The translations under genes and the position numbers were made by a program. Below, piece after piece: positions 1 through 64,000 of a DNA stretch of 64,000 bases (positions are counted from its first letter, which is position 1; the number at the start of each line of letters is the position of its first letter). The stretch covers positions 1 through 64,000 of the forward strand of contig NZ_JAFZKX010000012.1 of NCBI RefSeq assembly GCF_017551775.1. Reading direction: 5' to 3'. This DNA is from Fibrobacter sp. Lineage in GTDB: Bacteria; Fibrobacterota; Fibrobacteria; Fibrobacterales; Fibrobacteraceae. The notes under the pieces were generated by a model. That model made no database searches, was not told where the DNA came from, and saw nothing but the letters and a program-made list of their open reading frames with translations.

Positions 1-2125
1 AAATTCTTCTTCCGGTCGGGAGTGCGGCAAAGCCGTAAAGATCCGTACCGTTGTTGTCAGGCGTTCCGGCGTAGTTCCATCCAGTCAACGCCTTGAGTGG
101 TTCACCAGATACAGGGGCAGTTCCTAACGCCACGCTCAACAGTCCCCATTCATAGATTGACGGCAAATGCCAGCCGTCAGGGCAAATTCCCTGCACAGCG
201 CGATCAAGTCCGCACGTCTTGCCATAACCGCAAACCAACGGTTCCTTCGAATCGTTCGCCAAGGCAACAGAGTCAATTGCCGCCGCCCAGCTGTAATAAC
301 GGCCGCTCACCTTGCAATTTTTTTCATTATCCTGATAGCACCAGTTGCCGCCCTTCAAGCTCGGCGTCTTGACGCTATCGGCATAGTTCAGGTTCTCCGC
401 CATCCACACCTGCGAATAATTTGAGTCTGGCACTTCAATTTTCACGATCTTATACACTTGATTGTCACGCGGGTCGACCATCGAGTCGTACTTGATATTC
501 GGATTCAGGCGGGCGTCCTTGGGCACATTCCAGCTCCACCCATCGGCATCTGCAGAACTGCTACTCGATTTTGCAGAGCTGCTGCTCGATTTTGCGGAAC
601 TGCTGCTGGATGACGCAGCAGATTTACCCTTCACGCAGCGGACGGAGAGCACCAAGTTCCTAGCGGCGTAGCTCGGCAAATCTACATCGACTTTGTCATA
701 ATCCAAGTTTATCGCATACGCGCATTCAACACCAAGCTGCAGAGAATTTTCGCTGCACTCCGTAGAGCCCCAGAAAAACGTAGTGTAACCCTCGCCGCCG
801 TAGATGCCCGCGTTGCCGATGCCGGCAGGCAGCGCCGAAAAGCCGAAAGAGTCCGTGCCGTTGCCGCTTTTGCCATCATCGTCGTTCCAGCCGCTGGTAG
901 ACTTCAGTTTAGTGCCGGCATCTTTTTCACCGCCCACGGCCTTGATTAAATTCACGAAATCAGTTTCGTCGGGCAGACGCCAGCCCTCGGGGCAAGCATT
1001 CATCGCCGCATCCCATATATAAAGGCGGCCATACTTGTCGCAGTACTTTGACGAATCGTCATAGCAGAAACTATTGTCTGTTTTGTAGTTCAGGTTTTCG
1101 GCCATCCAGACCTGGTCACCGATTGTTACGGTCCTGTAAACCTGGCCGTCGCGGGTATCCGTCAGGGTATTCTTTTCGGCATTGTACGTCGTGTCTTGGG
1201 AAGAACTGCTGGATGTCATGCCGGACTCCGTTCCGGCATCACCGTTTTTACTACTGCTCGACTTCGGTGTGACGATTAAGACAACGCTGTCGCCGTCCGC
1301 GTAGGCTTCGATGAACTTCTCGAAGGCGGGTACGGTATCTCCGAGGTCCCAAGCTTCGACATTCTTGCGGATGGAATCAAGCCCGCCGTTCGCCGTGACC
1401 TCGATAGCCCATTCCGAAATCGTTTTTTTCGTGCCGGAATCTTTCCACTTGCCGGTTTCCACGAACGAGTCCACGAACTTTTCCATGCGCTTTACAAGTC
1501 CCGCGTCGTCCGTTTCGGCCTGCATCATCACGCTCACGGCAAGCAGCGCCGCGTTCTCATCGCCCGACTCGAAGATGTTCAGGTTTTCGAACTCCACGAA
1601 GTCGCCCTTGATGTCGAATGCCGCAAGCACTTCCTCTTCGGCCTGCGCCTTCGCTTCCGCGAACTTCTTGTCCTTCTCCGTCACGAGGAACATCAGGCGT
1701 TCGTATTCCAGTTCCGTAAGCACGTTGATGTTCACGTTCTTGCGGTCCTTGAGGTCGGTCAGTGCGTGCAGCGTCAACTTTTCCGAAGACTTCTTTCCGG
1801 AAATTTCGTTGCGGTAGACACCCGTCACCTCGAACAGCGCACACGTGGACTTGAGTGTAACATCCTCGACAGTAAAGTCGCCCTTGTCGCTCTTGACTTT
1901 GCCCTCAAAAATTTCGTCCGTAAATTTGAGCGTCTTGCAGTCGATTCCCTGCACAGTCACCGCAGCGCCCTTCACGAACGGGCCCTTCTGCGTCACGCCC
2001 GCCACGTTCAAATCGGCGATGATGCCCGCATCCTCCGTAGAGCCGCCCGCAGTCTTGTTGCCATCGAAGCACGCTGTCACAAAAACCGATGCCAACGCGA
2101 GCAACATAAACCAATTATTTTTCAT
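1..2125 (-). CDS. FISUMP-domain lipoprotein, C-terminus beyond window
   Basis: About 708 residues are visible and the frame runs off the window edge. The start at 2125 gives a lipoprotein signal with lipobox VTAC (Cys19). Residues about 30-300 form the region shared by the neighbouring lipoproteins (AGVTQKGPFVKG, NVNINVLTELEYER, GDENAALLAVSVMMQ). A FISUMP domain spans about 320-495 (WMAENLNY, CPEGWRLP, FSALPAG, VRCVKG). A polyserine linker (SSSSAKSSSS units) follows, then a second FISUMP domain from about 545 that is cut at the edge. The start overlaps the end of the upstream TIGR02147 gene by 11 bp, so translation is probably coupled. An outer-membrane or surface location is inferred from the signal only. 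The biochemical role of FISUMP is not known to me. Confidence 0.85.
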   Translation of the reverse strand, partial: MKNNWFMLLALASVFVTACFDGNKTAGGSTEDAGIIADLNVAGVTQKGPFVKGAAVTVQGIDCKTLKFTDEIFEGKVKSDKGDFTVEDVTLKSTCALFEVTGVYRNEISGKKSSEKLTLHALTDLKDRKNVNINVLTELEYERLMFLVTEKDKKFAEAKAQAEEEVLAAFDIKGDFVEFENLNIFESGDENAALLAVSVMMQAETDDAGLVKRMEKFVDSFVETGKWKDSGTKKTISEWAIEVTANGGLDSIRKNVEAWDLGDTVPAFEKFIEAYADGDSVVLIVTPKSSSSKNGDAGTESGMTSSSSSQDTTYNAEKNTLTDTRDGQVYRTVTIGDQVWMAENLNYKTDNSFCYDDSSKYCDKYGRLYIWDAAMNACPEGWRLPDETDFVNLIKAVGGEKDAGTKLKSTSGWNDDDGKSGNGTDSFGFSALPAGIGNAGIYGGEGYTTFFWGSTECSENSLQLGVECAYAINLDYDKVDVDLPSYAARNLVLSVRCVKGKSAASSSSSSAKSSSSSAKSSSSSADADGWSWNVPKDARLNPNIKYDSMVDPRDNQVYKIVKIEVPDSNYSQVWMAENLNYADSVKTPSLKGGNWCYQDNEKNCKVSGRYYSWAAAIDSVALANDSKEPLVCGYGKTCGLDRAVQGICPDGWHLPSIYEWGLLSVALGTAPVSGEPLKALTGWNYAGTPDNNGTDLYGFAALPTGRRI

Positions 2126-2978
2126 CTTGTTCTACTCCCTTATTTTTTGAATCCTCTTTCTTTTCCAGGCGTTCGCTCAACGGAAACAGCTGCAAGTTCA
2201 TGCGGTAAACCTGTTCGGTCTCGTCGTCTTCCGTCGCAATCGCCACAATGCGGCGGCGGAATTCCGCAATCTCTTTCCTGATCCGTTCATACGCATGGCG
2301 CGTAAGCCCGAGCGTAAGCCCCGACATGTCGCGCTCCGAAAGCGGCAAGTCCAAAGCTTTCACCGCAAACTCCCCCATCTGGCGCTGCATATCGCGAGCC
2401 GCCACCGGCACCGCATCCACGGGCCCCATCGACACGGACTTTTCCGTCTGGTGGTAATTGCCGTTCCTGTCCTTCTTCAGGAGATCGGCCTTCACCAGAA
2501 AATCAAGCGTCTCGGAAACCTCCGCCGCAGAAATCTTCGACTTGCAGGCATGCGCGATTTCCAGCGGTTTCGCCCCCGGCATGTGCACCGCCAGTTCGCG
2601 GATAACCGGATTTTTCCATGACTTGAAGTAATCGAATTCCTCACTCCCGAGCACGCGTACCTTGTGCGCCTGCGCCAACGCGCAACGTTCCTCGAAGGCC
2701 GCACGCTTCGCCTTATCCCCCTTGGCATGCGCATACGAAACCATCAGCACGAAATACGTGCTCTCGAAACCCGCAAGTCCCATGGCGTTCGCAACCGAGC
2801 CGGCCGCACCGATGCTCAGGTTCTTCTTGCCTTCGCAGACATATTTCAGGTAAACCGCCGACGAGAAACCGGCATCGCGCGCAAAATCGCGCCACGTAAA
2901 AGCCGAGCTGCGCTTGCGTTCATCGTAGTAATCTTGGATGTACTTACGATAATCGGTATATTCAACGATATCCTTCAT
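2115..2978 (-). CDS. TIGR02147 family HTH-like protein (cassette A)
   Basis: This 287-residue cytosolic protein has no signal peptide. It matches the Fibrobacter paralogous family TIGR02147 (DUF4423-like, as I recall it). It opens with a YTDYRKYIQDYYDERKR block. An HTH-like segment follows at about 22-75 (FTWRDFARDAGFSS, then VYLKYVCEGKKNLS), resembling Cro/CI-type helices. The remainder is helical, with an MPGAKPLEIA block and a C-terminal YRMNLQLFPLSERL motif that recurs in the paralogs. The ATG at 2978 lies five bases after a TATATTTG box, so the message may be leaderless. The 3' end overlaps the lipoprotein start. A role as DNA-binding regulator of its own cassette is inferred from the fold and the operator-like repeats upstream. 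Confidence 0.85.
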   Translation of the reverse strand: MKDIVEYTDYRKYIQDYYDERKRSSAFTWRDFARDAGFSSAVYLKYVCEGKKNLSIGAAGSVANAMGLAGFESTYFVLMVSYAHAKGDKAKRAAFEERCALAQAHKVRVLGSEEFDYFKSWKNPVIRELAVHMPGAKPLEIAHACKSKISAAEVSETLDFLVKADLLKKDRNGNYHQTEKSVSMGPVDAVPVAARDMQRQMGEFAVKALDLPLSERDMSGLTLGLTRHAYERIRKEIAEFRRRIVAIATEDDETEQVYRMNLQLFPLSERLEKKEDSKNKGVEQDEK

Positions 2979-2983
2979 AGGTA

Positions 2984-2991
2984 CAAATATA
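2984..2991 (-). promoter_or_regulatory. TATATTTG -7 box, cassette A
   Basis: On the minus strand this reads TATATTTG, matching the Bacteroidota -7 consensus TAnnTTTG. The ATG of the TIGR02147 gene follows after five bases, which would put the transcription start at or next to the start codon. Confidence 0.6.
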
Positions 2992-3010
2992 GGTTCTGAA
3001 TAGTCCTTTG

Positions 3011-3109
3011 GAACACAAAATTTGCGTTTTTAAGCTAATTTTACCATTTTTTGCATTTTTTCAAAGATTTTCAATATCTAGAACACAAAACCTGTGTCCC
3101 CAGGACACA
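3011..3109 (-). promoter_or_regulatory. Operator-like half-sites GAACACA, cassette A
   Basis: A half-site GAACACA (3011-3017) sits 33-39 bases upstream of the ATG, where a -33 element would be. A second copy is at 3081-3087. It is followed by an inverted repeat TGTGTCC-3 bases-GGACACA (3093-3109). A further 7-3-7 inverted repeat, TGTATTC/GAATACA, lies at 3157-3173. Cassettes B and C have the same geometry. Binding by the adjacent TIGR02147 protein is inferred. Confidence 0.55.
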
Positions 3110-3113
3110 AGAA

Positions 3114-3146
3114 AACGGCGATTGAGGCACAAGGCCGCAATGACAA
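3114..3146. repeat. REP-like intergenic hairpin, copy 1
   Basis: The block ACGGCGATTGAGGCACAAGG and the bases after it resemble 6711-6744 in the next intergenic region. It can fold as an imperfect stem around an ACAAG loop (ATTGAGGC against GCCGCAAT). Function is unknown. Confidence 0.5.
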
Positions 3147-3174
3147 CGGCAATCCTTGTATTCTAAGAATACAG

Positions 3175-3207
3175 AAAACCCCGCGGCATTTCGTCCGCGG
3201 GGGCTTT
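3175..3207 (-). terminator. Rho-independent terminator of the 3227-5722 gene
   Basis: A GC-rich stem (CCCCGCGG against CCGCGGGG, about 8 bp) is followed on the minus strand by a short T run. It lies 20 bases after the stop codon. Confidence 0.75.
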
Positions 3208-3226
3208 CAAGGCGCAACCACTAAAA

Positions 3227-5722
3227 TTAATCCTTAAGGCATCGAATAGACATTCCATCATCCTTATCGTGATCGAGCAGGCGGGCATTATCGTAGCCGG
3301 CGTACAAGTTCACGTAGCTCGCGTTGTCGCTATTCTTCTCTATAGAACTCCAGAAGTTCGCGTGATCGCCCAAATAGTTGTAGTAGGCGCCTTCACCGTA
3401 CCAGATGCCGGCAGGCAATGCAGTAAACGAGTAATCATCTGTACCGTTGCCGTCATCGTTCCAGCCGCTCGTCGATTTGAGCTTTTGGGCCGCTGTAGAT
3501 TGACCTCCGACCGCATCAAACAACGTTTTAAATTCATCTATTGTCGGCAGGTGCCAGCTCTCAGGGCAAGCATTCATCGCTGCGGCCCAGGTGTACAGCC
3601 GACCATACGTTGCACAATATTCAGTAGAATCTTTATAGCAGTAACTACTGTCCATTTCATAGTTCAGGTTCTCCGCCATCCACTCTTGGCCACCAACCTT
3701 TACGGTCTTGTATGTCTGACCGTCGCGGGCGTCCGTCAAAGTACCGTATTTACTTTTGTCCTTTACGCAACGGACCGACATTCCATCGCCCTTATCGTGA
3801 TCGAGCATGCGCGCATTATCGTAGCCAGCATACAAGTTCATGTAGTTCGCGTTGTCGCTATTCTTCTCTATAGAACTCCAGAAGTTTGCGTGATCGCCCA
3901 AGTAGTTGTAGTATTCGTCTTTACCATACCAGATGCCGGCAGGCAACGCAGTAAACGAGTAATCATCTGTACCGTTGCCGCCATTATTCCAGCCGGTCAT
4001 CGATTTGAGCTTTTTGCCCGCTGTAGACTGACCTCCGACCGCATCGAACAACGCTTCAAATTCATCTGTTGTCGGTAGGTGCCAGCTTTCAGGGCATGCT
4101 CTATTCGCCTCAGCCCATGTGTAAAGGCGACCGTACGTTGCACAATATTCAGCGGAATCTTTATAGCAGTAACTACTGTCCATTTCATAGTTCAGGTTTT
4201 CCGCCATCCACTCCTGGTCACCAATCGTTATGGTCTTGTATGTCTGGCCGTCGCGGGTGTCCGTCAAAGTACCGTATTCACGCTTGTCCCTTACGCAACG
4301 GACCGACATTCCATCGTCCTTATTGTGGTCGAGCATGCGGGCATTATCGTAGCCGGAGTACAAGTTCATGTAGTTCGCGTTACCGCTATTCTTCTCTATA
4401 GAACTCCAGAAGTTCGCATGATCGCCCAAGTAGTTGTAGTATTCGTCTTGACCGTACCAGATGCCAGCAGGCAACGCCGAGAACAAGAAATCATCCGTGC
4501 CATTGCCGTTATTATTCCAGCCGCTCGTCGATTTAAGTTTTTTGGCCGCCGTAGATTGGCCGCCGACCGCAGTGAACAACGTATCAAATTCATCTGTTGT
4601 CGGCAGGTGCCAGCCTTCAGGGCATGCTTCATTCGCAGCAGCCCATGTGTAAAGGCGACCGTACGTTGCACAATATTCAGCGGAATCTTTATAGCAGAAA
4701 CTACCGTCTATTTCATAGTTCAGGTTCTCCGCCATCCATACCTGTTCGCCAATCTTTACAATCTTGTATGTCTTGCCATCGCGGGTGTCCGTCATGGTAA
4801 GGTTTTCAGCCGGCAAACCGGCCTTAGGCTTTTCAGATTCAGGAATTACATCCTGATTTTGAGCCGATGAATCGGCCCCAAAATTTTCAACAACCTTTTC
4901 AAATTCAGGAATTTCATCGGATCCACTCCACCTCGACAGGTTTTTGCGGACAGATTCAAATTTGCCATCGCCCTTGGCCGCACTCGCCCAATCCGACATT
5001 TCCGTTTTCGTCTTTTCATCGTTCCATTCGCCAGTCTTCGCGATAGACGAAGCGACGGCATCCATTCGGTCTGTCAAATCCTTGGCATCCAAATCCGATT
5101 GCAACAGCACACTCGTCGCAAGGAGTGCCGAGTTTCCATCGCCCTTTTCATAAATGCTCAAGCCTTCGAACGACTCAAAGAGATCCGTTATACCTAACGA
5201 GGCAAGGACTTCCTTTTCAGCCTGTTTTTTCGCATCGGCAAAGGACATTTTTTCTTTAGAGACAAGATTCATCACTCGCTCGTATTCCAATTCCGTAAGC
5301 ACGTTGATATTAACAGTCTCCCTGTCACTCAAATCCGTGAGCGCATGGAGCGTCAACTTTTCCGAAGATTTTTCACCAGTAAATTCATTGAGGTAATAAC
5401 CGGAAACAGTGAACAAAACACAAGATGCCGAGAAGTTCACATCGTCAATGCCAAAGTCGCCCTTGTCGCTATTGACCTTTCCCGTGAATTGCTCGTTCGT
5501 GTATTTCATCGTCTTGCAGTCAACTCCCTGCGCAGTCACCTCAGAACCCTTCACGAACGGGCCCTTTTGCGCCAAGCCAGCCACATCCAGGTTGGCGACA
5601 ATACCCTTGTCTTCTGTAATACCGCCCGAAATACTCTTGTTTTCGGAATCGGAACATGCGGCCAGCATAGCCAACGCGCCAACAAACGCAATAGCCGAAC
5701 TATTCTTGATTATACTCTTCAT
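3227..5722 (-). CDS. Lipoprotein with three tandem FISUMP domains
   Basis: This protein has 831 residues when started at 5722. The ATG overlaps the TGA of the upstream TIGR02147 gene as ATGA; an in-frame start 48 bases further upstream would lie inside that gene and break the signal peptide. The signal ends in lipobox LAAC before SDSENK. Residues about 25-290 are the shared QKGPF region. Residues about 307-831 are three nearly identical 176-residue FISUMP units, each with WMAENLNYE, CYKDS, YCATYGRLYTW, CPE.WHLPT, ALPAGIWYG, NFWSSIEKNS and MS.RC..D. The conserved Cys pairs suggest disulfides in an exported domain. Near-identity of the units at DNA level implies recent duplication or gene conversion. 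Confidence 0.9.
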   Translation of the reverse strand: MKSIIKNSSAIAFVGALAMLAACSDSENKSISGGITEDKGIVANLDVAGLAQKGPFVKGSEVTAQGVDCKTMKYTNEQFTGKVNSDKGDFGIDDVNFSASCVLFTVSGYYLNEFTGEKSSEKLTLHALTDLSDRETVNINVLTELEYERVMNLVSKEKMSFADAKKQAEKEVLASLGITDLFESFEGLSIYEKGDGNSALLATSVLLQSDLDAKDLTDRMDAVASSIAKTGEWNDEKTKTEMSDWASAAKGDGKFESVRKNLSRWSGSDEIPEFEKVVENFGADSSAQNQDVIPESEKPKAGLPAENLTMTDTRDGKTYKIVKIGEQVWMAENLNYEIDGSFCYKDSAEYCATYGRLYTWAAANEACPEGWHLPTTDEFDTLFTAVGGQSTAAKKLKSTSGWNNNGNGTDDFLFSALPAGIWYGQDEYYNYLGDHANFWSSIEKNSGNANYMNLYSGYDNARMLDHNKDDGMSVRCVRDKREYGTLTDTRDGQTYKTITIGDQEWMAENLNYEMDSSYCYKDSAEYCATYGRLYTWAEANRACPESWHLPTTDEFEALFDAVGGQSTAGKKLKSMTGWNNGGNGTDDYSFTALPAGIWYGKDEYYNYLGDHANFWSSIEKNSDNANYMNLYAGYDNARMLDHDKGDGMSVRCVKDKSKYGTLTDARDGQTYKTVKVGGQEWMAENLNYEMDSSYCYKDSTEYCATYGRLYTWAAAMNACPESWHLPTIDEFKTLFDAVGGQSTAAQKLKSTSGWNDDGNGTDDYSFTALPAGIWYGEGAYYNYLGDHANFWSSIEKNSDNASYVNLYAGYDNARLLDHDKDDGMSIRCLKD
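3230..4814 (-). repeat. Three tandem 528-bp repeats encoding FISUMP domains
   Basis: Matching landmarks recur exactly 528 bases apart (GATCGAGCA at 3271 and 3799, the variant GGTCGAGCA at 4327). The period is 176 codons, so unit gain or loss would stay in frame. Confidence 0.9.
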
Positions 5723-6576
5723 GATCTCTTCCTTTTTTTTGACGTAACCCTTTCTTTTTGTTTTAAGCACTCACTTATCGGAAACAACTGCATGTTCAAT
5801 CGGTACACTTGATCCGTATCGTCGTCTTCGGAAACAATTGCCATAATGCGGCGGCGACAATCAGCAAGTTCCTGCTTGATGCGTTCGTAAGAGCGACGCG
5901 TGATTCCCATGGTAAGGCCCGACATGTCGCGCTCCGATTGCGGGAAACTGAGCGATTTAATCGCAAGTTCACCCATTTGGCGTTGCAAATCGCGCGCCGC
6001 GATTGGTACCGCATCTACATCGCCAATAGAAACCGCTTTTTCGGTCTGCAAAAAATTTCCCTTAGCGTCTTTTTTCAAGAGCTTCGCACGCAGTAAAAAA
6101 TCCAGCGTCTCGGAGACCTCGGCCGCAGTAATCGCCGGCCTACAGGCTTTCGCCATTTCAAGCGGCTTTGCCCCCGGCATGTGCGGAGCGATTTCACGAA
6201 GCAACTGATTTTTCCACGATTTAAAATACTTGTACTCTTCTGCGCCCAGCACGCGCACCTTATGCGCCCTCGCAAGCGCACACCTTTTCTCGAACGCCGC
6301 AGTTTTTTCTGCGTCCCCTTTTGCATGCGCATACGAAACCATCAGCACAAAGTACGTATGTTCAAACCCAGCGAGCCCCATGGCATTTGCAACAGAACCA
6401 GCGGCACCCACACTCAAGCTCTTTTTCCCTTCACAAACATACTTCAGATAAACTGCCGACGAAAAGCCCGCCTTTTGAGCAAAATCCCGCCAGGTAAACG
6501 ACGAACTGCGCTTACGTTCGTCGTAATAGTCCTGAATAAACTTGCGGTAATCGGAGTATTCTATGATTGCTTTCAT
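5719..6576 (-). CDS. TIGR02147 family HTH-like protein (cassette B)
   Basis: This 285-residue protein is a close paralog of the cassette A protein, with an HTH-like segment FTWRDFAQKAGFSSAVYLKY and the same residues (SSAV) at the likely recognition helix. The frame stays open to 6768, but that extension is hydrophobic and unlike any paralog. The ATG at 6576 aligns with the family start (MKAIIEYSDYRKF) and follows TATATTTG by five bases. The C-terminus is Lys/Arg-rich (KKRKRS). Its TGA overlaps the lipoprotein ATG by four bases (ATGA), so translation of the two is probably coupled. DNA binding is inferred. Confidence 0.85.
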   Translation of the reverse strand: MKAIIEYSDYRKFIQDYYDERKRSSSFTWRDFAQKAGFSSAVYLKYVCEGKKSLSVGAAGSVANAMGLAGFEHTYFVLMVSYAHAKGDAEKTAAFEKRCALARAHKVRVLGAEEYKYFKSWKNQLLREIAPHMPGAKPLEMAKACRPAITAAEVSETLDFLLRAKLLKKDAKGNFLQTEKAVSIGDVDAVPIAARDLQRQMGELAIKSLSFPQSERDMSGLTMGITRRSYERIKQELADCRRRIMAIVSEDDDTDQVYRLNMQLFPISECLKQKERVTSKKRKRS

Positions 6577-6581
6577 GATTA

Positions 6582-6589
6582 CAAATATA
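6582..6589 (-). promoter_or_regulatory. TATATTTG -7 box, cassette B
   Basis: The minus strand reads TATATTTG followed by five bases and the ATG, the same spacing as in cassettes A, C and F. Confidence 0.6.
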
Positions 6590-6607
6590 GCCAAATAACA
6601 CATTTTA

Positions 6608-6706
6608 GAACACAAATTTGGCGATTTTATTCTAATTTTACCAATTTCACAAAAATTTCGAAAAATTAAGCAAAAACAAGAACACACCGTGTGTTCCAGG
6701 AACACA
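6608..6706 (-). promoter_or_regulatory. Operator-like half-sites GAACACA, cassette B
   Basis: A proximal GAACACA (6608-6614) lies 32-38 bases upstream of the ATG. A distal GAACACA (6680-6686) is followed by the inverted repeat TGTGTTC-CAG-GAACACA (6690-6706). A partial extra pair (ATGTTCC/GGAACAC) lies near 6754-6768. The half-site is the same as in cassette A, whose regulator has the same predicted recognition helix. Confidence 0.55.
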
Positions 6707-6710
6707 AAGA

Positions 6711-6744
6711 AACGGCGATCGCGGCACAAGGCCGCGATGACAAT
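6711..6744. repeat. REP-like intergenic hairpin, copy 2
   Basis: A perfect 8-bp stem, ATCGCGGC (6718-6725) and GCCGCGAT (6731-6738), closes an ACAAG loop and is preceded by AACGG and followed by GACAA. It is the cleaner copy of the element at 3114-3146. Confidence 0.6.
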
Positions 6745-6770
6745 AACAAATTCATGTTCCAGGAACACAG

Positions 6771-6803
6771 AAAAACCCCGCTAGCATCCTAGCGGGGTCT
6801 TTT
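6771..6803 (-). terminator. Rho-independent terminator of the 6826-9471 gene
   Basis: The stem CCCCGCTAG/CTAGCGGGG is followed by a T run on the minus strand. It lies about 20 bases past the stop codon. Confidence 0.8.
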
Positions 6804-6825
6804 CTCTCTCCTTATCAGGCAATCT

Positions 6826-9471
6826 TTATTCAGAAACCTTACCGTGGTCCAGTTTTTTCTTGTAATAGGTCACAATCGCGATATGATAGTAATAGTCATA
6901 ATACCAGTCGCCCAATATCACAGCATCACCATACTTAGAGGCTTCCACATCCACCGAGACATCATATTTGGCAATATCCGTCTCATAGATGTAGTAATAC
7001 TTTTTTTCAGCAGAGTCTACTTTGTCCAAGACAAATCCCTTTTCTTCCAGAACGCCTCTCAGATATTCAACACTATCTGCAAGCATTTTCAGTTTCTCTT
7101 CATCTGCCGGATCATCCATAGTCTCCGTCGTCAACCGTTTCTTATATACACTACGGTAAACATACCATAAAGTACTTTGCAAGCTGTCGTTCCAAGATAC
7201 CTTGTTCACGGATGTCGCGAAGTCCTTGAGAAAACTCATTTCTTCCGGCAATTCCGTTTCGTAGCGCATAGAGCTAAAATCCGTCGTAGGCACCTCTTCA
7301 AAACCATCCCTCAATATGACTACTTTAATATCGAAACTAATGCGATACGATGCGGCAGAATACCATTTGGTGATTGCAACCTTGTACACGACATTCCCGT
7401 CTTTTTTCTGGTATACATACGACGTGTCGTCATATATTTTATCCAAAGAATCGTTCTTTACGCTATTTTCGAAAGCAAAGCCCTTCTTTCCCAACGTTTC
7501 CACAAGAGCCGATATCGCGGAATCCCTAATACTTCCAGAATCAAATCCCTTCGCAGGGCTGAAGAGCCATACTTCCTGCTTACCGTCTCCATAGCTGACA
7601 TAACCATTTCTTACGTAAGCCGAATCCAAGAACGACAGCGGCTGCGGCACAGCCTTGACAGCACCTTCCGCGAACGGGTTGTAGATGGAACTCGACGAAG
7701 CAACGCCAGAAGAGCTCGATTCAACATCAGATTCACCAGAGGTTTTCCTCTTCTTGCCTTCACCCTTAACACAACGTACAGACGCATAATGCAGTTCCGT
7801 CACATACATACCAGTATAAGCGTAGGGCAACGGTTTTTGTTTAAAGAGCAACGCCAAGGGGCCGTCAAACGAATACATCATTATATAATTCGGTTCAGTA
7901 ATCGTCGCCGTCCACAAATACGTAAGCGAATCCAAGCCTATGCATCCCTCTCCCGTACGGCACACCCCCGCACCGATAATATCCAGTCCGAACTTGTTCG
8001 AGGCGTTCAGTTTTTCGTGATAATCATCCCAGTCATACGGCAGCAAACTGGAACTCAAACTTTCTCCGTCGCCGTATTTCTCGGCAAACGCAAAGAGCGT
8101 ATCCCATTCAGCCTCTTCAGGAACATGCCAGCCATCGGGACACACTCCCTGACGGGGGTGGAAATCGCTGCGAAGCCTCAAATTGCTCAATCCCCTTTCA
8201 AACGCCTGCTCCGTAGTGTCCAGGACCTGCACCAAATTATACAGGCGCCCAAACTTTTTGCAGTTTTCACTGTTGTCGCCATAGCACATGCTACCTTCAA
8301 CCGCATAGTTCAGGTTTTCGGCCATCCACTCTTGCGAGCCCAATTTAACAGTCTTATAAACTTTCCCATCACGGGCATCCGTAAGCGTGCCAAAAACGGG
8401 TTCTCCCGATTCACTTGACGAACTGGCATCACCCTGAGAACTCATCGAAGAACTCGACTCCGGTTCGTCACCCGGAATATGCCAGCGGCCCTTTTCGCAC
8501 ACGAAGTATTCGTTGTACAATGCGCTGAGCTTGTTTATGTTGCGCTTGGTCTCGTTTTCACGTTTGTCATTGCAAACGCCGAGTCCATAATTTTCCCACC
8601 AGAAGTTGGACACGTACTTTTCGAATGCGGGCACGGTATCGGCGTACTTCCAGTCTTCCACGTTCTTGCGCACCTTCGAAAGCGAGCCCTTCAAGTCAAC
8701 ATCGCAAGCCCAGTCCGCAATCGCGGCCTTGGTGTCGGCATCGTCCCAGCTGCCGCCTTCCGCAAGCGAGATGCTAAACTCGCCAATGCGCTCGGTAAGC
8801 CCCGCCACATCCACGTTGCTCTGCATCAATACGCTCACCGCGAGCAGCGCCGCATTCCCGTCGCCCGACTCGAAGATGTTCAGGTCTTCGGATTCGCCGA
8901 AGTCCCCCTCGATCCCGAACGAAGCCAGAATTTCTCTTTCCGCCTGCGCCTTCGCATCGGCGATGGACATCTTCTTCTTGGAAACCAGGTACATCACGCG
9001 TTCGTATTCCAGGTGCGTGAGCAAGTTGATGTTCACCTTTTTCCTGTCGCTCAAATCCGTCAGCGCCCGCAGCGTCACCGTACCCGAAGACTTCTTGCCA
9101 GAAATCTCGTCGCGATAATAACCGTTCGCTTCGAGAATCGCATACTGCGATTTCAAATCGATGTCCTTGATAGCAAAGTCACCCTTGTCGCTCTTGATGG
9201 AACCCTTGAAGCTCTTGCCGGTCTGTTTGAGCGTAATGCCGTCCAGTTCCTGCACGGTCACCGCGGAACCCGTAACGAACGGGCCCTTCTGCGAAACACC
9301 GGCCACTTCCCTGTCCTCGACCGCGATAATGCCCGAATCGCCCGAAGCGCCGCCAACGATGTCCTTGCCATCCGATTCGCCATCGGAACACGCCCAGAAC
9401 ATGGCCCCCGCCGCAAGGCACCCCAAAACTCGATTCCACTTCATAATCGACCTCTTTTTGCACTTTTTCAT
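6826..9471 (-). CDS. FISUMP-domain lipoprotein (cassette C)
   Basis: This 881-residue protein has a lipoprotein signal ending FWAC. The start at 9471 has a GGGAG Shine-Dalgarno; an alternative ATG at 9444 with AGAGG would give a shorter signal. Residues about 40-330 form the shared region (AGVSQKGPFVTGS, VNINLLTHLEYERVMYL, GDGNAALLAVSVLMQ). A Ser-rich linker at about 339-358 leads into one FISUMP domain (about 360-575). The last 280 residues have no family I recognise: two similar halves with repeated SVEYLRGVLEEKGF-like and SALVETLGKKGF-like segments, rich in Tyr and Lys. The gene starts 14 bases after the regulator gene ends. Confidence 0.85.
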   Translation of the reverse strand: MKKCKKRSIMKWNRVLGCLAAGAMFWACSDGESDGKDIVGGASGDSGIIAVEDREVAGVSQKGPFVTGSAVTVQELDGITLKQTGKSFKGSIKSDKGDFAIKDIDLKSQYAILEANGYYRDEISGKKSSGTVTLRALTDLSDRKKVNINLLTHLEYERVMYLVSKKKMSIADAKAQAEREILASFGIEGDFGESEDLNIFESGDGNAALLAVSVLMQSNVDVAGLTERIGEFSISLAEGGSWDDADTKAAIADWACDVDLKGSLSKVRKNVEDWKYADTVPAFEKYVSNFWWENYGLGVCNDKRENETKRNINKLSALYNEYFVCEKGRWHIPGDEPESSSSMSSQGDASSSSESGEPVFGTLTDARDGKVYKTVKLGSQEWMAENLNYAVEGSMCYGDNSENCKKFGRLYNLVQVLDTTEQAFERGLSNLRLRSDFHPRQGVCPDGWHVPEEAEWDTLFAFAEKYGDGESLSSSLLPYDWDDYHEKLNASNKFGLDIIGAGVCRTGEGCIGLDSLTYLWTATITEPNYIMMYSFDGPLALLFKQKPLPYAYTGMYVTELHYASVRCVKGEGKKRKTSGESDVESSSSGVASSSSIYNPFAEGAVKAVPQPLSFLDSAYVRNGYVSYGDGKQEVWLFSPAKGFDSGSIRDSAISALVETLGKKGFAFENSVKNDSLDKIYDDTSYVYQKKDGNVVYKVAITKWYSAASYRISFDIKVVILRDGFEEVPTTDFSSMRYETELPEEMSFLKDFATSVNKVSWNDSLQSTLWYVYRSVYKKRLTTETMDDPADEEKLKMLADSVEYLRGVLEEKGFVLDKVDSAEKKYYYIYETDIAKYDVSVDVEASKYGDAVILGDWYYDYYYHIAIVTYYKKKLDHGKVSE

Positions 9472-9485
9472 GAGAATTTCTCCCT

Positions 9486-10319
9486 TTAAAATCCTTTTTT
9501 ATTTCCCAGGCGTTCGCTCATCGGGAAGAGTTGCATGTTCAGACGGTACACGCGATCGGCCTCGTCTTCTTCGGTGGCAATCGCCACGACGCGCCGATAG
9601 AAATCCTTCATTTCCTTTTTTATCCGTTCGTAAGCACGATCCGTGAGGCCAAGCGTGTAGCCCGACATGACTCGCTCCGAAAGCGGCAGGTTCAACGACT
9701 GCACGGCAAACTCCCCCATTTGCCGTTGCAAGTCGCGAGCCGCCACCGGCACCGCATCCACGTTCCCCATCACGATGGCCTTGTCCGTCTGCACGTAGTT
9801 TCCACTCCTGTCCTTCTTCAGGAGTTTCGCCTTCACCAAGAAGTCAAGCGTTTCGGAAACTTCCGTCGCCGAGATTTTCTGTTTGCAGGCGCGGGCCATT
9901 TCGAGCGGTTTCGCCCCCGGCATGTGCGGAGCCAATTCGCGGATCACCGAATTCTTCCACGATTTGTAGTAATCGAACTCTTCCTTCCCGAGCACTCGAA
10001 TCTTGTGCGCCTGCGCGAGCGCGCAACGCTCCTCGAATGCGGCCCGCTTGGCGGAATCGCTCTTGGCGTGCGCATAAGACACCATCAAGATAAAGTAATC
10101 GTACTCGAAACCGACCAGCCCCATGGCGGTCGCCACCGAGCCCGCCGACGCGACGCTCAAATTCTTTTTCCCTTCGCAAACGTACTTCAGGTAGACATCC
10201 GAAGAGAAGCCCGCCTTCTGGGCAAATGCGTGCCAAGAAAACGCCGAGCAGCGCTTGCGTTCATCGTAGTAGTCCTGGATGAACTTGCGATAATCTGTAT
10301 ATTCAACGATTTCCTTCAT
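9486..10319 (-). CDS. TIGR02147 family HTH-like protein (cassette C)
   Basis: This 277-residue protein starts at the ATG at 10319, which aligns with the family start (MKEIVEYTDYRKF); the open frame upstream to 10415 reads through promoter sequence. The HTH-like segment is FSWHAFAQKAGFSSDVYLKY. It differs from cassettes A and B by Ala to Asp in the likely recognition helix, and the upstream half-site differs too (GAACATG rather than GAACACA). The C-terminal YRLNMQLFPMSERL motif is retained. It is followed after 14 bases by the lipoprotein gene. A regulatory role is inferred. Confidence 0.85.
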   Translation of the reverse strand: MKEIVEYTDYRKFIQDYYDERKRCSAFSWHAFAQKAGFSSDVYLKYVCEGKKNLSVASAGSVATAMGLVGFEYDYFILMVSYAHAKSDSAKRAAFEERCALAQAHKIRVLGKEEFDYYKSWKNSVIRELAPHMPGAKPLEMARACKQKISATEVSETLDFLVKAKLLKKDRSGNYVQTDKAIVMGNVDAVPVAARDLQRQMGEFAVQSLNLPLSERVMSGYTLGLTDRAYERIKKEMKDFYRRVVAIATEEDEADRVYRLNMQLFPMSERLGNKKGF

Positions 10320-10324
10320 GGTAT

Positions 10325-10332
10325 CAAATATA
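10325..10332 (-). promoter_or_regulatory. TATATTTG -7 box, cassette C
   Basis: The minus strand reads TATATTTG with five bases (ATACC) to the ATG at 10319. Confidence 0.6.
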
Positions 10333-10351
10333 GGTCTATTTTCACAAAATA

Positions 10352-10450
10352 GAACATGAAATTTGCGTTTTTGAGCAAATTTTACCACTTTTTGCGTTTT
10401 TTCAAAAAATTTCACATTTTAGAACATGAACGTCATGTTCCAAGAACATG
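10352..10450 (-). promoter_or_regulatory. Operator-like half-sites GAACATG, cassette C
   Basis: A proximal GAACATG (10352-10358) lies 33-39 bases upstream of the ATG. The distal cluster is GAACATG (10422-10428), then CATGTTC-CAA-GAACATG (10434-10450). All four half-sites share the TG ending that distinguishes them from the CA ending in A and B. A conserved AT-rich stretch (AAATTTGCG...TTTTACCA) separates proximal from distal sites in A, B and C. Confidence 0.6.
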
Positions 10451-10470
10451 GCCAAAAAACGGCAACACGG

Positions 10471-10506
10471 AAAAAGCGCCCCCCGTTGTAGCGGAGAACG
10501 CTTTTA
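10471..10506 (-). terminator. Terminator of the 10534-12459 gene
   Basis: An imperfect stem (AAAGCG..CTCCG against CGGGG..CGCTTT) is followed by a T run on the minus strand. Confidence 0.6.
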
Positions 10507-10533
10507 GATTATAGGAGAAATACTTTTTATACC

Positions 10534-12459
10534 CTACTCGAGTTCGGCATACTTGTCGCAACTGCCGTTGTAAGGGCCGAAGGCCTTTATGTTGAACGAA
10601 CCCGTCGTACCGGCGTCGCCGCTGAGTTCGAGCCTAAGCTCAGACGTTTTCTGCACCGACGCTTCGTACGAAGCATAAGATTTTGACCACGAAGGCACCG
10701 TAAACGAAGCCCAGGGAATCCTTTCGACGCGTACCGTATCCGAAAGGGGAAGCTCATATTGAGCATAGGCGTAATCAGGAACCACCGTTATCGGCGCTAC
10801 AATCAGGACGCTCATTTTTACCGTGGAGCTGTACGCGACGCACACGCCTCCGAAATTCGACACGTCGAAACCATCCGCCAGCGTTATTCCCGACGGGTCC
10901 CAGACCAAGGAGAAACCGATCTCCACATAAGGATACTCGACACCATCACCGAACGTCACGTCGCCACAGAAGCCCTTGCACGTATCGATAACGTCATTCA
11001 GCCAGTTCGCATCGGAAGTATCAACGGTGGCATGCCAGCTGATGAACGAAGTTCCCCTGTCGTAATCCCCGTCTTTCACCACGTACCACGCAGAAGGATT
11101 CTCGGAGAAAGCGTGGTAAATCGAATCAGAGCCGTCGGCACCAAACCAGGTCTGCATCGATTTCAAGCCGATAAACTTGGAATTCGTGCAAACATATTCC
11201 AGGCGGGACTTGGCGCCGATTATGGTATCCCCTTCGACACACGTCTTGCCCACGACATCGTAATCAAAGGTCCTGGCAACGTCCCAATCCCCTTCCTTGC
11301 ACACGTAGCCGCCAACAATCGTCAAAGGCATAGCCGCGGTACATCCGGCTCCGAGTTCACGTTCCATTTCAGTCGCCTCGCGCCACTTTCCGCCATCATA
11401 GACATACTTGTTCAAGGAATCGACCTGGCCGGCACGAAATTCGCCTTCGTCACCAGCGCTGAAGTTCTTGGTATCGGACTGCAGGTTGCTAGCCTTGATC
11501 CAAGCGCCGCTTTCGCATACATAACGCGCGCCCGATTTCCCGTAATAACGCTCGCTAAATTCGTTGCTGTCCACCGCTATTTCGCCCTCGCGGGATTCGG
11601 TGCAGGCGGTAAGCCCGTAAGCATCGTACCAGAAATTGCGCACATGCGTGATGAAGTCGGGAACCTCGCCTTCGTTCCATTCGCTCAGTTCCTGCATGAT
11701 ATCTACGAGCAATCCCGAATTATCGGCTTCGGCCGCCCAGTCAGCCATCGCGGCCTTGGTCTTCGCATCGTCCCACACGCCTTCCGCGGCAAGGGACATG
11801 CTGAAGGCGCCCATGCGTTCGGAAAGTCCGGCCACATCGACACCGCCCTGCATCAACACGCTCACCGCAAGGAGGGCCGCATTCCCGTCACCCGCAGTAA
11901 ATATGTTCAGGTCTTCGGGATTCGCGAATTGGACATCGATACCAAAGGCAGCGAGGATTTCGGATTCCGCCTGCGCCTTCGCTTCAGCAACGGTCTTGCC
12001 CTTTTCCAGCACAAGGTTCATCACGCGTTCATATTCCAGATGCGTGAACAGGTTGATATTCACCGTATTGCGGTCGGAAAGGTCGGTAATGGCGCGGAGA
12101 GACACCGGTCCCGAAGACTTGCTCCCGCTGATTTCGCTCCAGAAGTAGCCGGTAGCTTCGAGCATCGCATACTGCGAGACGAGATTAATCCCGTTGATGG
12201 AGAAATCGCCCTTGTCACTCTTGATGCTGCCCCTGAAACTCTTGCCCGTCTGGTTCAGCGTAATGCCGTCAAGTTCCTGCACCGTCACCACCGAACCCGT
12301 CACGAACGGGCCCTTCTGCGAAACACCCGCGACCTTCCAATTCTGGACCGGGACTATTCCCTCGCTTTCCTCGCTAACGCCACCGAGCTTGCCATCTGAA
12401 CAAGCCATAAATGACGTGCATACCGAAATAGCGCACAATAATTTTGTTACGCGATTCAT
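10534..12459 (-). CDS. Cassette D lipoprotein, no FISUMP domain
   Basis: This 641-residue protein has the signal MNRVTKLLC... with lipobox FMAC. The N-terminal 300 residues carry the shared region (AGVSQKGPFVTGS, VNINLFTHLEYERVM, GDGNAALLAVSVLMQG). The middle has short Cys-containing repeats of the type YVCE.GAW / YVCKEGDW. The last 230 residues are a beta-rich module (YVEIGFSLVWDP, FGGVCVAYSS) reminiscent of galactose-binding jelly-roll modules; carbohydrate binding is a guess. The ATG is three bases past the regulator's stop codon and has an AGGAG upstream within the regulator's last codons. Confidence 0.8.
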   Translation of the reverse strand: MNRVTKLLCAISVCTSFMACSDGKLGGVSEESEGIVPVQNWKVAGVSQKGPFVTGSVVTVQELDGITLNQTGKSFRGSIKSDKGDFSINGINLVSQYAMLEATGYFWSEISGSKSSGPVSLRAITDLSDRNTVNINLFTHLEYERVMNLVLEKGKTVAEAKAQAESEILAAFGIDVQFANPEDLNIFTAGDGNAALLAVSVLMQGGVDVAGLSERMGAFSMSLAAEGVWDDAKTKAAMADWAAEADNSGLLVDIMQELSEWNEGEVPDFITHVRNFWYDAYGLTACTESREGEIAVDSNEFSERYYGKSGARYVCESGAWIKASNLQSDTKNFSAGDEGEFRAGQVDSLNKYVYDGGKWREATEMERELGAGCTAAMPLTIVGGYVCKEGDWDVARTFDYDVVGKTCVEGDTIIGAKSRLEYVCTNSKFIGLKSMQTWFGADGSDSIYHAFSENPSAWYVVKDGDYDRGTSFISWHATVDTSDANWLNDVIDTCKGFCGDVTFGDGVEYPYVEIGFSLVWDPSGITLADGFDVSNFGGVCVAYSSTVKMSVLIVAPITVVPDYAYAQYELPLSDTVRVERIPWASFTVPSWSKSYASYEASVQKTSELRLELSGDAGTTGSFNIKAFGPYNGSCDKYAELE

Positions 12460-12462
12460 CTT

Positions 12463-13317
12463 CTATCTCCTTTTGTTATCCAGGCCCATTCCGCCCCGTT
12501 TAATGTTTTCCGTCAGCGGGAAAAGCTGCATGTTCAAGCGGCAGACTTTTTCCGGTGATTCTTCCGCATCCGCGATCGACACGATACGCTTGCGGCATTC
12601 AGCAAGTTCTTCTACAATTTTTGCGTAGGTCTTTTCGGACACCCCCATGGTAAGGCCGCTGAAGTGGCGATCCGAAATCGGGAGCTTGTCAAGGGCGTCG
12701 ACAGCGAACTCGCTCATCTCGCGCAGCAGCGAATGCACCGCCGCGGCAACCACGTTCAGGCGACCCGTCGAAAGCAAGCCGTTTGTCTGGTGGTAGAACC
12801 CCTTGATATCCCTAGTCAGGAGCCCGGCCTTCAGGAGGAACCGGAGGCTCGCGGTGACATCGTTCGCCGAGATGGGCGGGCGGCACGCCCTCGCAATCTC
12901 GTGCGAAGTCGCGCCCGGCATCATCGGAGCCAGTTCGCGAATCACCGAGTATTTCCAGCTCTCGTAATAGGCATACATGTCGCTGCCCAGGACCTTCACG
13001 TTATGAGCGATGCACAGCGACTGCATCTCTTCGAAGAACTTCTTCTTCTGCAATGCGGTCTTGGCATTCTCGTAACAGACCATGAGAATAAAATATTCGT
13101 ACTCGAAGCCGAGCAGCCCCATGGCAACCGCGGTCTTCTTCGCCCCCTCCTCGAGGAGCCGCGTCTTGCCGTCGCAAACGAGCTTCAAGTACGAACCCGA
13201 AGCGAAACCCGCAAGTTTCGCAAATTCACGCCACGTGAAGGCAGAACAGCGTTTGCGTTCGTTGTAGTAGTCCAGCACGTATTCGCGATAGTCTTTGTAT
13301 TCGATAACCGATTTCAT
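12463..13317 (-). CDS. TIGR02147 family HTH-like protein (cassette D)
   Basis: This 284-residue protein starts at the ATG at 13317 (MKSVIEYKDYREYVLDYY); the 16 codons upstream have no family match. It belongs to a second subgroup with cassette E: HTH-like segment FTWREFAKLAGFASGSYLKL, then VCDGKTRLLEEGAKKTA in place of the KKNLS..AAGSVA of subgroup A-C. The C-terminal CRLNMQLFPLTENI motif is intact. The upstream half-site is ATGCAAC, matching cassette E. No perfect TAnnTTTG box is present; TTATTTTG, eight bases before the ATG, is the nearest. Confidence 0.85.
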   Translation of the reverse strand: MKSVIEYKDYREYVLDYYNERKRCSAFTWREFAKLAGFASGSYLKLVCDGKTRLLEEGAKKTAVAMGLLGFEYEYFILMVCYENAKTALQKKKFFEEMQSLCIAHNVKVLGSDMYAYYESWKYSVIRELAPMMPGATSHEIARACRPPISANDVTASLRFLLKAGLLTRDIKGFYHQTNGLLSTGRLNVVAAAVHSLLREMSEFAVDALDKLPISDRHFSGLTMGVSEKTYAKIVEELAECRKRIVSIADAEESPEKVCRLNMQLFPLTENIKRGGMGLDNKRR

Positions 13318-13349
13318 CTTGATAACAAAATAAATTATTATCTTCTCGG

Positions 13350-13356
13350 ATGCAAC
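13350..13356 (-). promoter_or_regulatory. Operator-like half-site ATGCAAC, cassette D
   Basis: ATGCAAC lies 33-39 bases upstream of the ATG at 13317, the same offset as the proximal half-sites in A, B and C, and the same sequence as the half-sites of cassette E. I see no clear distal copy. Confidence 0.45.
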
Positions 13357-13484
13357 AGTTTTCAAAAAACAAAAACGCCATTTTTAAGCAAATTTCAACG
13401 TTTTTAAATGTAAAATTAATTTTTTGTGTTTGATAAAAAACAAAATGACATTCATATAAAACAAAGTAGTTTTTTCGCTTGTAC

Positions 13485-13516
13485 AAAAAAAAGACCCCGC
13501 CATAAAGGCGGGGTCA
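13485..13516 (-). terminator. Terminator of the 13577-15100 gene
   Basis: The stem GACCCCGCC/GGCGGGGTC with a 5-base loop is followed by eight T residues on the minus strand. Confidence 0.85.
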
Positions 13517-13576
13517 TCCCTCCGTCCCTAATCCCGTCCGCAACCCCGCGGACAGATCAGGGCAATACGATACAAC

Positions 13577-15100
13577 TTAGTCCTTCACGCAGCGCAAACC
13601 CAAATCTGCTGTTGGCAAGTAGTCATAAGAATAATTATCCCCATTAACATTCCAAACATTGTACTCATCAAGACCATAACTATATTCTATGCCGATAAAA
13701 TAGCTGCCCGCAAACGAAGAATCAGCATCCGTCTCCCTATATTGCGGATAAACAAGCAGTTCTCTAGCTTGGTAGTCATCCTTTATAGATTCAGCCAATT
13801 TTTCCCACTCATAACTTTGCGGAATATGCCAACCATCTGGGCAGATACCCTGAAAATTTCGTTGAAAGAGTACATGGTCATTAACATCCAGCAAACGTTC
13901 ACTGATTTCCGGACCTTTAGAATCAAAGCACCCTACCGGCAGATTTACAACCTGACAATAAGTATAGTGTCTCCCCACGCCGGGAATACGGTAGACATCT
14001 CCAGTATCTCCTGGAATTTCATATTCCAAAAGATCGGCCATCCAAGTGGCGGTAGCGCCTTCTTTCAACCTAACATCCAGAGTTTTGTAAACATGCCCGT
14101 CCCTTTCGTCAATCAAGGTTCCATACCTTCCGGCCGTATCTACAGGAGCATCGCCTTCATCTCTTTGCCCCGAATAATATTTCCACACACCATCGCGACA
14201 AATGACTCGATCGTCGGCTTTTTTTAATGGCGTAATCCTCCTGACAACGTCCTGAGTCTGAGCATCGCAATCTTCCCACGTCGAATCCGAACTCCCGGCA
14301 AACTGATCTAGATACTTCTGGAAATCAGGAATCCGGATAGCACCCATGCCATATAAATTGTGACGTATTCTCTCATAAAGTCCTTTTTCTTTATGCAAGG
14401 CAGCATACCTCTTCATTTGGTCAATCATGGCGCTGTCATCCCAGACACCATCTGTTTCCAAATCCATTGCTACAGACGCCAGTCGATCCGTAATATCTCC
14501 TATATCAGCGGCTGAAGTAAGCATCAACAAAGAGATTGCCAAAAGTTTGGCATCACCTTCATTGTCGTTCAATATGTCGAGTTGTTCGAACGATTCCTGC
14601 TCATTAGCAAATCCGAACGCATCCATCACCTCCTTCTCGGCCTGCCGTTTCGCCTCGTCAATGGATTTCCCCGCTTTGACCAGGTAACGAATTCGATCGA
14701 ACGACAAATGAGTCAAGACGTTGATGTTGACTTGATCGGTTTTCTGCAAGTCAACAAGACCATTCAGAGAAAGTTTCCATTTAGACGTATCTCCAGTTAT
14801 TTCGTTTATGTAATAACCGTTCGCATTAAGCCAAGCATAGCGTTCATCCAAAGGAATCTTTTTCAAAGTATACTTTCCTTGGTTGTTATCTATTGTTGTT
14901 GAAAAATGCGAGCCTGTTTGGTACAATTTTTCATCCATGCCATAAAGGGTGACTTCGGTCCCATTTACGAAAGGCCCCTTTTGCGAAGTTCCGGAGATAG
15001 TTCTTGTAGATTCCGTCGGTTCGGAACCTGTTTGGCTGCATGCAGTCAGGATGGAGCCCACCGCAAGCAGAGTGAAAATGCAATTCAATTTTTTAGACAT
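13577..15100 (-). CDS. FISUMP-domain lipoprotein LP2', module copy 2
   Basis: This 507-residue protein starts at the ATG at 15100, which follows a GGGGG Shine-Dalgarno and aligns with the start of the paralog at 17619. The signal has lipobox LTAC (CSQTGSE). The shared N-terminal region is at about 30-250 (ISGTSQKGPFVNGTEVTLYG, VNINVLTHLSFDRIRYL, GDAKLLAISLLML). A divergent FISUMP domain lies at about 320-507 (DERDGHVYKTLDV, TWMADLLEYE, CPDGWHIPQ, LGLRCVKD). The gene begins one base after the LP1 stop codon. It is a sister of 15976-17619 from a module duplication. Confidence 0.85.
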   Translation of the reverse strand: MSKKLNCIFTLLAVGSILTACSQTGSEPTESTRTISGTSQKGPFVNGTEVTLYGMDEKLYQTGSHFSTTIDNNQGKYTLKKIPLDERYAWLNANGYYINEITGDTSKWKLSLNGLVDLQKTDQVNINVLTHLSFDRIRYLVKAGKSIDEAKRQAEKEVMDAFGFANEQESFEQLDILNDNEGDAKLLAISLLMLTSAADIGDITDRLASVAMDLETDGVWDDSAMIDQMKRYAALHKEKGLYERIRHNLYGMGAIRIPDFQKYLDQFAGSSDSTWEDCDAQTQDVVRRITPLKKADDRVICRDGVWKYYSGQRDEGDAPVDTAGRYGTLIDERDGHVYKTLDVRLKEGATATWMADLLEYEIPGDTGDVYRIPGVGRHYTYCQVVNLPVGCFDSKGPEISERLLDVNDHVLFQRNFQGICPDGWHIPQSYEWEKLAESIKDDYQARELLVYPQYRETDADSSFAGSYFIGIEYSYGLDEYNVWNVNGDNYSYDYLPTADLGLRCVKD

Positions 15101-15101
15101 A

Positions 15102-15911
15102 TTAATTTCCCCCAAATTCGGATTGTACAAGCATCGGCATCATTGCGTTAATCAGATCAGAGCCCTTCCCATCGAGAATATCGAAGAAATCATCCAAGAA
15201 CTCTTGTACTCGCAAGCAATACTCCAAAGAAGCGCAATGATCGTCATCAAGGCAGTTTGATGCATAAAAGAAAGAATTGAGATCCATAAAGCTGCTGATT
15301 TTCTCCAAAGCCCTATCAGCTTCTCCGTCACCGGTGACATCCAGGCTTTCCGATTTACCTTCATCTACAAGATATTCGAAATTAAAGAATCGCATCAATT
15401 CCCTATGGGCCTGCTTTTTAGCTTCGTCAAACGAGTTCCCTTTCTTGACGAGTTCAAGCGTACGATCGTATTCTAGATGAGTAAGGATATTGATGTTTAC
15501 GCGATCCGTCTTGCTTAGGTCCGCCAAAGCATTCAGGCTTATCTGGCATTCCGAATTTTCACCCGTTGTTTCTCTTTTGTAGTAACCCGTCGCGGTCAAC
15601 CTGACGTACTGACTTTCCAAATTGAGGCCATCAATCTGGAAATCGCCATCGTTGCTGCGGGTCATCGCAAAGAACTCCCTGCCGGTAGGTTTCAAGTTTC
15701 CCGCCTTGGAAGTCTCCTTGAGAACAACGCTGGAACCCCTGACAAAAGGCCCCTTCTGCGCCACGCCCGCGACATCCTTGTCCTTAAGCGCGACAATGCC
15801 CTCGGCCTCTTCGCTCGTGCCGGCGGTCGTATCCAAGCAAGCACAGAGCAGAGAGCCCATAGCCGCCGCCAATAAAAACCTTTTCAACTTCATATTATTG
15901 TGCCTAATCAT
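15102..15911 (-). CDS. Lipoprotein LP1 (shared N-terminal region only), module copy 2
   Basis: This 269-residue lipoprotein (lipobox LCAC) is made almost only of the QKGPF region (AGVAQKGPFVRGS, VNINILTHLEYDRTLELV, VTGDGEADRALEKISS). The C-terminus (EYCLRVQEFLDDFFDILDGKGSD) replaces FISUMP. The start at 15911 is preceded by GGAGA and overlaps, as ATGA, the stop of a relic of a TIGR02147 gene. A deleted paralog of this gene survives at 17630-17740. Role unknown; it may partner the FISUMP protein encoded immediately downstream. Confidence 0.8.
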   Translation of the reverse strand: MIRHNNMKLKRFLLAAAMGSLLCACLDTTAGTSEEAEGIVALKDKDVAGVAQKGPFVRGSSVVLKETSKAGNLKPTGREFFAMTRSNDGDFQIDGLNLESQYVRLTATGYYKRETTGENSECQISLNALADLSKTDRVNINILTHLEYDRTLELVKKGNSFDEAKKQAHRELMRFFNFEYLVDEGKSESLDVTGDGEADRALEKISSFMDLNSFFYASNCLDDDHCASLEYCLRVQEFLDDFFDILDGKGSDLINAMMPMLVQSEFGGN

Positions 15912-15961
15912 ATTTCATTCTCCTTTCCAAATGAGTCTGAACTGTAATTCAATTCTTTCAT
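15908..15961 (-). pseudogene. Relic 3' end of a TIGR02147 gene
   Basis: The 17-residue frame MKELNYSSDSFGKENEI, followed by TGA, aligns with the last residues of the cassette E regulator (EKLNCGSESSEKENKK). The matching DNA includes the AAGGAGAA run and the ATGA overlap with the next gene. The rest of the regulator is gone; FISUMP gene LP2 ends at 15976, just upstream. I read it as the remains of the second regulator copy after tandem duplication of the whole module. Confidence 0.7.
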
Positions 15962-15975
15962 AATCCAGGTACAGC

Positions 15976-17619
15976 CTAGTCCTTCACGCAGCGCAAGCCG
16001 AAATGTTGATCTTGATATCTTTCAAAATACAAATCGGAAGTTTCTTCAATCCGGATATAAGAACTAGTGCATCTACATGTAAAATCCACACCAAAACCAT
16101 GAATTACAAACTCGTGGGTAACAAACTCACGGGGATAATCATACCCGGGGAATTCACGCTCACTGATACTATAGTTATCCCTAAAACCCACCGTATACAT
16201 ATTTACACCTAAAGAAACGTCTGTTTCCGGATCAACATATTGTGACAGGACCAATAATTCCGCAACCTCCCAACGGTATCCATCCGAAATAAAATCAAAC
16301 AGCTCAATCCATTCACGATCTATAGGAATATGCCAACCATCAGGACAGATGCCTTGAATTTTTTCTTTACCAAATATACGATCGTTCATTTCAGAGTCCA
16401 ATTCCACACAAGAACCATTATCACTTCGTCCTAAAATCTGACATGGCGAATATTCTCGGCCTACTCCAGGTATATATTTATAATCACCTTTGCTGCTCTT
16501 GGGTTCATATTCCAAAAGATCGGCCATCCAAGTGACCACACGACCGTCATCCAGTTCAACGTCCAAGGTCTTATAGACACGCCCATCCCTTTCATCCACT
16601 AAGGTACCATACTTTCCCGCCGTATCGACAGGACTCATGCCTGCCACCCTTATTCCGTTATAGTATTTCCACACACCATCTCGACAAATAGCTTTAGACG
16701 ATGGTTCATAAGGACGCTCGCTAAGAACGAGAGTATTCTTAACTTCATTCTGATTACTGCAACTATCCCACGTCGAATCCCAAGAGGACGCAAACTGTAT
16801 GAGGTACTTTCGGAAATCGGATATTTCCGTCGCCCCCATCTTCCGTATATTCCAGCGGATCTGTTCATAAACACCTTTATGCGCAAGCATCGAGGCAATA
16901 TCCTTCAATTCGCGAACAAGGACCGTATCATCGCAAACGCCATCTGTTTCCAAATCCAATGCGAGCCATGCCATAAATTCTGCGACATCGCCAACATTGC
17001 CTTTAAAACGCATTATCAAGGAAATCGCCAAAAGTTTGGCGTCGCCTTCGCCACCGCTAAGAATGTCAAGCTGTTCGAAAGACTCGCCTTCTCCCGAAAA
17101 TCCGAAGACGTCCAGTACCTCCCTTTCTGCCTGCCGTTTCGCTTCTTCAACGGATTTCCCTTCATCTACCAAGTAGAGAATTCGATTGAATGACAAATGA
17201 GTCAAGACGTTAATGTTGACCTTATCTGTATTCTGCAAGTCCACCAGGCTATTCAACAAAATCGTTCGTTCCGATTTCTTTGCAGTATATTCATCAATAA
17301 AATATCCATTCGCATTGAGCCAGGCGTAGCGTTCCTCCAAGGGAATCTCTTGCAAGGAAAACTTCCCTTGATCGTTGTCTATTATTGTCGAGTAGCGCGA
17401 ACCTGTTTGGTGCAATGTCTCATCCATGCCATAAAGGGTGACTTCGGTACCCTTTACGAAAGGCCCTTTTTGCGAAGTTCCGGAGACGGTTCTTGTAGAT
17501 TCCGAAGTTCCGGAGACGCTTCTTGTAGATTCCGACGCTTCGGAACCCATTTGGCTGCATGCAGTCAGGATGGCGCCCACTGCAAGCAGAGAGAAAATGC
17601 AATTCTTTTTTCTAGACAT
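15976..17619 (-). CDS. FISUMP-domain lipoprotein LP2, module copy 1
   Basis: This 547-residue protein starts at 17619 (MSRKKNCIF), after GAGGG; an ATG at 17643 would overlap the LP1 remnant. Lipobox LTAC is followed by a duplicated stretch (SESTR.VSGTS twice), absent from the sister protein, then the shared region (SQKGPFVKGTEVTLYG, VNINVLTHLSFNRILYL). The C-terminal FISUMP domain has DERDGRVYKTLDV, TWMADLLEYE, CPDGWHIP and FGLRCVKD, with an insertion just before the last motif that contains CRC. It is most similar to 13577-15100. Confidence 0.85.
   Translation of the reverse strand: MSRKKNCIFSLLAVGAILTACSQMGSEASESTRSVSGTSESTRTVSGTSQKGPFVKGTEVTLYGMDETLHQTGSRYSTIIDNDQGKFSLQEIPLEERYAWLNANGYFIDEYTAKKSERTILLNSLVDLQNTDKVNINVLTHLSFNRILYLVDEGKSVEEAKRQAEREVLDVFGFSGEGESFEQLDILSGGEGDAKLLAISLIMRFKGNVGDVAEFMAWLALDLETDGVCDDTVLVRELKDIASMLAHKGVYEQIRWNIRKMGATEISDFRKYLIQFASSWDSTWDSCSNQNEVKNTLVLSERPYEPSSKAICRDGVWKYYNGIRVAGMSPVDTAGKYGTLVDERDGRVYKTLDVELDDGRVVTWMADLLEYEPKSSKGDYKYIPGVGREYSPCQILGRSDNGSCVELDSEMNDRIFGKEKIQGICPDGWHIPIDREWIELFDFISDGYRWEVAELLVLSQYVDPETDVSLGVNMYTVGFRDNYSISEREFPGYDYPREFVTHEFVIHGFGVDFTCRCTSSYIRIEETSDLYFERYQDQHFGLRCVKD
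17474..17533 (-). repeat. 30-bp tandem duplication within LP2
   Basis: Two copies of a 30-base unit beginning GAAGTTCCGGAGACG lie head to tail and differ at one base. They add ten residues between the lipobox and the QKGPF motif. The sister gene has a single unit. Confidence 0.85.
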
Positions 17620-17629
17620 ACTAATACCC

Positions 17630-17740
17630 TCAAATCTTTTCATCTATAAGTATCGGCAACACTATAACAGACACATCAGGACCTTTTCCATCAAGAATCT
17701 CGAAAAAAGTATTCAACTTCATATTATTCTGCCTAATCAT
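17630..17740 (-). pseudogene. LP1 remnant with large in-frame deletion, module copy 1
   Basis: A 36-residue open frame joins the first ten residues of LP1 (MIRQNNMKLN; LP1 has MIRHNNMKLK) directly to its C-terminal tail (TFFEILDGKGPD; LP1 has FFDILDGKGSD). About 230 codons, including lipobox and the QKGPF region, are missing. The ATG still overlaps the TGA of the upstream TIGR02147 gene as ATGA, and the following LP2 gene starts ten bases after the stop. It may still be translated and carry ribosomes to LP2. Confidence 0.75.
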
Positions 17741-18597
17741 TTTTTGTTCTCCTTCTCCGATGATTCTGAACCGCAGTTCAACTTTTCCGTAATCGGGAAA
17801 AGCTGCATGTTCAAGCGATACACTTTTTCTACGTCCTTATATGCCGACACGAGCGAAACGATGCGCTTGCGGCACTGAGAAAGTTCTTCCACGACCTTTT
17901 CGTAGCTTTCGGCGTTGACGCCCATGGTAATTCCGCTAAAATGCCGCTCCGAAATAGGCAAATTGTCCAACGCATCAAGCGCGAATTCGCCCATCTGGCG
18001 CAACAGCGAATGCACCGCCACGGAGACGACCTTCAGGCGACCCGTCGTAAGCGACAACGTCGTCTGGTGGTAAACGCCCTTCACATCCTTCATCAGGAAC
18101 CCAGCCTTCACAAGGAAGCGCAAACTGTCGCAGACATCGGCTGCCGAAATCGGCAAGCGGCACGCCTTTGCAATCTCGTGAGGCTTCGCTCCCGGCATCG
18201 CCACAGCCAACTCACGGACGACGGAATGCTTCCAGGTCTCATAGAAGGTGTAGAACTCGCTCCCGAGAATTTTCACATGGTGCGAAGAACTCAGGGCCTC
18301 CATTTCCTCGAAGCACTTTTTCTTCTCACGGTCCGTCTTCGCGCTTTCGTAGCGCACCATCAACATAAAATAGTCGTACTCGAAGCCGATCAACCCCATT
18401 GCGAGTGCGGTTTTCTTCGCACCTTCCATACGAAGCCGCGTTTTTCCATCGCCAACAAGCTTCAAGTACGACCCCGCCGCGAATCCAGCGTTCTTCGCGA
18501 ATTCACGCCACGTAAACGCCGAAGTGCGTTTGCGTTCACGGTAGTATTCCAACACATACTCGTGGTAATCTTTATACTGAACAATTGATTTCATCAT
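17737..18597 (-). CDS. TIGR02147 family HTH-like protein (cassette E)
   Basis: This 286-residue protein may start at the ATG at 18597 or the next at 18594. It is the closest paralog of the cassette D protein: FTWREFAKNAGFAAGSYLKL, DGKTRLRMEGAKKTA, YRLNMQLFPITEKL. One Cys in the HTH region conserved in A-D and F (VCDGK or VCEGK) is Gly here (VGDGK). It heads the longest cassette: LP1 remnant, LP2, regulator relic, LP1, LP2'. The TGA overlaps the ATG of the LP1 remnant. Confidence 0.85.
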   Translation of the reverse strand: MMKSIVQYKDYHEYVLEYYRERKRTSAFTWREFAKNAGFAAGSYLKLVGDGKTRLRMEGAKKTALAMGLIGFEYDYFMLMVRYESAKTDREKKKCFEEMEALSSSHHVKILGSEFYTFYETWKHSVVRELAVAMPGAKPHEIAKACRLPISAADVCDSLRFLVKAGFLMKDVKGVYHQTTLSLTTGRLKVVSVAVHSLLRQMGEFALDALDNLPISERHFSGITMGVNAESYEKVVEELSQCRKRIVSLVSAYKDVEKVYRLNMQLFPITEKLNCGSESSEKENKK

Positions 18598-18601
18598 GAT
18601 T

Positions 18602-18718
18602 CTAAATTAGATAATCATGCAACGCAATGCAACATTTTTCTTGAAACAAAAATGGCGAATTTAAGCAAATTTCGCCATTTATTAAATTTCACAAAAGATT
18701 TTTTCAATTTCATGCAAC
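18602..18718 (-). promoter_or_regulatory. Promoter and ATGCAAC half-sites, cassette E
   Basis: A TAATTTAG box (one mismatch to TAnnTTTG, 18602-18609) lies four bases before the ATG at 18597. Half-sites ATGCAAC are at 18617-18623 and 18627-18633, adjacent to the box, and CATGCAAC recurs at 18711-18718. The shared motif with cassette D and the similar regulators suggest common binding specificity. Confidence 0.5.
18650..18683 (-). terminator. Possible terminator of the 18758-22201 gene
   Basis: An inverted repeat, AATGGCGAA/TTCGCCATT, with a loop of about 11 bases is followed by TTTTTG on the minus strand. It lies between the proximal and distal half-sites of cassette E, so it could also affect the regulator promoter. 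Confidence 0.45.
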
Positions 18719-18757
18719 AAACGGCACAAATCCATAGAACAAATAAAGAACATCGCG

Positions 18758-21700
18758 CTACCGCACGGACACGCGCCGCACGCTAGCACCAATACGTACA
18801 AGGTATGTTCCCGCATGCGCGATCGGGATGGAGAAATTCGCCCCATCGACAGTTCCCCTGCGGAGTACGCGACCCTGCAGGTCGAAAAGCGCATAGGCGC
18901 CGGCAGCTCGGGAATCAGACGCAGCATCGAGCGCGTCCGTTATCAGGATATTGCGTCCGGCAACTTCCACGCCAAATCGGGGAGCAAGCGGAGCAAGTGT
19001 CAAGCCCAGTCTGAAACAGTTCTTGCAAGAGCTGGACGATTTGGAATTCACGCTCGAAGAAGACGCCGCGGGCCTAGAACTGCTACTGGACTTTGCGCTG
19101 CTAGAACTAGACTGCGGTGTGACGCTGGAAGACGACTTCGGAGCGGAACTACTGCTAGACTTCGCAGAACTGCTGCTCGACTTCGCGCTGCTGGAGCTAG
19201 ACTGCGGCGTGACGCCAGAAGAAGACTCCGGTTCGCTGGAAGAACTTGAGCTATACTTGCCGAAGTATACAATCATGGTCGTATCCCTATCGACATAGAA
19301 TTCACGGACCAGCGGCTGTTCGGCTTCACCTTCGAGGTCGCTCCAATAGTTCAGATAGAAGCCATCAAAGGGTTCCACCTTTATCGACACAAACTCGCCA
19401 TAGGTATACACCAAGCTCGACTTAAGGCCCGCTATACGGCCACGATCAGGATTGCTGTTCAAGATGCGCACGGTAAAGGTCTTCAGTTCCCACTTGGCAT
19501 AGAAATGCAAATCGCCCTCATCCAATTCCGAAATGTACGAAACACTGTTCCCGCCAAGCATGGCGTTGTCGTACCAGCCCTTGAACCACATGCCTTCCCT
19601 TTCGGCCCACGGGAGTTTCGTCTTCACGCCCGCCCAGTAATGGTCAATGTAAGTCGCTGTATCATCTTCATAGGTATAGAACGTCACGTTGTACTTGACA
19701 GCGGCAGAATTCTTGATTTCTCCGGAGAACAGCGGGAACGGATCTACGCCGACATTCTGCCCCCACACGCTGCCGTTCTCGCCCTCGCGCAGCATTTCTG
19801 CAACCGTGCCGTCAGCAAAGCGTTCCTTCGGAGCCAAGGTGCCCCCGAATTCCCATTTCGACGAATCGATATAAACGCTGTTGACAATCTCCGCGACATT
19901 CTCCAACAGCGTCGAATAGGCAATCAGCTGGCTCACCCCGGAAGAACCCACCACATAGCTGACAGGTTTTGCATTATAGCAATTCGCCATAACGACCTTG
20001 CCGGAAAGGCTTGCATACCCAACGACCCCCGAAATATAATTCCTGTAGCCACGGATTGCCCCCTGATTGTAGCAGTTTTCAATGCGCAGGTTCGCGCTTC
20101 TGTCAACATGCCCCACAACTCCGGCCACCGAGAAAGTACTGTCGGAAGTTTCCAGGGTGGATGTACTATAGACATTCCTAATTTCGGCATAATAGTTTGC
20201 CCAGACCGACAAGGTCTTATTCTGGATACGCGCAACAACACCCCCGGCGCTCCTCGCATCCGTTGCAAAATACGAATCGACAATACCCAGGTTCTGTATG
20301 ACAGCGGGCGCACCCACTTCGCCTCCAATGACACCGAAGAATCCGACGTCACTCCTTTTACTATGGTCTTTGGGGTCGTTATAATACAGGCCCGAAATCG
20401 TATGCATCTGTCCGTCGAATGTACCCTTGAAACTGTCAATCGGGTTCCACGGAATACGCCCCGCCATTCCCGCCTTGTTGAGGTTACCTTCGTCGTCCAG
20501 CACGTTCCTGTTCACCACAATATCCTGCGAGAGGACGGCGCAAGCCTCAGCATCGCGCCGGTAACCGTCCGTCCCGTTCACGATAGCGGCAAAGCCGTAG
20601 AGTTCTTCCGCATCCGAAATGACATAGCAATCGTTCTCGTCCATTTCCGGAGTTTTCGTCTGGAACCACCTGGCATAGAAAACCTTGTCGCCCTCGTCTG
20701 TCGTAGTGATGGAATCGACGGCATTCCCGCTGAAGTCTTCTTCCGCATACCAGCCGGCAAAGACATAGCCTTCGCGCAATACGGCCCGCGGGAGTTTCGC
20801 CCCGACAGTATGGACATACGAATCTACGCCAAGGGAATCCACCTTACCGCCATTGGTTTCAAGCGTCACGCGGTATACGCGTTCGTAATGGCCCCAGTAT
20901 TTCACGTCGGTAGCCTGCGTCGCAGGGACATGCGTCACGGGCTCGCCTTCAAAGTTTGCTTCGGCATACCAGGCCAACAGTTTGTAGTTTTCGCGTTCAA
21001 TATCGGGTATCCTGAACTTGTAACCGGCAAGAATTTCCTTTGTCCAGGGGTCGCCACTACCCGTATCGAGACTGAGCGTAATCGTAGGCAGCACATCCCC
21101 ACCAACGACAACTCCGCTGAAATTTGGCAGTGCATCAGAACCAATATTCTGGCCCCATACTAGGCCGTCAATACCGCCGTAGCTATAATCCCGCAACAAG
21201 GTGACGACGGTACCATTGGCAAACTCTTCTGCAGTCACGGAGATTCCGACCGAATCTACTCCCGGAGCAAGGAAAAACATGTTGTCCATGGTTCCCCTCT
21301 CTATGACGTAGCTGTTGACACCTCCCACCACAGCGCCCACACCTACGGACTTATCAGATGTCGCATTCACAGGGCCGGCGCTGAAGCCATTCACCAAACG
21401 CAAGCCATCGCCATAAGCAACGCCAGCAATCCCCCCTACGTTATTACCGCCCGAAACAGAGCCCACATTATAAACATTCACCAACGAAACATTCTTACCG
21501 TGAAGTGTACTCGCAATTCCGCCAACATAATCTTCCCCACTTACGCGGGCCGCGTTATAGCTATTGGTGACAGAGAGATTGTTATGGCCCCAACCCACCA
21601 GGCCACCTACCTGCGCATCGCCCTCAATAACTCCGTCAACGCTGCACCGGTCGATGAACACCTTTCCGTAATATGTGACAACGCCGAGAATTCCGGCCAC

Positions 21701-22201
21701 GTTAGTGCCTGCATAAAAATAAGTGTCTACTAGACGGACATTCTTGATAGAAACTTCCATGGAAGACGCCTTATCCGAGAACGAGCCCGCCGAAGAAAAC
21801 AACCCCACCTGGTCATAGTTAGTAGAATTAAGATACAAGCCTGAAATCGTATGGCCCTGCCCGTCAAACGATCCCAGGAAATTATGCATCTGCACCCATG
21901 TCGCAAATTCTGCCGTATCCGCAACGTTCAGGTTTCCGTCTGCGCCAAGAACCTTCTCGTTCACCACGATATCGGCAGTGAGCTTGCCACAGGCAGTGCT
22001 GTCACGAAGCCCCGCATAACTAGTCAGATTTCCAAACGTACCGTTTACAATATCGGCAAAACCGTACAGTTGCTCGGCTGTCGAAATCTGGTAACAGCCA
22101 TCTACAAATTCAGGCTCTTCCGAGGTAATCGTCCTCGCGGCATTTGCTGACACCGCGAACATGGCGATTGCAACAAGCGAGATTACTTTTTTGGCAAACA
22201 T
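18758..22201 (-). CDS. Large secreted GLUG/InlB-repeat protein with sorting-like C-terminus
   Basis: This protein has 1147 residues from the ATG at 22201, which has an AGGAGGA Shine-Dalgarno and a Sec signal ending ANA. Two blocks of GLUG-like repeats (VGGLVGWG, VGGIAG, VAGVVGHV with SYN/CYN motifs), each opening with a CY.I...EQLYGFA element, alternate with two types of InlB B-repeat (Flg_new), each ending in a YARW or YAKW motif. A long polyserine linker follows, then a roughly 75-residue C-terminal domain (YALFDLQGRVL, AGTYLVRIG) like T9SS type A sorting domains. A cell-surface or secreted adhesin-like role is inferred. It reads in the same direction as the downstream cassette. Confidence 0.85.
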   Translation of the reverse strand: MFAKKVISLVAIAMFAVSANAARTITSEEPEFVDGCYQISTAEQLYGFADIVNGTFGNLTSYAGLRDSTACGKLTADIVVNEKVLGADGNLNVADTAEFATWVQMHNFLGSFDGQGHTISGLYLNSTNYDQVGLFSSAGSFSDKASSMEVSIKNVRLVDTYFYAGTNVAGILGVVTYYGKVFIDRCSVDGVIEGDAQVGGLVGWGHNNLSVTNSYNAARVSGEDYVGGIASTLHGKNVSLVNVYNVGSVSGGNNVGGIAGVAYGDGLRLVNGFSAGPVNATSDKSVGVGAVVGGVNSYVIERGTMDNMFFLAPGVDSVGISVTAEEFANGTVVTLLRDYSYGGIDGLVWGQNIGSDALPNFSGVVVGGDVLPTITLSLDTGSGDPWTKEILAGYKFRIPDIERENYKLLAWYAEANFEGEPVTHVPATQATDVKYWGHYERVYRVTLETNGGKVDSLGVDSYVHTVGAKLPRAVLREGYVFAGWYAEEDFSGNAVDSITTTDEGDKVFYARWFQTKTPEMDENDCYVISDAEELYGFAAIVNGTDGYRRDAEACAVLSQDIVVNRNVLDDEGNLNKAGMAGRIPWNPIDSFKGTFDGQMHTISGLYYNDPKDHSKRSDVGFFGVIGGEVGAPAVIQNLGIVDSYFATDARSAGGVVARIQNKTLSVWANYYAEIRNVYSTSTLETSDSTFSVAGVVGHVDRSANLRIENCYNQGAIRGYRNYISGVVGYASLSGKVVMANCYNAKPVSYVVGSSGVSQLIAYSTLLENVAEIVNSVYIDSSKWEFGGTLAPKERFADGTVAEMLREGENGSVWGQNVGVDPFPLFSGEIKNSAAVKYNVTFYTYEDDTATYIDHYWAGVKTKLPWAEREGMWFKGWYDNAMLGGNSVSYISELDEGDLHFYAKWELKTFTVRILNSNPDRGRIAGLKSSLVYTYGEFVSIKVEPFDGFYLNYWSDLEGEAEQPLVREFYVDRDTTMIVYFGKYSSSSSSEPESSSGVTPQSSSSSAKSSSSSAKSSSSSAPKSSSSVTPQSSSSSAKSSSSSRPAASSSSVNSKSSSSCKNCFRLGLTLAPLAPRFGVEVAGRNILITDALDAASDSRAAGAYALFDLQGRVLRRGTVDGANFSIPIAHAGTYLVRIGASVRRVSVR

Positions 22202-22225
22202 GACTCCTCCTAACACTACTCGGTG

Positions 22226-22233
22226 CAAATATA
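22226..22233 (-). promoter_or_regulatory. TATATTTG box for the InlB-repeat gene
   Basis: The minus strand reads TATATTTG, 24 bases before the ATG at 22201, leaving room for a short leader with AGGAGGA. It overlaps the T run of the terminator of the upstream operon. Confidence 0.55.
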
Positions 22234-22264
22234 AAAAAGGAGCCCCCGGCACATTGCCGAGGGC
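22234..22264 (-). terminator. Terminator of the Na+-decarboxylase operon
   Basis: The stem GCCCTCGGCA/TGCCGGGGGC is followed by TCC and six T residues on the minus strand, 27 bases after the OadB-like stop codon. Confidence 0.75.
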
Positions 22265-22290
22265 ATTCCTTGATTCGCATATGCCGAATA

Positions 22291-23451
22291 CTACGACAAA
22301 CGGCTAATCATGTAACCAGCGCAGACTGCGGTACCGATAACGCCGGCCACGTTCGGGCCCATGGCGTGCATCAGCAAGAAGTTCTGCGGGTCATACTTGG
22401 CACCTTCCACCTGGGAAACACGTGCGGCCATCGGCACGGCGGACACGCCAGCAGAACCGATAAGCGGGTTCACGGGGTTCTTCGGAGAGCACCAGTTCAT
22501 GATCTTCGCGAGGAAGAGGCCGGCCGCGGTCGAGAAACCGAAGGCGACAACGCCCATGGCGATAATCATGAGGGTCTGCGGCTTCAGGAAGATGTCGGCA
22601 GACATCGTGAGGCCCACGGAAGTACCGAGGAATATGGTCACGATGTTCATGAGTTCGTTGGAAGAGGTCTTCACGAGACGTTCCACGACGCCGGCTTCCT
22701 TGAAGATGTTGCCGAGCATGAGCATGATGATAAGAGCAGAAGCATCGGGCACCACGAGGATGCAGACGATCATCACCATCACGGCGAACACGATGCGTTC
22801 GGCCTTGCTCACCTGACGGAGAGCCTTCATGCGGATCTTGCGTTCCTTGTCGTTGGTCATCAAGCGCATGATAGGCGGCTGGATGAGCGGAACAAGAGCC
22901 ATGTAGGTGTAAGCCGCCACGGCGATAGGTCCGATGAGGTGCTTTGCAAGTTTGTTCGCAGTGAAGATGGAGGTCGGACCGTCGGCGCCGCCGATGATAC
23001 CGATGGAAGCAGCTTCACCGAGAGTAAAGCCACCGAGGGCCACGGCACAGAACATGGTCGCGAACACGCCGAACTGAGCGCCGCCACCGAGGAGGAGCGT
23101 ACGCGGGTTGGCGATAAGCGGTCCGAAGTCCGTCATGGCGCCCACGCCCAAGAAGATGATGGGCGGGAAGAGTTCCAGGTGGATACCCTGGCTGATGTAG
23201 TAATAGAGGCCGGCAGTCGGGGTAAACATACCTTCGATGCTCCAGCCGCCATCGTAGAATCCCGCACTCGGGATGTTCACCGCCAGCGCGCCGAGGGAAA
23301 TCGGCAAGAGCAGCAGCGGCTCATACTTTTTGACAATCGCCAAGTACATCAGTACGAAACTCACGATCCACATGATCACCATGGGTCCGGTGACATATGC
23401 GAATCCGGTATCGCAAGCGAACTCGACAACCGAATTTAAGAGTGAACTCAT
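22291..23451 (-). CDS. Na+-translocating decarboxylase beta subunit
   Basis: This 386-residue polytopic membrane protein belongs to the OadB/GcdB/MmdB family. Diagnostic segments are [10 protein letters not shown] in the middle, with the Asp that takes part in Na+ and proton transfer in this family, [13 protein letters not shown], and [14 protein letters not shown] near the C-terminus. It lies 13 bases downstream of a biotin carrier gene and after an OadG-like gene, so the operon encodes three of the four expected pump parts. The carboxyltransferase (alpha) subunit is not here, so the substrate (oxaloacetate or methylmalonyl-CoA) cannot be decided from this window. Confidence 0.9.
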
Positions 23452-23464
23452 TTATCTGTACCTC

Positions 23465-23824
23465 TTAGGCGATGGTCATCAGGGTCTGGCCGTCGACGAC
23501 GGTATCGGTTTCCTTGACGGAGATGGAGTTCACGGTGCCGGCGCAAGGAGCGACGACCGGGTTTTCCATCTTAAGGGCTTCAATGATAGCCACTTCCTGG
23601 TTGGCTTCGACCTTGTCGCCAACCTTGACCTTCAGCTTGAACACGGAACCGGCGAGCGGGCACTTCACTTCGGTGCCACCGGCAGCGACGGGAGCGGCAG
23701 CAGGAGCGGCTGCGGGAGCAGCGGCAACCGGGGCTGCCGGAGCGGCGGCGACGGCGGAATCAAGAACTTCAACTTCGACGTCGTAGGTCTTGCCTTCGAA
23801 ACTGATACGGACTGTTTTCTTCAT
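23465..23824 (-). CDS. Biotin carboxyl carrier protein of the decarboxylase
   Basis: This 119-residue protein has an N-terminal beta segment (VRISFEGKTYDVEVEV), an Ala/Pro hinge of about 30 residues (AAPVAAAPAAAP) and a biotinyl domain. The biotinylated Lys is in EALKMEN, where most relatives have EAMKM. It would carry the carboxyl group from the transferase to the beta subunit. It sits between the gamma and beta subunit genes, with 48 bases to the former. Confidence 0.9.
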   Translation of the reverse strand: MKKTVRISFEGKTYDVEVEVLDSAVAAAPAAPVAAAPAAAPAAAPVAAGGTEVKCPLAGSVFKLKVKVGDKVEANQEVAIIEALKMENPVVAPCAGTVNSISVKETDTVVDGQTLMTIA

Positions 23825-23871
23825 TTTGATTTTTCCTGGCTTATAAGCCTGTTAAGTTTTAAAAGTTGACC

Positions 23872-24726
23872 TTACTTGACAATCGTCCAAGCAGGGGAGT
23901 TAATGTTCTTGTAGGCGGTCACGCGGCAGGGCTGACCGATGGCCTGGGTCGCAGCAGCGGTCACCAGGGCAAGGAACGTATCGTTGCTCATGCCGGGGTG
24001 TTCTTCCAGGGCGGCCACAGCGGCAATGCCGAGGAAGGCCTGGAGCTGCTTGTTGGTGAAGCCCGGGTGGACGCTCTTGGCGTTCGGATCCCAGTCGCAG
24101 TGGGCCGGAGCGATCGTCTTGGGAGCAGCGGCGGCAGCCGGAGCAGCCTTGACCGCGGGGGCCGGAGCCTTGATCTTGTTGAGGCCGAGCTTCGCCATGA
24201 TGAAGTTCATGAGGTAGCAGAGCACCGTGAGGCCCACGATCACCACCATCACCACGATAAGACCGGTGGCCTGGAATTCAACCAGGGAACCGATACCGAA
24301 GGTGTCGGCTTCGCCCTTGCAACCCTGTTCGGTGGAGTATTCGCCCTTGCAGTAGGTGGTCCCGAGCTTCGCCTTCGCGATGGGGAGCACCTTGTGGCCG
24401 GCGGCGTTCTCGATGGAATCGCGCACGTCACGGGCAAGCACAGCCTGGTCGTAAGTCTTGTAGAGAACCGCATGGTTACCGCCGTGGGTTTCCACGATCT
24501 TGTAAACCATGTCATCGCTCATACCCGGCATGGAAAGCTGCGCCTGGACCTGAGCTGCGTCGGAGGGGAGCATGAGCCCGAGCTGTTCGTCGAACTTGCC
24601 CTTCACCTTGGCAGCCGGTTCGCTTGCAACGATAGCCGGTTGCTGCACAGCCGCTTCGGCGACGGCGGCTTCGGCCGGGGCCGGAGCTACTGCGGAATCA
24701 GCTGCATTCTGTACTGTTTCATTCAT
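23872..24726 (-). CDS. OadG-like gamma/delta subunit with long extensions
   Basis: This protein has 284 residues, far longer than the usual gamma subunit of about 80-120. A single membrane segment at about 146-170 (FQATGLIVVMVVIVGLTVL) with an Ala/Pro-rich tail is the OadG-like core. The N-terminal 140 residues are Ala/Pro-rich, then contain a Cys pair (YCKGEYSTEQGCKGE). The C-terminal 65 residues (FLGIAAVAALEEHPGMSN...WTIVK) resemble the extra domain on some methylmalonyl-CoA decarboxylase subunits. It is the first gene of the operon. A TATATTCT sequence about 60 bases upstream may be its promoter. Confidence 0.75.
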   Translation of the reverse strand: MNETVQNAADSAVAPAPAEAAVAEAAVQQPAIVASEPAAKVKGKFDEQLGLMLPSDAAQVQAQLSMPGMSDDMVYKIVETHGGNHAVLYKTYDQAVLARDVRDSIENAAGHKVLPIAKAKLGTTYCKGEYSTEQGCKGEADTFGIGSLVEFQATGLIVVMVVIVGLTVLCYLMNFIMAKLGLNKIKAPAPAVKAAPAAAAAPKTIAPAHCDWDPNAKSVHPGFTNKQLQAFLGIAAVAALEEHPGMSNDTFLALVTAAATQAIGQPCRVTAYKNINSPAWTIVK

Positions 24727-24802
24727 ATAGGAATGTGTCCATTTAATTAAGTGAACTGTTTGATAAAAATCAACGCGGGAGAATATAGTAATTTAGTTGT
24801 CA

Positions 24803-24825
24803 GTTACTAGTTACTAGTTACTAGT
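24803..24825. repeat. GTTACTA tandem repeat
   Basis: Three copies of the heptamer GTTACTA lie in tandem in the 225-base spacer before the tRNA. Similar TTACTAG/CTAGTAAC words occur in the spacer at 42500-42590. I see no function. Confidence 0.6.
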
Positions 24826-24902
24826 GAATATGCAGGAAAGGGTTCCTTTTAGATGAAAGACGGGTCAAAACGTTTTATTTTTAGAACATGCCGCCAAAAC
24901 CC

Positions 24903-24930
24903 TTGCCATACGGCATGATTTTGCTATAAT
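24903..24930 (+). promoter_or_regulatory. tRNA-Lys promoter
   Basis: TTGCCA (24903-24908) and TATAAT (24925-24930) are 16 bases apart, followed by G+C-containing sequence, with the tRNA starting 22 bases after the -10 box. TATAATTG also fits TAnnTTTG with one mismatch. Confidence 0.6.
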
Positions 24931-24951
24931 TGGGCACGTCCAAGCGACAAT

Positions 24952-25024
<73 letters not shown>

Positions 25025-25028
25025 CGAA

Positions 25029-25060
25029 AAGCCGGTTTCCTCGCGAAACCGGCTTTTTTT
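25029..25060 (+). terminator. tRNA-Lys terminator
   Basis: The stem AAGCCGGTTTC/GAAACCGGCTT with a short loop is followed by a T run, starting five bases after the tRNA. Confidence 0.9.
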
Positions 25061-25078
25061 GTTGATTTTTACGCTTTT

Positions 25079-25600
25079 TTAGAATTCGAAGACTATGCCG
25101 ATACCGGCAGGGAGAACGAATTCCTCGTTATCAAGCGTTCCATTGTCAACATCGAAATGGGTGTAATAGCCGCCATTGCCAGCATAGAACTCGAAGCCCA
25201 TCTCGAAATACGCACCGAAATGCTTAAAAAACATGTGCTGATATCCCAAACCAAACACCAAACGCCAATAATTGATATCCCTCTTATGTTCAATGAGTTC
25301 AGCGTCCTCCGTGTCCACATTCGTTATCGTAAAGCCCTCCATTTCACCGGTTATCCATTCCGAAGAGTGGAATACGTAAGGGCCAGTCAAGCCCGTAAAA
25401 CGATAGGCGATCCCGATTCCCCCCATAAAATCGTAGTCAGAGTTGTAGGACGCCAAATGGACGTTTGCGGATAGATGACCATCCAACATGGTGTACCCGA
25501 CACCGACCATGCCCTGAGACGGTCCGAGTCCGAGCGAAACACCAACCTGGGCAAAACTAGCCCCGGCAAGGATGCAAAGTATCAAGAGTATTTTTTTCAT
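25079..25600 (-). CDS. Small outer-membrane beta-barrel-like protein
   Basis: This 173-residue protein starts at the ATG at 25600 (MKKILLILC, with GGAGAA upstream). A Sec signal ends SFA before QVGVSLGLG. The mature part alternates hydrophobic and polar residues with many Gly, Tyr and Phe (GVGYTML, MGGIGIAYRF, FGLGYQHMFFKHFGAYFEMGF) and ends GIGIVFEF, a terminal aromatic as in many barrel proteins. The family is not recognised; the barrel assignment is by pattern. Confidence 0.7.
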   Translation of the reverse strand: MKKILLILCILAGASFAQVGVSLGLGPSQGMVGVGYTMLDGHLSANVHLASYNSDYDFMGGIGIAYRFTGLTGPYVFHSSEWITGEMEGFTITNVDTEDAELIEHKRDINYWRLVFGLGYQHMFFKHFGAYFEMGFEFYAGNGGYYTHFDVDNGTLDNEEFVLPAGIGIVFEF

Positions 25601-25813
25601 GTGTTTTCTCCTTTTAACAAAATGGAAGTAATCTCCCCAAGCGCTCACCCTCAAAGATTATGTTGTAATATAAAATAAATGAATAGCATTATCGAACAGC
25701 AAGCCTGTTTTTCTGATAAAACGTATAAAATAAAGACTAATTGCAAAGCAATCTTACCAAATACTCTTTTTTTATACATTGCATGGTATAAACCTTTTTC
25801 CAAAAGAAACAAC

Positions 25814-26429
25814 ATGAAAAAAAATATCATTAGCCATAATCTTCATCTGCTGTTCTCTGGCCCTGGCTTCGCAAAACGGCATCAGCGTAACATATAAAGG
25901 AGCAACTCCCTCCATAACCGATTTTGTATCGGCCTACCTTTCCCCGACCGGCAATGAAGACGACGAAGACTACGAAATTGACGAATTGGCAAACTCCTTA
26001 AGGCAAACCTGGGAGCAGTACCATAAGGGAAAGCCTTTGGAAGAGGGAGAAGTACTCACCATCGATAAAAAAAACGGCTACATACTTTTAGAGAGGAAGC
26101 AAGAAGAATACTTAACAAAAATTGAAATGTGCTACTGGAACGAATCAGACAAAAAACACAAACTGTTCGCCGTCAGCATCACAAGTTTCGTAAACGGAAA
26201 GTATAGTGCCGGTCAATATGACGGGCTCTCCTTCTATCGCTATAACAACGCTTCGAAGACAATGAGCCTAACTCATGATGTCGGCTTCGATGTGGCAATC
26301 GGCACGAGTGACGGCGCTCAGATTTCCTACTCTCTACCACGTACCGGCAAAGACATTATAGCCACAATGTGGTACGAAAACAAAACGAAAAAGAAAACGA
26401 TCAGATGGAAAGGACGCAAGTTCAATTAA
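25814..26429 (+). CDS. Secreted protein with frameshift at an A8 tract after the start codon
   Basis: The ATG at 25814 is followed by eight A residues. In the sequenced frame it ends early at a stop in 25895-25897. With seven A residues it would read MKKISLAIIFICCSLALASQ, a good Sec signal, and continue without a stop to 26429 (about 204 residues). The next in-frame start, TTG at 25986, would give a leaderless protein without the signal. The mature part (GYILLERKQEEYLTKIEMCYW, SAGQYDGLSFYRYNN) matches no family I know. Slippage-based switching, a sequencing error or a dead gene would all explain the shift. Confidence 0.6.
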
Positions 26430-26482
26430 AATCCATCCGATAGCCAGCCCATGAGTTGAATCGTCATTGACGATTTTCCAAA

Positions 26483-27505
26483 CTATTCCCGATGCTCGTG
26501 CAGGTACAGGTTCGCCTCACCCACGGCTAGCTCGGAGCCCTTGATATGCCATTCGTCATCGGTTCCGGTGCGGTACTTCACGACGACGCGGTAGCGGTTA
26601 TCGGTCTGCAAGACGGCCTGGGGTACCGTCCAGAAGTTCTCGGTACCCACGACCATTTCAAGTTCATAGAAGTCGCGCGTATCCACGCCGTAAATTGAGA
26701 TGGTCTTGACCATGTCCTTCGGGTTACGCACCTGAATGATGCTCCAGTACGCACTTGCGCCGTCCTTGACCCAAATAGAAGTAGAATCGCCCCACACGCC
26801 ATCGACGCCTTCGCAACTCACGAATTCCCATTCACCGGAATAACGGCCTTCTCGGTTGCCCATGATATCATAGGCCGGAGCGCCGCCCAGGTCCACGCCG
26901 CAGTTTGCGTCGGGGCACTTGTCGGTAATTCGCACGGTGACTTCTTTCCAGCCGTCGGGCGTTCTCGCCTTCACGTGGACGCAACCGCCGCACGCCAAGC
27001 CATCGTCCCAAGGACCCTTATCATCGCCGGGAGAAACATTCACATGGATGGCCGCATAATACTGGATGTTCGTCTGCCCGTAATTGCAGGCGCCACCGAG
27101 GCTCGTCTCTTTCACGACAGTACTCCCGTAAACCGTCACGGAACCCTTGCCGCCCTTTTCGGTGAGTTCGGGGTCGGCCGCGGTAAAGCTGTCGCAATCG
27201 GTGCACTTGCCGTCGTCGCCATCAGATGACGCAGGCGCAGATTCGCTGCTGGAGGCGGGCGTGTCGCTCGATTCGGGAGCCTCCGAACTCGAAGACTTGA
27301 CCTCGGCAGAACTCGATTTTTCTTCGGCAGAACTCGACACCGGCGCGGAATTCGAAGACGAGCTTTCAGGCGACGGCACGGAACTCGACAGCGCCTGTTC
27401 GGAAGAACTTTCCGTTGCCGGGGCGTCCGCACCGGAATCACCGCCGCATGCGACAAGAGCCGCAGCCGAGAGCACACATAAAAAAACAAGGGCATGAAGT
27501 CTCAT
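26483..27505 (-). CDS. Expansin-like lipoprotein
   Basis: This 340-residue protein has lipobox LVAC (Cys20) and a 70-residue Ser/Glu-rich linker. A double-psi barrel follows at about 98-215 (GGACNYGQ, CGGCVHVKA, VTVRITDKCP, GVDLGGAPAYDI), retaining the two Asp residues typical of expansin domain 1. Then comes a CBM63-like beta sandwich (ASAYWSIIQVRNP, WTVPQAVL, YRVVVKYRTG). Expansins loosen cellulose networks without hydrolysis, so this is likely a surface-anchored cell-wall-loosening factor. The start is 29 bases from the stop of the TPR-type gene upstream, so co-transcription is possible. Confidence 0.85.
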   Translation of the reverse strand: MRLHALVFLCVLSAAALVACGGDSGADAPATESSSEQALSSSVPSPESSSSNSAPVSSSAEEKSSSAEVKSSSSEAPESSDTPASSSESAPASSDGDDGKCTDCDSFTAADPELTEKGGKGSVTVYGSTVVKETSLGGACNYGQTNIQYYAAIHVNVSPGDDKGPWDDGLACGGCVHVKARTPDGWKEVTVRITDKCPDANCGVDLGGAPAYDIMGNREGRYSGEWEFVSCEGVDGVWGDSTSIWVKDGASAYWSIIQVRNPKDMVKTISIYGVDTRDFYELEMVVGTENFWTVPQAVLQTDNRYRVVVKYRTGTDDEWHIKGSELAVGEANLYLHEHRE

Positions 27506-27534
27506 GTCCTTGAATATATATTATTTGGGGAAAA

Positions 27535-28206
27535 TTACCAGTCCTTAACGGGTCGGGCTTGCCCGCGGATAGGTTTCCAGGGTTTGCGTTCGCCGTTCTG
27601 TTCGTCGAAATCCTTCAGGAGTTGCGCTGCCTCTTCGGGGCTCATCTCGCCCATCTGAACAGGCTGTTCCTGGGGTTCCTCGCCACCTTCGCTGTCGCTA
27701 GAATTTTCTTCGGGCTGCTGCGGCTCAGGCTGCTGCCCGCCATTGCTGTCAGAGCTTTCCCCGCCCTGGCTGCTGCTGGACTGGCCGCCACCATTCTGGT
27801 TCTGGTCATCGCCCTCGCTCGAAGAACTTTCAGACCCGCTGGAATTGCCATCGCCGTTCTGGTCCTGGTTCTGCTGATCCTTATTCTGGTCTTTATCCTG
27901 GTCCTTATTCTGATCTTGGTTCTGATCCTGATTCTGGTCCTGGTTGTTATCCTGGTTCTTGTCGTTCTTCTTGTTCTCGTTCTTCTGCTCGTCCTTGGCC
28001 TCCTTGATGCGGTCAAGGAGCATTTGCAACTTCTGGTCGTTCGGGTAGTATTGCAGGCCTTCGTTGCAAGTGATTTCGGCAGAGGGCAGACGGTTTTCGA
28101 TGTACTGGAAGGCGGCATCACTGTAATAGGCGCTCGCGCTCTTCGGAGCGGCAAAAGCCGCGACGGCGAGGAACATGACTGCGACTGTAAGCATAATCTT
28201 TTTCAT
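27535..28206 (-). CDS. Exported Asn/Gln/Asp-repeat protein
   Basis: This 223-residue protein has a Sec signal (ending AFA), a short helical TPR-like part (about 20-72, AFQYIENRLPSAEI, LDRIKEAK) and a long low-complexity stretch of NQDQ, KDQ, SSSS and QPE units. A conserved-looking tail (SPEEAAQLLKDFDEQ, KPWKPIRGQ) follows. That tail resembles the end of proteins downstream of von Willebrand/Bat genes. Its ATG shares a base with the TGA of the upstream TPR gene (TGATG). Confidence 0.7.
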   Translation of the reverse strand: MKKIMLTVAVMFLAVAAFAAPKSASAYYSDAAFQYIENRLPSAEITCNEGLQYYPNDQKLQMLLDRIKEAKDEQKNENKKNDKNQDNNQDQNQDQNQDQNKDQDKDQNKDQQNQDQNGDGNSSGSESSSSEGDDQNQNGGGQSSSSQGGESSDSNGGQQPEPQQPEENSSDSEGGEEPQEQPVQMGEMSPEEAAQLLKDFDEQNGERKPWKPIRGQARPVKDW

Positions 28207-28943
28207 CAGATCACCTCCAGGTCGTTGTCAGTGTTGCTGGCGTCAATCTTCGCCTTGGGCTTGCGGCCGGCCTTGATTTCGATGACGTCATCGATGCGCT
28301 GCACGTGGCCGCTCAACTGGCCCGCAGTCTCGTCTTCGGCAATCAGGTTTTCGAGCATCTCCTTCGCTTCGGCGTACTTGCCATCCTTGCAAAGCTGGAG
28401 TGCACGAGCCAGGACTTCCTTCGCCTTCTCGGAAAGCGGCGGCTGTTTCTGGTCGTTGTTCTGGTCCTGATTTTGGTCCTTGTTCTCTTTTTGCTTGTCA
28501 AGTTCTTCCTTCAGCTTGCGCTGAACGATTTCGACGTTCTTCTTCGCATTTTCGAAGTTGTTGTCTAGGTCGATGGCCTTTTTCAAATAGGCTACCGACT
28601 CGCGCCAGGCGGCAATGCGTTCGCTGCCCTCGGCGGCCTTCTCGCCCATGCGGAAATGCGTATTCGCCAGGTTGTAGGCGGCCTTCGCCGCCATCTTTTT
28701 ATCCGGCATGCGCACGGCACTCTCGAGTTCCTTTTTGGCCTCTTCGTAATTGCCGAGCCTGTACTGGCACGTTCCGATATTGTAGAACAGAAGCGGGTTC
28801 GCGGGTTCGGCCTCGCGGGCCTTCATGTACTTTTCGAGTGCGCCGGCATAGTCGCCCTTGGCAAACAGCTTGTTGCCGTCATTTATTGGCCGCGCCCACA
28901 GGCCGACCGACAGCAAACATACAAGTAGCACAAATAATCGCAT
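28206..28943 (-). CDS. BatC-like TPR protein
   Basis: This 245-residue protein has a signal peptide (ending LWA) and about three TPR-like helical pairs: GNKLFAKGDYAGALEKYMKA, LFYNIGTCQYRLGNYEEAKK and AAYNLANTHFRMGEKA. A DQNQDQNNDQ linker and a fourth TPR-like unit (ALQLCKDGKYAEAKEML) follow. It resembles BatC of aerotolerance-type Bat operons. The VWA and BatD genes expected beside it are not visible upstream, where 179 bases lie before the next gene on the same strand. Confidence 0.75.
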   Translation of the reverse strand: MRLFVLLVCLLSVGLWARPINDGNKLFAKGDYAGALEKYMKAREAEPANPLLFYNIGTCQYRLGNYEEAKKELESAVRMPDKKMAAKAAYNLANTHFRMGEKAAEGSERIAAWRESVAYLKKAIDLDNNFENAKKNVEIVQRKLKEELDKQKENKDQNQDQNNDQKQPPLSEKAKEVLARALQLCKDGKYAEAKEMLENLIAEDETAGQLSGHVQRIDDVIEIKAGRKPKAKIDASNTDNDLEVI

Positions 28944-29122
28944 AATTCCTCAAGCAGATTGCTTCGATGCCGTTTCGCGACATCTGGCAAAGAAAACCAT
29001 AAGGATTCCACCCCGTCACCGGACAACTCCAGAAGCCCCGCAGTCGCTTCAAAACGACCGCGGGAACGGAATCAAATCCTTTACTTGGCTAGAATATACA
29101 AAATTGGCGAGCGCGAGACACA

Positions 29123-30853
29123 TTATCGCAATTTTATGTAAGGCAATAGCCAGTCGGCATGGTCACTCGAATTCGAGCCCATCGGGTCCGTCACGAGTTC
29201 CAGGGTTTCATGGCCTTCCACCGTAACGGAATCGAATTTGGGGCGGTCCTTGCCCGTCATGCGCCCGCTGCTCCAGACCACACGGCCATCGAGCTTCACC
29301 ATAAATTCACAATCGCCATTCCCGTATGTTTCATCGTCAATGGCCGCACCAAAATGGAAACTTTGGGCTTTCTCCGGCAAGCGGAAGCGCAAAGTCGACG
29401 CGGCATGCGTACCGATGCCGTCGCGATAAACCCTGTTGCGCACCTGCAAGGGGACGCCGTCGACAGAAAAGTCCGTCCTAGGCTTCTTATAATCCTGATG
29501 CACGACCCTCATGGACATTTCCGTCAACAACAACTTTTCTTCCGTTCTAGAAACGGAAACGGGCTGCATCTGTACCAGAAGCACGACGAGCATGACAAAA
29601 AGTACCGCAGACAACGTCACATAAGGGACAAAGCGCGGAAATTTCATGCGGGCGATTTTCGCGTAACCCCAGCGCCAGAGATTCGGGAACGCAAACGAGA
29701 CCACGGCAAGCACAAGAACCACACACGCCAGCGCCGAGGTAAAGTTCCACACGTGATGCCCCTTGAACGAAATGATCAGCATGACATTCACCGCGGAAAC
29801 AAACGTCGCGAGGATACTCCACAGGCCGGCCCGACGCGTGTCCCAAACCAGCCAGCAGAGCCCTGCCGGGATGGCGTAAAGCAGGTAACGTTCATGCATA
29901 CCCGGGAGCACCGTAAAGAAGGCAAGCGCGTTCAAGAAGGCGAGCCCCCATATGGTACGGATATTCTTGCTGAACAGCGTCTTGACAAGCGTAAATATGG
30001 AAACCAGCACGAACAGGACCTTGCCCATGATGCTCGGCTTGAACAGGAATCCGAGCCCGTATTCGCTGATGCCCCAAACGGGAACGGCGTCGGATGCGGT
30101 ATTGCCCGCCCAGAGGTACCACAGGTTCGCCGCATTGAATGTCGCATAGGGGTACTGCCCCACCGTCTTGACATAGGAGCGCATGAGCATGTCGACCAGG
30201 TTACCGCCCAGGGCATACGGCAAAAGCACGAGCGCCACCGCGGGGATTATGAGCGCGAGACCACGCCAGGAGTAACGCCAATGCTTGAGGAAGAGCCCTC
30301 CAAATATCGGAAGGAAGAGAATCATCTGGAACTTCGCCAACAGCGAAATCACATAGAGCATCGGCGCAAATATCGCCGTACGGCGGCGCGCCATGCAGTA
30401 GATGGAAACAATCGCGAGTACCACCGGGAACAAGTCCACCTGGCCCCATACCGGGCCCGCGAGCAGAAGCGCCGGGTTCAAGGCGACAAAGCCCGCAAGG
30501 GCATGCCGTTTCCATTCGGGATAGTTGAACCGGTCCATGAATCGGCAAAGCCAGTCCAGCAAGAACACATGCGAAAAATAGACGGGCCAGAGGCACATGA
30601 ACTTCATGAAGAAAGTCTTGCCGATGCCTATGCCGAACAGGCTGTGGATATGCGCCACCACCCAGAGCCAAAAGACATAGACCGGCGGGTAATTGCCCTT
30701 GAAGTTTCCGAAGCCCCCGTCCACGAGCTGCTGCGTCCAGCCCACCCAGAAACTCTGGTCGCCATCGTAGCCTTCAGCATATGTGCAAAGGATATTCGCA
30801 AGCAGGCAGATTATGCCCCAAAAGACAAATGTATTTACATTGCGTTTTTCCAT
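29123..30853 (-). CDS. Membrane glycosyltransferase-like protein fused to NPCBM domain
   Basis: This protein has 576 residues from the ATG at 30853 (AAGGAGA upstream). Residues 1-440 hold about ten membrane spans with GT-C-like features: an early acidic loop (YAEGYDGDQSFW), NYPPVYVFW, and GPVWGQVDLFP. The C-terminal 145 residues form an NPCBM-like sugar-binding module (GIGTHAASTLRFRLP, FHFGAAIDDE, VKLDGRVVWSSG, LVTDPMGSNSSDHADW). It is the last gene of the glycan cluster. Transfer of a sugar from a lipid carrier on the outer side of the inner membrane is inferred. Confidence 0.8.
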   Translation of the reverse strand: MEKRNVNTFVFWGIICLLANILCTYAEGYDGDQSFWVGWTQQLVDGGFGNFKGNYPPVYVFWLWVVAHIHSLFGIGIGKTFFMKFMCLWPVYFSHVFLLDWLCRFMDRFNYPEWKRHALAGFVALNPALLLAGPVWGQVDLFPVVLAIVSIYCMARRRTAIFAPMLYVISLLAKFQMILFLPIFGGLFLKHWRYSWRGLALIIPAVALVLLPYALGGNLVDMLMRSYVKTVGQYPYATFNAANLWYLWAGNTASDAVPVWGISEYGLGFLFKPSIMGKVLFVLVSIFTLVKTLFSKNIRTIWGLAFLNALAFFTVLPGMHERYLLYAIPAGLCWLVWDTRRAGLWSILATFVSAVNVMLIISFKGHHVWNFTSALACVVLVLAVVSFAFPNLWRWGYAKIARMKFPRFVPYVTLSAVLFVMLVVLLVQMQPVSVSRTEEKLLLTEMSMRVVHQDYKKPRTDFSVDGVPLQVRNRVYRDGIGTHAASTLRFRLPEKAQSFHFGAAIDDETYGNGDCEFMVKLDGRVVWSSGRMTGKDRPKFDSVTVEGHETLELVTDPMGSNSSDHADWLLPYIKLR

Positions 30854-30946
30854 GCGAATCTCCTTATCAAATTTCCATGCATTGCACAAGTCCAACCACT
30901 CTTTCTATCAACCCGTTCTCCCGCTCAGGCATTTACCAAGCAACCA

Positions 30947-32692
30947 TCACGCATTCAACACGACTGTGGATGCGGAGATGACAAAGACGGCCACTGCAGT
31001 CCACCCGAGCGCACGGCGCTTGACACTCGTGCCGCTCCCGCAGATTCCCTCCGCGGTAAACGGAAGCAGGCACAGGAGCACGGGAACGATATAGCGGAAA
31101 TCGTTGCTGCACGAGAACGGGTACTTGAGGCGCAGCGCGATCATCGCCGCAAAGAAGGCAACCGCCTGCGTGACCAGAACAAAGTCAATCTTATTCCACT
31201 TTTTACGCCAGAGGCCAGCGAAGGTGAAACCCGCGAGTAAAACAAAGCAGAAGCTGGCGATACACGCAAGCCACCGCCCCGCCGGTTCCATCCATAGTTT
31301 AAATTCACCGAACAGCGACGTCTTGGCGAGGTAGTTCCAGAAAAACTGCCGGCCGAGTTCGTCGTGCCACGGATCCGTAAAGGGTTCCGTCAAGAAGGTG
31401 CGGATGTCGAAGAACAGGAAGTTGCCGGGGTTGTTCTGCACGAGGACGGAACTATCGTTTCCGCCGGCATTGCCGACGACGTCACCGCCGAGCACGCGGA
31501 CAACGACGATTATGCCGGCAACCAGCAAGACTGCGAGAGAGGCCCATTCCATGCGGGAAAGTTTACGCAGGACTCGAGGCACCGTATGCACCAGCACCGT
31601 AACGCCCACAAGCCCAAATGTCACGACCGCGGTGGACTTCGTCCAGTACGCGATTGTCGCGGACAGCACGGCGACAAGCAGGTACTTGCCCAAGCTCGTC
31701 CGGATGTAGCGGATACAGCCCCAAAGCGCAATTGCATGCATCGCGTAGAAGAGGATGTCGTTGCCAATCCGCGGCGAAGCGAGGATAAAGCTAGGCCACA
31801 GGCTCCAAAGCAGGGCCGCAATATAGCGGGGATTGCCCCACAAAAGTTCGCGGATGCACGCGAGCCCAAAACCGAGCGCGACAAGCGATATCAGGAAGTC
31901 GAACCACTTCACCGCATTCTGGGGAGCAAAGCCGAGCCATCCGGAAGCCTTCCAGACGCCCGCGCCCGCAACGAAATAAACCGGCGGATGATAGCAGGTC
32001 CAGCACTCGTTTGCCTCCGGAATGTGATGGTCATTGGCAATCAGCTGGATATAGTGAAGGTGTCCGCCCGTATCGTGACCGCGTTCGTCGAAGAACGTCG
32101 ACTGCGTATAGGCGACGCGCAGGAGCAGCCCCACAAAGAAAATCAACAGCAGGTGCGAATCGATCTTGAAGCGACCACCCACAGAAAAAATCAGGCCGCC
32201 AAGACACAGGAAGAACAGCACCGAAAAGAAACTCATCAAGAAGCTGTCCGCCAGAAACCCGACAGACATTCCCCCGAGGCCGCTGGTGTTGCGCAGGGCA
32301 ATCTCGATATGGAATTTCGACACATCCTTGCCAACATGCTTTTGCATTTCCGACTTGGACAGCCTGAATCCGGTATTCCAACTGCAATAGCCCGGATACG
32401 TCCGGAACGGGAGATCAACGCCGTTCACCATAAGGTTCGTCACGCAGTCGTCCGGATGGATATCAAGCGTAAAGTCACCACCAAGCCCCGACGAGACATC
32501 CAGTTCAATGGCAAAGCCTTCTTCCTGCCCCATCGGGAGGCTGACCGGCATCGGGAGCGTCTTGGCGCCCCCTGCGCGATACAGGATAGCGTCGCTCATC
32601 GACGGGCTTGCAACCCAGTACAGTACCGCGGCCAAAACCGCGCCCAGCACGAGTATCAGTTCACGGTACTTTTTCAGCCTCGCAAGCATCAC
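30947..32692 (-). CDS. GT-C/GT39-like membrane protein 1
   Basis: This 581-residue protein has one N-terminal span, an exported beta-rich domain of about 100 residues ([21 protein letters not shown]), then about ten spans. The acidic loop [16 protein letters not shown] is typical of PMT-like GT-C enzymes, and [14 protein letters not shown] and [17 protein letters not shown] are shared with the paralog at 34836. The ATG overlaps the stop of the flavoprotein gene by four bases (ATGA). Acceptor and sugar are unknown. Confidence 0.75.
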
Positions 32693-34341
32693 TTCTTTCC
32701 TTCGTGGTATTCCTCTTCGGAATTCACGTTCCAGAGCGCCGTCTTGTCGGTAGAATTTTCACGGATGCACTTCACGACTTCCATGGCGGCAAGCATGCTG
32801 TGGTCCATGTTGTTGTACTTGTGCATGCCGTTGCGGCCCATGAGGAACAGGTTCTCGATCGGGTCCACGTATTCGCGAATCTTGTCGAACTCGGCGTAAG
32901 TACCGAAGTAGGCCGGGTACGCCTTACGGATATGGAACACCACGGAGTCGCGCACGTCTTCGGGCCTCGCCACGTCAATCTTGTCGAGTTCCTCGATCGC
33001 GAACTTGATGAAGTCCTTGTCGGGCATGCGCCACATCTCGTCGCCCTCGGTAGCGAAGTATTCGAGACCGATCCACACCTTCTCGGGGTCAGCGACCAGG
33101 TAGGGGCTCCAGTTGTTGAAAATCTGAATGCGACCGAGCTTCACGTCGGATTCCTGCACGTAAATCCAGTTGTCGGCCACGAACTTGAGCTTGCTTTCGG
33201 GAGTGCCGGGCTTCGCCGGATTCTTGATGAGCAGCTTGTCCAGAAGAAGGCCCACGGTAATGAAGTCACGGTAGACAAGGCCTTCGGCGACGCGCTTGAC
33301 CTCGTCGGGAACGGGAGTCTTCTCGCTGTCCATCCCCGCAATGAGTTCCTTCACCGGCATGGTGCTGAGGAAGTAATCGCACGGGACAGTTTCGCGCATG
33401 ACGACGCCGTCGGAACTCATGCTTTCGACGGAAACGCTCTCGACGCGCTTGCCGTCGGCGGAACGGTTCACGCCCACGACCTTCTCGTTCATGCGGATTT
33501 CGCCACCCGCTTCCTTCACCTTCTCGGCGACCGTTTCCCAGAGCTGGCCCGGGCCGAATTTCGGGTAGAGGAACTGGCCGATAAGGCTCGTCTCGGTATC
33601 CTTCTGGCGGATATCCGCACCGTTAGCGGCTCCCGCTTCGGACTTCTTCTTGCCGGCAAAAATCTGCTTTACGGCGTGCACCACCGTCTTGGTGATGGAA
33701 AGTCCCTTGATGCGCTGTCCGCCCCAGTCCGGGCTGATCTTGCTGCACGGCACGCCCCACACCTTCTCGGTGTAGTCGCGGAAGAACGTGCGGTAGAGTT
33801 CCACGCCGAAGCGGTTAATCATGAAATCTTCGAGGCTCTTTTCCTTGCGGGCGGGGAGCAGCTGCACCTTGATGTAGCTCATGCCGATCTTGAACATGCG
33901 CCACAACCCGAGGTTACGGATGGTGTCGCCGTTCAGGCTCACCGGATAATCGAAAAGCTTGCGGAGGAAGAGGATACGGCTCAGGCGGCTGCGGCAGAGC
34001 ATCACGTAGTCCGTATTCTCGGGGTCGGGGCCGCCGGCCACCAGCGGGACGGAGCGCCCGATGGCGATGTCGTCCTTGCTCGCGACACCTTGCAGCGGCA
34101 AGATTCCCTGCCACCAGTCCATCACGGTATCGCTCTTGCTAAAGAAGCGGTGACCGCCAATATCCATGCGGTTCCCGTTGTAGCGCGCCGTACGGGAAAT
34201 TCCCCCGATGACGTCTTCGGCTTCGAAGATGACCGGTTTCACGTCCGTCGTACGCAACAATTCCAATGCCGCCGTCAGACCCGCAGGACCAGCGCCCGCA
34301 ATTACGGCAATCTTCTTTTTCGAATCGTTTTCCAAGGCCAT
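32689..34341 (-). CDS. FAD-dependent UDP-galactopyranose mutase-like protein
   Basis: This 550-residue protein starts at 34341, two bases after the GtrA stop. It has an N-terminal dinucleotide-binding motif [15 protein letters not shown], a conserved [11 protein letters not shown]...[12 protein letters not shown] block as in UDP-galactopyranose mutase relatives, and a C-terminal [18 protein letters not shown] motif. Such proteins are common in glycan clusters, but a true mutase activity is not proven by these motifs. It sits between GtrA and two GT-C-like genes, so a role in making or modifying a surface sugar is likely. Confidence 0.8.
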
Positions 34342-34342
34342 C

Positions 34343-34792
34343 TTAATCTTCCTTTTTTTTCTTAAAAAGCAAAAGTTTCCGGGCGCCGAAATTCCACATG
34401 AGCACAAGCACAGCGGCAACGACCTTCGACAGCATCTCGTTCAGCGAAAGGCCATGGACCATCAGGTACATGAGCGACTCGTTAATGCCGACCCCGGCTA
34501 TCCCCACCAGAGTAAACAAGAAAAATTCCACGGTTTTCTGCTTTTCGAGCGTCCGCCTGCAGGCGGTGAACACCCACACGATGCTCATGGCATAATTGAG
34601 CACGAGGCCCGCGACAAGGCCTACCAAATTCGCAAGCAGGTAATGCCACCCGAACGTATACAGGCACAGTGCGAAAAGTCCGAAATCCACGACGAAGGCA
34701 AGCCCGCCCGTCACGAGGTAACGGAGGAACTGCCCCGCGAGGGATTTCCTCGGGAACTTATTGCGCAACGATGTCACGACAGCAGAAAGCAT
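34343..34792 (-). CDS. GtrA family membrane protein
   Basis: This 149-residue protein has four membrane spans and the GtrA-family opening [19 protein letters not shown], then [10 protein letters not shown] and a basic tail ([10 protein letters not shown]). GtrA proteins are proposed to flip undecaprenyl-phosphate-linked sugars. It lies between a GT-C-like gene and the flavoprotein gene, with two bases to the latter. Confidence 0.85.
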
Positions 34793-34835
34793 TCAAGGTA
34801 AATTTAATAAATCTTCCCGAAAAAACGCCTCAGCA

Positions 34836-36584
34836 TCACATGGCAAGAATAAGCAATATCGCCGTACACACGACAAAAGCCGAAACCAGGGCGTATCCGA
34901 GTACTTTCCACTTGAGGGAAGCCCCTTCGCATGTTATTCCTTGCGCCACGAAAGGGACAAAACAGATGATTACGGGCAATATGTAGCGAAAATCGTTGCT
35001 GCACGCGAACGAATGCCGGATGCGCAGGAACATCAGCGCGGCAACGAAAGCCGTCCCCTGCAACAGCAGGAACCAGTGGACCATCTGCAATTTGGTCCTC
35101 CAGAAACCGCGCAGCGCATAAACCACGAGGCCAAGGAACGAACAGCTCAGCAATGTCGCGAAATTCCGGCCCACCACGCTCCGCAGCATTTCAAATTCCC
35201 CAAAGAGCGATGTCTTGAAAGCATAATTCCAGAAATACACGCGTCCGAAATCGTCGTTCCATGCGCTAGTAAACGGACTTGTCACGAAATTTTTCAAATC
35301 AAAGAATATGTAGTTGAAAGCCTCGCTCCCGACTCTCAGCTGGCCATTCAACCCGCCTGAATTGCCCACCAGGCCGTTATCGCCAAGCAGGTGCTGCAAC
35401 ACGACGGCAACGACCAGCGCCAAGAACATTCCCGCGGCCACCAACTCGGAGCATCTAAATTTGCGTCCCCGCACGTTCACCCAGTAACCCCAAGCCATGA
35501 ACAAGACGAGCGTCCCGAGAGTTACAAAGCCGGTCGCCTTGGTCCACATCGCAAGCGCGGTCGCAATCACGGCGACAATCAGGAACCGCCCCCGTCCATC
35601 CCTGATGTACTTCATTCCGCACCACATGCAGAGCATGTGCAGCATATAGAACATCTGGTCGTTACCTATACGGGGCGACACGAGAATCATCACGGGCCAG
35701 AACGCCCACAAGGCAGACGCAATACCCAGCGCCTTCCCGGAGAAGAAATTCCGCAAGAAAAGCATCCCGAAAAAGAGCGTCAGTATCGAAAGCAAAAGGC
35801 TGAACGCCTGCAAGCCCGCCGTGCCCGGAAGCCCGATCCACTCGCCGATAAGATACGAAGGCACCGCAGCGACATAATATACGGGCGGATGGTAACAGGT
35901 CCAGCAATCATCGACTCCGGGTATAGAACGATTTTCGATAATGTACTGCACATACCCAATATGGCCTTCCACGTCGTACGAGAAAGTCTTATACGAAGCA
36001 TTTATAAAGAACACCATCCTCAGGACGACCGCGGCGAAAATGATAAAGGCCAGTCCCCAACCAAGTCCGAACCGCCGGGCAAGCAAAAGGCAAAGCGAGG
36101 CAAGCGACAAGACAATCAGGACATACAGAACGATCGGCAAAACCGACGCCTGCTTCACGAGCACGTTCAGCCCCGCATCGCCGCCGTTGTTTATCAGATA
36201 GAACGAGTAATGCGTCTTGTCCCCGACCTTGTAAGGAGCCGTTACGCTATCGCGCAGAACGAACCCCTTCGCAAAATTGCAATTACCCTGGATATGGTTC
36301 AGGTCGACCATGCTGCCGTTAACGATGACAATCTCCGCACAGTCATCCGGAATTATGTTCAGGTCGTAATTCGAAAGTCTGCTTTTGACATCGAATTCCA
36401 CGCTGAACCTTTCCCCCTTCTCCATTTTCATCAGCAACGGGAAAGACGATTCCTGCGTAGCGGTGTCCCGAACCAACCGGACATTTTCAATCTTTGGGAA
36501 AAATTCCAGCATTCCCCACAAAGAAAGAATCAATACCAAAACGCAATATATTTCCGGTTTTCTAAAAATTTTCATCCTAACCAT
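34836..36584 (-). CDS. GT-C/GT39-like membrane protein 2
   Basis: This protein has 582 residues from the ATG at 36584; an ATG at 36575 (MKIFRKPE) is also possible. It is a full-length paralog of 30947-32692: one N-terminal span, an exported domain (VEFDVKSRLSNYDLNIIPDDC), the acidic loop [41 protein letters not shown] and [17 protein letters not shown]. It probably opens the glycan operon that runs to 29123. Confidence 0.75.
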   Translation of the reverse strand: MVRMKIFRKPEIYCVLVLILSLWGMLEFFPKIENVRLVRDTATQESSFPLLMKMEKGERFSVEFDVKSRLSNYDLNIIPDDCAEIVIVNGSMVDLNHIQGNCNFAKGFVLRDSVTAPYKVGDKTHYSFYLINNGGDAGLNVLVKQASVLPIVLYVLIVLSLASLCLLLARRFGLGWGLAFIIFAAVVLRMVFFINASYKTFSYDVEGHIGYVQYIIENRSIPGVDDCWTCYHPPVYYVAAVPSYLIGEWIGLPGTAGLQAFSLLLSILTLFFGMLFLRNFFSGKALGIASALWAFWPVMILVSPRIGNDQMFYMLHMLCMWCGMKYIRDGRGRFLIVAVIATALAMWTKATGFVTLGTLVLFMAWGYWVNVRGRKFRCSELVAAGMFLALVVAVVLQHLLGDNGLVGNSGGLNGQLRVGSEAFNYIFFDLKNFVTSPFTSAWNDDFGRVYFWNYAFKTSLFGEFEMLRSVVGRNFATLLSCSFLGLVVYALRGFWRTKLQMVHWFLLLQGTAFVAALMFLRIRHSFACSNDFRYILPVIICFVPFVAQGITCEGASLKWKVLGYALVSAFVVCTAILLILAM

Positions 36585-36660
36585 CTTAAAAATCACCACT
36601 CAATAACGCCCGCTGAAAACTATCAGGGGCTGCTAGAATATTATTTGTGTTCTTTAGTTA

Positions 36661-37512
36661 CTAATCGCTACAGATCGTATCGCAAGAACTCACGTTGTCT
36701 ATGACCCGGCAGTGGACACCGCATACCTGGTTCTCGGGAGTCACACCTTCACAATCCCTCTTGTAAAGATTAGCCTCCCTCTGGAGCATGGAGCGCGTCG
36801 AGCTAAAATCTGCGCCATATGCGCATGCGAGTTCCAATTTCTGGTTCTGCGAACAGCCCTTTCCGTTCTTGTAATCCTTGAACACACCGAGATCTCCTTC
36901 GCATTTCGTACGGAAAGCATTGTAGTCCGATTCGCAGGATCCATCCGTATAGTAACTGTTGAGCAGCCTCAACACAACACCTTCTTCGGCATAGACAAGG
37001 CTAGTCATTTCAATATAGGCGCCCGTTCGAGAAGGAAGATAGCGTACGCCAGCCTCTCCTTCATATATACTCACATAGCAGCCGTTTTCTTCGTAGAAAG
37101 CTTCCCTCTCCGTTTGGAAGTTGTAGGCCGTATGCGAAGACGACGTGCTCGGTTGAGAAGAACCGGTATCCTGCGCAGTTCCCATTGTAACTAAATCGAA
37201 CTTCGCCAAGACGCTGTCACACGCCGTCTTTATCACATCCGAAATAGGCGGGAGCAGCGTATCCCCTTGATCCGAGGAACTGGAGTATATCATCATCGCG
37301 GCACTGGAGAGTTTCTTTGTCGACGAAGAATACTTGACTCCGGTCGTATCCAACCCATTTACTGTTTCGCTGGTGGAGCTAGACTCTTCCCGGGCAATAT
37401 CGTTCGGTTCCGTCGTCGCCCCGGTCATCTTCTCGGAACTCATATCCGAGCACGACGCAAGCATCGCTGCGGCAAAAAGAACGGGCACCAAAATCAGCGC
37501 AAACTTATTCAT
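36661..37512 (-). CDS. Cys-rich lipoprotein of cassette F
   Basis: This 283-residue lipoprotein has lipobox LASC (CSDMSSEK). It lacks the QKGPF region and FISUMP. Residues 25-130 are Ser/Thr-rich. The C-terminal 150 residues contain about twelve Cys residues (YTDGSCESDYNAFRTKCEGD, GCSQNQKLELACAYG, VCGVHCRVIDNVSSCDTICSD). Disulfide-stabilised structure is likely in an exported protein. The ATG overlaps the TIGR02147 gene by 8 bp. Confidence 0.75.
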   Translation of the reverse strand: MNKFALILVPVLFAAAMLASCSDMSSEKMTGATTEPNDIAREESSSTSETVNGLDTTGVKYSSSTKKLSSAAMMIYSSSSDQGDTLLPPISDVIKTACDSVLAKFDLVTMGTAQDTGSSQPSTSSSHTAYNFQTEREAFYEENGCYVSIYEGEAGVRYLPSRTGAYIEMTSLVYAEEGVVLRLLNSYYTDGSCESDYNAFRTKCEGDLGVFKDYKNGKGCSQNQKLELACAYGADFSSTRSMLQREANLYKRDCEGVTPENQVCGVHCRVIDNVSSCDTICSD

Positions 37513-38335
37513 TTAATTCCCCCTTCGGCCGAGTCAACGGGAAGAACTGCAAGTTAAGTCGGTAAACCTGTTCGCCCGCCTTTACTCCACTCGCAATATT
37601 CAATATCTTTTGTCTAAAATTCTCGAGTTCCACGACGATACGGTCGTATTCCGTCTGCGTAACCGCCAATGTCACGCCCGTAAAGTTGCGTTTCGATTTC
37701 GGAATCGCATCGACGGCCTCGCCAGCGAATTTCGCCATCTGCCGGTGCATGGAACGAATCGCAAGCGGCATGATTTCCGAATATGTGGAAACAATTTTTT
37801 CCGCCTGTTCGTACACGTGTTCATCTTTCTTATGGAGAATTCCCGCATGGACCATGAAATCCAGGGATTCGCGGACTTCCGTAGCGTTCGCCTTCGGATA
37901 GCACATCCGCGCAAGCGTCAAAGGTTTCGCTCCGGGATTCATCGGGGCGAGTTCTCGCAGCACGGGATTAAGCCATGACTCGAAATACGCATACATATCG
38001 CCATCGAGCATCTTGACGCTGTATTCCTTCGACAGCTCGCGAATGCGCGCGAGGACCTTTTTCTTCTTTTCTTCGTCCTGAGCCTCTGCGTAATCGACCA
38101 GCAATACGAAATACTCCTTCTCGTAATCGACGAGGCCCATAGCCGTCGCCACGCTTTCCACACCCGCCTTGCTCAAGCGGCTCTTGCCATCGCACACAAC
38201 CTTCATGTAGTTCGGCGAAGAGAACCCCGCAAGCCTCGAAAACTCCCTCCACGAAAAGACGAAAACGCGCTTGCGTTCTTCATAGAAGTCCCGCATGTAC
38301 TTGCGATAGTCATAATATTCGAAAACCGATTTCAT
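37505..38335 (-). CDS. TIGR02147 family HTH-like protein (cassette F)
   Basis: This protein has 276 residues from the ATG at 38335 (MKSVFEYYDYRKYMRDFY). The HTH-like segment is FSWREFSRLAGFSSPNYMKV, then VCDGKSRLSKAGVESVA; its recognition-helix residues (SSPN) differ from all other cassettes, as does the upstream repeat (ACTACA type). The C-terminal YRLNLQFFPLTR motif is present. TATATTTG lies five bases before the ATG. It is about 19 kb from the main array, yet keeps the same arrangement with a lipoprotein gene. Confidence 0.85.
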   Translation of the reverse strand: MKSVFEYYDYRKYMRDFYEERKRVFVFSWREFSRLAGFSSPNYMKVVCDGKSRLSKAGVESVATAMGLVDYEKEYFVLLVDYAEAQDEEKKKKVLARIRELSKEYSVKMLDGDMYAYFESWLNPVLRELAPMNPGAKPLTLARMCYPKANATEVRESLDFMVHAGILHKKDEHVYEQAEKIVSTYSEIMPLAIRSMHRQMAKFAGEAVDAIPKSKRNFTGVTLAVTQTEYDRIVVELENFRQKILNIASGVKAGEQVYRLNLQFFPLTRPKGELNE

Positions 38336-38340
38336 CAAGC

Positions 38341-38348
38341 CAAATATA
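38341..38348 (-). promoter_or_regulatory. TATATTTG -7 box, cassette F
   Basis: The minus strand reads TATATTTG, with GCTTG between the box and the ATG at 38335. Confidence 0.6.
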
Positions 38349-38355
38349 CATCCAT

Positions 38356-38443
38356 CTACACTACAAAACATGCGTTTTTAATCAAATTATCAAATATTTT
38401 ACAGAAATCTTAAAAAATTTAATACATATACTACATTGCGTAG
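38356..38443 (-). promoter_or_regulatory. ACTACA-type half-sites, cassette F
   Basis: CTACACTACA (38356-38365) lies just upstream of the -7 box. A distal element ACTACATTGCGTAG (38430-38443) is a short inverted repeat, CTAC-5-GTAG. This differs from the GAACACA, GAACATG and ATGCAAC sites of the other cassettes but keeps the proximal-plus-distal layout. Confidence 0.45.
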
Positions 38444-38450
38444 CATATAG

Positions 38451-38480
38451 AAAATCGGGTCATTCCCAAAGGAACGACCC
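38451..38480 (-). terminator. Terminator of the M18 aminopeptidase gene
   Basis: The stem GGGTCGTTCC/GGAATGACCC is followed by GATTTTC on the minus strand. Confidence 0.65.
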
Positions 38481-38493
38481 ACGGGACACTCGC

Positions 38494-39717
38494 CTACGTT
38501 AGGAACGCGGAGACCAATTTCACCAGGTTTTCATGATCCTGGACAGCGGTCATTTCGCGGATGCTGTGCATGCTGAGCATGGGCTCGCCGACATCGACGG
38601 TCGGAATCCCGAGTGCGGCAGAAACCATCGGACCAACCGTAGAACCGCAGGGCATATCGTTACGCATCACGAATGTCTGGAACGGTACGCCCGCCTTCTT
38701 GCAAATCATCTTGAACTGTGCGCTCGAGAATACATCACTCGCGTAGCGCTTTTGCGAATTTATCTTAAGTGTAACACCTTTGCCGAGTATCGGGGCGTGG
38801 TTCGGTTCCGACTTCGCCGGGAAATTCGGGTGTTCGGCATGGGCCATGTCCAAGGATATGGCCAGCGATTCCGAGAAGAACCTGTCCAAGGACATCTTGG
38901 GATCACCAGGTTGGAACAGGCCGTGTTCAACAAGAAGCTGTTCCAGGACGCTCCTGAGGAAACTTCCGGCAGCGCCTTCGCGCGTCAGGGATCCGACTTC
39001 CTCGTTATTGAGGAAGCACGCCACCTGGAAATCGTACCTCTCGGCTGACGCCTTCGCCATGCCCGTCGCAACCGCATGACAGCTAGAAAGGTTGTCCAGG
39101 CGGCCCGAGAAAATCCATTCCCCCTCAAGACCGCCGCGCTGCGCGGGCTGCGCATCAAACAGCTGTATGTCAAAATCGAGCAACCGCGCTCCCTTGGGCA
39201 AATAGGCCTGCAACGCTTCGACGAACTTGGCGCCTTCGCGCGAAGACCACAACGCATTCAGGTCGGTCTGCGGGTTGACCTTCAGGCCATCCTGATTCAC
39301 ATTGCGGTTCAGGTGAATTGCCAGTTGCGGAATGCGGAGGAGTTCCTTGCTCCGGATGAGCGTCTTCTCTATTTTCCCGTCCAACTCGTACAGGACTATT
39401 CCCGCATATCCCAGATCGCGGTCAAACCAGCTCGCATAAATGGGGCTACCGTAAATCTCGGGGTGAAGGGTCTGGATGCCAGCCGTCCGCAAATCCGGGT
39501 TCGGCGTAATCTTGAGCGCCGGAAAATCGGTATGGGCCAGAAGAATCCTGAATCTTGATCCCGGATGGGCCTTCTGGGGAGCCGCGGTTACGATAATCGA
39601 CCCGCCGCGTTCCCAAATCCTCATCCGGCCGTTCCCGGACTCTTCAAAAAATCGTTTTAAGCAGCCAACCGTATGGTACGGAGTCACCGATTCGTTCAAA
39701 AAGTCCAGAAAATTCAT
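38494..39717 (-). CDS. M18 family aminopeptidase
   Basis: This 407-residue protein starts at 39717 (MNFLDFLNESVTPYH, with GGAGGT upstream), a typical M18 opening. Metal-binding and catalytic motifs are visible: AHTDFPAL, GRLDNLSS, NNEEVGS, DMAHAEHPN, and SMHSIREM near the end. The length fits the family (about 400-430). M18 enzymes are cytosolic dinuclear-metal aminopeptidases that trim peptides. It is divergent from the MlaD gene. Confidence 0.92.
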   Translation of the reverse strand: MNFLDFLNESVTPYHTVGCLKRFFEESGNGRMRIWERGGSIIVTAAPQKAHPGSRFRILLAHTDFPALKITPNPDLRTAGIQTLHPEIYGSPIYASWFDRDLGYAGIVLYELDGKIEKTLIRSKELLRIPQLAIHLNRNVNQDGLKVNPQTDLNALWSSREGAKFVEALQAYLPKGARLLDFDIQLFDAQPAQRGGLEGEWIFSGRLDNLSSCHAVATGMAKASAERYDFQVACFLNNEEVGSLTREGAAGSFLRSVLEQLLVEHGLFQPGDPKMSLDRFFSESLAISLDMAHAEHPNFPAKSEPNHAPILGKGVTLKINSQKRYASDVFSSAQFKMICKKAGVPFQTFVMRNDMPCGSTVGPMVSAALGIPTVDVGEPMLSMHSIREMTAVQDHENLVKLVSAFLT

Positions 39718-39786
39718 AGAAACCTCCATTTATAGCCAAAAAATAAAAAGAAAAAATAGGTCATGCACATTGAAAATAAATATTTA

Positions 39787-39794
39787 TATATTTC
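39787..39794 (+). promoter_or_regulatory. TATATTTC -7-like box for the MlaD gene
   Basis: TATATTTC matches TAnnTTTG at all but the last base and ends five bases before the ATG at 39800, the same spacing as in the regulator genes. No Shine-Dalgarno is seen. Confidence 0.45.
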
Positions 39795-39799
39795 TTAAC

Positions 39800-40807
39800 A
39801 TGATCATCAAGCCCGTCAAGCAAATCAACTGGATGGAAATTTCCGGCCTCCTGGTCGGCGTCTTCTTCACAGTTGCCGTCATGATTTTCGGGCTCGTCCT
39901 CTACACCAAGCTTTTTACCAGCGGCATAATCGGTGTCGAGGAATACAAACTTCACAGTACATTCGAAAAGGCGCTCGGCCTGCGTCCCGGAACTCGCGTA
40001 CAAATTAGCGGTGTCGACGTGGGCCAGATTACGGACATGGAAATCGAGGCGAACGGCGTGCACATGGAGTTCACCATCCGCAAGCAGTTCCAGAACTGGA
40101 TTACCGACAGCGCCCAGGTATTCGCCATCCGCGACCAGAACCTGATTTCGGCACGCGTCATCAACATCGACGTGAACCGCGGCAAGGGCCGCATCCTAGA
40201 AGACGGAGACTTCCTCCCGCCCGGCAGGGCACAAGACATCGAAACAGTCCTCGAGACGGCCAACGAGCTCCTCGGGCGCGTGAACCTCCTCATCGATGCG
40301 GCCGATACGCTCGTATCGATGGCCATGGACACGGGAACCACGGTGGGCGCCCTGTTCGGATCCCGCGGACTTTACGACAACCTAAACCGCCAGCTCATCC
40401 GCCTCGACGACATCACGCTCGCTGGCAAGACCGCCATCCACAAGGCGGCACTCCTCGTCGATACGCTGCAGAGCAGCATGCCTCCGCTACTGCACCGCGT
40501 GGACGGCATCGCAGACGACGTTTCCGGCATGATGACCGACCTCAAGCCCCTCCCGGGCAAAGTTGACCGCCTCATCGACAACGTAGACGGCATGATGGGC
40601 AACATCGACACGACTATCGGAAAGGTTGACGTCCTCCTGAAAGACGTCGGCCAGGTCACCTCCGGACTTTCCGACTTCATGGAAACCACGGAACAGACAT
40701 TGCAGAACGCCGACGATCTCATGACAGGCATCTCCAACGTGTGGATTATCCGCAGGAACATGCCGAACAAGGATTCCGTGCCCTTCATGGTGGAGACCCT
40801 ATGGTAA
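39800..40807 (+). CDS. MlaD/MCE family protein
   Basis: This 335-residue protein has one N-terminal membrane anchor (about 14-37, GLLVGVFFTVAVMIFGLVLY), an MCE domain (about 45-125, GLRPGTRVQISGVDVGQI...RGKGRILEDGDFLPPG) and a long helical C-terminus with repeated DNVDGMM/GKVDRLID motifs. MlaD-type proteins form hexameric rings that help move phospholipids between the membranes. The MlaE permease and MlaF ATPase genes are not adjacent here. The last codons overlap the start of the next gene. Confidence 0.88.
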   Translation: MIIKPVKQINWMEISGLLVGVFFTVAVMIFGLVLYTKLFTSGIIGVEEYKLHSTFEKALGLRPGTRVQISGVDVGQITDMEIEANGVHMEFTIRKQFQNWITDSAQVFAIRDQNLISARVINIDVNRGKGRILEDGDFLPPGRAQDIETVLETANELLGRVNLLIDAADTLVSMAMDTGTTVGALFGSRGLYDNLNRQLIRLDDITLAGKTAIHKAALLVDTLQSSMPPLLHRVDGIADDVSGMMTDLKPLPGKVDRLIDNVDGMMGNIDTTIGKVDVLLKDVGQVTSGLSDFMETTEQTLQNADDLMTGISNVWIIRRNMPNKDSVPFMVETLW

Positions 40808-41571
40808 TGCGCAAGTTCGGCATCGCAGCACTGCTTTCGCTTGCCTCAATCGCAAGCGCCTCCGAGTCGGGCATCCTTTCGTCCCGCGCCCAGCGTTCGC
40901 TCGACGCGGGCAAGTTCGCGAAGGGCTACGGGCAGCTGGAACGCGCGCTCCTCGCCAGCCGCAAGGAAGCGGACCTGCGCTCCGAAGGCCGCGTGCTCAT
41001 GGCGATGGCGCAAGTCCGCACGATGAGCCTCGATTTCGAACTGGCCGACACCCTGCTTGCGCAGGTACGTCCTGAAATTCTCGACAAGAACACCAACCTG
41101 ATACTCCTCCAGGGCAAGGCCGCGCTGGCCAACGCGCAGGGCAACTTCGACGAGGCGCTCAAGGTGTGCAATTCCGCGGACGCTGATTCCGTAAACAAGT
41201 CCGACAAGCCACTCCAGGCTTCGTTCTATTCCGAATGCGCCATCGCGCAGGCCGCCAAGGGCAGGAACGACGATGCCGAAGAATCGCTCAAGATGGTCGG
41301 CAAGCGCACAAGCAAGAAGGGCGGGTTCTACGCCTGGACTGCAGCCCGCATGGCAGACCTGCAGGGCAAGCGCGAAGCGGATTCGCTCTACCAGGCGGCC
41401 GAAGCCATGTCCATCAAGAACAACGTCCCGTACATGACGGCGACAATCCTCTACCAGCGCTCGCTCCTGAAAGGCACTCCGGCAGATGCCGCCGCCGACC
41501 TGAAACTGCGCTGCAAGAACGCGTTCGAACTGATGGGACTCCCGAACAACGCGAAGCGCTGCGGGGAATAA
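40807..41571 (+). CDS. Exported helical-repeat (TPR-like) protein
   Basis: This protein has 254 residues from the ATG at 40807, which forms TAATG with the MlaD stop; an in-frame ATG at 40801 adds two residues. A signal peptide ends SASA. The mature part consists of helical pairs of TPR type (AQRSLDAGKFAKGYGQLERALL, GKAALANAQGNFDEALKVC, YSECAIAQAAKGRNDDAEESL). Coupling to the MCE gene suggests a periplasmic partner in the same lipid pathway, by context only. Confidence 0.75.
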   Translation: MRKFGIAALLSLASIASASESGILSSRAQRSLDAGKFAKGYGQLERALLASRKEADLRSEGRVLMAMAQVRTMSLDFELADTLLAQVRPEILDKNTNLILLQGKAALANAQGNFDEALKVCNSADADSVNKSDKPLQASFYSECAIAQAAKGRNDDAEESLKMVGKRTSKKGGFYAWTAARMADLQGKREADSLYQAAEAMSIKNNVPYMTATILYQRSLLKGTPADAAADLKLRCKNAFELMGLPNNAKRCGE

Positions 41572-41584
41572 TTCAAATTCTTTT

Positions 41585-41619
41585 TAAAAAAGAAGCCGGT
41601 CAAAACCGGCGTTTTTTAA
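41585..41619. terminator. Bidirectional terminator
   Basis: GCCGGT-CAAA-ACCGGC is flanked by an A run on the left and TTTTTT on the right. It serves the convergent genes ending at 41571 and 41616. Confidence 0.85.
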
Positions 41620-42497
41620 TTCACTGCGGAAGCAGGAACGGCACTCGCCGAATCGGCGGCCGCATTGTCCGTGCCGGTTTCAGCGGCAGGCTCTTCTGCG
41701 GCGGCAGGTTCCTCGGTCTTCGCGGGTTCAACCTTCTTCAGCGAAAGCAGATGCGCGTAAGCATAACGCGGGGGAATCTTGCCATCGGCAAACGCGTCAA
41801 TGGTCTTCTTGATTTCCTTGTAGGTCGTGGAGTCGCGGCCCTCGGTCGCCCCCACGCCCCTGTAGCCGAGCACGCGGAAGGTCTTGTTGTAGAAACTATT
41901 GCGGAACTTCTTGAAACGCGGCTGCATCACGTCGTTCAAAATCATCTCGACCGCAGTCTCCGTCTGTTCCCGATCCAATTCGAAGGTTCGGTATATCAAG
42001 CGGATATGTTCGGGGATAGTCGAATCGGGATAATCGAAATACGGGCGCATCACGTCGGCTGCCGCCTTCTTGTCCGGGTAAGGCCCGTTCGAAAGCCTGA
42101 GCGCGAAACCGACGGCAAGCCTCCATTCTTCGGGGAAGATACGGACCGCGCGGCGCATCACGGCGAAGTCCGACGTATCGCGGGTATCCGTCGGAGTAAT
42201 GCTGCCAACAAAATAGTAAGGCGTGAAAAACAGACTGTCCAGTTCGGTGCACAGGTTCGCCACATGGCTCAGGTATGCGTATTCCTTGCCGGTAAGGTAG
42301 CTTTCGCCCAGTTCGGTGAGGCCCTTTATCCAGAAGAGGCCCGCAACCGAAGCATCGTGACCGGCGGCGACATATTTCACCGACGACGCCTTAGGCAAGA
42401 AGGATTCGTCAAAGTTCGTGCCGGGAAGAGGCTTCGCCATATTAAAGGCGAGCGCGATGACCGCAACGGCAAGAACTATGGGAATCAAGAAGCGCAT
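41616..42497 (-). CDS. Membrane-anchored helical protein of unknown function
   Basis: This 293-residue protein has an N-terminal hydrophobic segment (about 3-20) that is either an anchor or a signal. The body has no family I recognise but contains a motif-like start (VKYVAAGHDASVAGLFWIKGL), helical-repeat-like stretches (MRRAVRIFPEEWRLAVGFALRL) and a C-terminal Ala/Glu/Pro-rich tail (EEPAAAEEPAAE). It stands alone, convergent with the MlaD pair. Confidence 0.7.
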   Translation of the reverse strand: MRFLIPIVLAVAVIALAFNMAKPLPGTNFDESFLPKASSVKYVAAGHDASVAGLFWIKGLTELGESYLTGKEYAYLSHVANLCTELDSLFFTPYYFVGSITPTDTRDTSDFAVMRRAVRIFPEEWRLAVGFALRLSNGPYPDKKAAADVMRPYFDYPDSTIPEHIRLIYRTFELDREQTETAVEMILNDVMQPRFKKFRNSFYNKTFRVLGYRGVGATEGRDSTTYKEIKKTIDAFADGKIPPRYAYAHLLSLKKVEPAKTEEPAAAEEPAAETGTDNAAADSASAVPASAVN

Positions 42498-42604
42498 AAG
42501 TAATTATTAGTTACTAGTTAATAGTTCCAAGTTTCTAGAATTTCTAATGTCAAGAAGTTTTTCATAACAGCATCACTAGTAACTCAGAACTCGGAACTAT
42601 GAAC

Positions 42605-43492
42605 TCAGAACGCGCAAGCCTCGGCGAGACGTTCCAGCGCGTCGATGCAATCGTTCGCGAAGTTCGCCGGAGTATTGTTGCGCTGCCAGGCAAAATTGAG
42701 CCCGCTAGAACTGTTGAGCACGTGGAACTTGCGCTTGCCACCGCCATTCGCGATTGCAGTAAGCACAGTCTTCGCATCACCGCCCTGACCGCCGGGAACG
42801 CCCGGAATGGACACGCCCGGAATGAGGAACGGAATTTCGTGCTTCTTGGCCACCGTGTAAGCGGTAATCTGCTCGAGTTCTTCGGGGTGCGTCGCACCGA
42901 CGACAGCGCCCAGGTAACCGAGGGAGCCGTCCCATTCCATAATCTTGTCGGCGACGGAATAGAAGGCCTGCGCATTGTCACGCGGGTCGTCGCTACGGAC
43001 AACGTTCATGTCCTGGAAATCATGGGCGCCCTTGTTGCTCGTGCGGAGCAGCACATATGCACCGTTCTCGGAATTCTCGCGGATGAACGGACCCACGGAA
43101 TCGGAACCCATCCAGGGCGAAACCGTGACCGCATCGGCCTTGTAAACGTCATAGGCGGCAGTCGCGTAGGCGGCGCTAGACTTGCCGATATCGCCACGCT
43201 TCGCGTCGAGAACCACCGGAATGCCGGCGCTCCTGTAAGCGGCGATGAGTTCCTGCAGCACGAGCATCGCCTGCACGCTCACGCATTCGTAGTAAGCGCT
43301 GTTCGGCTTCACCACGGCGGGCTGCACGTTACGGCGCAGGGCGCATTCCAGAATGTCGAGGTAGAAGCGCTTGATCTTCTCTTCGGCACTGCCTTCGAGA
43401 GGAATCAGCTTGAGCACCGGGTCCATGCCCAGGCAAACCGGGTTCCCGCAAGCGGCGATGCGCTGTTCAAGACGTTCGTGGAAGTTCGCCAT
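42605..43492 (-). CDS. pyrF: Orotidine 5'-phosphate decarboxylase
   Basis: This 295-residue protein is of the type 2 (mycobacterial-like) OMP decarboxylase group, which is longer than the E. coli type. The active-site motif VVLDAKRGDIGKSS is present, with GMDPVLKLIP near the start and LIPGVSIPGVPGGQGGD towards the end. It makes UMP from OMP in pyrimidine synthesis. Its ATG overlaps the stop of the methyltransferase gene by one base (TAATG); it is the last gene of a four-gene operon. Confidence 0.93.
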   Translation of the reverse strand: MANFHERLEQRIAACGNPVCLGMDPVLKLIPLEGSAEEKIKRFYLDILECALRRNVQPAVVKPNSAYYECVSVQAMLVLQELIAAYRSAGIPVVLDAKRGDIGKSSAAYATAAYDVYKADAVTVSPWMGSDSVGPFIRENSENGAYVLLRTSNKGAHDFQDMNVVRSDDPRDNAQAFYSVADKIMEWDGSLGYLGAVVGATHPEELEQITAYTVAKKHEIPFLIPGVSIPGVPGGQGGDAKTVLTAIANGGGKRKFHVLNSSSGLNFAWQRNNTPANFANDCIDALERLAEACAF

Positions 43493-44745
43493 TACTTGAG
43501 TTCCTCCTGGATCTGGGCGGCCTCGTAACTGAGGATGCCATGAGCCACGGAAACATTGAGGGATTCGAGCTCGCTGCTCATCGGGATCTTCACGGTCTCG
43601 TCAGCAAGTTCGATGAAGTACGGGTTCGTGCCCGCGCCCTCGTTACCCACGAGGAAGGCCATCTTGCGGAGCTTGTGCTTCGGGATGTCGCGGAGGCTCT
43701 GCTTCGCATGCAAATCCGTAGCGATGATGGTGTAGCCCTTGCTGCGCAGGAAGTTGATGTGGTCGACCATGTCGATGTCGAATTCGAAAGGCACGCGGAG
43801 GAACGTTCCCGAAGAACCGCGCACGACCTTCGGGTTGAACGGGCTCACCGTACCGCGGCCGAGCACCATACCGTCGGAACCGAAACCGAGGCTCGTGCGG
43901 AAGAGCGTACCGAGGTTACCCGGATCCTGCACGGCGTCGACAAGCGTAATCACGCTGCGGCTCGATTCGTACACCGGCTTCTTGTTCGCGATGCGGCAGT
44001 GCGCGATGATTCCCTGCGTAGTGACCGTAGAAGAAAGCTGCTTCATCTGGTCGGCAGTGAGCATATGGATGGTGACGTCCGCCTCGTTGATTTTTTCGAT
44101 AAGCGGTTCGTTCTCGAAACCTTCCACCATGTAGACGGCGATAACGATTTCGCGGTGGCGGGACACGAGTTCGTCCACCACATGCACGCCTTCACCGAGG
44201 AAGCGGCCTTCGCGTTCGCGGCCCTTTTCCGTCGTGATGGCGAGAAGCTTCTTGAACCAAGGCGGATTGGCGACGGTGTCTTCGGACTTTTCAATCTGAG
44301 CGGCGCGTGCCTCGAGCGTTGCCTCGTCGATATTCTCGTCGACGCGTTCAGCCTTCTGCTCGGGGCGCTGGCGGTAAACCGGAGTGTTTTCGGAAGCGCC
44401 GTCAAAAGAACGGAACGGACGGTCACCGCGCTTGCCAAAACGATCCCCGAAGCGGCCACTTTCGCGACGGCCAAACGGACGGTCGCCAAAGCGACGCGGG
44501 CGTCGTTCGCGGTCGAAACGGCCTTCGGAATCCTCGTTGCGAGAACCATCTTCGCGCAGTCCACGCGGACGGCCCGAACGGAAACCGCTGTGTTCGCCAT
44601 CGCGGCGTCCGCCAAAGGCGGGACGGTCGCCGAACTTTCTGGATTCGCCGTCGTCCTTGCGCGGGCGGCGTTCGTCTTTCTTTTCACTCACACCGAACTT
44701 GCGGGTAAGAGTGGTTTTCACTGTGCGCTTGTTTTCTTCGCTCAT
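43492..44745 (-). CDS. SpoU/TrmH-type RNA methyltransferase with Arg-rich N-terminal tail
   Basis: This 417-residue protein has a first 130 residues that are disordered and full of Arg, Gly and Asp (RRPRRFGDRPFGRRES, RFGDRFGKRGDRPFR), like RGG RNA-binding tails. Then comes an SpoU substrate-binding domain (about 165-245) and the knotted SAM domain: VQDPGNLGTLFRTSLGFG, AFLVGNEGAG, IPMSSELESLNVSVAHGILSYE. It should 2'-O-methylate rRNA or tRNA; the target nucleotide is not predictable here. The start overlaps the dxs stop as ATGA. Confidence 0.88.
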   Translation of the reverse strand: MSEENKRTVKTTLTRKFGVSEKKDERRPRKDDGESRKFGDRPAFGGRRDGEHSGFRSGRPRGLREDGSRNEDSEGRFDRERRPRRFGDRPFGRRESGRFGDRFGKRGDRPFRSFDGASENTPVYRQRPEQKAERVDENIDEATLEARAAQIEKSEDTVANPPWFKKLLAITTEKGREREGRFLGEGVHVVDELVSRHREIVIAVYMVEGFENEPLIEKINEADVTIHMLTADQMKQLSSTVTTQGIIAHCRIANKKPVYESSRSVITLVDAVQDPGNLGTLFRTSLGFGSDGMVLGRGTVSPFNPKVVRGSSGTFLRVPFEFDIDMVDHINFLRSKGYTIIATDLHAKQSLRDIPKHKLRKMAFLVGNEGAGTNPYFIELADETVKIPMSSELESLNVSVAHGILSYEAAQIQEELK

Positions 44746-46613
44746 AGTATTTCCATCAATTGTTTGGCGACAGACTCGCCGTCTATTTTCAAGAGTTTGT
44801 ACAGATTCTGGATTTCACCCTGTTCCACGAAATGGTCGGGCAGGCCAAACCGGAAGAACTTCTTTCCCGTAATCCCCAAATCAGCCATGAGCTCCATGAC
44901 CGCAGAGCCGTAGCCGCCTATGCGGGTATTGTCTTCGAGCGTCACGATAACGTCGTGGCTCGAGAGAAGCCCGCGGTAGCATTCATCGTCGAGAGGCTTG
45001 ACAAAACGAGCATCCACCAGCGTGGGGCTGTATCCGTTCGCCTTCAATATGGCGGCGGTCTTCTTCAGTTCGTTTGTCATGAAGCCCACACCGAGCAGCA
45101 AAATGCCCTTGCCCTGCTCGATTACCTTCGGGAGCTTCGCATCGAACGGAGCGTCGCCTGCGGGAGCGAGCGATTCGGCGAGTGCCGTACCGCGCGGGTA
45201 ACGGATAGCGACAGGCCCTTCCATATCGATGGAGGCCGTAATCATGTCCCTGAGTTCGTTCTCGTTGCTCGGCGCCATGATGGTCATGCCGGGAATCGTC
45301 TGCAAGAACGAAAGGTCGAACGCGCCGTGGTGCGTGGGACCGTCGGCACCGACAAGTCCCGCTCGGTCGAGCACGAAGACCACGTGCAGGCTCTGCAGCG
45401 CGACATCGTGCATAATCTGGTCGTAGGCGCGCTGCATGAAGCTAGAATAGATGGCGACCACCGGAACCACGCCGTCGCAGGCAAGGCCCGCGGCAAACGT
45501 CACCGCATGTTCTTCCGCGATGCCCACGTCTATCACGCGGTCGGGCAGTTCTTTCGCGACTATATCGAGACCGCAGCCCGTGGGCATGGCGGCCGTAATG
45601 CCCATGATGCGCTTGTCCTTCTTCGCAAGTTCGAGCAAAGTATTGCCGAAGACGCTCGTGAGGGAGGGGTTCGGCTTGCCCGGGGCAAGCGGGAGCCCGC
45701 TTTCGGGGTCGAAGGGACCGCATCCGTGGAACTTGGTCGGGTTCTTCTCGGCGGCATAGAGACCGCGGCCCTTCTCGGTCAGCACGTGCACGATGCACGG
45801 ACCGGGCTGCGACTTCACGCGCTCGAGAATCATGATAAGTTCATTTATGTCGTGGCCGTCAATGGGGCCAAAGTAACGCACGCCCAGGTCTTCGAAGAAG
45901 GCGCCGGGTTTCAGGGCGTTCTTCGCGGCAGATTCCACCTGCAGGAACAGGTCGCGGAATCGGCTGCCCAAGATACCGGGAACGCGCTTCATCAGGCGGT
46001 CCAGGTCAGAACGCATCTTGTTGTAAACCGGGTCCGAAATCACGCGGTTCAGGTACTTGCTGAACCCGCCCACGTTGGGCGCGATGCTCATCCTGTTATC
46101 GTTCAGGATGATGGTCATGTTCTGCTTCGAGAGGCCGGCGTTGTTGAGAGCCTCGAAGGCCATACCGCCAGTCATGGAACCGTCACCGATGACGGCCACC
46201 ACGTTGTTCTTGCGTTCGAAATGGTTGCGAGCCACGGCAAAGCCGAGCGCCGCAGAAATGGAGGTCGTCGCATGGCCAGCGCCAAAGCAGTCGTATTCGC
46301 TCTCGTTCCTCTTGAGGAATCCCGAAATACCGCCCTGCTGGCGCAGCGTGCCGAACCGGTCGTAACGTCCGGTCAAAAGCTTGTGGACATAAGCCTGGTG
46401 CCCCACGTCCCAAACGATCTTGTCGTCGGGCGCGTTGAACACATAGTGGAGCGCGAGCGTGAGTTCTACGACACCGAGGCTAGACGCCAAGTGCCCGCCG
46501 TGCTTGGAAACCTGGCCAATGATTGTCTCGCGTACCTGCGAGGCAAGCCGGTTCAGTTCCGGGACGGAACAATGCTTGATGTCCTTTGGAGACTTTACGT
46601 CTTTTAAATCCAT
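44742..46613 (-). CDS. dxs: 1-deoxy-D-xylulose-5-phosphate synthase
   Basis: This 623-residue protein has the normal family length. Thiamine-diphosphate motif: VIGDGSMTGGMAFEALNNAG with NDNRMSIAPNVG. Other signatures are WDVGHQAYVHKLLTGR, GFLKRNESEYDCFGAGH, FGPIDGHDI and the transketolase-type DRAGLVGADGPTHHG. It makes DXP from pyruvate and glyceraldehyde-3-phosphate, the first step of the MEP isoprenoid pathway. Its start overlaps the prenyl-synthase stop by one base (TAATG). Confidence 0.97.
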   Translation of the reverse strand: MDLKDVKSPKDIKHCSVPELNRLASQVRETIIGQVSKHGGHLASSLGVVELTLALHYVFNAPDDKIVWDVGHQAYVHKLLTGRYDRFGTLRQQGGISGFLKRNESEYDCFGAGHATTSISAALGFAVARNHFERKNNVVAVIGDGSMTGGMAFEALNNAGLSKQNMTIILNDNRMSIAPNVGGFSKYLNRVISDPVYNKMRSDLDRLMKRVPGILGSRFRDLFLQVESAAKNALKPGAFFEDLGVRYFGPIDGHDINELIMILERVKSQPGPCIVHVLTEKGRGLYAAEKNPTKFHGCGPFDPESGLPLAPGKPNPSLTSVFGNTLLELAKKDKRIMGITAAMPTGCGLDIVAKELPDRVIDVGIAEEHAVTFAAGLACDGVVPVVAIYSSFMQRAYDQIMHDVALQSLHVVFVLDRAGLVGADGPTHHGAFDLSFLQTIPGMTIMAPSNENELRDMITASIDMEGPVAIRYPRGTALAESLAPAGDAPFDAKLPKVIEQGKGILLLGVGFMTNELKKTAAILKANGYSPTLVDARFVKPLDDECYRGLLSSHDVIVTLEDNTRIGGYGSAVMELMADLGITGKKFFRFGLPDHFVEQGEIQNLYKLLKIDGESVAKQLMEIL

Positions 46614-47500
46614 TACTTAACCCGGGTAATGATAAATGCGGCGATAGCGCGCAGGATGGACGTATCGCAAGCAAGGCCGTCGAGAGCCTTCAGGGATTCG
46701 TCATAGAGTTCCTTCGCCTTCACGCGTGAATTTTCAAGTCCGACGATGGACGGGTAGGTCGCCTTGCCCTTCTCGAGATCGGAACCGGCATCCTTGCCGA
46801 GTTCTTCGGTCGTGGAGACGATATCCAGGATATCGTCGACAATCTGGAACGCAAGCCCGATGGAGCGCCCGTAATTGCGGATGGCCGCGATGGACTTCTC
46901 GTCGGCGCCAGCAAGCATCGCACCCACCTGGAGCGAAGCCTCTATGAGGGCCGCCGTCTTGTGGTAATGGATGTAGTCGACAATCTCGAGGTCGACAGTC
47001 TTGCCTTCGCACTCAATGTCGGTCATCTCGCCGCCAATCATGCCGTACGTACCCAGCAGGTGGGCAAGAACCTCGATGGCACGGGCATCGCCCGCACGGC
47101 CCATCAGTTCAAAGGCCTGCACGCAGAGCGCATCGCCCGCCATCACGGCAGTCGCTTCGCCGAACTTCTTGTGGCTCGTGAGCTTGCCCCTGCGGTAATC
47201 GTCGTTGTCGACGCAAGGAAGGTCGTCGTGAATAAGGCTGAACGTGTGGAGCATCTCGAGGGCGCTGGTCGCAAGCCAGATTTTATCGCCCTTGCCGCCG
47301 AACATATCGAACGTGGCCTTCGCAAGGCCGGGGCGCAGGCGCTTACCGCCAGCAAACATGGAATAACGCATGGCCTCGTGCAAGCGGCACGGACGGTCGC
47401 TTACCGGAGGAAGATGTTCATCAAATTTCGCTTCAGCTTCTTTCGCGATGCGCGCAAGATAATCCTGGGCAATCGCCGATTCTTTTTCAAGACTTTCCAT
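46613..47500 (-). CDS. ispA: Farnesyl/geranyl diphosphate synthase
   Basis: This protein has 295 residues from the ATG at 47500. It has the first Asp-rich motif HDDLPCVDND (DDxxxxD type of bacterial FPP synthases), GGKRLRPGL, and the second Asp-rich motif FQIVDDILDI. It extends isoprenoid chains from IPP and DMAPP, upstream of dxs in the same operon. A TATCTTTG box six bases before the ATG suggests a leaderless message. Confidence 0.93.
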   Translation of the reverse strand: MESLEKESAIAQDYLARIAKEAEAKFDEHLPPVSDRPCRLHEAMRYSMFAGGKRLRPGLAKATFDMFGGKGDKIWLATSALEMLHTFSLIHDDLPCVDNDDYRRGKLTSHKKFGEATAVMAGDALCVQAFELMGRAGDARAIEVLAHLLGTYGMIGGEMTDIECEGKTVDLEIVDYIHYHKTAALIEASLQVGAMLAGADEKSIAAIRNYGRSIGLAFQIVDDILDIVSTTEELGKDAGSDLEKGKATYPSIVGLENSRVKAKELYDESLKALDGLACDTSILRAIAAFIITRVK

Positions 47501-47506
47501 ATAGAC

Positions 47507-47514
47507 CAAAGATA
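47507..47514 (-). promoter_or_regulatory. TATCTTTG -7 box for the ispA-dxs operon
   Basis: A perfect TAnnTTTG match on the minus strand ends six bases before the ispA ATG. No Shine-Dalgarno is seen between them. Confidence 0.55.
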
Positions 47515-47619
47515 CTTAAATTCGCGTTTACAAACAATAGTGGCGGCGGCCAAATATCAATAAAATCACCAATTTTTGCACACCATGGGCGGTTTAAGCA
47601 AGGCTAAGTCAAGAGCGCC

Positions 47620-48558
47620 TTACTCATCCACCAAGACCTCTATTTTCTTGGTCTCACGATCCTGCACGCATATCCCGTCGCCGCACGGGAACAGGAGCCC
47701 CAGAACCGGATGGCGTTCATGCTTGTCATGCACCTCATACGGCAACGTAAACTCCACAAAATTATTTCCGGTCCATCTAGCGCATTTGACGACCCACCTG
47801 TACGAATCCGTATCATCCGTATTATTGAAGTAGTCATAGTCGTAGTGGTAACCGCAGCCAACGTCCCGCACCGATGCGTTTACCCAAAATGAAAGGGACG
47901 TACCCCAATGTCTATTCCATGACGAATCGAAAACAACCGTATATGGAGTCTCTTGGCCTATATAATACGACAGAAAGCGTGAACTGGCCCCGAATTTATC
48001 GGGAAACACGGTACAATCGTCAACAAAGCCTTCAGGATTCATTTTTGCGTTAGGCTCAAAAAGAGTCCACTGGCACTTATCATCCAATAGCCAGAGGGTA
48101 TCAATAAAATCTCGCTCGCCAAAATCGTCAGAACAGCCAACCACTAGCTTACTTTGGTCTAAAACACTAATGTCTTCAACTTTCTTCCCTCCCAGGGGAC
48201 ACGACCAAATGGCCTTATTCTTTTTAAGGACGATTATGGAATCACGAGTGCTATTTTTTTTCGCCCCCAGCAATCCCTTTCTTTGAAGGAGTTTTACGCC
48301 TTTCAGATAATCCCTTTCCTGAAACAAGCAGTCTTGTTTGTATTCAAGGATAGACACTCCAGGGTCAAAAGCAGCAGGGCCTATCACATCCGATTCCTTA
48401 CCGGTCTCTTTCTTGACATAGATTTTTCCGTCTATTTTTTCGACGGAAATGACACTCATCCGCTTTTTCTCCAGACACCTAAGGACCTTCACGATAGAAG
48501 GGTCCATCGCAAAGGACATCTGAAAAAGGACAAGGACGAGAAAAATCTTCCTAAACAT
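47620..48558 (-). CDS. Secreted protein of unknown function
   Basis: This 312-residue protein has a Sec signal (MFRKIFLVLVLFQMSFA). The mature part shows beta-rich stretches (KIYVKKETGKESDVIG, SLSFWVNASV, CGYHYDYDYF) and five or more Cys residues, as in exported Fibrobacter proteins. No family is recognised. It is a single gene with its own terminator-bounded neighbourhood; TATATTTT lies eight bases before the ATG as a possible promoter box. Confidence 0.7.
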   Translation of the reverse strand: MFRKIFLVLVLFQMSFAMDPSIVKVLRCLEKKRMSVISVEKIDGKIYVKKETGKESDVIGPAAFDPGVSILEYKQDCLFQERDYLKGVKLLQRKGLLGAKKNSTRDSIIVLKKNKAIWSCPLGGKKVEDISVLDQSKLVVGCSDDFGERDFIDTLWLLDDKCQWTLFEPNAKMNPEGFVDDCTVFPDKFGASSRFLSYYIGQETPYTVVFDSSWNRHWGTSLSFWVNASVRDVGCGYHYDYDYFNNTDDTDSYRWVVKCARWTGNNFVEFTLPYEVHDKHERHPVLGLLFPCGDGICVQDRETKKIEVLVDE

Positions 48559-48621
48559 AGCGTACTAAAATATATACAAATTAAAAATCCGGCACAATAG
48601 TGAAGGGCTTAGAATGGTTAT

Positions 48622-48651
48622 AAAAAAAGATCCCCGGATAAACCGGGGATG
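48622..48651 (-). terminator. Terminator of the cassette G lipoprotein gene
   Basis: ATCCCCGG-TTTAT-CCGGGGAT is followed by a run of seven T residues on the minus strand. Confidence 0.85.
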
Positions 48652-48679
48652 ACAAATGCGTTGGCAATGACTGCGGGGA

Positions 48680-50332
48680 TTAGAACAGCGCGCCGTAAAG
48701 GGTCACGTCATCGATGTAGAACTCGGAGCCGCCTTCCACGAATATGTGGAACTGCTTGACGCCGCCCTTCACCGTATTCCATGTGGTAAAGCACGTTTCT
48801 TCATTCGCGCTGCCCACACAGAGTTCGGCGGGGTTCACACTGATGCGCTTCCACTTGGACGAGAGATAAATCCAATCGGTAGCGGCCTTCAGGTTCACAG
48901 TCGGCGACACCCAGTTTTCGAGCGAGAGCCTAATGGCCCCATCGCCCTTCGCATAGAACACCACGGAATCGATGGCGGAGAAATTCATGTAATGCTCGAA
49001 CGAAGTTCCGACAAGCGCCCAGGCGTAATCGTCCTTGGCGAGCTTGTACTTGCCGTGGAACACCTTCGACTTGCGCGCAGAATCGTTTTCGAGGCCGGCC
49101 CTAATGCTGGCCGTCTTGAATTCAGTTCCCTTCTTGAGGCTGTCCGTATTCAGGTACCAGTCCGCAGCATCGTATTCGAAATCCTCGAGAACCATCACGG
49201 GGCTCAAGAACTGCGTACTCTTGGGTTCAACGGCGGTCTTCCATTCCGCATAGAGTTCGTTGCTGTCGTCCGTCAAGAAGTATATGGGGAGCGTATCGCC
49301 CGCAGGCACGTTCGGAAGCACGTAGGAACCCCACTCGTTCGTCTTTACAAGCACGTCGAGCCCGTAGATTCCCACCCACGCATATTCAGACGAAGAGCGG
49401 AGCGTTACTTTACTCGAAATAGTCGCCGTGGCAGAAAGGTTGATGGTATCCAGTTCGGACAGTTCCTTGGCGCTGAACACCTTCGAGAACGCCGCTCCAT
49501 CCGAAATGACCGTCAAGCGGTAATTGCCCCTCGTGGGCCAATCCATAGTAAATTCACCATGTTCGTCGGTGCGAATATCGGAATCAACCATCTTGTTCTG
49601 AACAACATAATTTTCAACCATCGAGGTCGAAGAACGGAGCGCGACCGTCGCATAGGCAGCAGGCGTACCATCTTTCTGGAGGACAACGATTTTCCCGTCT
49701 TCCGGAGTGCGATAATCCTTCAGTACGGATTCCAGGGGTTTCACGTACAAAGTCTCTTCGCCCAGATTCTTCTTGTACTTTTCGTCGATAAAGTAGAGCT
49801 GCAGAGAATCGTTCGCAGGTACTGCCGGAAGGGCAAACCAGCCATTCGAATCCGTCTTCACGAGCACGTCGGTACCGAGCACGCCCACCCAGACAGAAGA
49901 CGAGCCCTCGGGCACATCCACGATACCAGCCACAAGGCCTGTCGACACAAGCCTCACCGTATCAGGAGCATCCGCCTTGCCCGGTTCGGCAAAGTCAGCA
50001 CGCGTAACGACCTTCGTATACGCAACGCCGTCGTGAACCACCGTGAGGCGGTACTTGCCATCGCCCGGAATCTTCACATCAAAGAGGCCGTCCGCATCGG
50101 CATAGGCGTCGGCCACGATGATGGCGTTCTCTTCGACAGCCTTCTCCGCCCTGTAGTCCACCTTGCGGACCGCGACGGATGCAAAAGAAGCAGCCCTGCC
50201 GTCAACAAGCGCGATGCCGTTCGTGGTCTCGCTTCCGGGGCCTTTAACAAAATCAGGGGGGTACTCGCCGAGCGACGACGAGCACGACAACCCCAATAGG
50301 GCGACCGATCCTAGAAGAAGCAACTTTTTCAT
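48680..50332 (-). CDS. Cassette G lipoprotein with carboxypeptidase-like repeats and CBM-like C-terminus
   Basis: This 550-residue lipoprotein has lipobox LSCS (Cys17). Two similar halves (about 40-205 and 215-370) each contain a carboxypeptidase-regulatory-like beta unit (DADGLFDVKIPGDGKYRLTV; DEHGEFTMDWPTRGNYRLTV) and a WVG.(L/Y)G.DVLVKT unit. The last 170 residues (VLEDFEYDAADWYLNTDS, AIDSVVFYAKGDG, QFHIFVEGGSEFYIDDV) look like a CBM11/CIA30-type jelly roll. Carbohydrate binding at the surface is inferred. The start overlaps the regulator's TGA as ATGA. Confidence 0.8.
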   Translation of the reverse strand: MKKLLLLGSVALLGLSCSSSLGEYPPDFVKGPGSETTNGIALVDGRAASFASVAVRKVDYRAEKAVEENAIIVADAYADADGLFDVKIPGDGKYRLTVVHDGVAYTKVVTRADFAEPGKADAPDTVRLVSTGLVAGIVDVPEGSSSVWVGVLGTDVLVKTDSNGWFALPAVPANDSLQLYFIDEKYKKNLGEETLYVKPLESVLKDYRTPEDGKIVVLQKDGTPAAYATVALRSSTSMVENYVVQNKMVDSDIRTDEHGEFTMDWPTRGNYRLTVISDGAAFSKVFSAKELSELDTINLSATATISSKVTLRSSSEYAWVGIYGLDVLVKTNEWGSYVLPNVPAGDTLPIYFLTDDSNELYAEWKTAVEPKSTQFLSPVMVLEDFEYDAADWYLNTDSLKKGTEFKTASIRAGLENDSARKSKVFHGKYKLAKDDYAWALVGTSFEHYMNFSAIDSVVFYAKGDGAIRLSLENWVSPTVNLKAATDWIYLSSKWKRISVNPAELCVGSANEETCFTTWNTVKGGVKQFHIFVEGGSEFYIDDVTLYGALF

Positions 50333-51165
50333 TTTTCCTTCTCCTGTAGTTTCTTCGCAAACCCAATTGGGAACAACTGAATGTTCAACTGGAACACGGT
50401 GTCGTCGCCGTCGCCTTCCTGCGACATGCGCAAAAGCTCGCTCCTGAATTCCTTGATCTTTTCACGAATGAGCGCGATATCGTCCATGTTGAACGTCATC
50501 GTCACAGTACTGATATCTCTCTGCGGAGGATTGTGGCGTTCCAGCGATTCCCCAGCGAGGCGGATGGTCTCCTTCTGGAATGTACGCACGGCCTCGGAGC
50601 GCCAGTTGCCACCAGTGCTCACGAAGGTGTCGTTCACCTTCCAGTATCCATCCCTATCCCTCGAGATCATGTTTAAATCATACAAAAGTTTGACGGCACT
50701 TTTTGCCTCGTCCACCGAAATTGGGGGCGTACAGCTCTCCGCAAGCCCCTCGTAGTCGTCCTTGAACTTGCAAATGCCGATAATCGAGCGGATGGAGTTG
50801 CAGTACCAGTGGCGGTAAAACTCCAGTTCCTTCTTCGCAAGGCGCTTGAGTGGTATACCTTTGAGCACCTGCATCTTCTCGTAATGGTTCAACGCCTCGG
50901 CGTCGGTCTTCGCGCGCCCGAAGCAAACCAGTTCCGTCCAGTAAGCCGTTTCCTTCTCGTCGAGTTCGAAGAATTCCGCCATGGGCTTCACGAGCGAGAG
51001 CGTGAGGTGGATCTTGCCCTGCGACACGCGCAAAAGGTTTCCCGGGTCTGCGCCGAGCTTCATAGCCATGTAACGCCAGGATATAACAGTCTTGCGCTGT
51101 TTGAAGTCGTCAAAAGCGTCTCTAATCCATTCGCGGTAGTCTGTATATTCAAAGATCGGCTTCAC
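50329..51165 (-). CDS. TIGR02147 family HTH-like protein (cassette G, divergent)
   Basis: This protein has 278 residues from a GTG at 51165 with GAGG eight bases upstream. It is the most divergent member: HTH-like segment ISWRYMAMKLGADPGNLLRV, then SQGKIHLTLSLVKPMAEFFEL. It keeps the YTDYREWIRDAF opening and the FQLNIQLFPIGF ending. Unlike the other six it has a Shine-Dalgarno, no TAnnTTTG box near the start, and no clear inverted repeat upstream. It is still coupled to a lipoprotein gene. Confidence 0.82.
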   Translation of the reverse strand: MKPIFEYTDYREWIRDAFDDFKQRKTVISWRYMAMKLGADPGNLLRVSQGKIHLTLSLVKPMAEFFELDEKETAYWTELVCFGRAKTDAEALNHYEKMQVLKGIPLKRLAKKELEFYRHWYCNSIRSIIGICKFKDDYEGLAESCTPPISVDEAKSAVKLLYDLNMISRDRDGYWKVNDTFVSTGGNWRSEAVRTFQKETIRLAGESLERHNPPQRDISTVTMTFNMDDIALIREKIKEFRSELLRMSQEGDGDDTVFQLNIQLFPIGFAKKLQEKEK

Positions 51166-51267
51166 AGATAAATCCTCGCGTTTTCAACCCGTAGGAACGC
51201 CCGCAAAGTCTTGTGGGCTAACAGATTAAAAATACAACTCCGCAACCCCAAAAGGAACCTATTTCGG

Positions 51268-51636
51268 CTAGTCTCCGTTGTGAAATTTTACAACGACATT
51301 TTCGCCTGCGGCACAAACCGCCGTCCAGTGGCATTCTGCAGCGTCCTTGAACGCCACATTGCCGCAAATCCCTTTAAATTCAAGGTTTTCGCCTTTCACA
51401 TCATACAAGACAAGGTAATCGAGCAGCTCCATCTTGGAGGCGAGGATGCGCTTGTCCTGCATGAGAGCCGAAGTGATTGAAATCACGCAGCGGTCCTTGT
51501 CCGGATGCGATTCCGCCTGTCCGGACTGGGCAGACCAGTTCAGCTGGATCGGCTTGAAATCCACCTCCGGCTCCTCGTGCTGCGCACAGGACGCAAGCAG
51601 GAACGCGGCGATAAAGGATAAGGCAAGGCGCTTCAT
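51268..51636 (-). CDS. Small lipoprotein
   Basis: This 122-residue protein has lipobox LASC (CAQHEEPE). The mature 105 residues have four Cys (DRCVISITSA, GICGNVAF, ECHWTAVCAAGENVVVKF) and look like a small beta domain. The family is unknown. It starts three bases after the diguanylate cyclase stop codon and is probably co-transcribed with it. Confidence 0.7.
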   Translation of the reverse strand: MKRLALSFIAAFLLASCAQHEEPEVDFKPIQLNWSAQSGQAESHPDKDRCVISITSALMQDKRILASKMELLDYLVLYDVKGENLEFKGICGNVAFKDAAECHWTAVCAAGENVVVKFHNGD

Positions 51637-51639
51637 GGC

Positions 51640-52956
51640 TTAACGCTGGCGCCTGTAGGTAGCGCTCGTTACGCGGTTGCGGCCGCCTTCCTTGGAGGCG
51701 TACAGGGCCTTGTCGGCGCGTTCGAACAAACGCTTGGGATCTTCGCCTTGCACCATCTCGGAAATACCGAACGAGCACGTGATCTTCTGCTGCGGAATGA
51801 GCTGAGTCTTCTCGATGGCGACACGGAGCTTTTCGGCCAGGAACTGCGCGTTCTGGATAGGCGTCTCGCCGCAGAGGATGACGAATTCCTCGCCGCCCCA
51901 GCGCACCAGGCTGTCGCTATTGCGGATCTTGCCCTGGATGAGCTTCGTGAGGTTGATGAGCACCTCGTCGCCCACGCTGTGGCCGTAAGTGTCGTTCACA
52001 TCCTTGAAATGGTCGATGTCGAGCAGCACGAACGAGACCGGACTGCCATTCTTGGTCAGGTTCTCCTGTTCACGCAAAAGCACGCTACCGAAGCCAGCGC
52101 GGTTGAGGCAACCCGTAAGCGGGTCGGTACGGCTGGACTTCTCGTATTCGCTCTTCTCGATTTCGAGAGCCTCGAGGTACTTCTCGAGTTCTTCCTGCTT
52201 CTTGCGGTTGGCCGCGCGTTCGCGGTTGTAGTCGAAGAAGCGAATGACGAGAATAATGAGGAACGTCACGAACCAGAGGGCGACCAGGATGGTCACGAGG
52301 TCGAGTTTAGCAATCTTCTTGCCCTTGAAGCAGAACCCGCGGATTTCGAGGGTGCCGTAACCAAGCGGAGCATTCGTACCCGTCTGGATTTCAATGAGCG
52401 GGATGTTCGAAAGGTCTACGCGGGCCTTATGCACGCTGATTTCGTTCTGGGCCACCCACCACGAAGCCACGCGGAATTCCTGGGGGACAAACACCGCCGG
52501 ATAGGTCTCTTCGAGCGGGAAGAATTCGACTTCGTTGAACTTGAGGGAGCCTTCGTCGCCGTCACGGTAGAATGCGGGGTCGTAGGCGCGGAAGTAGATA
52601 CGCACCGTTCCCTCGCCGCGGGGCTTGACCCACACGAAAATGCTGTCGTACTTGGAGAAGTCACGACCCTTGGTCTTTCCGTCGCCCAAGAGAATCTTGA
52701 CGCCGGCATACGGATAGGCGTAGCCTTCCTTCAGTTCATAATCGACAATAATGGAGGAATCGGTACGGGTGATGGCCACGGCAGAGGAGCCGCCATCAGC
52801 ACTGTCCGTTTCGGCAATGACATAGGGGTAGTCGGAGAGGTTCAGGAAGACAATTTCATCAAGCCCATTCTGGTACGCGAAAAGGGCTATGACCGTAGCA
52901 GCCAATAGCACGAAAATCAGGATATTCATCCTGAAGAGAGCGTATATTTTTTCCAT
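51640..52956 (-). CDS. Membrane diguanylate cyclase (GGDEF)
   Basis: This protein has 438 residues from the ATG at 52956, preceded by GAGGA. TM1 is at about 9-27, followed by a periplasmic domain of about 170 residues that looks like a CBM-type or sensor beta sandwich (VWVKPRGEGTVRIYFRAYD). TM2 is at about 205-225, then a coiled coil, then GGDEF at about 265-430 with the active-site motif GGEEF and an RNSD product-inhibition site five residues before it. It makes cyclic di-GMP. The small lipoprotein gene follows. Confidence 0.92.
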   Translation of the reverse strand: MEKIYALFRMNILIFVLLAATVIALFAYQNGLDEIVFLNLSDYPYVIAETDSADGGSSAVAITRTDSSIIVDYELKEGYAYPYAGVKILLGDGKTKGRDFSKYDSIFVWVKPRGEGTVRIYFRAYDPAFYRDGDEGSLKFNEVEFFPLEETYPAVFVPQEFRVASWWVAQNEISVHKARVDLSNIPLIEIQTGTNAPLGYGTLEIRGFCFKGKKIAKLDLVTILVALWFVTFLIILVIRFFDYNRERAANRKKQEELEKYLEALEIEKSEYEKSSRTDPLTGCLNRAGFGSVLLREQENLTKNGSPVSFVLLDIDHFKDVNDTYGHSVGDEVLINLTKLIQGKIRNSDSLVRWGGEEFVILCGETPIQNAQFLAEKLRVAIEKTQLIPQQKITCSFGISEMVQGEDPKRLFERADKALYASKEGGRNRVTSATYRRQR

Positions 52957-53021
52957 AATCCTCGACATAAAATCTTTTCCTTCCTAAGCACCCGAATAAA
53001 AAATAACTTTTTACGGCGCTT

Positions 53022-54116
53022 TTAGCGAGAGAGCCACCCGCCAAGACGGGCTACAAGGGGCCTCAAATCGTTCGCAAGCATCTTTTGGGACATTTCGCTC
53101 GGGTGTCCGTGCAGCGCGGTGTTCTCCGTGTAAACAAGCCTATACAAGAGGTCCGCATGGCCAGCAGCCACCTGATCCTTGTAGATTTCCTCTACCACGG
53201 GGGTAAGGGCGTCGTTCGGCCACGTCTTGGTGGACACGAGCAGGAACTTGACCCCGGGATGGAGCGAGCGCAGCTTGTCCAGGAGGGCGGCATAGGCGCG
53301 CTTGAACTGGGCCGCATCCGCATACGGGGGTTCACCCTGGAAGTCGTTTATCCCCACGAAAACGACCACCACCTGGGGGTGGAACTGCTCGAAGTCCCAG
53401 CGGATGCCCGCCGTCTTCGGCCCCTGATCGGCACCGCCCGCTTCCTGTTCGATGCTCCCCGGCACCGTGTATTCGTACAAACTAGCAAGCGTCCATTCCG
53501 GAACAATGTTCGCGTAATTGCGCACGAGCCCGCGACCGCTCACGGCATTGATCTGGTAGTCGGCCTTGAAGCCGTCGGCCAGCAAGAAAGAGTAGGCCTT
53601 CGCCGTATTCGTCTTCTCGAACGGAGTGCCGTCTTCGGGGCCATTCGCCTCGACTCCGTACCCGACGGTGAAGGAATCGCCGATAAACTCGATGCGGCGC
53701 CTGGAAGGTTCCGGACGCTTGCCAAAAGAACCGCCCTTCCCGAGCGCAATCCCGTGGAGGCATATTTTGCCCGGATTCGACTCGCTGACCTTGACCAGAC
53801 GGTAGAGATGCTCCCGGCCGTCCTTCGCGAGGGCGACCTTCTGCACCGTGCGGCCCAAGATGGTGAAATATTCCCCCGGCTTGCCGTCGGTATCGAGCCT
53901 GAAGCGAGCCTCGCCCTCGATATCGAACGAGACCTCCTTCGCGTTCGCCCAGAAGCTCACGGAAACCGCGGGGGCGCTTGCACACAGGCAAGAATCCGCC
54001 TTGGCCCAGCGGCCGTTGAGAAGCAGGGAATTGTCGAAGGAATCGGGCATCGCGGCACCTCCATACACACATGCGGCAAGCACGAATGCCGCTGTCAGAA
54101 TTTGTTTCGAGTTCAT
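53022..54116 (-). CDS. CE2-like acetyl esterase (SGNH hydrolase)
   Basis: This 364-residue protein has a signal peptide ending GGAA. Residues 25-135 form a beta sandwich as in CE2 enzymes (ANAKEVSFDIEGEARFRL). The SGNH part has IEFIGDSFTVGYG (nucleophile Ser), NAVSGRGLV, VFVGINDF (Asn) and LHGHPSEM (His). The Asp of the usual DxxHP is Leu, consistent with the Ser-His dyad described in some CE2 enzymes. It probably deacetylates hemicellulose. It is divergent from the cytochrome gene at 54175. Confidence 0.85.
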   Translation of the reverse strand: MNSKQILTAAFVLAACVYGGAAMPDSFDNSLLLNGRWAKADSCLCASAPAVSVSFWANAKEVSFDIEGEARFRLDTDGKPGEYFTILGRTVQKVALAKDGREHLYRLVKVSESNPGKICLHGIALGKGGSFGKRPEPSRRRIEFIGDSFTVGYGVEANGPEDGTPFEKTNTAKAYSFLLADGFKADYQINAVSGRGLVRNYANIVPEWTLASLYEYTVPGSIEQEAGGADQGPKTAGIRWDFEQFHPQVVVVFVGINDFQGEPPYADAAQFKRAYAALLDKLRSLHPGVKFLLVSTKTWPNDALTPVVEEIYKDQVAAGHADLLYRLVYTENTALHGHPSEMSQKMLANDLRPLVARLGGWLSR

Positions 54117-54174
54117 ACGAGGACAAAGTAGAAAGTTAAGCCCAAAGAGACCAGCACTTTTTTATATTCTCGGC

Positions 54175-54729
54175 ATGCAAATGCGGACAACCACCCTCGC
54201 CATAGCCATAGCAGGCGCCCTCTACGGGGCGGCCATAGGGATTGCCGCAGATTCCCCGCCCGCAGGCAAGGTCGCCAACACGCAAGTGAAGGAAACCCTC
54301 TCTAAAGACGCGGCTAAAGACGCGCCGGCCAAGGACGCGGTTAAAGAAACGGCTAAAGACGCGCAAGCTAAAGAGGCGCCCGAGCCGGGCTCGCCGGGGG
54401 ATACCCTCACGCGCGAAGATGCCCGCATGGCCTACCTTGTGTACAAACTGCTCGACAAGAAGGGCAAAATCAAGGGCGCGAACCTCAAGCGCGGCGCAAA
54501 ACTCTTTTACCAGAACTGCAGACCGTGCCACGGCGAAGACGGCCACCGCATAAACTTCAACCCGATGGGCGACCCCGCCTTTATCGGGCAGCGGGCGCGC
54601 GATGACATGCCCACGTTCTGGTACCAGATGAACTTCGGTGACGAAGACCGCCGGATGGAATCCTACTACGACGAAATATCGCTCGACGAGATGAAGGACA
54701 TCGCGGGCTACGCGCAGACGCTTCCTTAA
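54175..54729 (+). CDS. c-type cytochrome
   Basis: This 184-residue protein starts at the ATG at 54175, or at 54181. A signal peptide or anchor ends GIAA. A linker of KDA/KEA repeats (about 38-65) follows. The C-terminal domain has a single haem-attachment motif, NCRPCHGEDG, with NFNPMGDPAFIG and MPTFWYQMNFG downstream as possible Met-ligand regions, then MKDIAGYAQTLP, the usual class I cytochrome c ending. Electron-transfer partners are not encoded nearby. Confidence 0.88.
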   Translation: MQMRTTTLAIAIAGALYGAAIGIAADSPPAGKVANTQVKETLSKDAAKDAPAKDAVKETAKDAQAKEAPEPGSPGDTLTREDARMAYLVYKLLDKKGKIKGANLKRGAKLFYQNCRPCHGEDGHRINFNPMGDPAFIGQRARDDMPTFWYQMNFGDEDRRMESYYDEISLDEMKDIAGYAQTLP

Positions 54730-54730
54730 T

Positions 54731-54756
54731 AAAAAAATGCGCCCCGAAAGGCGCAT
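54731..54756 (-). terminator. Terminator of the 54817-56697 gene
   Basis: TGCGCC-TTTCGG-GGCGCA is followed by seven T residues on the minus strand, between convergent genes. Confidence 0.7.
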
Positions 54757-54816
54757 CTCGTACAAATTATACTTCAAACAGGTGCCCGCCGAAGTAATAA
54801 GGCGCGAGCGGTTACA

Positions 54817-56697
54817 TCACGCTTCTTTTCGAAGCACCTTGATTTCCTGGATAAACGAAAGCTGCAAAGGCGAAACGCCCTCGAAGCCGCGTTCCTGCAC
54901 ATCGACATTGAGCGGAGCCCTCGCAAGGTGCAGAGCGTGCACGGAGAACACGATTTCGCGTTCCTTCTCGGCGCGCTTCGCCGGGTCCTTGACCTTCGCG
55001 GCGAGGTACACGCCCGTAGTCTTCGCATAACGCAGCACGTACACGAGGTCGGAAGTATCCAGCTTCTGGTAGACATCGCTGTACTTCGTGGACTTGAGCG
55101 CCGACTGGAGCGTAGCCTCGTCCACCTCGTTTTTGAGCTCGTAATCCGGCGAACCGCTTTCGGGCCAGGCAATGCAGAAATCCTTGCGCCATTCCTCGGT
55201 CGGGGCCTTGTCGCGAATCTTCGCGGAGCGGTCCACAAACGGGCTGTAACCGAAGCTTTCGAGGATTTCGAAGGCCGTATGTTCCTTCTCGGGCACGAGA
55301 ACAAAGCCGTAGCCGGGGATGTATTCCTCGGTGCAGTCCGTAAACTGCGCAAAGCGGGAAAGTTCTGTAAGGATCTTCAAATCGTCGATTTTCAACAAAC
55401 GAACGGTACGCACCTTCGCACCGTAGAACGAGGAGTTCCATTCACGGAAGGTCGAGAGCACGTTCTCGGGAGGCTTGATCCAGTTGAATACCTGCTCCAT
55501 CTCGGATTCGGGGATGCCGCTCTTGAGGCCCGCGAGGTACGATTCCTTCTCGAAGGTGAAGCAGAGGAAGGTCTCGTCGTTCTTGACGCGTGCGAGGCAT
55601 GCGACGGTGAACAGCAACTGCGGGGAGGTGGTGGCCGATATCACGAGGTCGAAGTTCGGCAGCATCGACACCTGGCCCTCGTACTGCGGGAACACGGAGG
55701 TCGACGTCCATTCGCGGCCGGCGTCGCTCAGCACCACGGCAGAAACCTTGCCCGCCTGGAACTGGAACTTCACGAGACCCAGGAGCCAGAGTTCGCGGAG
55801 CGGACGCGGGAGGTATTCCCACGCGAGATGCCTGTTCGATTCCAGGACGCGGTACGACGGGTCCATCACCCAGAACATGAAGGCCGCATCGGACACGCCG
55901 CGGGCATCGGAGATGCACTTGAGCATCTGCCTGCAGTGCGCGCTGTCGTTGCGGAAGCGTTCCTCGATCCACCATGTCAGAATGTACTGATGCAGGCGGA
56001 AAGCGCTAGTCTTCAGGAACTCGTAGGCCTTTTCCGACGGGTAGAGGAGCGAGTTTTCCTGTTCGAGCCAGCCCTTCTGCGTGAGGAAGTTGAAAATCAG
56101 CGAGAGTTCGTTCTCGGCGGCCTTGGCGGAAATCTTCGACGCCGTCACGAAGGCCGATGTGCAAATCTGGTAGCTGCGACGGTGCAGCGTCCCGTTCGTG
56201 TTGATGCGCATTTCACCGCGCTTGGCAAGCGAAAGCACGAGACACACGTGCCAGTCCAGAAGGCAGCCGTATTCCACGAACGACTTGGACGCATCCACGG
56301 ATTCCTGCGGTTCGATTTCGAAACAGCGGGCGAAATCCGCAAAACCGCGGTAGACCGAAGTCCCCGACACCTGCGAACGCCACAGCAGGTATTCGCGGCA
56401 CATATCAAGCAAGAACGTGCGGAGTTCCTTGTTCTTGCTTACGGGTACGGTAAGGCGCAGTTCGTTGTACGTGAGACCACGCGAACCGCTATGGTACACG
56501 AGGTTCATGCAGCGGCGCTGCCACGGTTCCATCTTTTCAAAAAGGGATACAGCGCGGGCCTTGTCCGAAAAAAAGGACATCACTTCGGACTGAATTAGAG
56601 CGTTATTGAGCAGGCCCTTCTTGCCATAGGCCTTCGCATGGACATCACGAAGCAAGGGCTTCGACATGCCGTCAAAAAAACTGTACAAATCTAACAT
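54817..56697 (-). CDS. XPB/Ssl2 N-terminal-like helicase-associated protein
   Basis: This protein has 626 residues from the ATG at 56697, with GTAGGTGG just upstream. N-terminal helical winged-helix-like segments (SRGLTYNELRLTVPVSKNKELRTFL) precede a part resembling the helicase-associated domain found at the N-terminus of bacterial XPB-like helicases (SMLPNFDLVISATTSPQLLFTVACLA, FNWIKPPENVLSTFREW). No Walker motifs are present, so it has no helicase activity itself. The closest DNA-repair context is the DinG-like gene upstream. Function is inferred from similarity in pattern only. Confidence 0.65.
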   Translation of the reverse strand: MLDLYSFFDGMSKPLLRDVHAKAYGKKGLLNNALIQSEVMSFFSDKARAVSLFEKMEPWQRRCMNLVYHSGSRGLTYNELRLTVPVSKNKELRTFLLDMCREYLLWRSQVSGTSVYRGFADFARCFEIEPQESVDASKSFVEYGCLLDWHVCLVLSLAKRGEMRINTNGTLHRRSYQICTSAFVTASKISAKAAENELSLIFNFLTQKGWLEQENSLLYPSEKAYEFLKTSAFRLHQYILTWWIEERFRNDSAHCRQMLKCISDARGVSDAAFMFWVMDPSYRVLESNRHLAWEYLPRPLRELWLLGLVKFQFQAGKVSAVVLSDAGREWTSTSVFPQYEGQVSMLPNFDLVISATTSPQLLFTVACLARVKNDETFLCFTFEKESYLAGLKSGIPESEMEQVFNWIKPPENVLSTFREWNSSFYGAKVRTVRLLKIDDLKILTELSRFAQFTDCTEEYIPGYGFVLVPEKEHTAFEILESFGYSPFVDRSAKIRDKAPTEEWRKDFCIAWPESGSPDYELKNEVDEATLQSALKSTKYSDVYQKLDTSDLVYVLRYAKTTGVYLAAKVKDPAKRAEKEREIVFSVHALHLARAPLNVDVQERGFEGVSPLQLSFIQEIKVLRKEA

Positions 56698-56719
56698 CAT
56701 CCACCTACAATAGGATGGG

Positions 56720-56727
56720 CAAATATA
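56720..56727 (-). promoter_or_regulatory. TATATTTG -7 box for the XPB-like gene
   Basis: The minus strand reads TATATTTG, 22 bases before the ATG at 56697, leaving a short leader with GTAGGTGG. It shows that the box also occurs upstream of genes with leaders. Confidence 0.55.
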
Positions 56728-56835
56728 GAAAAAATTTTTTCTATTGCACACCGGTATCAGAGGCTGCACATGGTCATATCGGCAGGTAAACCTGCCGATG
56801 CGATACACGTTTGCACACTACTGCGAAAGTCGCTG

Positions 56836-59556
56836 CTACACGACGAACTTTTTCACGTCATCGACGGAATTGGCGACGATGTGCTTCATGTTCCAGATAC
56901 GGGCGAAGCTCTTGCCGTAGGCCTCGTTCACGACGCGGTTGTCGAGGATGAGCACCTTGCCGCTATCCGTCTCGGAACGCAGAAGCCTACCGAGTCCCTG
57001 GCGCATTTCCATATACGCTTCGGGAATGTAGTATCCCTTGAACACGTTCTCGCTCCGCGACTTCATGTCGGCAGAAATGCCTGCCACCAGCGGGTCGGAG
57101 GGGTTCGGGAACGGAAGCTTGGTCACCACGAGCAGCTTGAGCGCATCGCCCGGGAAGTCGACACCTTCCCACAGGCTCTGGCACCCGAGAAGGCACGTGC
57201 CGCGGGACTTGCGGAACATCGCGACGAGCCCGTCGAGCGCGCCGTCCACGTGCTGGCACAGCAGGAGTTTTCCCTTCGCGGCAAACGCGGGAGCGAGCGC
57301 CGCCTGCGCCTTCACCATCGTCGAGATGCTCGTGAAGAGCACCATCGTATTCTCCTCGACATCGGGAAGCACCTTCACGAGCGTATCGATCATCGCATCG
57401 CCGAATTCGGGAGTCGAAGGCTTCGGCAGGTAGCGCGTAATGGCGACCGAGCGGCGGGAATCGCTGCTGGAAGATTCGTTGAACACCTTGAGGAACGGAC
57501 GCTTGCCCTCGTTGCCGGCCATGCCCATGCGTTCCACGTAGTACGTGAGGTCGCCCTGCACGGCGAGCGTCGCCGACGTGAACGTGGCGGACTTTACCCA
57601 CGGGTAGAATTTCGCCTGCCATATGTCGCCCGAGCGCAGCGGGTAGGCATGCATCTTGAGCGTATGCGGGTTGAAGGGTTCCTCGAGATAGAAGACCCAG
57701 CCCGGGCGGCCCGCCTTCACGAGGAAATCGAAATCAGTGATAAAGCGGTTCAGTTCCTCCATGCGGCCTTCGACATCCTTCAGGATGCCGTCCAGGCCCG
57801 CAGAGCCCGAAAGCATTCCCACGAGGGAGGCGGCACGGCTCTTGGCAATTTCGAACTGATCGAGGACCGGCTTCGGGTCGGCATCGTACTGCGCCATGAT
57901 GCCCTTCTCGTACATGAACCCGTCCTTGCCTATCTTCTGCTTCGAAAGCTTCTTGCCTATCTTCATGAAGAAGCGGTGCAAGGCCTTCTCGGTCTCGGCG
58001 AGATCCATGGAGAGTTGGGCAGCCTCGTTCCTGGCGGCTTCGTTTTCGACAGGAATGCGGCCGGAAAGTTCGGCGATGAGTCCGCCTTCCCCCTCCTTCG
58101 AGGGCTGAAGGGTTTTCGCCACGTTGCGGAACCCGAAGAAAGAAATGGTGCGGCCGAACCCGCGGTTGCTTGTCGCAGGGAGCCTGTGGGCCTCATCGAA
58201 TACGACATGCTCGTACGTCGGGAGGAGCGCAAAGTCAAGAGAAAGGTCCGCGAGGAACAGCGCATGGTTCACGAGGAGCAGGTTCGATTCCATGGCGGCA
58301 CGCTTGGAGGCAAGCGCGGGGCATATCGAATAGAACTTGCACTTTTCGCCCTGGCAAGAAGACGCGCTGCTCGAAAGCTTGGACCAGAGCACGCGATTGC
58401 GGGCGCTGCTGAACGAGGAGCATTCCCCGATATCGCCCTTCGTGGTCGAGACGGCCCAGGGCAGGAGCGCCATGAAGGAGTCGCGTTCCTCGGGAGCGAG
58501 AAGCGACTGCGGCGCGTCAAGAATTTCGACCAGCTTGCGAATACACAGGTAGTTGTCGCGGCCCTTCAAAAGAGCGGGTTTGAGGGCGCCATCGTAAAGC
58601 GGCATAATCTGCGGGATGTCGTGGTTCCAGAGCTGGTCCTGCAGCGCGTGGGTCGCCGTACTGATGACGACGCGTTCCCCGTTCACAGCCTTGTTCGCAG
58701 CCGCTATCAGGTAAGCAAGCGACTTGCCCGAACCCGTCGGGGCCTCGAGCACGCAAAGGCCGCCCTTGTGGATGTTGCGTTCCACGCACGACGCGAATTC
58801 CTGCTGGCTCCTGCGGGGGGCATAGTTTTCGACGACCTTAGAAAGGAGTCCGTCCGCCTTGAAGAACTCGTCGACGCGGGGCACCCTCTTGCGCGGAAGC
58901 GCCTCGGCGGGCTTGTTACCCTCGGCCAGGGCGAAATGCGGTTCGGGCATCGGGGCGCCGGAAGACTCGCCGAACAGGGGTTCCCAGTCGGATTTTTCGG
59001 CGACACGCGTAAGCGCGCTCAGGAGCCACGGGTCCATTTCGTGAATCTTGGTGTAGGCCATTACGAACAACTTGCCGCAGGCTTCCGCATCCGGGAGGGC
59101 GCGGTGGGCCCGGCTCCGTTCGATGCCCAGCGCCTGCACCAGCGTGTCAAGGCGATGGTTGGGAACATCCTGGTAGGCAATCCTGGACAAAGTAAGCGAA
59201 TCCCATACCGGATGGTTGCCGAAGGGTATTCCCACCTTTTCCATCGTCTGCTTCAGGAACCTGGAATCGAAAATAGCGTTGTGCGCAACGAGCGGGAGGT
59301 CGCCCACGAAGGAACAGATCTTGCCGGCAATGCTTGCAAAGTCCGGCGCATCGGCGATATCCGCATTGGTTATGCCCGTAAGGCTCTCGATAAACGGCCG
59401 CAAAACCGCTTCCGAGGGCTTGACAAGGTAATCAACACTTTCTGCCGGAACGCCGTTCTCGAAACGGACAAGGGCGACCTCTATAATTTCGTCCTTGTCA
59501 AATTCAAGACCGGTAGTTTCCAAGTCAATCGCTACAAATGCAGGTATCTTTTCCAT
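56836..59556 (-). CDS. dinG: DnaQ-like exonuclease fused to DinG-type helicase
   Basis: This 906-residue protein begins with a DEDDh exonuclease (residues 1-170): FVAIDLETTG, VAHNAIFDSRFL, HRALPDAEACG. The helicase has Walker A APTGSGKSLAYL, DEAH box VVFDEAHRLP and a C-terminal SLWEGVDFPG motif. Four Cys residues match the spacing of the Fe-S cluster in E. coli DinG (NYLC, then CQGEKCKFYSIC). Related proteins unwind DNA or RNA-DNA structures during repair. It follows the Ig-like lipoprotein gene after 19 bases. Confidence 0.9.
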   Translation of the reverse strand: MEKIPAFVAIDLETTGLEFDKDEIIEVALVRFENGVPAESVDYLVKPSEAVLRPFIESLTGITNADIADAPDFASIAGKICSFVGDLPLVAHNAIFDSRFLKQTMEKVGIPFGNHPVWDSLTLSRIAYQDVPNHRLDTLVQALGIERSRAHRALPDAEACGKLFVMAYTKIHEMDPWLLSALTRVAEKSDWEPLFGESSGAPMPEPHFALAEGNKPAEALPRKRVPRVDEFFKADGLLSKVVENYAPRRSQQEFASCVERNIHKGGLCVLEAPTGSGKSLAYLIAAANKAVNGERVVISTATHALQDQLWNHDIPQIMPLYDGALKPALLKGRDNYLCIRKLVEILDAPQSLLAPEERDSFMALLPWAVSTTKGDIGECSSFSSARNRVLWSKLSSSASSCQGEKCKFYSICPALASKRAAMESNLLLVNHALFLADLSLDFALLPTYEHVVFDEAHRLPATSNRGFGRTISFFGFRNVAKTLQPSKEGEGGLIAELSGRIPVENEAARNEAAQLSMDLAETEKALHRFFMKIGKKLSKQKIGKDGFMYEKGIMAQYDADPKPVLDQFEIAKSRAASLVGMLSGSAGLDGILKDVEGRMEELNRFITDFDFLVKAGRPGWVFYLEEPFNPHTLKMHAYPLRSGDIWQAKFYPWVKSATFTSATLAVQGDLTYYVERMGMAGNEGKRPFLKVFNESSSSDSRRSVAITRYLPKPSTPEFGDAMIDTLVKVLPDVEENTMVLFTSISTMVKAQAALAPAFAAKGKLLLCQHVDGALDGLVAMFRKSRGTCLLGCQSLWEGVDFPGDALKLLVVTKLPFPNPSDPLVAGISADMKSRSENVFKGYYIPEAYMEMRQGLGRLLRSETDSGKVLILDNRVVNEAYGKSFARIWNMKHIVANSVDDVKKFVV

Positions 59557-59575
59557 AATGACGTCCTCAACAAAA

Positions 59576-61360
59576 TCATGGCAGCGCCGGCATATCCGGC
59601 AGCAGCTTTTCTATATCGTTTTCACCGTTAGAAACTCGAACCGTATCGCCCGGGGCGCGCCAGGGCTTTCCGAAGCGGAACGGAGAAAGGGAGCCGCCGT
59701 CGGGCGTATTCCTGCCGTTTTCCGCATAGTAATAATCGATGAAGTACTTGCCTTCCATCAGGTTGTCAAACGCGAACTTTCCGTTGATATCGCACTTCGT
59801 AAAATAGTAGCGCTTGGTATCGAGCGAGAGCAGGCGCACGGTGACGCCTGGATTCGCGCGCTTCAGAGTTCCCTTCAGCGAAGCAAACTTTATTTTCGGC
59901 ACCGTCTCGAAACGCAGCAACTTGTTGTATTTCAATTGTATAACAGTGTCGCGTACACCGTTGCTGTCGGCTTTGGCGAGCGTCGTATCCTTATAGCCGC
60001 GCAAGAAGTCTATAGCAGCATCCGTGGGCCAAGGGGAAGCGGGCACCGCCATGAAGCGAATCGGGTCGAGACGCTTCATCTCTATTTCGGTCGTATCCTT
60101 GTTCAGCACGATATGGAAACTGTTCTCGAGCGAATCCACGGGCTTGTTGAAAGCGATTACCAGCGTATCGCCCGGGAAAACGGACTTCGCCATCGACAAA
60201 AGTTTCGTATTCGAAATTGTAGGCGCGAGCGTATCGGCCGCCTTTTCCACCCAACTCCACTCCACTTCGGCATGCTTCGGGTCAAGTTCCCTGAACAGGG
60301 AATCCTTCGCCGTTTTACATGCAAACTTGTATGCAACATCCGGCTTGGGGATAGAATCGAAATAGAACTGCGGCTTTTTACCGGAAGCGCCCATGTACAC
60401 ATAATGCGGGTGAGCCACCTTCCCATCGGGATAAGTGAGCGAGCAGTTGAGCGTATCGGCGAATGCGGAATCGAAGAATACCGGACGCGAGAAATTCGCC
60501 TCGAGCACGTGGGCATAGGGCTGCGTAACCGATTCCAGTTCCAGGGCCGAAGTATCATGGTCCGTCAGGGGCACCCAGAGCGTATCCGTACTCTCCTCGG
60601 TAAGCACAAGGTCGCTCGTCCATACACCCGCCAGTTCTGATGCGGGCTCAATTTTTTGGTTGCCGTTCTCGTCAGCAAAAGCGACGACGCGATAGCGCCC
60701 GGGCTTGAGACCGGTCAACGTGAAATTGCCTGCGCTGTCGGCGCGCGTCACGAACAGCGGAGGCTCCTTCGTGAGCATCGGGATGGAATCGAGCTGCTTG
60801 CTGACCGTATCGCGGTACTTTTCCAGGTACCTGCGGCCTTCGCGGTCGGCGCCCATCAAGAACAACCCGATGCTCGGGAACGTCTTCTTGCGGGCCATGG
60901 AATCGTTCACCAGCACGCGGCCCGTGACTGAAAGGGAATCGATGTGGTCGCCCGTCGAGAACACCACGTGGAACGGCTTGGCGAGCGCGTTGCCGTGCAG
61001 GTCCTTGATGCCGCCCGCAAAAGTCACCGTATAGGTCGTTCCCGTATCCAGGAGCGCCCTCGAGTAAAGTTCCAGCGTATGGCCGCTCACCTTGAACTTC
61101 ATCTTCCCGTCTATCGGAGGCGAAATGGAAACCGCGCCGCGCGGGACGGAGCCGTTAATCCACTCGTCGAATTCCAGCTTCACATAAAGTTCTTCGGGAT
61201 GGTTCGTCGTCTTCGGGGCCGGATAGACAGCCGCAATGCGCGGCGGGAGCTTGTCTTCGGGCCCTCCGCTCGGAGCCACCTGCGTCGCGCAGGCGATAAA
61301 CCCGATGCTGGCAAGCAGCGGGAAAACAGCAAGAGCAAGTGTAGAGCGGCGGAACTTCAT
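59576..61360 (-). CDS. Ig-like domain lipoprotein
   Basis: This 594-residue lipoprotein has lipobox FIAC (CATQVAPSGGPEDK). An N-terminal Ig-like domain (Big_5 type; YPAPKTTNHPEELYVKLEFDEWI...VVFSTGD) is followed by a carboxypeptidase-regulatory-like unit (DSAGNFTLTGLKPGRYRVVAF), further beta domains, and a second such unit (DINGKFAFDNLMEGKYFIDYY). This arrangement resembles conserved FCB-group Ig-like lipoproteins. Its ATG shares a base with the lepB stop (TGATG). Role unknown. Confidence 0.82.
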   Translation of the reverse strand: MKFRRSTLALAVFPLLASIGFIACATQVAPSGGPEDKLPPRIAAVYPAPKTTNHPEELYVKLEFDEWINGSVPRGAVSISPPIDGKMKFKVSGHTLELYSRALLDTGTTYTVTFAGGIKDLHGNALAKPFHVVFSTGDHIDSLSVTGRVLVNDSMARKKTFPSIGLFLMGADREGRRYLEKYRDTVSKQLDSIPMLTKEPPLFVTRADSAGNFTLTGLKPGRYRVVAFADENGNQKIEPASELAGVWTSDLVLTEESTDTLWVPLTDHDTSALELESVTQPYAHVLEANFSRPVFFDSAFADTLNCSLTYPDGKVAHPHYVYMGASGKKPQFYFDSIPKPDVAYKFACKTAKDSLFRELDPKHAEVEWSWVEKAADTLAPTISNTKLLSMAKSVFPGDTLVIAFNKPVDSLENSFHIVLNKDTTEIEMKRLDPIRFMAVPASPWPTDAAIDFLRGYKDTTLAKADSNGVRDTVIQLKYNKLLRFETVPKIKFASLKGTLKRANPGVTVRLLSLDTKRYYFTKCDINGKFAFDNLMEGKYFIDYYYAENGRNTPDGGSLSPFRFGKPWRAPGDTVRVSNGENDIEKLLPDMPALP

Positions 61361-62754
61361 CAGTCAATCAGCGGAATAATCTTGCCTATGCGGGACCAGC
61401 GGATCCTGAAGGGGATGCGCCACCAGGTAAGGGGATTGCCCAGGCTGAATGCCTGGTCGTCGTTCTCGAAGGAGAAGTAAATCACGAACGCCTTGGCGCG
61501 GATGTTCCTCAGGTTCACGAAACCCCAGTAGCGGCTGTCCGCAGAATTGTCGCGGTTGTCTCCCATCATGAAGAACAGCGGAGTCTTCACGACGTAGTTT
61601 TCAATCGGCTTGCCGTCCACGAGCAGGCGACGGCGAATTTCGAAATGGTGACCGGCCGGCGCAGCGCTATCCGGAGCGGTTTCCACCGAGGCCACAGCGA
61701 GGGAATCGGCGGAACTGTCGGCAACAGCAGAATCGGCGGAAGCGGCAGGCGCATTGAGCATAGCGACATTTCCTTCGAGGTCGCCCAGCACGGAGCCTTC
61801 GAAGCTCACGTAGCTCACCTGGCGCGAGAACCCGCCCTTCATGTGCGGATCGATAAGCGGCAGGAATCCGATTCTCGAAAGTTCGCGGAAGTAGGAGAAG
61901 TTCATCGGGGCGCCCACGGTATCACCCTGCGTGAGCCTCTGCTGCAACACGATACGGTTCCTCGTGAACATGGCATTCAGCAGCATGCCGCGGTCGCTTT
62001 CCACGGGAACCCTGAAGTTTTCAAATTCGTAGTTGTTGTCCTCGACACCGTCCTTCAGGAGGGTGATATCCAGTTCCACGCGGCTGTCCGGATTTTCCTG
62101 CTGGATGATGGAGCGCACCCACCAAAGGCGTTCGAGCGACTGCGATGCAATGTCAAGCGTGTCACCCACGCTCGGTATCACGAACTCTTCGCGCTCGTCT
62201 CTCGGAGAAGACTTCGTACGGAACGACGCCGTCCACTTGCCGCGCCCGGGAAGCGAATCCTGGCGCACGCCATTGATAAAGAGTTTGCCCTTGTGGACCG
62301 CAAGCGTATCGCCGCTCACGCCGACGCAGCGCTTGATGTAGTCCTTCGGGCCGTCCGCATAGTGAACCAAGTGCGGTTGGCCTTCTTCGGGTTCGTGGTC
62401 CCAGTAGTAGTTCCCGAACATCAGCGCATTGAACAAGTGCGTGTAACGCGCGGGATTGTTGTCGGGATACTCAGGCTCCCCCGGGTAACGGAATATCACC
62501 ACGTCGCCGGGCTTGGGCTGGGTATAGCCGGGGAAATGTTGGTTCGAAAACGGAATCGGGGAGCCGTAGGTAAACTTGAGCCCCAGCAGAAAGTCGCCGG
62601 TATGGAGCGAGTCTTCCATGGATCCGCTCGGGATCTGGAAGGCCTGTATCACATACTGTATGACGACAAGTGCAAGTATAATGGGAACGATGATTTCCCG
62701 CGAAAGCGCCTTGAGAAATTTCACAATCGAGAACTTTTTCGGTGTCTGATCCAT
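61360..62754 (-). CDS. lepB: Signal peptidase I, enlarged
   Basis: This protein has 464 residues, longer than most S26 signal peptidases. One N-terminal anchor (about 20-38) precedes the catalytic Ser motif IPSGSMEDSLHTGD. The catalytic Lys is in PKDYIKRCVG, and the final box is MMGDNRDNSADSRYWG. Between the Lys and final boxes lies an insertion of about 220 residues ending in an Ala/Ser-rich stretch (ADSAVADSSADSLAVASVE). It cleaves signal peptides of exported proteins. Confidence 0.92.
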   Translation of the reverse strand: MDQTPKKFSIVKFLKALSREIIVPIILALVVIQYVIQAFQIPSGSMEDSLHTGDFLLGLKFTYGSPIPFSNQHFPGYTQPKPGDVVIFRYPGEPEYPDNNPARYTHLFNALMFGNYYWDHEPEEGQPHLVHYADGPKDYIKRCVGVSGDTLAVHKGKLFINGVRQDSLPGRGKWTASFRTKSSPRDEREEFVIPSVGDTLDIASQSLERLWWVRSIIQQENPDSRVELDITLLKDGVEDNNYEFENFRVPVESDRGMLLNAMFTRNRIVLQQRLTQGDTVGAPMNFSYFRELSRIGFLPLIDPHMKGGFSRQVSYVSFEGSVLGDLEGNVAMLNAPAASADSAVADSSADSLAVASVETAPDSAAPAGHHFEIRRRLLVDGKPIENYVVKTPLFFMMGDNRDNSADSRYWGFVNLRNIRAKAFVIYFSFENDDQAFSLGNPLTWWRIPFRIRWSRIGKIIPLID

Positions 62755-62766
62755 ATGATTCCAGAA

Positions 62767-63537
62767 TTATAGATTGCGAACGGTCTTCACGAAGTTGCGG
62801 CTCACAAGAATCTGCGTATGGTCCTTGTCGCGCAAAATGACATTCAGCCTGCTCGAGTCCGTCTTGCGGATTTCGGCGATGTAGTCGATGGCTACAAGAT
62901 GAGCGCGGTGCACACGCACGAACTGGCGCGGGTCGAGTTTCTTCTCGAGATCCACGAGCGGCGTGTCGATGACGTATTGGTTCGTGGGCGTATAGATGGT
63001 GGTGTACTTTTCCTCGCTGTGGAAGCGGATGATTTCGTCCACGCTCACGAGCAAGATGCGGTCGCCAATCTTGACCTGGACGCGCTGCAGGTACTGGTCG
63101 CCCATCGCCATAAGGGAACGGAACTTTTCCCACGAGAAATCCGCAGGCATCTGGTTCGTCGCCTCGATATCGGGCAAGCGCTTGCGCAGTTTTTCCATCG
63201 TGCTCTCGAGGCGCTCGGGGTCCACCGGCTTCAGCAGGTAATCCACCGTATTTTCCTCATAGGCGCGGAGCGCAAAATTCTCATAAGCCGTCGTGAACAC
63301 GATGAGCGGCATAATGTCTTCGTCCACGTTCTTCAGGACCTCGAAGGCGTCCATGTCGGGCATCTGGATGTCCAGGAACACAACATCGGGGGCAAGTTCG
63401 TTTATCTTGGAGATGGCTTGGCTACCCGATGACGCCTCGTCGATAATATCGAGATCGTCAGGATACTTTTCCAAAAGCGAGCGGATGCGCATGCGCGCGA
63501 GCGGCTCGTCATCGATAATCAGAGTTCTTGCCTTCAT
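62767..63537 (-). CDS. LytTR-type response regulator
   Basis: This 256-residue protein has a receiver domain (1-120) with acidic pair DDE, phosphoacceptor Asp56 in VVFLDIQMPD, and K in LLKPVD. The LytTR DNA-binding domain is at about 150-256 (VSVDEIIRFHSEEKYTTIY, FVRVHRAHLVAIDYI). No histidine kinase gene is adjacent in this window. Its ATG shares a base with the stop of the NlpE-like gene, and lepB follows after 12 bases. Confidence 0.92.
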   Translation of the reverse strand: MKARTLIIDDEPLARMRIRSLLEKYPDDLDIIDEASSGSQAISKINELAPDVVFLDIQMPDMDAFEVLKNVDEDIMPLIVFTTAYENFALRAYEENTVDYLLKPVDPERLESTMEKLRKRLPDIEATNQMPADFSWEKFRSLMAMGDQYLQRVQVKIGDRILLVSVDEIIRFHSEEKYTTIYTPTNQYVIDTPLVDLEKKLDPRQFVRVHRAHLVAIDYIAEIRKTDSSRLNVILRDKDHTQILVSRNFVKTVRNL

Positions 63538-63995
63538 CAGGGTTTCTCTCCTTCAACTTTCGGTTTGTTGATAATCCTTATCAGGTCCGCCGGCATGCCG
63601 TCCTTGTCCCTATAGACGTCGCCAGTCCCCGTCAACAGGGAAAGCGCGCCGGATTTCCCGACCTGAAAATTCCACTTTGTACCATTGTCCAGCGCAACAA
63701 CCACCTTGTCTTCCATCCCGGAGAACCGGCCTTTCAAGGAATCGACCTTGGCCGTATCCACAATCACGGTTTCCACGACAGAGACGGTGCTATCTTCGGC
63801 TATTTCCATGCGCACCATACGCGCCTTGCAGTTATCGCACGGAAGGCGCCCGACATAGAGGCCGGCAATGCCCTTGGGGAGTTCGACCTTCGGCAAATCC
63901 GGAAGCGGCGCGGACTTTTCTTCTTGCGAACAAGCATTAAGCATCACGCACGAAAATAGGCCTGCAAGAAGACCTGTACAAAACAAATTCTTCAT
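63537..63995 (-). CDS. NlpE-like lipoprotein
   Basis: This 152-residue lipoprotein has lipobox LNAC (CSQEEKSA). The motif GLYVGRLPCDNCKARMVRMEI is the hallmark of the NlpE N-terminal domain, with its CxxC-type pair. In Enterobacteria NlpE signals surface adhesion or copper stress to Cpx; here the first gene downstream encodes a LytTR regulator, so a sensory link is possible. It probably heads the operon to dinG. Confidence 0.8.
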   Translation of the reverse strand: MKNLFCTGLLAGLFSCVMLNACSQEEKSAPLPDLPKVELPKGIAGLYVGRLPCDNCKARMVRMEIAEDSTVSVVETVIVDTAKVDSLKGRFSGMEDKVVVALDNGTKWNFQVGKSGALSLLTGTGDVYRDKDGMPADLIRIINKPKVEGEKP

Positions 63996-64000
63996 ATAAG

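Follow-up and report, generated by a model that had tools for sequence, protein, structure and literature searches.

Between a regulator gene and a lipoprotein gene of a rumen Fibrobacter genome lies a reading frame of 36 codons whose two ends belong to a much longer surface-lipoprotein gene, LP1. The question raised by this locus is whether the short frame, referred to here as the stub, is merely what a deletion left behind or has been retained by selection as a translational link between its neighbours. We examined it within the window, the whole analysed stretch of 64,000 nucleotides of contig C12 of genome G000, a draft in 114 contigs. With a probability of roughly 0.6, the stub is what an in-frame deletion left of the first, redundant LP1 gene in an operon that had two. 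Such a deletion product is ordinary and may still hand ribosomes on.

Organization of the locus

The stub is part of an operon-like run on the minus strand, which proceeds from a TIGR02147 regulator through the stub, LP2a, a copy of the regulator 3' end, LP1b and LP2b to a hairpin. The run is surrounded by a tandem array of more regulator-lipoprotein pairs, and five more regulators in the window also match TIGR02147. Its features, in the order of transcription, are the following.

17737..18597, minus strand: REG, TIGR02147 family regulator of clade A, with a -4 nt overlap with the stub
17630..17740, minus strand: the stub (mini-ORF), 36 codons, LP1 5' end fused in frame to the LP1 C-terminal tail
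17712..17740, minus strand: LP1-derived 5' segment of the stub, 29 nt, up to TTGAA at the join; 28 nt identical to LP1b
17630..17714, minus strand: LP1-derived C-terminal tail of the stub; nearest relative, the intact LP1 of genome G091
17627..17631, minus strand: GAGGG, Shine-Dalgarno-like, for LP2a, overlapping the stub stop codon; read from the sequence
15976..17619, minus strand: LP2a, FISUMP-domain lipoprotein, by profile match
15912..15965, minus strand: non-coding copy of the regulator 3' end, 54 nt, 39/54 nt identical, marking a cassette duplication
15102..15911, minus strand: LP1b, intact lipoprotein of 269 aa with a lipobox and a GTSEEAEG tag
13577..15100, minus strand: LP2b, FISUMP-domain lipoprotein, by profile match
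13493..13515, minus strand: terminator-like hairpin 3' of LP2b, probable operon end, by consensus match only

REG scores 268 bits against the TIGR02147 model (curated cut-off 50). LP2a and LP2b reach 65.8 and 63.6 bits against the FISUMP model TIGR02145 (curated cut-off 41.65), and both score under the gathering threshold of Pfam PF09603. The start region of LP2a contains a 30-bp unit repeated 2.1 times (17473-17535 of the window), which lengthens the post-cysteine linker of the protein.

The translation of the stub is MIRQNNMKLNTFFEILDGKGPDVSVIVLPILIDEKI. Having lost the signal peptide, the lipobox and the tag, the stub as translated cannot be a lipoprotein. A functional micropeptide, in which the 36 residues would act as such, is hardly conceivable: the frame is open and its start overlaps the regulator, but the peptide matches no Pfam or NCBIfam family and has no stand-alone homologue in 80 genomes, and its substitution pattern is uninformative.

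The stub as a probable remnant of LP1

Aligned at base level with LP1b (15102-15911), the stub (17630-17740) gives a significant match at both ends, the first observation in favour of a deletion. Its 5' end shares 28 of 29 nt with LP1b, and the 28 codons of its 3' end align without gaps to the C-termini of LP1b and G091 LP1. The initial annotation, which described the first LP1 codons as fused in frame to the C-terminal tail with about 230 codons gone, is thus borne out; counted on LP1b, the join removes 230 codons, from residue 9 to residue 239. A DNA search with the stub recovers two tails, that of LP1b at E 2.1e-9 and that of the intact G091 LP1 at E 3.1e-20, the latter match showing 77% identity over 127 nt and extending into LP2. 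G091 is a F. succinogenes MAG (isolate RUG11683), whose contig C3 corresponds to CACXXH010000003.1. That the closest intact tail occurs in a genome whose LP2 also resembles LP2a favours the deletion as well, as may the short imperfect repeat at the join. The stub and the LP1b 5' end read TTGAA there, and the LP1b and G091 tails read TTGGA at the corresponding site; measured on these relatives rather than on the parent sequence, the repeat amounts to 3 nt exact, or 5 nt with one mismatch. The stub TGA sits three codons ahead of the usual stop of the family, and the former stop position is still TAG.

Further support comes from relatives. The order regulator, intact LP1, LP2 is present at eight loci in seven other genomes (G091, G067, G027, G030, G018, G069 and, twice, G086), so that an intact LP1 of 272-289 aa occupies the operon position of the stub, between the regulator and LP2. 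Locus L145 of G086 (3600-8439) carries regulator, LP1 and LP2 plus a second, tandem LP2. The stub itself is confined to G000. A protein search with its 36 residues at E <= 1 matched three of the 80 genus genomes, namely G000, G091 (the tail of the intact 278-aa LP1, E 4.9e-5) and G002 (a chance-level match, E 0.77), and a DNA search of the 80 genomes gave only short, weak-scoring matches outside G000 and G091. Of 154 loci, five contain the exact 30-mer spanning the join, and these are all G000 loci; no viral contig searched contained the join. The suggestion that other strains might carry the same mini-gene accordingly found no case beyond G000 among the 80 genomes.

The missing LP1 body has no second copy in G000, where the next best LP1 match is 47% identical. 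Repeat collapse in assembly usually drops a whole repeat unit. An assembly artefact, in which two similar LP1 copies were mis-joined, is very improbable: the genome is a 114-contig draft and LP1-type bodies reach 92-97% identity over long stretches, but the join links sequences sharing only 3-5 nt, and the G091-like tail is found nowhere else in the genome.

The deletion is also supported by the doubled regulator tail ahead of LP1b and by the presence of both a signal peptide and a lipobox in LP1b, neither of which the stub has. From this anatomy we infer the following order of events. The ancestral module would have consisted of regulator, LP1 and LP2. In the G000 lineage the LP1-LP2 cassette would have been doubled behind a single regulator, with a copy of the regulator 3' end before the second cassette; since that copy precedes LP1b, the cassette looks duplicated. 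The first LP1 would then have been stripped of its signal peptide, lipobox, tag and body by a deletion whose ends lay in TTG(A/G)A stretches at codons 9-10 and near codon 239. The loss would have been tolerated because LP1b, the fourth cistron with the regulator and the stub counted, still provides a complete LP1. The stub peptide is probably without function. With the frame kept, ribosomes that finish the regulator could start again at the ATGA and be released 10 nt short of LP2a, which would make the stub a passive bridge.

Substitutions in the retained sequence are of little help in detecting selection. Over the 28 tail codons pN/pS is 0.60 between the stub and G091, 0.80 between the stub and LP1b, and 0.83 between G091 and LP1b, with no contrast among the pairs. 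dN/dS was rejected as proof of selection, as only 28 codons are available and intact LP1 copies show a similar substitution pattern. The first 29 nt differ at 1 position, against 15 of 54 in the regulator tail (Fisher p 0.008); because one copy of the regulator tail is non-coding, this contrast indicates no more than past constraint on the LP1 start.

Apparent recombination of lipoprotein cassettes

Phylogenetic placement of the cassette genes complicates the deletion reading. LP2a groups with G091 LP2 (100/100), with LP2b apart, and LP1b also groups with its G091 counterpart (99/98). These groupings make a simple tandem duplication insufficient and require interspecies recombination. G091 LP2 is 81-84% identical to LP2a; locally, identity rises to 98-99% over about 400 nt and is mostly 82-95% elsewhere, a pattern which, as judged from the alignment, is a recombination mosaic. 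Much of the LP1 body is shared between G091 and G000 at 92-97% identity; the values fall between this and the LP2 stretch and at the LP1 start, and the G091 regulator belongs to a different clade, with 49% identity to REG. Locus L033 of G018 (clade B, 2828-6188) and locus L147 of G069 (clade A, 2415-5791) likewise have very similar LP1 bodies and LP2, while the LP1 start and signal peptide differ. Cassettes seem, from these comparisons, to be swapped across species and regulators, with breakpoints near the LP1 start. Locus L107 of G091 (10873-14262) is another LP1-LP2 cassette of similar body behind a regulator of another clade. The regulator at 2118-2978 of the window has 100% protein identity to that at 6233-7093 of G091 contig C115, while LP2 is only 81-84% identical; the identical regulator reflects either recent exchange or strong constraint.

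Such mobility raises the alternative of a chimeric junction, in which no full LP1 ever occupied the first position and a G091-like LP1 tail together with LP2a joined a resident LP1 at codons 9-10, the 3' end of the regulator and the 5' end of LP1 being duplicated around the incoming piece. We regard this as unlikely. The chimera agrees with the composition of the stub, whose tail, like LP2a, is G091-like and whose 5' end resembles LP1b and not the 5' end of G091 LP1, a combination that counts against a plain deletion. It agrees too with the mosaic identity of LP2a and with the movement of cassettes across regulator clades (G018, G069). Yet it also requires a join at the short imperfect repeat, plus an insertion, and the 54-nt copy of the regulator tail is 28% diverged and looks older than the near-identical LP2a stretch. 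A collapsed first LP1 and a chimeric join are not told apart with certainty; deletion is the most likely.

Spacing and possible translational coupling across the stub

ATGA overlaps are associated with translational coupling by termination-reinitiation. The overlap of the stub with the regulator, proposed in the initial annotation, is real: the regulator stop occupies 17739-17737 and the stub start 17740-17738. Its companion proposal, that the distance to LP2 has been kept, holds for the range and fails for the exact value. The stub ends 10 nt ahead of the LP2a ATG, and LP1b and G091 LP1 each end 1 nt ahead of their LP2, but at the intact-LP1 loci this distance is anywhere from about 1 to 17 nt, and the 10 nt of the stub falls inside.

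The LP2a start lies 117 nt from the regulator stop, and the frame of the join determines how much of this distance is covered: joined in frame, translation stops 10 nt before LP2a, and in the other frames it would stop 42 or 71 nt before it. For gene pairs of E. coli, an excerpt of PMC10666635 reports that +14 nt lowers reinitiation by 40-80% and +38 nt almost abolishes it, and uses -8 to +10 nt as the distance range that predicts coupling. Both distances of the stub, -4 nt and +10 nt, are inside the threshold given in that excerpt, and coupling across the stub is possible by geometry. The out-of-frame stops, at 42 or 71 nt, are past +38 nt, so the bridge would have been broken in either case.

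This geometry invites the interpretation that the stub has been kept to couple translation of the regulator to that of LP2a, the peptide being irrelevant and the positions of start, frame and stop being selected. We find this rather unlikely, and equally doubtful the general formulation of the stub as a selected "translation-only" cistron, whose product was lost and which is kept to ferry ribosomes from the regulator to LP2a. The placement of the stop 10 nt before LP2a by the in-frame join speaks for selection, but an in-frame join has a one in three chance of arising, and the gain for the bridge is accordingly threefold at most. LP2a, moreover, possesses its own Shine-Dalgarno, and the stub occurs in one genome only (1/80 genus genomes). 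The initial annotation had left open a bridge or a recent deletion; deletion is well supported, although its age is undatable, and the bridge has a possible geometry and no sign of selection. Two further candidate roles were rejected. The LP2a start is not hidden in a way that the stub would open, as its accessibility is 0.37 both here and in shuffled context, and the RNA at the stub has no special structure (fold z-score 0.06, with 101 of 200 shuffles folding equally well or better). A Rfam search at the stub gave no match.

In-frame deletion remnants occur in duplicated genes, and the stub resembles them in being a dispensable paralogue that was apparently cut down between short repeats; only its preserved operon geometry sets it apart. 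With termination-reinitiation coupling it shares the -4 nt upstream overlap, the +10 nt downstream distance and the Shine-Dalgarno over the stop. Known cases, in contrast, join functional genes, whereas the middle cistron here is a gene remnant, and its coupling is predicted. Regulatory minigenes in leaders, such as mg2 of axe-txe described in an excerpt of PMC8708949, are similarly short frames that lie just ahead of a gene and may raise its translation; they are two-codon ORFs tested by mutation, whereas the stub is a 36-codon deletion product and only a candidate for such a role. Both genes flanking the stub match the models of the TIGR02147 (Fsuc_second) regulators and FISUMP (TIGR02145) lipoproteins of Fibrobacter. 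Our literature search found no paper on operon coupling of these two families and none mentioning TIGR02147; DUF4423 was met in Bdellovibrio work. The excerpts of PMC3079729, PMC6851124, PMC4619616 and PMC4159848 contain nothing on the regulator-LP1-LP2 type of operon.

Junctions between regulators and lipoproteins

The tightness of regulator-lipoprotein junctions elsewhere bears on the selected bridge in both directions. In a survey of 80 junctions, which excluded 5 regulators that lay too close to the end of their locus and 1 that had no LP-type neighbour, the gap was at most 20 nt in 78 and exactly -4 in 24; lipoprotein starts were taken from the longest ORF, and overlaps are hence overstated. 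The two exceptions are the stub locus, a point in favour of the bridge, and locus L112 of G078, where the lipoprotein start is frameshifted at an A run (3449-3520), possibly through slippage, phase variation or sequencing error. Being frameshifted rather than displaced, L112 was excluded from the test of gap-filling frames. Among 40 junctions picked by us from a longer list and examined within 200 nt of the regulator stop, one was displaced by more than 30 nt (L178, +87). Another 57, new after removal of 24 previously counted and examined within 400 nt, included two (L250, +51; L248, +79). In 172 of the 177 junctions of the three surveys together, the lipoprotein starts at the regulator stop or no more than 30 nt away from it.

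Four junctions with an intact lipoprotein start are displaced beyond 30 nt, those of the window, L178 (G094), L248 (G100) and L250 (G004). In each of them an ORF extends from the regulator stop and comes within 14 nt of where the lipoprotein begins, which also favours the bridge. The 30-nt cut was set after the gaps were seen, and L215 (+26 nt), below the cut, has no gap-filling ORF. Shuffled sequences gave such an ORF in 53% of cases for L178, 91% for L250, 23% for L248 and 7% for the window, so that the frames at the three other junctions are not beyond chance (product 0.11). Gap-filling ORFs at displaced junctions are suggestive only. At L178, L248 and L250 gaps of 51-87 nt are filled by frames of 20-34 codons; the gap of L178 contains a sequence that resembles a dispersed intergenic repeat. 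If true, the bridge would sit in a system with near-universal tight coupling of regulator to lipoprotein and with gap-filling ORFs at other displaced lipoproteins. As a natural experiment, the stub locus can show how strict the coupling between TIGR02147 regulators and lipoproteins is in Fibrobacter, the rule being kept here only via the stub.

Lipoprotein tags and regulator clades

In the first lipoprotein, the residues that follow the lipidated cysteine form a motif that tracks the clade of the regulator, both in the window (2115-18597) and at the regulator loci: GTSEESEG-like in clade A, GGxSxDxG-like in clade B and GATTEPS-like in clade C. In the 80-junction survey the A tag occurs in 40 of 41 clade A junctions, the exception being the stub locus, and a GGxSxDxG-type tag in all 39 others. 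LP1b retains the A tag lost from the stub. The tag patterns were written after data had been seen, and the set of 40 junctions played no part in writing them. There, clade A junctions have the strict A tag in 18 of 20 cases and GTSVESEG in the remaining 2, with no B type; the non-A junctions have the strict B tag in 8 of 20 and neither pattern in 12 of 20, with no A type. The set of 57 gave the B tag in 30 of 31 clade B junctions and the A or B pattern in none of 26 clade C junctions; inspection by eye shows tags of G-x-T type there, for example GATTEPS, and the lipoproteins that bear them look dissimilar to LP1 and LP2.

The pairing of clade and tag may be explained by co-inheritance of neighbouring DNA, no function being required. 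Surface-export signals of Bacteroidetes contain acidic residues after the cysteine, and the clade tags appear, by analogy, to resemble them. The pairing, which extends to lipoproteins unlike LP1 and LP2, opens the role of TIGR02147 regulators to testing. Of the 26 lipoproteins that remained after filtering and do not immediately follow a regulator, 22 have neither the A nor the B tag and 4 have the B tag, one of the latter (L118) being a first-position gene cut at the locus edge.
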